34,414 bases of DNA from Polyangiaceae bacterium (GTDB lineage Bacteria > Myxococcota > Polyangia > Polyangiales > Polyangiaceae). The number at the start of each line of letters is the position of its first letter. Within the stretch, counting starts at the first letter, position 1. The position numbers were made by a program, and so were the translations under genes. The DNA lies in assembly GCA_025936205.1 (NCBI GenBank), contig JAICTU010000021.1, positions 1 through 34,414 of the forward strand, read 5' to 3'. Shown here piece by piece: positions 1-34,414 of the stretch. Below the pieces are notes generated by a model. It was given only the letters and a program-made list of their open reading frames with translations. It ran no database searches and had not been told where the DNA came from.

Positions 1-196
1 CGGCGCAGCTGCGCGTGCACGCCCACAGGCAGCGCACGCTCGACACGTCCACGGGCAGCTCGGGGGCCCGTGCATACGCCGCGTGCAGCTGCGCCCTCAA
101 ATGGGCGATCAGCTGCTCACCGCGCGTGCGCCCGGCTGCGTCGAGCTGCGCTTTGCCGCCGCAGGTCTCACAGGCGACAAGCTCGGCGCGCGTCAA
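1..196 (-). CDS. DUF1636-family metal-binding protein, 3' end missing (cut by window edge)
   Basis: The first 65 codons of a gene running off the left edge. The visible product has a CxxC pair near the N-terminus (ACETCGG), a middle segment like GEQLIAHLRAQL, and a second Cys cluster, CLWACTRSC, at the cut end. This Cys layout is typical of DUF1636, small predicted (2Fe-2S ferredoxin-like) metal-binding proteins often found in cobalamin and cobalt gene clusters. The proposed start is TTG at 196-194, which overlaps the cobO stop as TTGA, so translation is probably coupled to cobO. Function is unproven. The link to cobalt handling or cobalamin synthesis is inferred from family and position. Confidence 0.72.
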   Translation of the reverse strand, partial: MTRAELVACETCGGKAQLDAAGRTRGEQLIAHLRAQLHAAYARAPELPVDVSSVRCLWACTRSCA

Positions 197-807
197 AACT
201 CGATGCCCGCCTGGGCCTTGATCCCGGCGCGGTAGTGGTGTTTCACCATCTTCATCTCGGTCACCAGATCCGCGACCTCGATCAGCTCCTTGGTCGCCCC
301 CCGCCCCGTCAGCACCACGTGCAGGTCCGGCCGCTTCTGCTGCAGCGCCTCGATCACTGCCGGCTCGTCCAGCTGGCGTAGCCGCAGCGCTACCAGGATC
401 TCATCCAGCACGACCAAGCCCATGTCCGGGCGCGCCATCAGCTGCAGCGACATCTCCCAGGCTTTGGCTGCGGCGCGCCGATCCAGCTCCGCGTCCTGCG
501 TGATCCAGTGGAAGCCCTCGCCCATGCGGTGCCACTCGACCAGCTCACCGAAGCGCGCAAACGCGTCGGGCTCCGCCGTCGCGATGGCGCCCTTCACGTA
601 CTGCACCACGCCCACCTTCATGCCGTGCTGCACTGCCCGCAGCGCCATGCCGAAGGCCGCCGTACTCTTGCCCTTGCCGTTGCCCGTGAACACCGCGATC
701 AGGCCCTTTTCCTGATCCGCGGCCGCCTTGCGCTCCTCGTAGCTCTGCCGGATCTTCTCGACCTTCTGCTGATAAGCGTCTGTGATTTCGGGCGGATCGT
801 GGCTCAT
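193..807 (-). CDS. cobO: Cob(I)yrinic acid a,c-diamide adenosyltransferase (BtuR/CobO family)
   Basis: The enzyme transfers the 5'-deoxyadenosyl group of ATP to reduced cobalt, making adenosylcobyrinic acid a,c-diamide, and it also salvages corrinoids. The product has 204 residues, the usual BtuR length. The ATP-binding P-loop TGNGKGKST is at residues 41-49. An acidic strand (LVVLDEI) and a C-terminal TGRGATKELIEVADLVTEM block are typical of the family. The start at 807 (MSHDPPEI) is preceded by a GAGGA ribosome site; an upstream in-frame ATG at 867 would add 20 unlikely residues. The gene overlaps the next minus-strand gene by four bases. It is cytosolic, and the only adenosylation gene seen here. 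Confidence 0.95.
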   Translation of the reverse strand: MSHDPPEITDAYQQKVEKIRQSYEERKAAADQEKGLIAVFTGNGKGKSTAAFGMALRAVQHGMKVGVVQYVKGAIATAEPDAFARFGELVEWHRMGEGFHWITQDAELDRRAAAKAWEMSLQLMARPDMGLVVLDEILVALRLRQLDEPAVIEALQQKRPDLHVVLTGRGATKELIEVADLVTEMKMVKHHYRAGIKAQAGIEF

Positions 808-919
808 GGTCGGTCCTCGGGGAGCGCGCGGGCCGGCGACTATCCCACCTCCCGCCGCGGACAGCAATCCAGCCCGGGCGCCGGCCGCTCAGCGTACCGA
901 CCTCTCGGTCAACGGGTTT

Positions 920-1840
920 TTAGAGGCGCAACCGCACGTGTTTCGTGCGCAGTGCCTCCAGAGAGGGGTGCGAAGCGACCGCGACGCTCTCGACGGCACT
1001 CGGGCGCCCCCTGCCCGCCAGGCGCTGGGCAAAGGCGTCGATGGCCCGCCCGGACACCGGCGGCACCACGATGGTCGCCGACAGCTTCCCCTGGCTCACC
1101 AGGCGCTGCCCAAAAGAAGACGAGCCGTCGCAGCCGATCGCGCGCAGCTCCTGGGCCTTGCTCGACGCCTCGAGGCTCGCCTCGACCGCCTCGCGGGCGC
1201 CGAGCGCCATGTTGTCGTTCTGGCCGACGATCACAAAGGACGGCCGCTTGGATTTGGGAAAGCCCGCGAGCCAGCGCTTGGCGGCGGCCCGACCGCTCTC
1301 CTGGGACCAGTCGCCGTAGAACGTCTGGCATTTGCCGCGCGCACGGTCCAGCTCCGGTTGAATGCCCTCGGCACGCTGGCGTGCCGATGAGGTGCCCGCG
1401 GGCCCTGACAGGTAGATCACCTCGTCGTCCGCACCGCGCAGGAGCTCGAGCTGGCGCCCTTGCAGGCGACCAATTTCTTCTTGGTCCGCGGAGACCGAAT
1501 AGATGTCCACCTCCGGGAATTCGCGGCGCAGAGCGGGAATCTCATCGAGCCAGCGAGTCAAGAACGCCCAGTGGATGCCCGCGCGCACGGCGGAGCGCAG
1601 CAGAGTCAGCAGCAGCTGCTCGCGCACCGGGCTCACCAGGATCAGATTCGGGCGCGCCGAACCTGGACTGGAGATCGCCGTCTTCAGCTGGTTGATCTGG
1701 CGGTCGACGTCCTTACCCGCCACGTGCAGATCGAGCTCGAGCTTGTGCCGGCGAGCGGCCTGCTCCGCGTCCTCACGCATCAGCTTCTGGTAGTCGTTCT
1801 CCCCGTCATGGAGAAATAGGCCTACACGCGCTTTGACCAC
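920..1840 (-). CDS. Substrate-binding-protein-fold (LacI/sugar-binding type) protein without signal peptide
   Basis: The product has 306 residues. It follows the two-lobed periplasmic-binding-protein fold of ribose/LacI-type proteins: an N-terminal strand VGLFLHDGENDYQ, a hinge region around NLILVSPV, a second lobe with VIYLSGPAGTSSARQRAEG, and a late strand FVIVGQNDNMALGAREAV followed by AIGCDG. No signal peptide, lipobox or helix-turn-helix is visible, so it is predicted to be cytosolic or to belong to a sensory system rather than being a normal ABC importer component. No permease or ATPase gene lies beside it. The start is GTG at 1840-1838; GGGAG lies only one base upstream, so the exact start is uncertain. 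It sits between cobF and cobO on the same strand. Its ligand is unknown and a corrinoid or cobalt role would be speculation. Confidence 0.75.
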   Translation of the reverse strand: MVKARVGLFLHDGENDYQKLMREDAEQAARRHKLELDLHVAGKDVDRQINQLKTAISSPGSARPNLILVSPVREQLLLTLLRSAVRAGIHWAFLTRWLDEIPALRREFPEVDIYSVSADQEEIGRLQGRQLELLRGADDEVIYLSGPAGTSSARQRAEGIQPELDRARGKCQTFYGDWSQESGRAAAKRWLAGFPKSKRPSFVIVGQNDNMALGAREAVEASLEASSKAQELRAIGCDGSSSFGQRLVSQGKLSATIVVPPVSGRAIDAFAQRLAGRGRPSAVESVAVASHPSLEALRTKHVRLRL

Positions 1841-1905
1841 ACTCCCGGGAGATACGACTCAGCTGTCGGCGAAGGTAATCTGGCCTGAACGGCGACCACC
1901 TGCGC

Positions 1906-1921
1906 CCGGGGTGTGCCCCGG
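1906..1921. terminator. GC-rich hairpin between cobF and the binding-protein gene
   Basis: A perfect 6-bp stem, CCGGGG/CCCCGG, with a four-base loop (1912-1915), 24 bases past the cobF stop. It has no T-tract, so it may be a weak or Rho-assisted terminator or a 3'-end stabiliser. Confidence 0.4.
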
Positions 1922-1944
1922 TGTACGCTGGCAGGTCGCGGCAG

Positions 1945-2709
1945 TCAGCTGCTCGCGCGCTTTTTCCGGAGCAAATACGTGTCCATGATCCAGCCGTGCT
2001 CGGCGCGAGCCGCGCTGCGCACCCGCTCGATCTCGGCTTTGCGCTCCGCGAGAGGCCCCGAGATCAAGAGCTCGTGCTCCGTACCGAGATAGGCGCCCCA
2101 GTAGATGTCGAGCTCCGCGTCGGGCAGGCCGCGGAAGGAACACTCCCCATCCAGCATCACCACCACATCGTCCGCCTCGCTGGGCAGGCCCTGCAACAGC
2201 CGCCGCCCGGTCGTGATTTGCACCGCGCCTGCGATGCGGTTCAGCGGAATCTTGTGCCGCGCCGCCAGCACCTGCGGACTGCTGATCCCCGGGATCACAT
2301 CGTACTCGAACAGCACCTGTGCACGCGCGCTCATCAGCTCCAGCAAGCGCAGCGTGCTGTCATAGAGAGACGGATCGCCCCACACCAGGATCGCCGCCCG
2401 CTCGTCCTCGCCCAGCTGCTCGGCGAGCGCGCGCTCGTACGCGAGCAACCGCTCCTCGTGCCACTGCTCCACGCCCTGCGCGTAGGGCGCGCGCGGATCG
2501 CGCCCGCCTTGCCGCAGCTCGATCCAGCGCCAGCCCTCGGTCTCGACGTAGCGCTCGCAAATCTCGCGGCGGATCCGGCTCAGCTCGGCCTTGTCACTGC
2601 CCTTGTCGATCACGAACACCGCGTTCGCCCGGCTCAGCGCTTCGATCGCCTCCACGGTCAGATGCTTGGGATTGCCCGTGCCCATGCCGATCGCAGAGAT
2701 CCTCCTCAT
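1945..2709 (-). CDS. cobF: Precorrin-6A synthase (deacetylating)
   Basis: CobF methylates C1 of precorrin-5 with S-adenosylmethionine and releases acetate, giving precorrin-6A. It exists only in the aerobic pathway. The product has 254 residues, as expected. It opens with RRISAIGMGTGNPKHLTVEA, carries the IDKGSDK block, WGDPSLYDST (SAM-site GDP motif) and IPGISSPQVLAARH. The 3' half has VVMLDGECSF and YWGAYLGTEHE, both characteristic of CobF. The start at 2709 is chosen because the motif begins there; the frame is open 70 codons further upstream without family similarity. The ribosome site is poor. It is divergent from cobG with about 60 bases between. Confidence 0.95.
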   Translation of the reverse strand: MRRISAIGMGTGNPKHLTVEAIEALSRANAVFVIDKGSDKAELSRIRREICERYVETEGWRWIELRQGGRDPRAPYAQGVEQWHEERLLAYERALAEQLGEDERAAILVWGDPSLYDSTLRLLELMSARAQVLFEYDVIPGISSPQVLAARHKIPLNRIAGAVQITTGRRLLQGLPSEADDVVVMLDGECSFRGLPDAELDIYWGAYLGTEHELLISGPLAERKAEIERVRSAARAEHGWIMDTYLLRKKRASS

Positions 2710-2769
2710 CGGCTCGCGCTCACGCTTCTGCTCGCCTCTTCCATGATTGCTTCGTGGAGAACCCCCGCT

Positions 2770-4092
2770 ATGCTGGGCGACCCCACGAATGGCAAACCCG
2801 AAATGACTGAACCCTCGCTGCAGCGCGGCGTTTGCCCGGGCGTCTGGGCGCCCATGCCATCGGGAGACGGCCTGCTGGTGCGGGTGCGCGCGCCGCGCGC
2901 CCGCTTGAACGCGCAGCAAATTCGAGGGCTATCGAGCGCAGCCCGGCGCTTCGGCAACGGCATCGTCGAGCTCACGCGCCGAGGCAACCTACAGCTTCGG
3001 GGCGCCGCGGACACCACCCTTCCCGACCTGCAGGCCGAGCTGCTGCGGCTCGGCCTCGCCAGCCTCACCGCCGCCGCCGAACGCCGCCCGTCGCTCAGCG
3101 TCTGCCCCTTCGACGGCGTGGATCCGCGCCGCCCGCTGCTGGGACCCCTGGCCGAAGCGCTCGAGGCGCTGCTCGCCGAGCCCGAGCTCACGCGCCACCT
3201 TTCCCACAAATTCTCGCTGCTGCTGAGCAGCGGCAGCACGCTGTTCGATGAGCTGCGCTTTGACCTGCGCGTCGATGCCTCTCGGGCGGGCCGGGCGCTG
3301 CTCAGCGTCGCCGGCACGGCGCTCGGCACCTGCGGCGACGAAGCGGTCGCAGGCGCAGTCCGCACGCTGCTGGTTTGGCTCGGTGCAACAGTCCCTGCGC
3401 ACGCCAGGATGAGCCAGCTGCTCGACGCGCGCGGCGGCGCGGCCCTCGCCGGCGCGCTCCAGCTCGAGCCGGCGCCGTGCGCCGCACGCTGGGCGGCAGA
3501 GTACCTCGGCTTTCACTCTGTTGACCCTGAAGCCGTAGCGGCGGCCGAGGGCTACTTCGGCTTCGAGCTCCCCTTCGGGGCGCTCGAAGCCTCCGACTGG
3601 GACCACGTCGCGGAGCTGGCCGAGCGCTACGGCACCGGTGTAGTCCGGCTCTTGCCGGCGCGCGCGCTGTTGCTCCCGGGGGTGCGCGAGAGCAGCGCCG
3701 CCGCTCTCGCGCAGCAGGCGCGGGCCCGGCGCTTCGGCGTCGAGCGGAGCCCGCTGCGGCTCGTCGCCTGCAGCGGCGCGCCGGCATGCCGCTCCGCGCG
3801 CGGCGAGACGCGGCGCTTCGCGATCGAGCTCGCGTCCCTGCTACCAGAGAACGGCGCTCTCACCCTGCACGTCTCGGGCTGCGAGAAGAGCTGCGCCTGG
3901 AGCGGCGCCGCCGACATCACGGTGCTGCACGGCGAGGCTGGCGCGCGGCTCGGCTTCGACACGAGCGTCGCCGAAACGGCGCGCACGGCGCCGCTGGACG
4001 GGCGCGCCCTGCGCCAGCGCGTCGCCGCGCGCTTCGCAGGGCGGCACACGCAGGCCCCGGAAGCCCAGCGGCACACGGGAGCGCCTGCTTGA
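2770..4092 (+). CDS. cobG: Precorrin-3B synthase, sulfite-reductase-like Fe-S enzyme
   Basis: CobG uses O2 to hydroxylate C20 of precorrin-3A and form the gamma-lactone, the step that defines the aerobic pathway. The product has 440 residues from the ATG at 2770, which has GGAG ten bases upstream. The ATG at 2803 (MTEPSLQRG) gives 429 residues but has no ribosome site, so the start is open. The N-terminal block GVCPGVWAPMPSGDGLLVRV and LTRRGNLQLRG are nitrite/sulfite reductase ferredoxin-like motifs. The C-terminal half has the 4Fe-4S ligands in a Cx5C...Cx3C pattern: Cys334, Cys340, Cys371 and Cys375, counted from 2770. It leads the cobG-H-I-J run and its TGA overlaps the cobH TTG start. Confidence 0.9.
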   Translation: MLGDPTNGKPEMTEPSLQRGVCPGVWAPMPSGDGLLVRVRAPRARLNAQQIRGLSSAARRFGNGIVELTRRGNLQLRGAADTTLPDLQAELLRLGLASLTAAAERRPSLSVCPFDGVDPRRPLLGPLAEALEALLAEPELTRHLSHKFSLLLSSGSTLFDELRFDLRVDASRAGRALLSVAGTALGTCGDEAVAGAVRTLLVWLGATVPAHARMSQLLDARGGAALAGALQLEPAPCAARWAAEYLGFHSVDPEAVAAAEGYFGFELPFGALEASDWDHVAELAERYGTGVVRLLPARALLLPGVRESSAAALAQQARARRFGVERSPLRLVACSGAPACRSARGETRRFAIELASLLPENGALTLHVSGCEKSCAWSGAADITVLHGEAGARLGFDTSVAETARTAPLDGRALRQRVAARFAGRHTQAPEAQRHTGAPA

Positions 4093-4721
4093 CTGCGCAC
4101 TTCGAATACGAGCGCCGTCCCGAAGAGATCTATCGGCAGTCGTTCGCGATCATCCGCGCCGAAGCCGATCTGCTCCGCTTCAACCGCGACGAGGAGCGCG
4201 TGGTGGTCCGGTTGATCCACACCTCGGGCAGCGTCGAGCTGAGCCGCGACGTCGCCTTCTCCAGCGGCTTCACGCGGGCCGCCTCCGAGGCGCTGCAGCG
4301 CGGCGCGCCCATCCTGTGCGACGCCAAGATGATCGTCAGCGGCGTCACGCGCGGGCGGCTGCCGCGCGAAAACGCGCTGCTCTGCAACCTCGACGACCCG
4401 CGCGTGCCCGCGCTGGCGCGCGAGCAGCGCACCACGCGCAGCGCCGCCGCATTCGCGCTGTTCGAGCAGCAGCTGGATGGCGCGCTGGTCGCGATCGGCA
4501 ACGCGCCGACGGCGCTGTTCCGCCTGCTGGAGCTGCTGGAGGAGACGTCCGCGCGCCCCGCCGCGGTGATCGGCGTGCCGGTGGGCTTCGTGGGCGCGGC
4601 GGAGTCCAAGGCGGCGCTGGAGCTCGAGCGCCGCGTGCCCTGGATGGTGGTGCGCGGCCGCAAGGGCGGCAGCGCGCTGGCCGTGGCAGCGATCAACGCG
4701 CTGGCTCTTCAAGAAGACTGA
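4089..4721 (+). CDS. cobH: Precorrin-8X methylmutase, aerobic CobH type
   Basis: CobH moves the C11 methyl group of precorrin-8 to C12, giving hydrogenobyrinic acid. The proposed start is TTG at 4089, overlapping the cobG stop as TTGA; this gives 210 residues, the family length. An ATG start does not exist at the N-terminus (first residues LTAHFEYERRPEEIYRQSF). The catalytic histidine is expected at His44 in RLIHTSGSVELSRDVAFS, the CobH-type context. ILCDAKMIVSGVTRGRLP, AIGNAPTALF, GVPVGFVGAAESK and VRGRKGGSA are all present. A second, differently built methylmutase lies at 16939-17556. It is followed by cobI after a 25-base gap. Confidence 0.93.
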   Translation: MTAHFEYERRPEEIYRQSFAIIRAEADLLRFNRDEERVVVRLIHTSGSVELSRDVAFSSGFTRAASEALQRGAPILCDAKMIVSGVTRGRLPRENALLCNLDDPRVPALAREQRTTRSAAAFALFEQQLDGALVAIGNAPTALFRLLELLEETSARPAAVIGVPVGFVGAAESKAALELERRVPWMVVRGRKGGSALAVAAINALALQED

Positions 4722-4746
4722 GAAGAAGAGTGAGAAGAGGACAAGG

Positions 4747-5502
4747 GTGAATCACGGAACCGTATTCGGCGTCGGCGTGGGCCCCGGCGACCCAGATCTG
4801 GTGACGCTCAAGGCTGCCAGGCTGCTGGGCAAGGCGCGCGTGGTGGCCTATTTCTCCAAGCGTGGCAACGTCAGCAACGCCTTTGCTGCCGCCGAGCGCC
4901 ACCTGCACCCCGAGTCCGAGCGCTTGCCGTTGATCTACCCCTACACCGTGGAGCTCTCGGCGCGCGACCCGCGCTACATCACGGCGCTGGAGGGATTTTA
5001 CGATGCGTCGACGCAGCTGCTCCGGGACCGCCTCGCGCGCGGACAGGACGTGGCCGTGTTGTGCGAGGGAGATCCGCTGTTTTACGGCTCGTACCTGCAC
5101 TTGCACTCGCGCCTGGCGCCGCGGCATCGCTGCGTGGTGATCCCCGGCATCACCAGCTTCGCCGGCTGCGCCGCCAGCGCCGGGCTGCCGCTCGTGTCGA
5201 CGGACAAGGTGTTCTCGATCCTCCCCGGGACGTTGTCCGAGGCGGAGCTCGAACGTCGCCTGAGCGCGCCCGACGCGATCGCCATCATCAAGCTCGGGCG
5301 CAACTTCCCCAAGGTCCGCCGCGTGCTGGAGCGGGTCGGCCGCGCCGCGCACGCCACCTTCATCGAACACGGCACCACGGCGCGCGAGCGCGTGCTGCCG
5401 CTGCGCGAGAAGACCGACGAGCACGCGGTCTATTTCTCCCTGATCCTCGTGCCGCAGCTGGAAGTGGAGCGTCCGATGGCGGGAGAGCCGGGCCCAGCAT
5501 GA
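4747..5502 (+). CDS. cobI: Precorrin-2 C20-methyltransferase
   Basis: CobI uses SAM to methylate C20 of precorrin-2, giving precorrin-3A. The product has 251 residues with the tetrapyrrole methylase fold: FGVGVGPGDPDLVTLKAARL at the N-terminus, the YFSKRGNVSNA block, then VAVLCEGDPLFYGSYLHL (SAM-binding GDP motif) and VIPGITSFAGCAASAGLPL. The IIKLGRNFPKVRRVL segment is typical of CobI/CbiL. The start is GTG at 4747, supported by an AGAGGA element at about 4735. The TGA overlaps the cobJ ATG (ATGA at 5499-5502), so translation is likely coupled. Confidence 0.95.
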   Translation: MNHGTVFGVGVGPGDPDLVTLKAARLLGKARVVAYFSKRGNVSNAFAAAERHLHPESERLPLIYPYTVELSARDPRYITALEGFYDASTQLLRDRLARGQDVAVLCEGDPLFYGSYLHLHSRLAPRHRCVVIPGITSFAGCAASAGLPLVSTDKVFSILPGTLSEAELERRLSAPDAIAIIKLGRNFPKVRRVLERVGRAAHATFIEHGTTARERVLPLREKTDEHAVYFSLILVPQLEVERPMAGEPGPA

Positions 5503-6260
5503 GCGGCTGGCTGCGCGTGGTCGGGCTGGGGCCCGCGGAGGCGGACTGGCGCACGCGCGAGGTCGAGCGCGCGCTGGCGGACGCACAGCATGTCGTCGGC
5601 TACCACACCTACCTCGCCCGCGTGCCGGAGCGGCCCGGATTGACCCGGCACGGCTCGGACAACGGCGATGAGCTGGCGCGCGCGCGGCGCGGCCTCGAGC
5701 TGGCAGAGCGCGGCGCGCGCGTGGTCGTGGTCTCGGGCGGCGATGCCGGCGTCTTCGGCATGGCAGCGGCGGTGTTCGAAGCCGTGGATCATGGGCCACC
5801 CAGCTGGCGCGAGCTCGAGATCACGGTGTTGCCCGCGGTGACGGCCATGCTGGCCGCAGCCGCGCGCCTCGGCGCCCCGCTTGGCAACGACTTCTGCGCC
5901 ATCAATCTGTCCGACAACCTCAAGCCCTGGGCGGTCCTCGAACGGCGGCTCGCGCTCGCGGCTCAGGCCGACTTCGTGATCGCGCTCTACAATCCCGCGT
6001 CGCAGGCGCGCCAGGAGCAGCTGGTCCAGGCGCTGGAGATCCTGCGCCGCCATCGCACGCCGGAGGCGGTGGTGATGTTCGCGCGCGCGGTGGGCAGGCC
6101 CCAGGAGCAGCTGCGCGTCACCAGCCTGGGGGCGGCAGACCCCGCATGGGCGGACATGCAGACCTTGATCCTGGTCGGCAGCCACACCACTCGTTGCATC
6201 CCGCGCGCAACGGCACGGCCCTGGATCTACACGCCCCGGCGGCTCGACCCGGCGTCATGA
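5499..6260 (+). CDS. cobJ: Precorrin-3B C17-methyltransferase
   Basis: CobJ contracts the ring of precorrin-3B and methylates C17, giving precorrin-4. The product has 253 residues. It starts MSGWLRVVGLGPAEADWRT, followed by VVGYHTYLARV, then VVVSGGDAGVFGMAAAVFE and VLPAVTAMLAAAARLGAPLG, with the CobJ-specific NDFCAINLSDNLKPW and FVIALYNPASQAR. GGGAGAG lies upstream of the ATG. Its 3' end runs 34 bases past the end of cobK on the opposite strand (overlap 6227-6260), so the two mRNAs are complementary there. Confidence 0.95.
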   Translation: MSGWLRVVGLGPAEADWRTREVERALADAQHVVGYHTYLARVPERPGLTRHGSDNGDELARARRGLELAERGARVVVVSGGDAGVFGMAAAVFEAVDHGPPSWRELEITVLPAVTAMLAAAARLGAPLGNDFCAINLSDNLKPWAVLERRLALAAQADFVIALYNPASQARQEQLVQALEILRRHRTPEAVVMFARAVGRPQEQLRVTSLGAADPAWADMQTLILVGSHTTRCIPRATARPWIYTPRRLDPAS

Positions 6261-6991
6261 AGCCCCTCCAGCCAGTCGAGCGCGCTCTGCCAGCTCGCCA
6301 CCGTCGGCGCCGGCGGGAGCACGGGCCTCGCCACCATCACCACCGGCAGCCCGAGCGCGCGCGCCGCTTCGATCTTGGCGGCCGTCGCGGCGGTGCCCGC
6401 GTTCTTGCTCACGATCACCTCCACCCGCTCGCGCTCGAACAGCTCGCGCTCGCCCGCCACGTCGAACGGCCCGCGCGCGGCCAGCACGCGCGCGTGGGGC
6501 AGCTCGATGCTGAACTCATCCACGGCGCGGATCAGATAGCTGTGCTGAGGCGCCGCGCGGAACGCCTCCACCTCCAGCCTGCCCACGCTGGAAAATACGC
6601 GGCGCGGCGCTTCCCCGAGCACCGCCACGGCCTGCTCCATGTCGGAGGCCTCGAGCCAGCGATCACCCGCCTGACGCAGCCAGGGGGGGCACTCCACGCG
6701 CAACAGGGGCGTGCCCGTCTGCTCCACTGCGCGCACCGCGTGCAGGGACATCTGCGCGGCAAAGGGATGCGTGGCATCGATCAGAGCCTGGCAGCGCTCG
6801 CGTCGCAGGTACTCCACCAGCCCCTCCACGCCGCCAAACCCGCCCACGCGGCAGGGCACCGGCGGCAGTTGCAAGCTGCGCGTCCGTCCGGCAAAGGACA
6901 GCATCACGGCGTAGCGAGGCTCCCGTGCTAGCCGCTCTGCGAGCTGGCGCCCGTCGCTCGTTCCCCCCAAAATCACGACCCTGAAGGCCAT
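6227..6991 (-). CDS. cobK: Precorrin-6A reductase
   Basis: CobK reduces precorrin-6A to dihydro-precorrin-6 with NADPH. The product has 254 residues and starts FRVVILGGTSDGRQLAERLA, a Rossmann-like nucleotide site. CQALIDATHPFAAQMS, LLRVECPPW, RRVFSSVGR and VIVSKNAGTAATAAKIEAA are all CobK/CbiJ signatures. It is the only minus-strand gene inside the plus-strand cobG-to-cobB run. Its ATG (6991-6989) and the cobL ATG (6990-6992) share two bases in the palindrome CATG, and its 3' end overlaps cobJ. Its promoter must therefore lie inside cobL. The frame stays open upstream (to 7351) but family similarity begins at 6991. Confidence 0.95.
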   Translation of the reverse strand: MAFRVVILGGTSDGRQLAERLAREPRYAVMLSFAGRTRSLQLPPVPCRVGGFGGVEGLVEYLRRERCQALIDATHPFAAQMSLHAVRAVEQTGTPLLRVECPPWLRQAGDRWLEASDMEQAVAVLGEAPRRVFSSVGRLEVEAFRAAPQHSYLIRAVDEFSIELPHARVLAARGPFDVAGERELFERERVEVIVSKNAGTAATAAKIEAARALGLPVVMVARPVLPPAPTVASWQSALDWLEGLHDAGSSRRGV

Positions 6992-8279
6992 GTCGTTCGA
7001 TCCCACCGGTACACCAGAGCCCGAAGACGCGCCAGACCCGATCCTGGAAGGCACCCCCGCCCCCTTCACGGGGAGGCCGTGGCTGACCCTGGTCGGCATC
7101 GGTGCCGACGGCCTCGAGGGGCTCTCCGCCGTCGCGCGGGCCGCGCTCGAGAACGCCGAGTTCGTGTTCGGCAGCGCGCGCCAGCTCTCGATGCTGCAAG
7201 ACATCGTCAGCTGCGACAACGCCATCTGGCCCGCGCGCTTCTCGCTGGGCCTGGCGCGCGTGCTCTCGCGGCGCGGCAAACCCACGGTCGTGCTCTCGAC
7301 GGGCGATCCCTTCTTCTTCGGGGTCGGCGCCACGCTCGCGCCGCACCTCACACCCGGCGAGTTCGTCTGCTACCCGGTCCCTTCCTCGCTCTCGCTGGCC
7401 GCGTCACGGGTCGGCTGGGCGCTGCAGCACACCGAGGTCGTCAGCCTGCACGGGCGCGACCTGCGCACGATCGTCCGCTACCTGCATCCCGGCCGGCGCG
7501 TGCTCGCGCTCTCCTGGAACCAGGACACCCCGGCCGAGCTGGCGCGGCTGCTGGTGGCACGCGGCTTTGGCCCCACGCGGCTCACCGTGCTCGAGGCGCT
7601 CGGTGGCCCCGAGGAGCGCGTGCGCACCTGCCTCGCCAGCGACTTCAACCTCTCGCGCTGCCTGGATCTGAACGTCGTCGGTCTGGAGCTGGCGGTCGAC
7701 CCGCACGCGATCTGGGTGCCCGTGCGCGCGAGCTTGCCCGACTCGGAGTTCGAGCACGACGGTCAGCTCACCAAGCAAGACATCCGCGCCATCACGCTCT
7801 CGGCGCTGCGCCCGCGCCCCGGCGCGCTGCTCTGGGACGTGGGCGCCGGCTCCGGCTCGATCGGTATCGAATGGCTGCTGAGCCATCCCGCCTGCCGTGC
7901 GGTCGCGATCGAGCAAGAGCCCGCGCGCTGTGAGCGCATCCGGCGCAACGCCCACGCGCTCGGCGTCCCGCAGCTCGAAGTGGTCGAAGGCGCCGCGCCC
8001 GAGGCCCTGCGCGAGCTGGAAGCGCCCGACGCCGTCTTCCTGGGCGGAGGCGCCGGCGATCCCGAGGTGCTCGCGCAGTGCTGGAACGCGCTCGAGCCTG
8101 GTGGATGGCTGGTCGCCAACGCCGTCTCGCTGGAGACCGAGACGCGCTTGATCGCGGCCCACATCGCCCACGGCGGCGACTTGCGGCGGCTGTCGATCGA
8201 GACCGCAGCGCCGCTCGGCACCATGACGGGCTGGCGCCCGGCCCTGCCGGTGATGCAATGGCGCATTCAGAAGCAATGA
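6990..8279 (+). CDS. cobL: Precorrin-6Y C5,15-methyltransferase (decarboxylating), CbiE-CbiT fusion
   Basis: CobL methylates C5 and C15 and decarboxylates the C12 acetate side chain, giving precorrin-8. The 429-residue product is the full two-domain form. The N-terminal CbiE-like domain (about 30-225) has [15 protein letters not shown] and [17 protein letters not shown]. The C-terminal CbiT-like SAM methyltransferase (about 245-429) has [14 protein letters not shown] and the SAM loop [13 protein letters not shown] from residue 283. The first 28 residues are an extra Pro/Glu-rich tail. No other in-frame ATG, GTG or TTG occurs before the conserved core, so the ATG at 6990, sharing bases with the cobK start, is the only visible choice. 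The stop overlaps the cobE start. Confidence 0.94.
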
Positions 8280-8689
8280 TCGCCGCCGGGCTGGGCTGCC
8301 GCGCGGGTTGCCCGGTGGAAGATGTGCTGGCAGCCCTGGAGCAGGCGCTCGCCGCGGGGGGCTGCTTGCTGGAAGAGCTCAGCGGACTGTACACGGCTCA
8401 GTTCAAGCACGCCGAGCCCGCGCTGCTGCGCGCCGCCGAGCGGCTCGGCAAGCCGCTCCTCGGGTTGCCCCTGGCGGAGCTGCAGGCACAGAACAGCAAG
8501 GCACTGAGCTGCTCCGCGCAGAGCCTCGAGCGCTTTGGCGTGCCCTCCATCGCGGAGACGGCGGCGCTCGCCGGCGCCGCGCGCGGTCCGAGCCCGAGCG
8601 AGCCACGCCTGCTCGGCACGCGCAGCATCGCCGGCAGCGCCACCTGCGCGCTCGCGGTCGACACGCGCAGCGGACCCGGCGCGCCATGA
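8276..8689 (+). CDS. cobE: Cobalamin biosynthesis protein CobE (CbiG C-terminal-like)
   Basis: The product has 137 residues from the ATG at 8276, which overlaps the cobL stop as ATGA; an ATG at 8258 would add six residues. It opens with [20 protein letters not shown] and continues with [24 protein letters not shown]-like [14 protein letters not shown] and ATCALAV-type ending [10 protein letters not shown]. This matches the CbiG C-terminal/CobE domain. In the anaerobic pathway CbiG opens the delta-lactone; the job of stand-alone CobE in the aerobic pathway is not firmly established. Its stop overlaps the cobM start (8686-8689). Confidence 0.9.
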
Positions 8690-9444
8690 CCGTCCACTTC
8701 ATCGGCGCGGGCCCGGGAGCTCCCGACCTGATCACGGTGCGCGGCCGCGATCTGGTCGCGCGCTGCCCGGTCTGCCTGTACGCCGGCTCGCTGGTGCCGC
8801 CCGAAATCGTGGCGCTCGCGCCGGCGGGCGCCCGCGTGGTCGACACGGCCCCGCTCGACCTGGACGAGATCGAGGCCGAGTGGGTCAGTGCCCACGCGGC
8901 GGGCCTCGACGTGGCGCGCCTGCATTCGGGCGATCTCTCGATCTGGAGCGCGCTCGGAGAACAGCTGCGCCGGCTGCGCCGTCGCGACATCCCCTACAGC
9001 ATCACGCCGGGCGTGCCCGCGTTTGCTGCCTGCGCCGCGCTGCTCGGGCAAGAGCTGACCTTGCCGGAGGTCTCGCAGTCGGTGGTGCTCACCCGCACCA
9101 GCGGGCGAGCCTCCGCCATGCCCGACAGCGAAGCGCTGGAGGCCTTCGCCGCCACACGCGCGACGCTGGTCGTGCACCTGTCCGTGCACGTGCTGGACAG
9201 CGTGGTGGAGCGCCTGCTCCCTCACTACGGCCCCGACTGCCCGATCGCGGTCGTGTACCGCGCCAGCTGGCCCGATCAGCGTAGCGTCCGCGGCACGCTG
9301 AGCACGATCGTCGCCCTGGCCGCCGAGAGCCCGATCGAGCGCACCGCGACGCTGCTCATCGGCAGCGTGCTCGAAGAGCAGGACTTCCGCGAGAGCGCGC
9401 TGTACAGCCGCGACTACCAGCGGCGCTTCCGGGGCCGCGAGTAA
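8686..9444 (+). CDS. cobM: Precorrin-4 C11-methyltransferase
   Basis: CobM methylates C11 of precorrin-4 with SAM, giving precorrin-5. The product has 252 residues. [20 protein letters not shown] at the N-terminus, [29 protein letters not shown], the [20 protein letters not shown] block and the [14 protein letters not shown] segment are close to family consensus. The ATG overlaps the cobE TGA as ATGA. cobB starts three bases after its stop, so the genes are part of one tight run. Confidence 0.96.
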
Positions 9445-9447
9445 CGC

Positions 9448-10830
9448 ATGAGCGTCGCGCGCTTGCTGATCGCCGGCGTGTCCAGCGGCGTCGGCAAAAC
9501 GACGCTCAGCGTCGGCCTGATCCGCGCGCTGCGCCGCCGCGGCCTGCGCGTGGCGGCGTTCAAGTGCGGCCCCGACTATCTCGACCCGACCTATCACAGC
9601 CTGGCGGCAGGGCAACCCAGCCAGAACCTCGACGGCTGGATGATGGGCAGGCAGGCGGTGCTGGACACCTTCAGCGCTGCCACCGAGGACGCAGACATCG
9701 CGATCATCGAAGGCGTGATGGGCCTGTTCGACGGCGCCTCACCGCTGAGCGACGAAGGCTCCAGCGCCGAGATCGCCAAATGGCTGAACGCCCCCATCCT
9801 GCTGGTCACCGACGCGAGCGGCATGGCGCGCAGCATCGCCGCCCTCGCGCGCGGCTTCGCCGACTTCGACCCGGAGCTGCGCGTCGCGGGCATCGCCGCG
9901 AACCGCGCCGGCAGCGCGCGCCACCTCGAGCTGCTGCACACGGCGCTCGCAGGCCGTCCACCCTTGCTCGGCGGCCTGCTGAAACGCCCCGCGCTCGCCT
10001 TCCGCGAACGCCACCTCGGCCTCTGGACGGCAGACCGCCAGCACCTGCCCGACGAGCTGCTCGAACAATGGGCAGACGAAGTGACGGGCGGCTTCGACCT
10101 CGATGCGCTGATCGAGCTCGCGCGCTCCGCGCCTGCTCTTCCGCCGGCGGCCCTTCGCGCACCGGCGGCCAGCGAGCCCCGTTGCCGGATCGGCGTCGCG
10201 CTGGATGCGGCCTTTCACTTCTACTACGCCGACAACCTGCGCCGCCTCGAACAGCTCGGCGCCGAGCTCTGCTACTTCTCGCCGATCGCCGCGCGCGAGC
10301 TCCCCGACGTCGACGGCCTGTATTTCGGCGGCGGCTACCCCGAGCTCCATGCACACGAGCTGGCAGCAAACCACAGCCTGCGCGCCGCCATCCGCGTTTT
10401 CGCCGAAACGGGCGCCCCCATCTACGCCGAGTGCGGCGGCCTCATGTACCTCGTCGACTCCATCCGCACCCTCGACGGCACGAGCTACCCCATGATCGGC
10501 TGCCTGCGCGGAGAAGCGGTGCTCCGCGATCGCCTGGTGTCGCTCGGCTACGTCGAAGTCGAAACCCTGGCCCCTTCCCTGCTCGGCCCCGCCGGCCAGC
10601 GCTTCCGCGGCCACCAATTCCGCTACTCCGAGCTGATCGATGCCCCCGCGGGCGACACCTACCGCCTGCACCAACGCCGCGGCGGCGAGCCCCAGCTCGA
10701 GGGCTACCGCACCGGCAACCTGCTCGCCTCCTACGTCCACGCCCACTGGGCGTCCAACCCCGCGCTCGCGGCGAACTTCGTCCAGGCCTGTGCCCACTGC
10801 CGCGCGCGGCGATCCGCGCAGCGCGGATAG
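9448..10830 (+). CDS. cobB: Cobyrinic/hydrogenobyrinic acid a,c-diamide synthase
   Basis: CobB amidates the a and c acetate side chains using ATP and glutamine. The product has 460 residues, the full family length. The N-terminal part has the P-loop GVSSGVGKTTLS (residues 10-21), FKCGPDYLDPTYH and VMGLFDG. The C-terminal class I glutaminase domain has the nucleophile Cys329 in YAECGGLMYL, preceded by GLYFGGGYPELHA, and the terminal histidine region SYVHAHW. The 3' end is partly duplicated at about 11850-12009. The last codons overlap a 7-bp hairpin. In the aerobic pathway this makes the substrate of the cobaltochelatase CobNST, which is not in the window. Confidence 0.95.
   Translation: MSVARLLIAGVSSGVGKTTLSVGLIRALRRRGLRVAAFKCGPDYLDPTYHSLAAGQPSQNLDGWMMGRQAVLDTFSAATEDADIAIIEGVMGLFDGASPLSDEGSSAEIAKWLNAPILLVTDASGMARSIAALARGFADFDPELRVAGIAANRAGSARHLELLHTALAGRPPLLGGLLKRPALAFRERHLGLWTADRQHLPDELLEQWADEVTGGFDLDALIELARSAPALPPAALRAPAASEPRCRIGVALDAAFHFYYADNLRRLEQLGAELCYFSPIAARELPDVDGLYFGGGYPELHAHELAANHSLRAAIRVFAETGAPIYAECGGLMYLVDSIRTLDGTSYPMIGCLRGEAVLRDRLVSLGYVEVETLAPSLLGPAGQRFRGHQFRYSELIDAPAGDTYRLHQRRGGEPQLEGYRTGNLLASYVHAHWASNPALAANFVQACAHCRARRSAQRG
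10812..10828. terminator. Hairpin at the cobB stop codon
   Basis: A perfect 7-bp inverted repeat, ATCCGCG/CGCGGAT, with a 3-base spacer, ending in the cobB stop codon (TAG at 10828-10830). It has no T-tract. A near-identical copy with one wobble position lies at 11993-12009, within the degraded cobB repeat. Confidence 0.4.
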
Positions 10831-10910
10831 AAGCGATTGGGTCTACCCTCCCGAAGCGTAACGATCGCATTGGCTCGGGCGGCCTTGCGTGGAGAGCGGC
10901 GACGGCTGAA

Positions 10911-11240
10911 CTACGGGCTCGTCGACTCGCGCACGAATAGGCGGCACCCCACTCGATCGATGTGCTCGCGCAGCGGGACGTAGCGGATCTGCGGATAAGC
11001 GCATACGTCGAAGGCGTAAGGTAACGGTAGCTCGTCGAGCTCACCTGCGATGCGATTAGCGAGGACTTCGTCCACGTCTCCATACAGAGCGAGGTCGACA
11101 TCCGACTCCGGACGATGACGCTCCAGCGCGCGCGAGCCGAAGACCCTTGCTTCGCTCACCTCGGGATGACGAGCGAGTACGGCCCGCACCATGGACCGAG
11201 CTCGTGCGTCGAGCCCTGCATCGGCCAGTCCATCCGTCAT
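10911..11240 (-). CDS. Minimal nucleotidyltransferase (MntA-like antitoxin, MNT domain)
   Basis: The product has 109 residues and is a short nucleotidyltransferase. The signature is GSRALERHRPESDVDL: Gly35-Ser36 and the metal ligands Asp47 and Asp49, with a third acidic residue at Asp78 (YAFDVCAY). In characterised HEPN/MNT pairs the MNT protein AMPylates and silences its HEPN partner (type VII toxin-antitoxin). The partner gene lies immediately upstream and their stop and start overlap as ATGA (11237-11240). Base composition is clearly lower in GC than the neighbouring cob genes, which suggests transfer. It could also be an ordinary HI0073/HI0074 pair of unknown role. Confidence 0.87.
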   Translation of the reverse strand: MTDGLADAGLDARARSMVRAVLARHPEVSEARVFGSRALERHRPESDVDLALYGDVDEVLANRIAGELDELPLPYAFDVCAYPQIRYVPLREHIDRVGCRLFVRESTSP

Positions 11241-11653
11241 GATGCTGCCTGCTGCTGCAGGTACTGCTGTAGAGCTTCGAGCGCTGGAAGGTAACGAGTT
11301 TGTATTTCCCCGAGGCCCTGGCTGAGCAGAGCCTGGTCATACTTGTGAGACAGTAGATTGCGATGGTCGATCATATCGACCCAAAGCTGACCGTCGCTGA
11401 TGATGCGAGCGGCAAAGGCTGCTTTGATCACAGTCTTCGGGGTAATCGACCTCAATTCGACCCCGCTGAACTCGATGTAATCCTTCAGCGACTTCCACGC
11501 GAGCTCGACCGTGTACTCGAAGCGCTGTACGGTCCCTTCCTTCTCCAGGTCGTTCAGTGCGCCAACGCCGCGCACCAGAGCGGACTGGAGTAACGACAGC
11601 GCTCGAGAGTAGTTCTGGAGGCGCTGGCGCCAACGAATATCCGGATCCGGCAC
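11237..11653 (-). CDS. HI0074-family HEPN-like partner of the nucleotidyltransferase
   Basis: The product has 138 residues from a GTG start at 11653, and is mostly alpha-helical (the family fold is a four-helix bundle). It belongs to the nucleotidyltransferase substrate-binding/HI0074 group: RFEYTVELAWKSLKDYIEF, TPKTVIKAAFAARII and DMIDHRNLLSHKYD are family blocks. Arg98 and His103 form an Rx4H motif, the active-site pattern of HEPN RNases. It may therefore be the toxin of the pair, although some HI0074 proteins are regarded only as binding partners. The stretch 11341-11400 inside it is 50% G+C, far below the neighbouring cob genes. Confidence 0.85.
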   Translation of the reverse strand: MPDPDIRWRQRLQNYSRALSLLQSALVRGVGALNDLEKEGTVQRFEYTVELAWKSLKDYIEFSGVELRSITPKTVIKAAFAARIISDGQLWVDMIDHRNLLSHKYDQALLSQGLGEIQTRYLPALEALQQYLQQQAAS

Positions 11654-11849
11654 GGCAGCAAACTAGCACGAGACCTGCACGCTTTGCCAATCAGGGTGAC
11701 GTCCGACACAACCCCGCGCCTGGCAAGAATGGCGCCACGCTGCAGCCGCACGCCGCTCGTCACAAGCTGGCTCCCCCTCGCGCATCAATCCTCCTCATCA
11801 GATTCGGCTCGAGGGCGATTCGCAACGCGGCGGCGACCTCCGGCAACGC

Positions 11850-12009
11850 CCACCCGCCTGGACCGCATGCCGCGGCAGCTCCCGAGATCGAAACTACGCG
11901 CGGGTAACGTGCTCGCCGCCCACGTCCGCGCCCATTGGGTCCCAACCAGGAACTCGCTGACTCAGCGCCTGTGCCGACTCGCCTGCACGCCGATCCGTGC
12001 AGCGCGGAT
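11850..12009 (+). pseudogene. Degraded second copy of the cobB 3' end
   Basis: The stretch 11900-11939 matches cobB 10711-10750 at about 32 of 40 bases. One frame reads GNVLAAHVRAHW against GNLLASYVHAHW in CobB. Similarity extends upstream (CCGCCTG...GCCGCGG) and, after small indels, downstream to a copy of the stop-codon hairpin (11993-12009). Reading frame is lost and no start is present, so this is a remnant. The rest of the 11654-12059 gap shows no gene that I can support. The remnant lies on the far side of the HEPN/MNT module, so cobB-end sequences flank that module in direct orientation. Confidence 0.68.
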
Positions 12010-12059
12010 GAGATGGGCTCGGCGCGGCAAGGCGCTCGCCGGCTCCAGCATGTACCCGC

Positions 12060-12674
12060 TCAGCGACTCACGGCGCTGCCCGGCTTCGGCTCTTCCTCGA
12101 CCACGAAGCGGCTACAGCCGAAGTGCCCACACACCGAGTCCAGCGTGCCGGTGCTGATGCGCTCCGTGCCGACCGAATACTCCATGAACAGGCCATCGAC
12201 CGAGTGCGGCGCGCGATTCAACGTGATCACGTGAAACAGCTCGTGGATCAGCCGGTTGTCGAGCTCGTCCCCGCTCAGCTGGGACTGCATGGCCACGCCC
12301 AGCGTCGCGCCGCCGGCGGCTTCCGAAGTGCACGCCAGCGCCGGATCCGGATTGCCCTGGCAGTACACCTGATCTCGAAATGAGAGCTCGAACCCGCAGC
12401 CCTGCTGCTGCGACTCGCAGCGCTGGGCATGATCGGGCTCCGCGATCACGAGACCTGGATCGCCGATGGCCGCCTGGATGCGCCCCTGAGCGCGCAGTGC
12501 CGCCTGATAGAGCGCGGCATCCCGCGTAAAGAACTCGATGCGCGGCGCAGTGTCCGCCGCTTCGTCGTGCTCACCGAGCTGCACCTGCGCCGGCGCAGAG
12601 CCGCACGCAATCCCGAAGAGACCCAGCGCAATCCCATAGACAGCGCGCAGCTCCAGCGTTGCTTTGTATTGCAT
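12060..12674 (-). CDS. Putative lipoprotein with HExxH metalloprotease-like motif
   Basis: I do not recognise the family. The product from the ATG at 12674 has 204 residues. A short hydrophobic stretch (VYGIALGLFGIAC) ends in a lipobox with Cys24, so it should be a lipoprotein. The motif HELFH (His144, Glu145, His148) lies in RLIHELFHVITLNRAPH, with further possible zinc ligands at His157 and Glu165 (FMEYSVG). Six or more cysteines in the C-terminal two-thirds could form disulfides. This suggests a zinc-dependent peptidase or a metal-binding relic. An in-frame upstream start at 12734 would hide the signal peptide inside the protein, so I prefer 12674. Confidence 0.68.
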   Translation of the reverse strand: MQYKATLELRAVYGIALGLFGIACGSAPAQVQLGEHDEAADTAPRIEFFTRDAALYQAALRAQGRIQAAIGDPGLVIAEPDHAQRCESQQQGCGFELSFRDQVYCQGNPDPALACTSEAAGGATLGVAMQSQLSGDELDNRLIHELFHVITLNRAPHSVDGLFMEYSVGTERISTGTLDSVCGHFGCSRFVVEEEPKPGSAVSR

Positions 12675-13151
12675 CGTGAAATACCAATCCAGCGCCGCGC
12701 GCACGACAGCGACTGCGCGCCTGCCGGCACGCAACGAAGCGCTTCGAGAACTGCGCGCTGCGACTCGCGCGCGAAGCCGCCGTCACCCCGCGCCTGCGGC
12801 GCGAAGGGGCTCCTGTCTACTCAACGAAGCAAGCAACCCACAGTGTAGGCAGCAAGGCGCCCCGCGCCAGGCATTTCAGGCTGCGCTCGCTCCGGGGGCG
12901 CCCGCATGCCCGCGGAGTGATCCAGACAGAAACAGGTTTGAGCCGATGTGAAACAAGCGCGGCACTGTCGCCACGCTCGAGGGCATCGCGACGAACATTT
13001 CAGCGCAGCCCTGCGCGCAAGGGCTTACGCAGCGCGGCTGTTTCACCTGATCGGTCATGACGACTTAAAAGCACCGTTTTGCAACCGTTTACCAAGCCCA
13101 CGCCCATTCGGGCACGGAAGGCGCGGCGCCTTCGAAGAAGGGAAGTTGGGG
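12675..13151. other. Intergenic region with a 5'-leader hairpin
   Basis: 477 bases between divergent genes, with no convincing ORF. It should hold promoters for both neighbours, but I could not identify a clear -35/-10 pair. A perfect 8-bp inverted repeat, GAAGGCGC/GCGCCTTC with one spacer base (13117-13133), lies 18 bases before the next start codon and could affect its translation. Confidence 0.5.
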
Positions 13152-15074
13152 ATGAAAAGGTTGAGGGCACCATTTGTTGCCGGGCTGACGCTGCTCGCGT
13201 GGGCCGCGTGCAAGGACGAAGGCGTGTTGTATCTGACGAGCGCCAACGACGAGGCGCCGGGCATCAACTGCTCCGACGGCGGCACCAAGCTGAATTTCGG
13301 CGCCGACAAGAACGCCGACGCGACGCTGAACAGTGACGAGATCACGGCCAGCGCCTACGTGTGCAACGGCGCCGCCAGCCGCGGAGCGCTCGCGACCACC
13401 ACCGCTCTGGACGCCAATGATCCCGCCTGCCCGAGCGGCGGCTACGCGCTGTCGGTCGGTGTCGATCGCAACGGCAACGGGGTCGTGGATGCCGACGAGG
13501 GCGGCGTGGTTCGCAAGATTTGCAACGGCGCCACCGGTCCCGCGGGGAGCAACGGCAGCGACGGTCCTGCGGGCTCCCAGGGAGCTCAGGGCGATGCCGG
13601 TCCGCCCGGACAGGACGGCGCGCAAGGGCCCACGGGGGCTCAGGGTAACGACGGCAGCCCCGGTACCAATGGCACCAATGGCACCAATGGCACCAATGGC
13701 ACGCCGGGCACCGATGGCACGCCGGGCACCAACGGCACCAACGGCAGCAACGGCACGGATGGCTTCTCCTCGCTGATCCACATGACGCCCGAGCCGGCTG
13801 GGACCATTTGCACTCAGGATGGCCTGCGAGTGGACATGGGCCTCGACAACGGTGACGGCGCGGGCGACCCCAATGACGGCATTCTGAACGACGACGAGAT
13901 CGACCAGACCTCTTACGTCTGCTCGCTCGTCGCCTGCGGTGACTCGGTGGTTTCCCCCGGCGAGACCTGTGACGACGGCAACAACGTCACGGAGGCCTGC
14001 GCCTATGGCGACACCAGCTGCACCGTCTGCAACGCCAGCTGTCAGACCGCGGCCGGAGCGACGAGCTTCTGCGGCGACAGCGCGGTGGACGTCAGCAACA
14101 ACGAGAACTGCGACGACGGCAACACCGTCACCGAGTCTTGCAACTACGGTGACACCAGCTGCACCGTGTGCGATGCCACCTGCACCAGCGTGCCCGGCGC
14201 CACCAGCTTCTGCGGCGACAGCAACGTGGACCCGGGCAACGGCGAAGACTGCGACGACGGCAACGCCACCACCGAAGCGTGCGCATACGGCGATCCCAGC
14301 TGCACCGTTTGCAACTCCTCCTGCGTCAGCGCTCCCGGTGCCACCAGCTTCTGCGGCGACAGCGTCGTCGACGCCAGCAACGGCGAGGACTGCGATGACG
14401 GCAACGCCACCACGGAAGCCTGCGCCTACGGTGATCCCAGCTGCACGGTTTGCAACTCCTCCTGCGTCAGCGCCCCTGGCACCACCAGCTTCTGCGGCGA
14501 CGGCGTCCTCGATGTCAGCAACGGTGAATCCTGCGATGACGGCGGCAACGTGGACGGCGATGGCTGCAGCGCGACGTGCGTGGCGCAACAGCTGGTCAAT
14601 AACAGCTTCGAAACCGGCGACTTCACGGGCTGGATCACCCAGGACCTGACCAGTCCGCTGTTCGCGCTGAGCGTAAGCCCGGTCGGGACTGATGGTGCCT
14701 TCGGCGTGAGCAACGGTTTTGACGGTAACGGCGGTCCCGGCAACGACTCCATCTTCATTGCACAGGATATCGATCTGACGGGGGTCAGTACGGTGGCGGT
14801 GTCGATCGACTGGAACGCAAGCTGTAGTAACTTCAGTCAAAGCCGCGTGTTTTCGCTGATTGTAGAGCCATTTGGCGGTGGCACGGCGCTCTTCACTCAT
14901 GACTACTTGACCTGCCCTCCGACCTCGTCTGGATCCGGTTCCGACGACACCGTGGACATCAGCTCGGTGGCTGGGCAGCCCGTACGCATCAAGTTCCGCT
15001 GGCTCGTACCGGAGACCTTCACCGGTCCAGGGTCCGCAACGCTGGACGACATCAAGCTGGTCTACGGCCCTTGA
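13152..15074 (+). CDS. Surface lipoprotein with collagen-like and Myxococcus cysteine-rich repeats
   Basis: The product has 640 residues. It begins MKRLRAPF, with a short hydrophobic segment ending AWAAC, a probable lipobox. Two segments of the DUF7151-like type (GTKLNFGADKNADATLNSDE; LSVGVDRNGNGVVDADE) follow, each ending in a CNG motif, with a third after the collagen part. The collagen-like Gly-X-Y tract spans about 13530-13760 and is rich in GTN and GPA triplets. Then come five Cys-rich units starting CGDS/CGDG (13935, 14070, 14211, 14352, 14493) of the Myxococcus cysteine-rich (DUF4215-like) type. The C-terminus (NNSFETGDFTGW...) looks like a jelly-roll carbohydrate-binding-like domain. 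It is probably a cell-surface or matrix protein; partner unknown. The start has GGAAG upstream. Confidence 0.85.
   Translation: MKRLRAPFVAGLTLLAWAACKDEGVLYLTSANDEAPGINCSDGGTKLNFGADKNADATLNSDEITASAYVCNGAASRGALATTTALDANDPACPSGGYALSVGVDRNGNGVVDADEGGVVRKICNGATGPAGSNGSDGPAGSQGAQGDAGPPGQDGAQGPTGAQGNDGSPGTNGTNGTNGTNGTPGTDGTPGTNGTNGSNGTDGFSSLIHMTPEPAGTICTQDGLRVDMGLDNGDGAGDPNDGILNDDEIDQTSYVCSLVACGDSVVSPGETCDDGNNVTEACAYGDTSCTVCNASCQTAAGATSFCGDSAVDVSNNENCDDGNTVTESCNYGDTSCTVCDATCTSVPGATSFCGDSNVDPGNGEDCDDGNATTEACAYGDPSCTVCNSSCVSAPGATSFCGDSVVDASNGEDCDDGNATTEACAYGDPSCTVCNSSCVSAPGTTSFCGDGVLDVSNGESCDDGGNVDGDGCSATCVAQQLVNNSFETGDFTGWITQDLTSPLFALSVSPVGTDGAFGVSNGFDGNGGPGNDSIFIAQDIDLTGVSTVAVSIDWNASCSNFSQSRVFSLIVEPFGGGTALFTHDYLTCPPTSSGSGSDDTVDISSVAGQPVRIKFRWLVPETFTGPGSATLDDIKLVYGP
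13530..13762 (+). repeat. Collagen-like Gly-X-Y triplet tract
   Basis: About 75 codons with glycine every third residue, including a run of the nine-base unit GGCACCAAT (13668-13700) coding Gly-Thr-Asn. Such tracts fold as collagen-like triple helices in bacterial surface proteins and vary in length by slippage. Confidence 0.85.
13935..14580 (+). repeat. Tandem cysteine-rich repeat, 135-141-bp period
   Basis: Units start at 13935, 14070, 14211, 14352 and 14493: the first spacing is 135 bases and the next three are exactly 141 (47 codons). Units three and four share long identical DNA stretches (for example the code for CNSSCVSAPG), so duplication is recent. The fifth unit ends in the canonical GDGCSATC form. 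Confidence 0.9.
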
Positions 15075-15173
15075 GGCCATCGTCGCGGTCTCCGTCCGAG
15101 CCCCTCGCGCGCGGGGTTCGGCGGAGGCCGGCGGCGCTCCTGTCGAGAGCTTGCTGATCAGCGCGTTGACTCC

Positions 15174-15190
15174 GCGGCGAGGGACGCCGC
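15174..15190. other. Hairpin upstream of the OmpA-like gene
   Basis: A perfect 6-bp stem, GCGGCG/CGCCGC, with a five-base loop, 24 bases before the next ATG. It could end the preceding transcript or structure the leader of the next one. Role unknown. Confidence 0.35.
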
Positions 15191-15214
15191 GCGGACGAAT
15201 TTTCGGGGTGTAGC

Positions 15215-16720
15215 ATGCGTTATCGCTGGTTGTTTCTGGGTAGTTCGAGTGCAGTTTTGAGTCTACTGACGGCCTGGGCGCCGTCCGCACACGCGCAAGA
15301 CGCGCTGGCAACGACCACGGTCGGCGCAGAAGCCTCCGTCGCCTTGCACACTTCCACGCAGGACGCCGGCGATTCCGGCGACTTCCTGCATCAATACACG
15401 CCCCAGGCGAACACCTTCGAGCTGGGTGCGTACGCAGGGATGTTGTTCATCTCCGATCAGAACAGCTTCCGCGGCCCCGGGAGCAACAGCACCGGCCAAA
15501 CCGTGCTACGTCCGTATTCGGAGTACAAGCAGCCCGCTGCCGAGCTGGGCGCGCGGCTCGCGTACTTCCCCCTCACCTTCCTGGGCGGCGAGCTCGAGGG
15601 CATGGTGGGGCTGGCCAAGGCGGACCGCGGCGACGCCGGCACCCTCTGGGCGGCTCGCGCGCACGTGGTGGCGCAGGCGCCCTTCTGGCGCGTGACGCCC
15701 TTCATTCTCGGCGGCGCCGGTTACTGGGCGCTGAGCAACAAGACCTCGGGCAGCGACACCGATCCCGCCTTTCACTTCGGTGGCGGTGTCAAGCTCGCAG
15801 CGAACGATGACCTGAGCATCCGCGTCGACGTGCGCGACACGCTGACCAACCAGCGAGCGCTGGGCGACATGCCGAACAGCCTGGAGGTCTCGGCGGGCGC
15901 GAGCCTGGTGCTCGGCCGCAGCAAGGCGCCGGTGGATCGCGACGGCGACGGCTTCCTCGATAACAAGGATGCCTGTCCGTCCGAAGCCGGCGTCGCGCCC
16001 GACGGCTGCCCGCTGCACGACCGGGACGGCGACCAGATCCTCGACACGGACGACCGCTGCCCGGACCAGGCAGGGCCCGCCCCGACGGGCTGCCCGCTGC
16101 TCGACGCAGACTCCGATGGCATTCCGGATGATGCCGATCAGTGCGTGAAGGAACCGGGCCCGGCGCCGCTGGGTTGCCCGGACAGCGACAGCGACGGCGT
16201 GCTGGACCGCAACGATCAGTGCCCGAACGTGGCGGGCGTGGCACCGCTCGGCTGCCCCGGCGACAGCGACCAGGACGGCATCGCCGATCCCGACGACAAG
16301 TGCCCGCAGGAAGCCGAGACCAAGAACGGCTTCGAGGACACCGACGGCTGCCCCGACGTGCTGCCGGACGCCGTGAAGAAGTTCACGGGGGTGATCTCGG
16401 GTATCGAGTTCGACGTGGGCAAGGGCACGATCCGCAAGGGCTCCTTCAGCGTCCTGGACCAGGCGGCGAAGATCCTCGCGGACTATCCCGACCTCAAGGT
16501 CGAGATCGCGGGCCACACCGATGACACCGGCGCCCATGACTACAACATCAAGCTCTCGCAGGAGCGCGCCGATGCGGTGAAGAGCTATCTCGCCTCGAAG
16601 GGCGTGGGCGCCGAGCGCATCACCACGCGCGGGGCCGGCCCCGACGAGCCGCTGGTCAACGAGAAGACGAGCTCGGCGCGGCAGAAGAACCGCCGCATCG
16701 AGTTCCACATCCAGCAGTGA
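15215..16720 (+). CDS. OmpA-family outer-membrane protein with thrombospondin type 3 repeats
   Basis: The product has 501 residues. The signal peptide is residues 1-27, cut after AHA. About residues 60-225 have the alternating pattern of an eight-stranded-type beta-barrel. Five TSP3-type calcium-binding repeats (DRDGDGFLDNKDACP and relatives) span about 235-375. The C-terminal OmpA domain (about 390-501) has VEIAGHTDDTGAHDYNIKLS and RQKNRRIEF, the peptidoglycan-binding motifs. It should anchor the outer membrane to the cell wall. The ATG has GGGG upstream and family-like sequence begins at once. Two hairpins lie downstream. The preceding surface lipoprotein is 140 bases upstream on the same strand. 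Confidence 0.92.
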   Translation: MRYRWLFLGSSSAVLSLLTAWAPSAHAQDALATTTVGAEASVALHTSTQDAGDSGDFLHQYTPQANTFELGAYAGMLFISDQNSFRGPGSNSTGQTVLRPYSEYKQPAAELGARLAYFPLTFLGGELEGMVGLAKADRGDAGTLWAARAHVVAQAPFWRVTPFILGGAGYWALSNKTSGSDTDPAFHFGGGVKLAANDDLSIRVDVRDTLTNQRALGDMPNSLEVSAGASLVLGRSKAPVDRDGDGFLDNKDACPSEAGVAPDGCPLHDRDGDQILDTDDRCPDQAGPAPTGCPLLDADSDGIPDDADQCVKEPGPAPLGCPDSDSDGVLDRNDQCPNVAGVAPLGCPGDSDQDGIADPDDKCPQEAETKNGFEDTDGCPDVLPDAVKKFTGVISGIEFDVGKGTIRKGSFSVLDQAAKILADYPDLKVEIAGHTDDTGAHDYNIKLSQERADAVKSYLASKGVGAERITTRGAGPDEPLVNEKTSSARQKNRRIEFHIQQ

Positions 16721-16739
16721 AGCGGGCATATTCTGGTGA

Positions 16740-16774
16740 GGGCAAGGTCGGGCGGAAACGAGCCCACCCTGCCC
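16740..16774 (+). terminator. Stem-loop just after the OmpA-like gene
   Basis: Arms 16740-16753 and 16762-16774 pair over 12 bp with one mismatch and one bulge, around the loop GGAAACGA. It begins 20 bases after the stop. No T-tract follows. Confidence 0.45.
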
Positions 16775-16798
16775 CCTCCGGGTAGACCGCTTTCATCC

Positions 16799-16840
16799 AG
16801 GCCGGCAGCCGACCCTCCCCGCGAGGTACGCTGCCGGCCT
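16799..16840. terminator. Long inverted repeat upstream of the CbiC-type gene
   Basis: A perfect 11-bp stem, AGGCCGGCAGC/GCTGCCGGCCT, with a 20-base loop. Only TTGCTGC follows. It may be a transcription-terminating hairpin or a binding site; it lies 98 bases before the next gene. Confidence 0.45.
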
Positions 16841-16938
16841 TGCTGCGCCTGCTGTCCATTCCGCCCCGCTGCGTCGGCCCGGCGCAGATTCCGATCGCCT
16901 CCGTAGCGGCGGGAGAATAGAGTCGCGTCTCGCGTGCG

Positions 16939-17556
16939 ATGACGATCGAGAGTGGAGGCTTTGCCATCATCGACCAGGAGGCGGGGTCACACCACTTTCC
17001 TCCCGATGAGTGGCAGGTGGTGCGGCGGGTGATCCACGCCACCGCGGACTTCGAGTTTCTGGACCTGATGTGCTTCTCGCCCGGCGCCACCCGTGCCGGC
17101 GTGGAAGCGCTGGAGGCGGGCTGCCCGATCGTGGTGGACATGAGCATGATCTCCACGGGAGCGAACTCCGAGCGGCTGGCGGCGCGCGGCTGCGTCGTGC
17201 ACTCGTTCATCTCGGACGATGACGTGATCGCCAGCGCCAAGGCGCACAACTCGACGCGTGCGATCGAGGCGATGCACAAGGCGCACGCGAGCGGAGTGCT
17301 GGATGGCGCCATCGCCGCCGTGGGCAACGCGCCCACGGCGCTGCTCGCGCTGCGCGATCTGGTGCGCGATCACGGCGCGAAGCCGGCGCTGGTGATCGGG
17401 GTGCCGGTGGGCTTCGTGTCCGCCGCGGAGTCGAAGGAGGCCACGCTCGGGCTCGATGTGCCGCACATCGTGGCCCGCGGCCGCAAGGGCGGCAGCGTGG
17501 TCGCGGTGGCAATCTTGCAGGCGCTGCTCGCGCTGGCGAACGCGCCGGCGGGCTGA
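16939..17556 (+). CDS. cbiC: Precorrin-8X methylmutase, anaerobic CbiC type (second copy)
   Basis: The product has 205 residues. It is a second methylmutase, but of the CbiC group: IESGGFAIIDQEAG, then RRVIHATADFEFLDLMCFSPGA with the expected catalytic histidine at His33. The C-terminal AVGNAPTALLALRDL, GVPVGFVSAAESKE and RGRKGGSVVAVA blocks are intact, so it should be active. It differs from the CobH at 4089-4721 around the active site (RLIHTSGSVELSRD). In the anaerobic pathway it acts on cobalt-precorrin-8. The N-terminus is slightly short, and an in-frame TAG at 16918-16920 rules out an extension. There is no good ribosome site. It stands alone, 6 kb from cobB. Confidence 0.88.
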   Translation: MTIESGGFAIIDQEAGSHHFPPDEWQVVRRVIHATADFEFLDLMCFSPGATRAGVEALEAGCPIVVDMSMISTGANSERLAARGCVVHSFISDDDVIASAKAHNSTRAIEAMHKAHASGVLDGAIAAVGNAPTALLALRDLVRDHGAKPALVIGVPVGFVSAAESKEATLGLDVPHIVARGRKGGSVVAVAILQALLALANAPAG

Positions 17557-17559
17557 CTT

Positions 17560-17847
17560 TCAGGCGTTCGGGCGCAGTCCGGCGAGCAGCGCGACCGCAA
17601 ACACGGCGGCATCACTCGCGACTTGCATGACGCGCAGTCCGAACGGGCGAGCGAGCGGGCGCGGTCCCGCCGGTGGCGCAATCGGGCGCGCCGTGGAAGC
17701 GGGCGGCTCGGGCTGAGGCACGAGCGCCGGCAGCGGAGCCTCGGGCGCGCCCCCGACCAGGCGCAGGTGCGAGCGATGAACGCGCACGGCACTGGCCGGC
17801 GCAGCCGGCTGGCTCGAAACGAGATACAGGCGTCGATCCGTCTTCAA
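17560..17847 (-). CDS. Small proline-rich hypothetical protein
   Basis: I do not recognise it. The ORF would encode 95 residues from a TTG start with GGGAG nine bases upstream. The N-terminal half has basic and short hydrophobic segments (MKTDRRLYLVSS; HRSHLRLVGG), the middle is rich in Pro and Ala, and the C-terminus has a hydrophobic helix (AAVFAVALLAGL) that could touch a membrane. It ends three bases from the stop of the CbiC-type gene on the other strand. Ribosome site and plausible composition favour a real gene, but with no homology I cannot exclude a chance ORF. Confidence 0.42.
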   Translation of the reverse strand: MKTDRRLYLVSSQPAAPASAVRVHRSHLRLVGGAPEAPLPALVPQPEPPASTARPIAPPAGPRPLARPFGLRVMQVASDAAVFAVALLAGLRPNA

Positions 17848-17893
17848 TGCTCAGCGCTCCCGATTCTCGAAGCATAAACGGATGCGCGTTGCA

Positions 17894-17918
17894 CCGCCTG
17901 TCCCCCCAGGGGTGGCGG
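17894..17918. other. Hairpin sharing a 13-base motif with the thr leader
   Basis: CCGCC and CCCC pair with GGGG and GGCGG around a short loop. The core CCCCCAGGGGTGG (17903-17915) recurs exactly at 18034-18046 inside the leader peptide gene. It may be an upstream structural element of the same leader or of the divergent small gene. Confidence 0.4.
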
Positions 17919-17984
17919 CGACGGCGCGCGCGCCGGCACGTCCCACGGCTGCGACCCACAATTCCGAGCGGCATCGTGTTCTTG

Positions 17985-18071
17985 ATGGCCCGGCTCCCCT
18001 CAGCGCTCGTGATCACCACCACCACCACTACCACCCCCAGGGGTGGGCTCGGTGGTGTGATGGCACACTGA
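17985..18071 (+). CDS. Threonine-rich leader peptide of the thrS-like gene
   Basis: A 28-codon ORF from ATG 17985 to TGA 18069-18071. The peptide is MARLPSALVI, then seven consecutive Thr codons (18015-18035: six ACC and one ACT), then PRGGLGG, ending VMAH. In-frame GTG (17976) or TTG (17982) starts are possible; a GAGCGG element lies upstream of these. The Thr codons overlap the 5' arm of the first hairpin and a terminator hairpin follows, exactly as in the thr and his operon leaders of enteric bacteria. A ribosome short of Thr-tRNA would stall here. Expression of the peptide is inferred. Confidence 0.85.
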   Translation: MARLPSALVITTTTTTTPRGGLGGVMAH

Positions 18072-18106
18072 CGCTGGCAAAACCCGGCGCACCGCAGGCC
18101 CCTCCC
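18015..18106 (+). promoter_or_regulatory. Attenuator: pause hairpin versus antiterminator
   Basis: Arm 1 is the Thr-codon stretch (CCACC units, 18015-18037). Arm 2 is the G-rich stretch 18040-18059, which can pair with arm 1 (CCACCC with GGGTGG, and CACCACC with GGTGGTG). Arm 3 (18088-18106) can instead pair with arm 2: nine of ten positions for 18040-18049 with 18097-18106, and six for GGTGTG with CGCACC. Arm 3 is also the 5' arm of the terminator. Stalling on Thr codons would mask arm 1, favour 2:3 pairing and allow read-through into thrS. Confidence 0.8.
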
Positions 18107-18134
18107 ATCGGACGGGGCCTGTCGTCATTTCAAT
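18095..18134 (+). terminator. Attenuator terminator of the thrS-like gene
   Basis: An 8-bp perfect stem, CAGGCCCC (18095-18102) and GGGGCCTG (18114-18121), extended inside by TCC/GGA around loop CATC with one bulged C. It is followed by TCGTCATTTCAATT, moderately T-rich. It lies 23 bases after the leader-peptide stop and 54 bases before the thrS ribosome site. Confidence 0.8.
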
Positions 18135-18187
18135 TCGACACGGCCCTGTCTGCCCCACGGAACTCGCATCCCAGAGGAGACAGAAAC

Positions 18188-19420
18188 ATGTCGGAAGCAA
18201 TCGATCACCGTGACCTCGCCCGAGACCAGGACCTCTTTCATTTCCAGGAGGAGGCGCCGGGCATGGTGTTCTGGCACGCGCGCGGGCTGGCCCTGTGTCG
18301 CTCGCTGGAGCAAGCAGCGCGCGCCGTCGTCGAGCCAGACTATGCCGAGGTGCGCTCTCCGCAGCTGATGCGGCAGCCGATCTGGGAAGCCAGCGGCCAC
18401 TGGCAGCACTTCGCAGAGGGGATGTTCAAGCTGGAGGAGGACGACGGCCGAGGGCTCGCGCTGCGGCCCGTCAACTGCCCCGGGCACGCTCAGATCTACC
18501 GGAGCGCGCTGCGCTCTCACCGCGATCTGCCGCTGCGGCTGGCGGAGTTTGGTGTGGTGCATCGCAAGGAGCCGAGCGGCGCACTGCACGGTCTGTTCCG
18601 GCTGCGGCAGTTCATGCAGGACGATGGTCACATCTTCTGCCGTCCCGAGCAGGTGGCTGCCGAGCTGGAGCGCTTCTGTCGTTCCCTGCAGCTGTTCTAT
18701 CGCGGCTGCGGCTTCGCGGAGCTGGCGGTCGGGTTGTCGCGTCGCCCGCCGGAGCGGCTGGGCTCCGATGGGAACTGGGACGCCGCCGAGCAAGCGCTGG
18801 AGCGAGCGGCGCGCGGGCTCGGCGTGGAGTTCATCGACCAGCCTGGTGAGGGCGCGTTCTACGGCCCGAAGCTGGAGTTCAAGCTGCGCGATCGGCAGGC
18901 GCGCATCTGGCAATGCGGGACGATCCAGCTCGACTTCGCCATGCCCGAGCGCTTCGAGCTCGAGTATGTCGACGCCGGCGGTCAGCGCCGGCGCCCGGTC
19001 ATGCTGCACCGGGCGCTGTACGGCAGCGTCGAACGTTTCCTGGGCATCCTGCTCGAGCACTATCAGGGCCGGCTGCCGGCCTGGCTCGCACCCGAGCAAG
19101 CGCGCGTGTTCGCGCTGAGCGCGGGCGAGCTGGAGCCCGCGCGCGCGCTGTGCGCGGCGCTCCGCGCAGCAGGTCTGAGGGCGAGCCTGGACTCGAGCGA
19201 GGATCGTCTGGGCAGCCGCATCGCGCGCACGCGCCAGCTGGCGGTGCCGTTCTTGCTCTGCATCGGCGCGCGCGAAGCCCAGGCGCGGAGCGTCAGCGTG
19301 CGGCAGGGCGAGCAGCGCTCGGAGCTGGGCATCGAGCGCGCCGTTTCCGAGCTGGCTGCAGCGTGCGCGCCGCCGTTCGGCCCCGTCAGCGGAGGTTTGC
19401 CCGGGAAGCTGCCGGGCTAG
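18188..19420 (+). CDS. Threonyl-tRNA synthetase lacking TGS and editing domains
   Basis: The product has 410 residues and charges tRNA-Thr. It starts where E. coli ThrRS reaches its catalytic core (DHRDLARDQDLFHFQEEAPGMVFWH), so the N-terminal TGS and Ser-Thr editing domains (about 230 residues) are absent. Class II motif 2 is VVHRKEPSGALHGLFRLRQF and motif 3 starts VMLHRALYGSVERFLG. The zinc/threonine-site ligands are conserved as Cys97, His148 and His274. The anticodon-binding domain is about 300-395. AGAGGAGA (18173-18180) precedes the ATG. Related bacterial ThrRS are near 640 residues, so a full-length housekeeping copy elsewhere is likely. Without editing, seryl-tRNA-Thr would not be cleared by this protein. 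Regulation by the Thr leader attenuator suggests induction when charged tRNA-Thr is low. Confidence 0.93.
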   Translation: MSEAIDHRDLARDQDLFHFQEEAPGMVFWHARGLALCRSLEQAARAVVEPDYAEVRSPQLMRQPIWEASGHWQHFAEGMFKLEEDDGRGLALRPVNCPGHAQIYRSALRSHRDLPLRLAEFGVVHRKEPSGALHGLFRLRQFMQDDGHIFCRPEQVAAELERFCRSLQLFYRGCGFAELAVGLSRRPPERLGSDGNWDAAEQALERAARGLGVEFIDQPGEGAFYGPKLEFKLRDRQARIWQCGTIQLDFAMPERFELEYVDAGGQRRRPVMLHRALYGSVERFLGILLEHYQGRLPAWLAPEQARVFALSAGELEPARALCAALRAAGLRASLDSSEDRLGSRIARTRQLAVPFLLCIGAREAQARSVSVRQGEQRSELGIERAVSELAAACAPPFGPVSGGLPGKLPG

Positions 19421-19500
19421 CGACACTCACACGCCATGGATCACGCGCGGGCCTCGCGCCGCCTCCTGCCCTGCTCTGTCCGACCGGCGAACAGCTGTCC

Positions 19501-19532
19501 GTCGCTGAGCGGACGAGTGTCCGCTCGGCGGC
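19501..19532. terminator. Strong hairpin after the thrS-like gene
   Basis: A near-perfect 14-bp stem (two G-T pairs) with loop GAGT at 19515-19518; the core GAGCGGAC/GTCCGCTC is perfect. It lies 81 bases past the thrS-like stop and 87 before the next start. No T-tract, so it may be a Rho-assisted terminator, an mRNA end protector or a leader structure. Confidence 0.55.
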
Positions 19533-19618
19533 AGGTGCAGCGCGGACAGGCGCGCGCAAAGGGTGCCAAGAAAGCGGCATGGGTCCTGCTTCGGGGCGCG
19601 GCAGAAGGGAGATCTTCA

Positions 19619-22600
19619 ATGAGTGAAGCCATCGAGAACGAGGCGCCCGGCGCCAGCGTCGACGGTCGCATGCGCCGCCGTTCTTTGCCGCTCGGCGGCT
19701 GGCCCTGGCTGGCCGTGCTCACCGCCTGCGGACCGACCAGCGCGAGTGAGCAAAGTCTGGGGCTCTCGGAAAGTGCCTCCAGTCTGATCAACCATCCAGA
19801 ATCGGAGGCAGCTGCCGCCCAGGCAGGCCCCTACACTTTGTTCGAAGCGGATCCCGTGCGGCCGATCGCCGTGCTCGAGCGCAGTGGCCTGGTGGCAGTC
19901 ACGAATACGGTCGACAACTATCTCGAGCTGCTCGCCCCGACGCGCCGCACCGTGGAAGCGTGCGGGGCCGTCTCCGTGGGGCTGCAGCCCGTGGCCGTGG
20001 CCGTGATCGATGAGGGTCGGGACCGAGCCGAGCTCTGGGTGGTCAATCAGCTCTCGGACAGCGTGAGCGTCGTCGCGCTCGACACGCGCAATTGCAAGGC
20101 GGAGGTCATCCGCACGCTGGCCGTCGGCGACGAGCCGCGCGACATCGTGGTGGCCAGCGACTCGCAGGGCAACCAACGCGTGTTCGTGGCCACGGCTCAC
20201 CGCGGCCAGCAGCATCCATCCGCGGGAGCGCGGCTCGCCACCGACCTGGTCACGCCCCCGAGCGAAAAGCTCGAACGCGGCCTGGCCGACGTGCTGGTCT
20301 TCGATCCGCGAGCTCCCGATGCGCCCCCGGCGGTGGTCAACTTGTTCGCGGATCGGCCCCGCGCGCTCGCCGTCGCCGACGGTGTGGTGTACGCGGCCAG
20401 CTTCTTCAGCGGCAACCGGACCACCGTCATCCCCGCGCAGACCGTGACGGCTCGTGGCCTCGCCAGTTTGCAGGGTGTACTGGCGCTCGATGCCGACGGC
20501 GCGCCGATCGAGCAGGGCGGCGAGCTCGCGCTGGCGCCAGGCGCACAGGGCCGGGTGATCGAGGGCGGATTGCCCGCCGTGGCCGGCAGCGGGCGCTGCC
20601 TCGCCGACCCGCGCGATCAGGGCGACGATTTCCAGCTGCTGAAGCTGTGCGCCGAGACCGACGCGCAGCAGCACTTGCAGCGCGTGCTCGTGCAGCAGCC
20701 GGGCGCCGCGAATCCGAGCTGCCAGTGCACCAGCGGCGACGGCAGCTGGCAGCCCACCACCGGCTTGATCGTGAAGTTCTTCGACGATCGGGCGAGCTGT
20801 GGCGAGAGCTGGACGACCTTCCCCGACGGAACGCAGGGCTGCTGGCTCGACGCCGCGCCGAACGCGCCCGCCTCCCCCGCGCGCTTCGCCGATCAGCGCG
20901 CGGCGCCCCTCGCCTGGAACCAGCAGGTCAAGTTCTCCCTACCGGATCAGGATGTGTTCGGCATCGGGGTCGACGATCTGCAGGTGTCGAGCAGCTTCTC
21001 CGGCGTGGGCACGATCCTGTTCAGCCTGTCGGTGCAGCCGCAAACGGGCAAGCTGTTCGTGACCAACACGGACGCCCAGAACCTGACGCGCTTCGAGGGC
21101 CACGGCTCGAGCTCCAGCAGCAGCGTGATCGGTCATCTGCACGAGAGCCGCATCACCGTCATCGACCCCGGCAATGCCGACGCGGGCGCCCGGGTGCAAC
21201 CGATCCACCTGAACAGCCACATCGATTACGCGCGCTGCTGCGACAAGGACCCCGAGGAGAACAGCAAGAGCTTCGCCTTCCCCACCTCGGGCGTATTCTC
21301 TGCCGACGGCGAGCGCTTCTTCTTCAGCGCGCTCGGCTCGGACAAGATCGGCATCGTCAGCGCGGGCGCGCTGCGCTCCGGCTTCGATCAGGACGCGGCC
21401 CGAGCCGCCGGCGATCTGCGCGAGCTGTTCCTGAGCGACGACGTCGCGAACCCGGAAGGCCCCGTCGCGCTCGCGCTCGATGCTCGCCGCGATCGGCTGT
21501 ACGTCAAGACTCAGTTCGACAATGCCCTGCTGGTGGTCGATGCCGAACGCGAGCGCCTCACGGGCCGCGTGCGCTTGCCGAGCCCGGAACCGGAGTCGGT
21601 GACGCGCGGGCGCTCGGTGCTCTACAACGCGCGGCTCACCTCCTCGCATGGGGACTCGGCCTGCGCCAGCTGCCACGTGTTCGGTGACTTCGACGGCCTG
21701 GCCTGGGACCTCGGCGACCCCGAGGGACACACGGTGACGAACCCGGGCCCGTTCGCGCTGCCGGGGCGGGATATCGCGGATTTCCGCAGCAACAAGGGCC
21801 CCATGACGACCCAGACCCTGCGCGGACTCGCCAACCAGGGCCCCCTGCACTGGCGCGGCGATCGCACGCGGCGCTTCCAGGACGCGCCCGGCGAGCAGCC
21901 CGACTTCGGCTCGCTGAACGAGGCCAGCTCCTTCGGCGAGTTCGACGCCGCGATCGGCACCCTGAACGGCAACGACCGCGAGCTGGACCCGGCAGTGTTC
22001 GCGGCCTTCACCGAGTTCTCGCTGCAGCTCAGCTTGCCGCCCAACCCCAACCGGCACCTCGACAACACGCTGACGCCCGACCAGGCGGCGGCGCGCGCGC
22101 TGTTCTTCGGCTGCAGCAGCATGAGCGACGCGCAGTTCGCGGCGCGCACCTGTCTGGGCAACGATGGCTCGCTGGTCTCGATTGATGCGGCGAGCACCGA
22201 CTGCCTGTGCGCACGCAATCCCATCGTGGATGGGCTGCGCCGGCTGCCACAGGTGCAAGCCTTCGCGGAGCTGCTCGCCGCGCGTCTGGCGGAGGGCGGC
22301 CTGCGCGCGCGGCTGGAGGCGCTGGCCAGCGACAGCGCGCAGCTGCCGCCCGATCAGCGCGCGGCCGTCGCGAGCGCCGCCGCCGAGTTTGCCGCGGGCA
22401 ACGCGCAGCTGCTCGGCGCCGACCTCACGCCGGCGGAGGACTCGCTGCTCTCCGCGAGCCTGGCAGCAGCGCTCTCGCAGCTGAGCAGCGGGCTCTCGCG
22501 GGTGCTCGCGGCGTCCACACAGAACGGCACGAGCACCGCGCAGGAGATCGCCGACGCGCTGTTCGCCGCGTTGCCATCGGAGGCGGTCCCGCCCGACGTG

Positions 22601-23821
22601 CCGCGCGACGCGCAGGGCGTCAGCGTGATCTTCGACGTGATCGCGGAGGTGACCGGGTTGAGCGAGCTGGCACGCAACGACGAGCTGGCACGCGGTACGA
22701 GCGCCTTCCGCAACCTGCTCTCGGGCTGCGAAGTGGGCGTCGAGGCGCCGGCCTGCAAGCTGCGCGTCACCGATACCATGCTCACCTGCGACGGCTGCCA
22801 CCGCCTCGATCCGAAGGGCAATGCGGAGTTTGGCGTGTCGCGCCCCGGCTTCTTTGGCACCGACGGGCGCTACTCCTTCGAGGGCGAGAGCCAGGTCTTC
22901 AAGGTCCCGCACCTGCGCAACCTGTATCAGAAGGCAGGCCGTTTCGGTAACGCCCCGGACGGGTTCTTCTTGCCCGAATCGGTGCTCGGCGCGCGCCGCG
23001 GCGGCTTCTTCTCCGAGGACACCGAGTTCACGGGGCCGCAGGTCCGAGGCTTCGGCTTCTTCCATGACGGTGGCGCCGACACGCTGCACCGCTTCCACGG
23101 CGCAACGGTCTTCGCACGCAGCTCCGACAATCGGGACGCCCTGGACGCCTTCCGTCCGCGAGCAGAGCAGACGGCGGCCTGCGTGGCGCTGTTCCGGCAG
23201 GCGCCGAGCTCGCTGTTTGCAGCCGCGTCCGAGCAGGTCCGTCGCTTCCTGCCGCTGTGCACGGCGCCGGGGCCATTACCGGACGTATGCTTCAGCGATG
23301 CCAGTGCGCCGGAGTGCCAGGCGGCGCTGGCCGCTGCCGGAGCGGAGCTGGGGCTCGACGTGCTGCCGCAGATCTTCGCCGAGAACATCGAGCCGCTCTG
23401 CTTCCAGCTGGGCTCGATGGCGGAGGGCGGCAGCCCCGACGGCGTGTGTTATCCCGCCGGGCTGCACGAGCGAGCGCAGCTGGAGAGCTTCATGCTGGCC
23501 TTCGACACCAACCTGAAGCCCATGGTGGGGCAGCAGCTCACGCTCGCGAGCGCGCACGGGGAGGACGCGCGGCTCGCGCCGTTGCTGGCGGCGGCCGCCG
23601 CGGGCGACTGCGACCTCGCCCTGAGCCAGCACGGGCGCGGCTACCTGATCACCCAGCCCGACTCCGCGCAACCCGAGCAGAGCCGCCTCGAGGATCGGCG
23701 GGGGCAGCAGCTGAGGTTGGGCGAGTTGCTGGAGCGCGGCGGAGCCGCCACGCTGACCTGCCATCCGCCAGCCGTGAACCTCGGGGAAGCGCGACGCGCC
23801 GCCTTCGGCCGCGCACGTTAG
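19619..23821 (+). CDS. Giant lipoprotein: YVTN-type beta-propeller fused to di-haem cytochrome c
   Basis: The product has 1400 residues. A lipobox (LAVLTAC, Cys36) follows a 16-residue extension; the start at 19619 has AAGGGAG upstream, while ATG 19667 is an alternative. About residues 70-680 hold repeats such as LELLAPTRRTVEA, ELWVVNQLSDSVSVVALD and TLAVGDEPRDIVVASD, typical of YVTN/surface-layer beta-propellers. Two haem sites follow: CASCH at 682-686 and CDGCH at 1057-1061, the latter before VPHLRNLYQKAGRFG, the cytochrome c peroxidase/MauG-like pattern. About 20 further cysteines may form disulfides. It is likely outer-membrane or surface anchored, acting in electron transfer, peroxide reduction or oxidation of a substrate. 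The actual reaction is not known. Confidence 0.85.
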   Translation: MSEAIENEAPGASVDGRMRRRSLPLGGWPWLAVLTACGPTSASEQSLGLSESASSLINHPESEAAAAQAGPYTLFEADPVRPIAVLERSGLVAVTNTVDNYLELLAPTRRTVEACGAVSVGLQPVAVAVIDEGRDRAELWVVNQLSDSVSVVALDTRNCKAEVIRTLAVGDEPRDIVVASDSQGNQRVFVATAHRGQQHPSAGARLATDLVTPPSEKLERGLADVLVFDPRAPDAPPAVVNLFADRPRALAVADGVVYAASFFSGNRTTVIPAQTVTARGLASLQGVLALDADGAPIEQGGELALAPGAQGRVIEGGLPAVAGSGRCLADPRDQGDDFQLLKLCAETDAQQHLQRVLVQQPGAANPSCQCTSGDGSWQPTTGLIVKFFDDRASCGESWTTFPDGTQGCWLDAAPNAPASPARFADQRAAPLAWNQQVKFSLPDQDVFGIGVDDLQVSSSFSGVGTILFSLSVQPQTGKLFVTNTDAQNLTRFEGHGSSSSSSVIGHLHESRITVIDPGNADAGARVQPIHLNSHIDYARCCDKDPEENSKSFAFPTSGVFSADGERFFFSALGSDKIGIVSAGALRSGFDQDAARAAGDLRELFLSDDVANPEGPVALALDARRDRLYVKTQFDNALLVVDAERERLTGRVRLPSPEPESVTRGRSVLYNARLTSSHGDSACASCHVFGDFDGLAWDLGDPEGHTVTNPGPFALPGRDIADFRSNKGPMTTQTLRGLANQGPLHWRGDRTRRFQDAPGEQPDFGSLNEASSFGEFDAAIGTLNGNDRELDPAVFAAFTEFSLQLSLPPNPNRHLDNTLTPDQAAARALFFGCSSMSDAQFAARTCLGNDGSLVSIDAASTDCLCARNPIVDGLRRLPQVQAFAELLAARLAEGGLRARLEALASDSAQLPPDQRAAVASAAAEFAAGNAQLLGADLTPAEDSLLSASLAAALSQLSSGLSRVLAASTQNGTSTAQEIADALFAALPSEAVPPDVPRDAQGVSVIFDVIAEVTGLSELARNDELARGTSAFRNLLSGCEVGVEAPACKLRVTDTMLTCDGCHRLDPKGNAEFGVSRPGFFGTDGRYSFEGESQVFKVPHLRNLYQKAGRFGNAPDGFFLPESVLGARRGGFFSEDTEFTGPQVRGFGFFHDGGADTLHRFHGATVFARSSDNRDALDAFRPRAEQTAACVALFRQAPSSLFAAASEQVRRFLPLCTAPGPLPDVCFSDASAPECQAALAAAGAELGLDVLPQIFAENIEPLCFQLGSMAEGGSPDGVCYPAGLHERAQLESFMLAFDTNLKPMVGQQLTLASAHGEDARLAPLLAAAAAGDCDLALSQHGRGYLITQPDSAQPEQSRLEDRRGQQLRLGELLERGGAATLTCHPPAVNLGEARRAAFGRAR

Positions 23822-23870
23822 CGAGCGAGTTGCTCTTAGTCGCGGGCCAGCCAGTGACGTATCGTCCTGA

Positions 23871-24392
23871 GTGCACCTGGCCGAAACCCGACGAGCCCTC
23901 TGGAATGCGCTGCCGTCTCGCACGCGGCAGCGCGCCCCACTCCTCGCTCTGACCGGGCTGCTCGCCCTGCTCGCTGCGCGGCCCTCGCTGTTGGGCTTCG
24001 ACGGGGGCCGCAGCGCGTCCGAGCCGGAACCCTCCCCGGAGCGACCGCTGGCGCGGCTGGAGCGCCAGGATCCGCAGGCCCTGGAGAAGCTCAACCTCTC
24101 CAAGGGAGATCGCGTGGAGCTGGTGCTGGCCAACGGCACCTACCTCGAGGGCGACTACCTTCGCGTCGAGCCCCCGACGGCGAGCAATCCCGAGATGTAT
24201 GTCTTGCTGATACCCAAACGCGAGAACGGGCGCCGGCCGAGCCCGGACCCGACGCCGCGGCAGGTGCCGTTTTCGGAAGTAAGGACACTGAGCGTGAAGG
24301 TGCCGGAGTACGCCTGGATCGCGGGAGGTGCCGCCGTCGGCGTGGCTCTCGACGCCTTCATCGTCAGCATCGCCGGGGCGCTCTCGGAATAG
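23871..24392 (+). CDS. Small membrane protein of unknown function
   Basis: I do not recognise it. From GTG 23871 the product has 173 residues. An N-terminal hydrophobic segment (APLLALTGLLALLAARPSLLGF) and a C-terminal one (IAGGAAVGVALDAFIVSIAGAL) suggest two membrane anchors with a soluble loop between. The loop has a small beta-rich element, KGDRVELVLANGTYLEGDYLRVE, similar in pattern to Sm/SH3-like modules. There is no ATG at the N-terminus. It follows the propeller-cytochrome gene by 49 bases on the same strand, so they could be co-transcribed. Confidence 0.6.
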   Translation: MHLAETRRALWNALPSRTRQRAPLLALTGLLALLAARPSLLGFDGGRSASEPEPSPERPLARLERQDPQALEKLNLSKGDRVELVLANGTYLEGDYLRVEPPTASNPEMYVLLIPKRENGRRPSPDPTPRQVPFSEVRTLSVKVPEYAWIAGGAAVGVALDAFIVSIAGALSE

Positions 24393-24572
24393 GCCTCGCG
24401 CGGGTCGGCGTCCCCTCGAGCGTCGGTCAGCTTGACCCGCCGCTCGCCGAACACCGCTGCAATATATCCCGTCAAACACATCGCAGCCGAGGGTTGCGCT
24501 CGCCTCTCCCGTAAGGCGTGATTCAACCAGCAAATTCTGCTACGAGGCAGCGCGACTTCGCGGGAGTGAGCT

Positions 24573-25877
24573 GTGTTTTCCGTTCAACGTAAAGACTTCG
24601 GCGCGGACTTTGTTTTTGGCGTCGCCACGGCCGCCTACCAGATCGAGGGCGGTCAGGTTGACGGCCGGGGCAGCAGCATCTGGGACAGCTTTGGCGCGAC
24701 GCCCGGCAACACCAGGAACGGGGAGACGGGGCGCGACGCCTGCGACCACTACCAGCGCTGGCCTGCCGATCTCGATCTGATCCGCAACGGGGGCTTCAAC
24801 GGCTACCGCTTCTCCTTCGCCTGGCCGCGGTTGATCCCGCAAGGCACCGGGGCGCCGAACCCGAAGGGCATCGAGTTTTACGACCGCCTGATCGACGGCA
24901 TGCTGGAGCGCGGCATCCGCCCCTTCGCGACGCTGTACCACTGGGATCTACCCTCCGCGCTGCAAGACCGCGGCGGCTGGATGAACCGCGAGATCGCGGG
25001 CTGGTTCGCGGACTACGCGGCGCTGATCGCGCGCCGCTTCGGCGACCGCCTCGCCAGCATCGCCACCCTGAACGAGCCCTGGTGCACCGCCTACGTCGGC
25101 CACTACGCGGGCCGCCACGCGCCTGGCTATCGCGACCTGCGCGCCATGACGCGCGCGATGCACCACGTGCTGCTCGCCCACGGCACCGCCGTCGATGCCT
25201 TGCGCGCCGAAGGGGCGAAGAACCTCGGCCTGGTGCACGTGCTCAAGCACATGCAGCCCGCCTCGAACAGCGCCGAAGATGCTGCGGCGACCGCGCTCGA
25301 AGACGCCATGTTCAACACCTGGTACAGGGAGGGTCTGTTCAAGGCTCGCTACCCCGAGGTGCTGCTGGAGCTGCTGGCCCCGTACCTGCCCGAGCGCTGG
25401 CAAGAGGACATGGCGATCGTCTCGCGCCCCCTCGACTGGATCGGCATCAACTACTACACGCGGCAGATCTGCCAGCACGACCCGTCGGTCCCCTTCTGGC
25501 GCACCAAGAAGATCGTGGGGGATCGGGAGAAGAACGATCTCGGCTGGGAGATCTTCCCCGAGGGCATGACGCACGTGCTCCAGCGCGTCACGCGCGAATA
25601 CACACGCCTGCCCATCTACGTGACCGAGAACTGCATCACGCAAAGCGACGACACGCGCCGCGTCGCCTTCTACGACGCCCACCTGAAAGCGCTGCTCGAC
25701 GCGCGCCGCTCGGGCTCGGACGTACGCGGCTTCTTCGCCTGGTCCTTGCTCGACAACTACGAGTGGGCCGAGGGCTACACCCCGCGCTTCGGCATCGTGC
25801 ACACCGACTACGCCACGCAGGCCCGCACCCCCAAGGGCAGCTACCTGGCGTTCCAGAAGCTGCTGCGCGCCGGCTGA
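24573..25877 (+). CDS. Family GH1 beta-glucosidase
   Basis: The enzyme hydrolyses beta-glucosides (possibly beta-galactosides) with retention. The product has 434 residues, the usual length. VFGVATAAYQIEGG lies near the N-terminus. The acid/base catalyst is Glu168 in TLNEPWC, and the nucleophile is Glu352 in YVTENCI, where family consensus is usually TENG, so Cys at the fourth position is unusual. GYRFSFAWPRLIP, YHWDLPSAL and GFFAWSLLDNYEWAEGYTPRFGI are standard GH1 blocks. There is no signal peptide, so it should be cytosolic. The GTG start has GGGAG six bases upstream. No sugar transporter adjoins it. Confidence 0.95.
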   Translation: MFSVQRKDFGADFVFGVATAAYQIEGGQVDGRGSSIWDSFGATPGNTRNGETGRDACDHYQRWPADLDLIRNGGFNGYRFSFAWPRLIPQGTGAPNPKGIEFYDRLIDGMLERGIRPFATLYHWDLPSALQDRGGWMNREIAGWFADYAALIARRFGDRLASIATLNEPWCTAYVGHYAGRHAPGYRDLRAMTRAMHHVLLAHGTAVDALRAEGAKNLGLVHVLKHMQPASNSAEDAAATALEDAMFNTWYREGLFKARYPEVLLELLAPYLPERWQEDMAIVSRPLDWIGINYYTRQICQHDPSVPFWRTKKIVGDREKNDLGWEIFPEGMTHVLQRVTREYTRLPIYVTENCITQSDDTRRVAFYDAHLKALLDARRSGSDVRGFFAWSLLDNYEWAEGYTPRFGIVHTDYATQARTPKGSYLAFQKLLRAG

Positions 25878-25982
25878 GCCGCCCCCGAGTCGCCGCGCGG
25901 CAGTCGATTTTGGCGCGCTGGCCTGTGAGCTGAGCGCAGGCTGGCTTGCCTCGTTCAACCCGCCCAGTTACAGATAGATACC

Positions 25983-27479
25983 TTGCTCCGGTTGGGTGGC
26001 CAAGTCACTGTTTTCGCCGTGTTGCTGGCCGTCGGCTGCAACGTGATCACCGGTGTCGGCGACCTGAAAGTGGCCGCGAGCTGCGAGGTGGACGCTGGAA
26101 CGACGTGCGGGGCCGGCGCCGACACCATCGAGAGTGTGAAGCCCGTGAAGCCGCTCCCGCCCGGCATGGGGGAGGCCGGTGCAGGCGGTGATGCCCGTTG
26201 CGGAGGCATGAGCGCCATCTCCGAGTTCACCCCCTCGAACGTGATCGGGCTGAATGGCAGCCCCTGCGGCGCAGGTGGCGCTGGGCCTGGATCCGGCGGA
26301 GACGGCAGGGGCGGAGCTGATCTGGCCCCGGCGGGCAGCGCCGCGGCTGGCGGATTTGTCGCTGGAGAGGTCGACGCGGGGGCGTCGGGCAGCGCCGATG
26401 ACCTGCCGACCCCGCCCGCGACCTTCTGCGCGCCGGGAGCTTCGCGGGCTTGCACCACCAGCGCGCTGTGCGCCGGGACGCAGAGCTGTGTCGCCGACGG
26501 CAGCGGCTTCTCGGCGTGTCTGTGCCCCACAGCGCCCGCCCAGCCGATCCGCGGCTCGGTGGCAGCCGCGTGCGCCGCCACTGCCGACTGCGCCGGCGGC
26601 CTGGAGTGCGTGACCTCCGCGGATCGAACGGGTCCGTTCTCGGCGGGCGAGCAGCCCGGCGGCCCCCAGAACGGCTATTGCTCGCGCTCGTGCGTCAGCG
26701 ACGCGGACTGCAAGGCGTCGGACCCGCTGGCGATCTGTCTGGGCCCCGGCGGCGGGCTCGACCATTGTTTTCAGGCCTGCACCGTGCTCGCGCCGACGTT
26801 CCCGGCGCAATGCAACGGCCGCGCTGATCTGACCTGCGTGCCGCTGCTCGTGGGCGATGCGGATCGCTCGTATTGCGCGCCGGCGTGTCACGATGACGCG
26901 GGCTGCGCTCCGGGCTTCTGCAATCTGGCGACGGGCCTGTGTCAGGATGCCAAGCCCACGGGCAAGCCCATCGGCGCGGGTTGCACACTGAACGAAGAAT
27001 GCGCGGCCGGCGTCTGCTTCGCGCTGCGCGGTGACCCCTCCGTGTGCACCGGGCTGTGCACGTTCGGCAGCGTCGGCGGCTGCGGCTTCGCGGAAGATGC
27101 GCCCGAGCGCGACGCCGCCTGTCTGGATACCGGCCTGGACGGCAACGCCGGGCCTGGCCTGTGCACCGAGCTCTGCGACAGCGACGATGATTGCGAGCAA
27201 CGGTCGGAAGGCTGGGTCTGCACGCCCTGGTCGCTCGATGTGCTGCTGGAGCGCGTGCAGGCGTTCAACCGCGTCGGCTTCTGCGAGTTCGCCGCCAACC
27301 CCGGCGGCGCCAACCCCGGCGGCCCCGACACGGACGGCCCCGACACGGACGGCCCGGGCGCGGGCTGCAACGAGGACTGCCTGTTCGCGAGCGACGGCGA
27401 GTGCGATGACGGCGGCCCCGGCGCCACCACGGACATCTGCCTGCTGGGTACAGACTGCACGGACTGCGGCTCGCGCTGA
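25983..27479 (+). CDS. Cysteine-rich myxobacterial lipoprotein
   Basis: I do not recognise a named family. The product has 498 residues from TTG 25983. It begins MLRLGGQVTVFAVLLAVGC, a signal with lipobox Cys19, followed by NVITGVGDLKV, a start common in myxobacterial lipoproteins. A Gly/Ala-rich low-complexity region spans about 60-140. Then there are more than 30 cysteines in short motifs such as CAPGASRAC, CSRSCVSDADC and CNEDCLFASDGECDDGG, likely disulfide-bonded, with acidic stretches that could bind calcium. It is followed after three bases by a Ser/Thr kinase gene whose ribosome site lies over this gene's stop, so expression is coupled. It may be the kinase's extracellular partner; that is inference. 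Confidence 0.72.
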   Translation: MLRLGGQVTVFAVLLAVGCNVITGVGDLKVAASCEVDAGTTCGAGADTIESVKPVKPLPPGMGEAGAGGDARCGGMSAISEFTPSNVIGLNGSPCGAGGAGPGSGGDGRGGADLAPAGSAAAGGFVAGEVDAGASGSADDLPTPPATFCAPGASRACTTSALCAGTQSCVADGSGFSACLCPTAPAQPIRGSVAAACAATADCAGGLECVTSADRTGPFSAGEQPGGPQNGYCSRSCVSDADCKASDPLAICLGPGGGLDHCFQACTVLAPTFPAQCNGRADLTCVPLLVGDADRSYCAPACHDDAGCAPGFCNLATGLCQDAKPTGKPIGAGCTLNEECAAGVCFALRGDPSVCTGLCTFGSVGGCGFAEDAPERDAACLDTGLDGNAGPGLCTELCDSDDDCEQRSEGWVCTPWSLDVLLERVQAFNRVGFCEFAANPGGANPGGPDTDGPDTDGPGAGCNEDCLFASDGECDDGGPGATTDICLLGTDCTDCGSR

Positions 27480-27482
27480 GGA
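27478..27482 (+). promoter_or_regulatory. Ribosome site overlapping the upstream stop codon
   Basis: GAGGA shares bases with the TGA of the Cys-rich lipoprotein gene. It lies zero bases before ATG 27483 and nine before ATG 27492, which is why I chose the second start. The arrangement suggests translational coupling between the two genes. Confidence 0.6.
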
Positions 27483-27491
27483 ATGAGCGCG

Positions 27492-29177
27492 ATGTTTCAG
27501 CCCTCGCCAGGTGCCTTGGTCGCCCACCGATTCCGGTTGCGGCACCCGATCGGCAAGGGAGGCATGGGCCAGGTCTGGGAGGCGCACGACAAGGAGCTGG
27601 ACGGCCCCTGCGCCGTGAAGTTCATCGTCGACCACCTGGCGCGCGATCCCGAGGCGCGCCTGCGCATCGTACGCGAGGCGCGCGCGGTGGCCCGCCTGCG
27701 CTCGCCGCACGTGGTGAACATCCTGAGCGTCGGCGAGCACGAAGACGCCATGTACCTGGCGATGGAGCTGCTGGAGGGCGAGACGCTCTCGAGCCGGCTG
27801 GAGCGAAACGGTAAGCTCGATGCCGGCACCACGCTCGCGCTGCTCGAGCAAGTCGAGCAGGTGCTGGACAAGGCGCACGCGCACGGAGTGGTGCACCGCG
27901 ATCTGAAGCCCGACAACATCTGGCTCTGCGCCGAGCCCAAGCTGTTCGTGAAGGTCCTCGACTTCGGCATCGCCAAATCTCAACGACTGGGTGCGGGGGC
28001 GACGGCCTCGGGCGCGCTGATGGGCACACCGCAGTACATGAGCCCGGAGCAGGCCAACGGCGAGCGCGAAGTGGATCACCGCTCGGATCTGTGGGCGCTG
28101 GCCATCATCGCCATGGAGTGCCTGAGCGGAAAGCGCCCCTACGAGGCCAGCGGCCTCGGCAACCTGCTGATGAAGATCATGAGCTCGCCGCCGCCGGCGG
28201 TGCATGATCTCGATCCCACCCTGCCCGCCAGCCTCGCGCCCTGGTGGCAGCGCGCGCTCGCGCACGACCCCAACGCGCGCTTCCAGAACGCCGCCGATCT
28301 GGTGCAAGGCCTGCGCGCGGGACTGGCGGCGCTGCCGCCCGGACGCGGCCCCTCGCTGTTCGACCACACGGCGCGCGGCAACTGGGCGGAGCCGACCCCG
28401 GCGCCGCAGCCGCAGCCCGCCCGTGTGCGCACGCTGGTCACCAACATCCACCCGACGCCGCTATCGGAGCCGACCCCTGCCCTGCGGCTGGAGCACGCGC
28501 ACACGCCGGCGCACGCCCCGCCGACGCCGCAGCCGGGCCTCACGCAGCCGATGTCGGCGCCGCGCGAGCGCGGCATCTCGGTAGGGCCCGTCACGCACAC
28601 CGCGGAGCTGACGCGCCCCTCCCGACGGCGCAAGCGGCGCTGGGTGGGGTACGCGCTGGGCGCCATTGCGCTGGGTGTGGTGGGCTTGGGTATCTGGCGC
28701 GGGCTGCTGCATTCCCGCTCCAGCACGTCCGCCAGCGGCGACATCGACATCCACTGGAGCACGCTGCGCCCGATCGAGCCGAGCGTGGAAGCGGAGGCCT
28801 CGCAGCGCCCGGAGGCGCCGCCCGCCAACCCCGCGGTGCCGCTGAACGATCCTTCGCTCACGCCACCGGTCGCCGCGCCGCCCTCGCCGCCGGATGCGAT
28901 CGAGCCGGCTCCTGCCACTTCGCGAGCGATAGCGCCGCTCTCGTCGCAGCACGTCGTGAGCCCGTCCGCGAGCGCGCACAAGCCCAGCGCGCAGGCTGCC
29001 AGGGCAGTTCCGCACCCTGCTGAGGGGCCTGCGGCGCCGCCGCGCCCCGAACGCCTGACGCCCGGCGCTCCTGCCGCGGCGACGTTGCCCCAGCCGCCGA
29101 CCCGCAGATCGAGCAAGGCGGGCTCGAAGCGTTCGGCGGACGATGACTCCAAGCTAAAGGAACGCCTGGGCTTCTGA
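27492..29177 (+). CDS. Transmembrane Ser/Thr protein kinase (PknB-like)
   Basis: The product has 561 residues. The N-terminal kinase domain has the glycine loop GKGGMGQV, the ATP-anchoring Lys43 in CAVKF, the catalytic loop HRDLKPDN with Asp137, the metal-binding Asp157 in DFGIAK, and GTPQYMSPEQ. A Pro-rich linker of about 100 residues leads to one membrane helix at about 385-403 (YALGAIALGVVGLGIW). About 155 Pro/Ala/Ser-rich residues lie outside, without a PASTA or other known sensor. The start at ATG 27492 fits the GAGGA site at 27478-27482 (nine-base spacer); the ATG at 27483 touches that site and would add three residues. It is convergent with nei, 14 bases apart. Confidence 0.92.
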   Translation: MFQPSPGALVAHRFRLRHPIGKGGMGQVWEAHDKELDGPCAVKFIVDHLARDPEARLRIVREARAVARLRSPHVVNILSVGEHEDAMYLAMELLEGETLSSRLERNGKLDAGTTLALLEQVEQVLDKAHAHGVVHRDLKPDNIWLCAEPKLFVKVLDFGIAKSQRLGAGATASGALMGTPQYMSPEQANGEREVDHRSDLWALAIIAMECLSGKRPYEASGLGNLLMKIMSSPPPAVHDLDPTLPASLAPWWQRALAHDPNARFQNAADLVQGLRAGLAALPPGRGPSLFDHTARGNWAEPTPAPQPQPARVRTLVTNIHPTPLSEPTPALRLEHAHTPAHAPPTPQPGLTQPMSAPRERGISVGPVTHTAELTRPSRRRKRRWVGYALGAIALGVVGLGIWRGLLHSRSSTSASGDIDIHWSTLRPIEPSVEAEASQRPEAPPANPAVPLNDPSLTPPVAAPPSPPDAIEPAPATSRAIAPLSSQHVVSPSASAHKPSAQAARAVPHPAEGPAAPPRPERLTPGAPAAATLPQPPTRRSSKAGSKRSADDDSKLKERLGF

Positions 29178-29191
29178 GGAGCTGCGCGGCG

Positions 29192-29971
29192 CTACTGTCG
29201 CTGACACTCGGGACAATAGTACGTGCTTCTCGCGAGCGGGCCCTGACGCTGCATCTGGATGCGCGCACCACATTTGATGCACGGCTCTCCGCTACGGCCG
29301 TACACCCAGTGACGGGCAGCGACGCGGCCTTCGGGCGTGGTGCGCCTGCGCTCACCCACGTTGCGGCGCATCCAGGTGCGGGCGAGCTCCACCATTTCCT
29401 GCAGCGTCGCGTCGTCGAACTCGCCCAGGGCCTTGAACGGAGACACGCGCGTCATGAACAACAGCTCGGACTTGTAGACGTTGCCGATGCCGGCGAGCAG
29501 CTCCTGGTCGAGCAGCGCGCAGCCGATGGGCTGCTCCGGTTGTGAGCGCAGTCGGCGCAGGATCTCCGCGCTGTCGAGCACCGGTGCGAGCACGTCGGGA
29601 CCCAGGCGCGACAGCACGGGATGGCTGCCGAGCTCGCCACGGCTCAGCAGCTCGACGCTCGGCGCGTCGAGGCAGAGCACGGTCCTGTCCTCCGTCGACA
29701 GCAGCCAGCGCACGTGGGGGTTGGTGAGCGCCCCCCGATAGCCACCGTCGCGCACGCGAATCGTGCCGTGCATGCGCAGGTGCGTGCGCAGCACGTGGCC
29801 GTCGTCGAACTCGATCAACAGCTGCTTGCCGTGCGCGCTCGCCGACACGACCCGGTGCCCCTCGAAGCGGGCGAGGTCAGCGCGTGTCGAGATCGCACGC
29901 AGCAGTGTTTTTTCGCGCAGCGCAGCGTCAATCGCACGCGCCCAGCCGTGCAGGGTATCACCCTCGGGCAC
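29192..29971 (-). CDS. nei: Formamidopyrimidine-DNA glycosylase / endonuclease VIII family protein
   Basis: The enzyme removes oxidised pyrimidines or purines and nicks the abasic site. The product has 259 residues. It starts VPEGDTLHGWARAID: after removal of the initiator, Pro2 is the Schiff-base nucleophile and Glu3 the catalytic acid, as in bacterial Nei. The H2TH segment GCALLDQELLAGIGNVYKSELLF and the C-terminal zinc finger CIKCGARI...YYCPEC are intact. The GTG start at 29971 has GGGAG upstream. Its start lies inside the 3' end of the lhr gene (14-base overlap), an lhr-nei arrangement also known from other bacteria. Confidence 0.94.
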   Translation of the reverse strand: MPEGDTLHGWARAIDAALREKTLLRAISTRADLARFEGHRVVSASAHGKQLLIEFDDGHVLRTHLRMHGTIRVRDGGYRGALTNPHVRWLLSTEDRTVLCLDAPSVELLSRGELGSHPVLSRLGPDVLAPVLDSAEILRRLRSQPEQPIGCALLDQELLAGIGNVYKSELLFMTRVSPFKALGEFDDATLQEMVELARTWMRRNVGERRRTTPEGRVAARHWVYGRSGEPCIKCGARIQMQRQGPLARSTYYCPECQRQ

Positions 29972-32900
29972 GAGCTGCTCCCGGCGCCGGACGGGCGCCG
30001 CGCAAGACGAAGCCTTCCCCCACCGCGACGAACCCCGCTTCTCGCAGCGCCTCGCCCAGAGCCGATTGGCGCGCGGGCTGCCCGTCGATGGTCGCGAGAA
30101 TGATGGCCCGCCGCAACGCTCCATCGACCAGACCCGAGAGGGCCGAAGCGACGTGGCGCGCAGCGCGCGTGCGCTCGGGCTCCTCCGCCGGCAAGAAGGT
30201 GAGCAGCGTCTTTTCACGGCGCCCGAGGTAAGCGATCAGGCTACCTTCCCAGAGCACGACCTGGGCGCCCGCCGCGCGCTGAGGCCTCGAGTCGTTGTCG
30301 GGCCAGGGCAGCGCTGCGCCGTACGGGTTGGCAGGATCGGTGGCGGCGAGCACGACGGGCGCCGCGTCGGCGCGCGGCTCGCGCAGCGCGCGCAAGCGAT
30401 CTTCGGCGCCAGCCCGCGCAAACTGAGCCGCGCCGAGCCCGGCAACGAAGTATCCGCGCCGGATCCGCCCCGCTTCCTCCAGCGCCTTGAGCACGGGATA
30501 GAGCTCGCTGAAGGTGCCGAGCCGATCCGCGGCGATCGCCTCGCGCGGCAGCACGCCGTATCGCTCGAGCAAGACCTCCACGCGTGCCGCCGCCGATTCC
30601 GCGCCGGTCGGCGCCGCCTCAGCCTCCGGCAACCAGCGCTCGAGCAACGACCAGCGCCCCTCGCTGCCGGGCGCCGCCGCGCTCGGCGCACGCAGGGGGC
30701 GGCGCCGCACCGGCCGGCGCTCCCCCTTGCTCGGCTGGGCGCGCGAGCGCAGCGGGGCGATGGTGTCGTTCGTGAGCTCGCCCGCAAACACCATGTCCCA
30801 GAGCGTCTCCAGCAAATCCGGGGCGAAGGCGCCCGTCTTGTGCAGCAGCTCGCTGAAGAAGGAAGCGCCCTGGCGACGCAGATGCTGCCGTACCTGGTCC
30901 GCGAGCGGGCCTGCCAGCGGTGTCACCGGCGGCGCGAGCAGCGCGTAGCGGTCGGCTCGATAAAAGGCGATGCGTCCGTCGTTCGGGGTGATGGGTTCCA
31001 GGCCCCGCCAGATGAACTCGCCGCTGCCGGTGAAGGCGTCGAGCTCGGCGGGATGATAGCTGGCGACGCGTGCCGGCAGGATGTGCGCCTCCAGCACCGA
31101 AGCCACGAGCGGCACGCCTTCGAGCTGAAGCAACGCCGTCGCGAGCACGTCGGGGCCGTGGCGCGGCTCGGCTGCGCCTTGCCACTCCAGGAGCAGCCGA
31201 GCGTACGCGCTCGGCGCCACGGGCTCGACCTCGCGACGCAGCTTGATCAGGCTCTTTTGCTTGATGCGCCGGAGCACCTCCGCCTCGCACCACTCGACGC
31301 CGTGGCCGCCGGAGAGGAAGGCACCGCGCACGAGGCGGCCACGTTCGCTCAGCGCCTCGAGCACGAGCTGCGCAGCGCTGGCGGCGAGGCCGAAGCGAGC
31401 GCACAGCTCCTCCCGGGTGAAGGGTCCACGCGTACGGGCGTAACGTGACACGAGGTCTTGCAGGGCATTCGCCACGAGTTCCAGGAAGGCGCCGGGCAAT
31501 CCCCGCGGCAACGCCACACCCAACGCATCGCGCAGGCGGCCCGCGTCCTCGGCGGCGGCGAATCGCTCGGCTCCAGCGATGACCGCGCGGATCACTCGCC
31601 GTGAGCGCTCCAGCTCCGTGAGCCAGCCAGCGAGCGCTCCGCGATCACTCGCGCGCCGCTCCAGCTCCTCGAGCGACAGATCGCCGATGGCGATCAACAG
31701 ATCGTGCAGGGCGTCGGCGTGCTCGATCGGCCAACCGAGGCGCTGGACGTCATGCTCGACTTCGCGGATCGCGTCCGGATCCAGCAGACTGCGCAGCTCG
31801 GCCTCGCCCAGCAAAGCAGCGAGCTGCGCCGGATCGATGGTGAGCGCCTGAGCGCGCCGCTCGGCCAGCGGGGCATCCCCCTCGTAGATGAAGTTGCTGA
31901 CATACGAGAACAGGAGCGACGCGGCGAACGGCGACGCAGAGCGGGACTGCACGCGCGACACGCGCAGCTCACGCGTCGCGATCTGTTCGAGCAGCCGCCG
32001 CAGCCCGGGCACGTCGAACACATCGCGCAAACACTCGCGGAACGTCTCCAGCAGGATGGGAAACTCCGGATATTTCGCGGCCGCACGCAGCAGATCCTGA
32101 GAGCGCCGGCGCTGCGCCCAGAGCGGCGCCCGCTGGCCCGGGCGGCGCCGCGGCAACAGCAGAGCGCGCGCGGCATTTTCGCGGAAACGCGCGGCGAAGA
32201 GCGAGCTCGCCGCGAGGCTCTTGTGCAGCAGCTCGTCGAGCGCCGCCAGGTCGGGCACCAGCAGATCGAGGTCGACCGCGCCCGTCGCCTCCGGGAAGCG
32301 AAATACGATGCCGTCATCAGACCACACCGCTTCCGATTCGATGCCCAGCGACTGCCGGTGTAGCTCCATGCACGCCAGCGCCCAGGGGGCGTGTACACGC
32401 GCGCCGAAGGGAGACAGCACACACACGCGCTGGTCCCCCAACTCGTCCGCGAATTGCTCGATGACGATCTGGCGATCGCTCGGGACTTCCCCCCCGGCTT
32501 CGCGCTGAGAAGATAGATACTCGAGCAAGGTATCCGCGGCTTCCTGATCGAGCCCCTGCCCGATCAGGCGCTCGCGCGCGGCGGGGGCGGGGGTGGCGCT
32601 GAGCTCGCGACTGAGCTGCCCGATGGCACGCCCGAGCTCCAGCGGCCTGCCCGGACGATCGCCGCGCCAGAAGGGCATGCGGCCCGGCTCGCCCGGCGCA
32701 GGCGTGACGAGCACGCGATCCACGCTGATGTCCTCGATGCGCCAGGAGCTCGCGCCGAGCAGAAACACGTCGCCGGCGCGAGACTCGAACACCATTTCCT
32801 CGTCGAGCTCTCCCACCCGGATGCTCTTGCCCTCGGGCGCGGTCGCGAGGAAGACCCCGAACAGTCCGCGGTCGGGGATCGTACCGCCGTTGATCACGGC

Positions 32901-34414
32901 GACGCTCCGTGCCCCTTGCCGGGCGCTCAAGCGATGGGAGATGCGATCCCAGACGAGGCGCGGCTTGAGCTCCGCGAATTCGTCCGACGGGTATCGGCCC
33001 GACAGCAGATCCAGCACGGCTTCGAAGGCCGAGCGCGGCAACCCTCGAAACGGCGCCGCGCCGCGCATCAAGTGGAACAGCTCTTCCTCGCCGATCTCGG
33101 CATCGGAGACGCTGGCCACGATCTGCTGCGCCAGCACGTCGAGCGGATTGCGGGGAAAGCTGGTGGCCTCGACTGCACCCGCGCGCATGCGCTCGGCGGT
33201 GGCGACCGAAGCCAGGAGGTCACCCTTGAACTTGGGAAACAAGATGCCCCGGGACATCCCGCCCACGCTGTGTCCAGCGCGCCCGACTCGCTGCAGCCCC
33301 GCGGACACGGAGGGCGGCGCCTCGATCTGGATCACCAGGTCGATGGCGCCCATGTCGATCCCGAGCTCCAGCGAGGACGTGGCCACGAGCGCCCGCAAGC
33401 GCCCGAGCTTGAGCGCATCCTCGATCTCGACGCGGCGGTCCTTGGCCACCGAACCGTGGTGCGCGAAGACCAGCGACTCGCCCGCCACCTCGTTGAGCGA
33501 GGCCGCCAAACGCTCGGCGAGACGGCGACTGTTGACGAACAAGAGCGTCGATCGGTGCTCGCGGATCAACTGCACGAGCGGCTCGTGTAGAGCAGGCCAG
33601 ATCGAGCGCGCCTCGCCGCTGCGATCCCCGCGGGACATCGCCTCCAGCGGCACCGCGACGCGCAGCGAGAGCCGAGGCGGCGCCGCCGTGTCGACGATGG
33701 TCACCGGTCGGGGTAGCGCGCTGCCGTCGGCCTCCAGCGTGCTGCCGCCCAGGAACAGCGCTGCTTCCTCGACGGGCCGGACCGTCGCCGACAATCCGAC
33801 TCGCTGGAGCGGCGTCTTCAGTGTACGCAGGCGTTCGAGCCGCTCCAGGCTCACCGCCAGATGCGCGCCGCGCTTGGTGCCGAGCAGAGCGTGAATCTCA
33901 TCGACAATCACCGTCTCGACGCGGCTCAGGTGCTCTGCGGCCTGCGAGGTCAAGAGCAGGTACAGCGACTCCGGCGTCGTGATCAGGATATCCGTCGCCT
34001 GCTTGCGAAACTGCGCACGCTCCTTGGCGCTGGTATCCCCCGAGCGCTGCCCGACGCTCGGAACGCGCACCGCCACACCGGCGCGCTCGGCGGCGGTGCG
34101 GATGCCGGCGATCGGCGAGCGCAAGTTGCGCTCGACGTCCACCCCCAGCGCCTTCAGCGGCGATACGTAGAGCAGTCGTACGCCCTCACTCTCGCCGGCG
34201 AGCGCAGTCCGAGCCGGCGGCGGAAACATCAGGCGATCCAGGCCGGCGAGAAATGCCGCCAGCGTCTTGCCCGAGCCGGTCGGTGCGAGCATCAGCGCGG
34301 ACTGGCCCGCGCCCAGCGCCGCCCAGCCCCCGGCCTGCACGGGCGTCGGAGCTCCGAGAGCGCTGCGAAACCACTGTCCCACGGGAGCCGCAAACCGGGA
34401 CAGAGGGTCTTCCA
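29958..34414 (-). CDS. lhr: Lhr-family ATP-dependent DNA helicase, 5' end beyond the window
   Basis: A superfamily 2 3'-5' helicase linked to DNA repair. About 1485 residues are visible. Helicase motifs, in order from the N-terminus, are APTPVQ (Q motif-like), APTGSGKT (Walker A), VDEIHALLG (Walker B), GLSATVRP, LLFVNSRRLAER and LQRVGRAGH (arginine fingers). The remainder is the long Lhr core and C-terminal extension, including GLFGVFLATAPEGKSIRVGELDEEMVFE. The reading frame is open through the right edge: in-frame EDPLSRFAAP precedes the first GTG at 34382, and this resembles Lhr N-termini, so the true start is outside. It overlaps nei by 14 bases and the two probably form one DNA-repair operon. 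Confidence 0.94.
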   Translation of the reverse strand, partial: EDPLSRFAAPVGQWFRSALGAPTPVQAGGWAALGAGQSALMLAPTGSGKTLAAFLAGLDRLMFPPPARTALAGESEGVRLLYVSPLKALGVDVERNLRSPIAGIRTAAERAGVAVRVPSVGQRSGDTSAKERAQFRKQATDILITTPESLYLLLTSQAAEHLSRVETVIVDEIHALLGTKRGAHLAVSLERLERLRTLKTPLQRVGLSATVRPVEEAALFLGGSTLEADGSALPRPVTIVDTAAPPRLSLRVAVPLEAMSRGDRSGEARSIWPALHEPLVQLIREHRSTLLFVNSRRLAERLAASLNEVAGESLVFAHHGSVAKDRRVEIEDALKLGRLRALVATSSLELGIDMGAIDLVIQIEAPPSVSAGLQRVGRAGHSVGGMSRGILFPKFKGDLLASVATAERMRAGAVEATSFPRNPLDVLAQQIVASVSDAEIGEEELFHLMRGAAPFRGLPRSAFEAVLDLLSGRYPSDEFAELKPRLVWDRISHRLSARQGARSVAVINGGTIPDRGLFGVFLATAPEGKSIRVGELDEEMVFESRAGDVFLLGASSWRIEDISVDRVLVTPAPGEPGRMPFWRGDRPGRPLELGRAIGQLSRELSATPAPAARERLIGQGLDQEAADTLLEYLSSQREAGGEVPSDRQIVIEQFADELGDQRVCVLSPFGARVHAPWALACMELHRQSLGIESEAVWSDDGIVFRFPEATGAVDLDLLVPDLAALDELLHKSLAASSLFAARFRENAARALLLPRRRPGQRAPLWAQRRRSQDLLRAAAKYPEFPILLETFRECLRDVFDVPGLRRLLEQIATRELRVSRVQSRSASPFAASLLFSYVSNFIYEGDAPLAERRAQALTIDPAQLAALLGEAELRSLLDPDAIREVEHDVQRLGWPIEHADALHDLLIAIGDLSLEELERRASDRGALAGWLTELERSRRVIRAVIAGAERFAAAEDAGRLRDALGVALPRGLPGAFLELVANALQDLVSRYARTRGPFTREELCARFGLAASAAQLVLEALSERGRLVRGAFLSGGHGVEWCEAEVLRRIKQKSLIKLRREVEPVAPSAYARLLLEWQGAAEPRHGPDVLATALLQLEGVPLVASVLEAHILPARVASYHPAELDAFTGSGEFIWRGLEPITPNDGRIAFYRADRYALLAPPVTPLAGPLADQVRQHLRRQGASFFSELLHKTGAFAPDLLETLWDMVFAGELTNDTIAPLRSRAQPSKGERRPVRRRPLRAPSAAAPGSEGRWSLLERWLPEAEAAPTGAESAAARVEVLLERYGVLPREAIAADRLGTFSELYPVLKALEEAGRIRRGYFVAGLGAAQFARAGAEDRLRALREPRADAAPVVLAATDPANPYGAALPWPDNDSRPQRAAGAQVVLWEGSLIAYLGRREKTLLTFLPAEEPERTRAARHVASALSGLVDGALRRAIILATIDGQPARQSALGEALREAGFVAVGEGFVLRGARPAPGAARARG

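Follow-up and report, generated by a model that had tools for sequence, protein, structure and literature searches.

Organization of the locus

The window, by which the whole analysed stretch of 34,414 nucleotides is meant, contains a short open reading frame with a run of threonine codons, a series of mutually complementary segments and, on the same strand, a gene for a threonyl-tRNA synthetase (ThrRS), here named thrS2. Their coordinates are collected in Table 1.

Table 1. Features of the leader region and of thrS2, numbered from the first nucleotide of the window; SD, Shine-Dalgarno.
Feature	Position	Strand	Description
Candidate -35 element GCGAC	17951..17955	+	34 nt before the leader ATG; weak in the window
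Leader peptide ORF	17985..18071	+	28 codons, MARLPSALVITTTTTTTPRGGLGGVMAH and stop; without SD in front, likely leaderless mRNA
Segment 1	18015..18035	+	seven Thr codons (ACC x6, ACT x1), putative regulatory codons
Hairpin 1:2	18020..18057	+	18020-18037 with 18040-18057, 78% complementary, from the repeat search
Segment 2	18040..18049	+	pairs with segment 3, nine of ten positions
Segment 3	18095..18105	+	5' arm of hairpin 3:4
Segment 4	18109..18121	+	3' arm of hairpin 3:4; 11 positions (18109-18119) pair with segment 5
Segment 5	18142..18152	+	putative mask of the ribosome-binding site (18146-18151 with 18178-18183); also pairs with segment 4
Segment 6	18175..18183	+	SD AGGAG (18175-18179) and the following ACAG
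thrS2	18188..19420	+	ATG at 18188; 410 aa, ThrRS catalytic and anticodon-binding domains; no TGS/editing domain

The initial annotation had described a frame of 28 codons with seven consecutive threonine codons, a hairpin across them, a good ribosome site and a ThrRS-like gene downstream, and all of these are present at the positions listed. The run of segment 1 is the only one of at least seven threonine codons in the window, both strands being scanned, and no such run occurred in 300 windows generated by a first-order Markov model. The thrS2 product scores 432.2 bits on TIGR00418 thrS (cut-off 383.65); it consists of the class II core and the anticodon-binding domain, and matches solved ThrRS over their catalytic part, the N-terminal half being absent.

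Among the genes upstream on that strand (6990-17556), two match tetrapyrrole methylases, one a CobB/CbiA-like amidotransferase and one the precorrin-8X methylmutase CbiC, a cobalamin-type set. The protein encoded at 12948-15074 combines three stretches of DUF7151 with repeats of the collagen type and a match to DUF4215, and thrS2 is followed by a frame of 1396 aa (19631-23821) with no Pfam match at E ≤ 0.001.

The short ThrRS and its relatives

In a scan of GTDB genomes, of which the best 80 ThrRS loci were kept, 15 loci had no match to the E. coli N-terminal domain, which was found in 64 of the other 65 (the exception, L037, begins at a contig end). All 15 carry myxobacterial record titles. 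One further candidate for a short ThrRS without leader, L062, was rejected: its N-terminal domain lies in a different frame, which makes L062 a full-length gene with a likely frameshift. Strong matches (E ≤ 1e-116) were obtained in 27 of 183 genomes from the order of L001 (a Polyangiaceae MAG), in 66 of 96 from the family of L007 (Corallococcus), and in 3 of 112 (G001, G117 and G083) from a sample of the phylum. The resulting set comprises 95 distinct loci, window included, after L081-L095 and L112 had been dropped as repeats of loci already in the set; matches weaker than E = 1e-116 in the order and family searches, and a few frames of 378-510 aa in the phylum sample (G057, G089, G107, G121), were set aside.

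All 95 short proteins keep the catalytic and zinc residues of ThrRS that were compared, the zinc ligands C334, H385 and H511 together with R363 and R520 (E. coli numbering). The editing residues H73, H77, C182 and H186 fall in gaps in all 95, and are present in all of the 42 long proteins. Judged from its sequence, the thrS2 product is thus a ThrRS without the N-terminal editing domain.

The copy in the window is likely a second, spare one. A second ThrRS locus was found in all 40 genomes checked (15 + 25). Its open frame measures 630-743 aa in each of the 15, and 643-768 aa in the other 25, except for G083 (462), G179 (549) and G262 (1340). G274 carries two long frames, of 688 and 709 aa, besides the short ThrRS, which makes three loci in this genome.

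In a FastTree phylogeny of the shared region, the 95 short proteins form one clade (support 0.999), whose sister group is made up of the E. coli ThrRS and 24 others sampled from beta-/gammaproteobacteria and cyanobacteria; the tree is rooted at the midpoint, and these 24 were hand-picked out of 65 non-myxobacterial loci, themselves chosen by similarity. The full-length genes that the phylum search had yielded, 42 in number, are not sister to the short clade. This placement suggests that the short ThrRS was gained horizontally and then lost its N-terminal half. In the tree output, the ThrRS of a contig titled Klebsiella pneumoniae MAG (L015) is listed beside that of Cupriavidus (L017), and the organism label of L015 may be wrong. 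The spacing and strand of the genes beside thrS2 look different among the six loci inspected.

A signature of obafluorin/borrelidin resistance was considered for the window and rejected, as Gly463 is kept and residue 489 is M; according to PMC11252418, L489M gives no obafluorin resistance, and G463S and G463A weaken obafluorin and borrelidin. The position of E. coli Gly463 is G in 93 of the 95 short proteins and A in two, a change reported there to weaken both inhibitors.

Conservation of the threonine leader

Each of the 15 short loci among the best 80 is directly preceded by a Thr-rich ORF with 6-8 Thr in 9 codons. Over the whole set, a Thr-rich ORF was found within 450 nt upstream in 95 of 95 loci, and, when only the 300 nt before the refined start were counted, 94 had 8 codons with 5-8 Thr among them. 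The exception is L147, whose leader (MARKLTTTTTTITAVRGGSVACTL) is unusually distant from thrS2, and which is left out of the counts over 94 loci given below. At least 5 Thr in 8 codons occur upstream of only one in 40 full-length thrS genes (42 were taken for comparison, and two with less than 250 nt of upstream DNA were dropped). As counted over these loci, the association of leader and ThrRS is far beyond chance, and the Thr-codon leader in front of thrS2 is almost certainly real. The initial annotation had named as evidence against itself homologous loci keeping thrS and losing the Thr run or the 2:3 pairing without compensatory change. It withstood this check: the Thr-rich ORF is constantly present, and of the 2:3 motifs GGCGGG/GGCGAGG is exact in 85 and CCCGCC in 90 of the 94 loci.

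Within the runs, ACC, ACG and ACT interchange synonymously among relatives, the leader totals over the 94 loci being ACC 420, ACG 167, ACT 87 and ACA 1. The thrS2 genes themselves have the opposite preference, with ACG 254 and ACC 93; the reversed choice in the leaders may reflect either pairing needs or sensing of tRNA-Thr(GGU).

A sequence-only model, R1, run on 10 genomes, recovered the thrS2 copy in eight, seven of which are from its training alignment; the copy was missed in G001 and G003, and three further weak matches were returned (E 0.003-0.05).

Transcription and translation start of the leader

A consensus promoter scan of the window found no promoter. In the relatives, TTGAC starts exactly 36 nt before the nearest leader GTG/ATG in 65 of 94 loci, and TTGAC-like boxes (at least 4 of 5 positions) fall 35-39 nt before the leader start in 81, against a background, measured at positions -120 to -45, of 1.05 of the 94 loci per position on average. 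By the sigma-70 consensus, this slot is a candidate -35 element; in the window and in L001 it reads GCGAC, at -34, and is a weaker candidate. SD-like motifs were found at 16 of 94 leader starts as opposed to 93 of 94 thrS2 starts. Because of the fixed spacing of TTGAC and the scarcity of SD motifs, translation of the leader likely takes place on a leaderless mRNA, which would begin with the start codon of the leader.

Alternative pairings of the leader RNA

The initial annotation had also proposed two competing pairings. The first, 2:3 (18040-18049 with 18097-18106), was confirmed from the letters at nine of ten positions; the second, hairpin 3:4, was returned by the repeat search as 18095-18102/18114-18121, and extends in full over 18095-18105 with 18110-18121. 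The two are mutually exclusive, as segment 3 is common to both. Downstream, segments 4, 5 and 6 of the window may form two helices, CGGACGGGGCC:GGCCCTGTCTG and CTGTCT:AGACAG. Taken alone, neither 2:3 nor 5:6 goes beyond shuffles in the window.

Relatives were aligned in two sets, A1 with 65 Myxococcaceae sequences and A2, in which L216, of the same family, was placed. RNAalifold, unprompted, gave for A1 a consensus with GGCGGG:CCCGCC (2:3, in 64-65 of 65) together with 4:5, as CCGG..CGGGG : CTCCG..CCGG, and two pairs retained onto the GG of the SD; on 29 other sequences it returned no structure. Pairs were then divided into an OFF set (3:4 and the SD mask 5:6) and an ON set, both evaluated on the Myxococcaceae. 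In the OFF set 91.9% of the cells are paired, versus 24-54% when the set is slid. Cells changed on both sides number 39, against 10.5 (sd 2.6) in shuffles, a value reached by none of 500; pairs with two-sided change number 4, which 65 of the 500 shuffles also attain, and in this test relatedness can by itself give more than shuffles do. Among 63 sequences, one SD-mask pair occurs as UA in 40 and as AU in 17, and one (columns 175-218) does not form in 27. The ON set is 98.1% paired and hardly varies, so that no covariation can be drawn from it.

In the window, L012, L148 and L155, segments 4, 5 and 6 differ in sequence, yet remain complementary: the helices are GCCGGACGGGGC:GCTCTGTCCGGC and CTCTGT:ACGGAG in L012, AGGCGGGCT:AGCCCGTTT and CCGTTTCG:CGAAACGG in L148, GCCGACGGGGCG:CGTTCCGTCGGT and TCCGTTCC:GGAATGGA in L155. 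The overlapping 4:5 and 5:6 helices were evaluated jointly against dinucleotide shuffles of segment 5. The window reached p = 0.0066, and 25 of 94 loci p ≤ 0.05. For 23 representatives with less than 70% identity, Fisher's combination gave p = 1.8e-5, with 7 of the 23 at p ≤ 0.05 and 16 missing this value. L158 and L160 had no overlapping helix pair in this test.

A T-box or another known RNA family was rejected. Against Rfam (E up to 5) the window gave six hits, all below gathering score and none of them to the T-box model or to that of the threonine operon leader; both models were also without match in four relatives.

Masking of the Shine-Dalgarno sequence

When the 94 loci were folded from hairpin 3:4 on, the mean probability of the SD being unpaired was 0.124, compared to 0.253 for shuffles, with 43 loci at p < 0.1. 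In the window the two values are 0.22 and 0.23, and the SD is not less accessible than in shuffles. A contiguous helix on the SD was matched by 3 or fewer of 60 shuffles in 17 of 95 loci, the window not being among them.

The switch itself was not consistently reproduced by folding simulations. Equilibrium switching averaged +0.044, versus 0.000 for shuffles, with 11 of 94 loci at p < 0.1. With modelled stalled ribosomes the mean SD access was 0.17, versus 0.14 in the fed state, and was higher in 70 of 95 loci; in the window it rose from 0.22 to 0.39-0.53 for stalling at Thr codons 2-6, not at 1 or 7. A crude co-transcriptional simulation with locked helices placed the starved above the fed state in 33, below it in 24 and equal to it in 37 of the 94 loci, the window being among the equal ones. 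In some lineages the output may be other than an SD switch.

Termination or translation

The combination of a cognate codon run with mutually exclusive pairings would assign the system to leader-peptide attenuation. The strongest competitor of translational control is classical transcription attenuation, in which 3:4, with or without Rho, would terminate transcription except when a ribosome held at the Thr codons lets 2:3 form. The exclusive and conserved pairings 2:3 and 3:4 speak for it, as do the strength of the hairpin (median -18.9 kcal/mol, weakest -14.3, over 94 loci) and the TCGTCATTTC that follows it in the window; moreover, high-GC bacteria may terminate without U-runs. The tail of the hairpin argues against it. 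The initial annotation had placed a terminator at 18095-18121, with termination at 18120-18135, and this claim found no support: the letters after 18121, TCGTCATTTCAATT, are interrupted and do not make a U-run, and of the 94 loci two, the window and L156, show at least 5 T among the 10 nt that follow the hairpin. The consensus scan marked on the leader strand only a 5-pair hairpin at 18111-18126, and a scan for hairpins plus T with loose geometry gave matches below -10 kcal/mol in 25 of 95 loci, at scattered positions and none in the window. Termination would also leave the masked SD unexplained. We regard this alternative as unlikely, even if it is the one to be taken most seriously; by sequence criteria the class is not that of the classical transcription attenuator, the GC hairpin of an intrinsic terminator being there and its U-run not. 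Of the earlier claim of an attenuator, the pairings hold and the terminator is not supported; of the earlier reading as a whole, a Thr leader before a ThrRS-like gene in a myxobacterium stands, with the enzyme now recognized as a short ThrRS. Since U-rich tails are found in 2 of 94 loci, and the SD is masked beyond shuffles over the 94, the off-switch was placed at translation.

A second explanation is that the leader couples translation, or allows re-initiation, into thrS2, or that ThrRS2 represses itself, the Thr run being a sensor only by accident. E. coli ThrRS represses its own mRNA, and the SD hairpin could serve as an operator; the leader stop lies 116 nt before the thrS2 start in the window. 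Coupling requires no Thr codons, though, and the run and its frame are kept throughout, which makes this explanation improbable.

Finally, chance or a misread frame can hardly be credited. The thrS2 frame indeed has no stop as far back as 17882, and the run appears in it as His (HHHHHYH), which would fit a His run or an N-terminally extended ThrRS. But the most frequent residue in the run frame is T at 94 of 94 loci (mean 6.6 of 8, versus 4.7 and 4.0 for the other frames, mostly Pro or His and less uniform in relatives), 13 of 15 relatives have a thrS2 frame that extends upstream by only 105-204 nt, and almost every thrS2 start has its own SD motif, as reported above. Both versions were rejected, the Thr frame being the conserved one, and the His run of the window is incidental, because it is the Thr frame that is uniform among relatives.

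A model for the control of thrS2

The reading that we prefer, and consider fairly probable, is that the region 17985-18187 is a ribosome-controlled translational attenuator, turning on thrS2 when charged tRNA-Thr is scarce. With plentiful Thr-tRNA, the ribosome would translate the leader as far as its stop codon and 3:4 would fold; segment 5 would then pair with the SD region (5:6), and thrS2 would remain untranslated. With scarce Thr-tRNA, the ribosome would be held up at the Thr codons and segment 2 would pair with 3, leaving segment 4 to capture segment 5 (4:5) and to free the SD. Stalling is thus proposed to favour 2:3, hence 4:5, hence a free SD. The cascade onto the SD through 4:5 and 5:6 is predicted from modelled pairings, and stalling, the order of folding and the induction of thrS2 are likewise predictions; that shortage of Thr or tRNA-Thr turns the gene on, as already suggested by the initial annotation, would follow from them.

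A wider proposal, put forward tentatively and with nearly balanced chances, is that these loci form a myxobacterial family of six-segment translational attenuators, which combine a leaderless Thr leader, three successive overlapping helices that would pass ribosome stalling on to the SD, and a transferred ThrRS without proofreading as emergency enzyme. If true, amino-acid leader-peptide control would be extended to myxobacteria and to a ThrRS, with an off-switch acting on translation rather than through a U-tract terminator, and searches based on terminators would miss such systems. When Thr-tRNA runs out or ThrRS is inhibited, the emergency enzyme would secure supply at the cost of accuracy. 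A cell that retains a second synthetase without proofreading, controlled by starvation, would thus become open to testing, and mistranslation under stress (Ser at Thr codons) should therefore be measurable.

Comparison with known systems

In open-licence PMC texts, neither a Thr leader in Myxococcota nor an amino-acid leader relaying to the SD through such overlapping helices was found. The leaders of the E. coli thr operon and of pheM-pheST, where pheM is annotated, share with the present one a run of regulatory codons and alternative hairpins; they differ in having an intrinsic terminator, and the thr operon makes Thr, whereas a synthetase is controlled here. In translational attenuation of the ermC type, a ribosome stalled on the leader unmasks the SD, as would happen here, but the stalling is not amino-acid specific and fewer pairing segments are involved. 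Bacillus subtilis thrZ is, as proposed for thrS2, a reserve ThrRS induced by uncharged tRNA-Thr; its T-boxes read the tRNA directly, whereas no Rfam match was found here. An attenuator also controls the indolmycin-resistant TrpRS of Streptomyces coelicolor.

PMC2965389 mentions both ermC-type translational attenuation and the self-regulation of E. coli ThrRS, and describes a His leader peptide on the hisS paralogues hisZ and hisS* of Bacilli. These resemble thrS2 in that a leader peptide precedes a synthetase paralogue, and differ in the amino acid (His), in belonging to Firmicutes, and in having been found via terminators. As far as the excerpts of PMC8079986 go, a thrL is listed upstream of thrS in Streptomyces lividans, again a leaderless leader peptide before thrS with no U-rich terminator found; it has two Thr codons in 18, comes from one genome, and is listed there with no description of alternative structures. 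According to PMC4787780, Anabaena possesses thrS1 and thrS2, the latter an inducible second ThrRS with impaired editing beside the housekeeping copy; its control is by Zur/zinc, and its editing domain is degenerate, not absent as here.

Predicted attenuators of Streptomyces trpS2 and leuS are given in PMC1262725. There, too, a leader rich in the cognate amino acid stands before a synthetase gene, and trpS2 is, by its name, a second copy; amino acids and phylum are different, and leuS, like the trp operons, has a terminator with poly-U in place of the SD mask proposed here. The same paper contains the closest likeness found to a leader relaying to the SD, the LEU element of Actinobacteria, where pairing with the Shine-Dalgarno sequence of leuA is proposed for the Leu run itself (PMC1262725).
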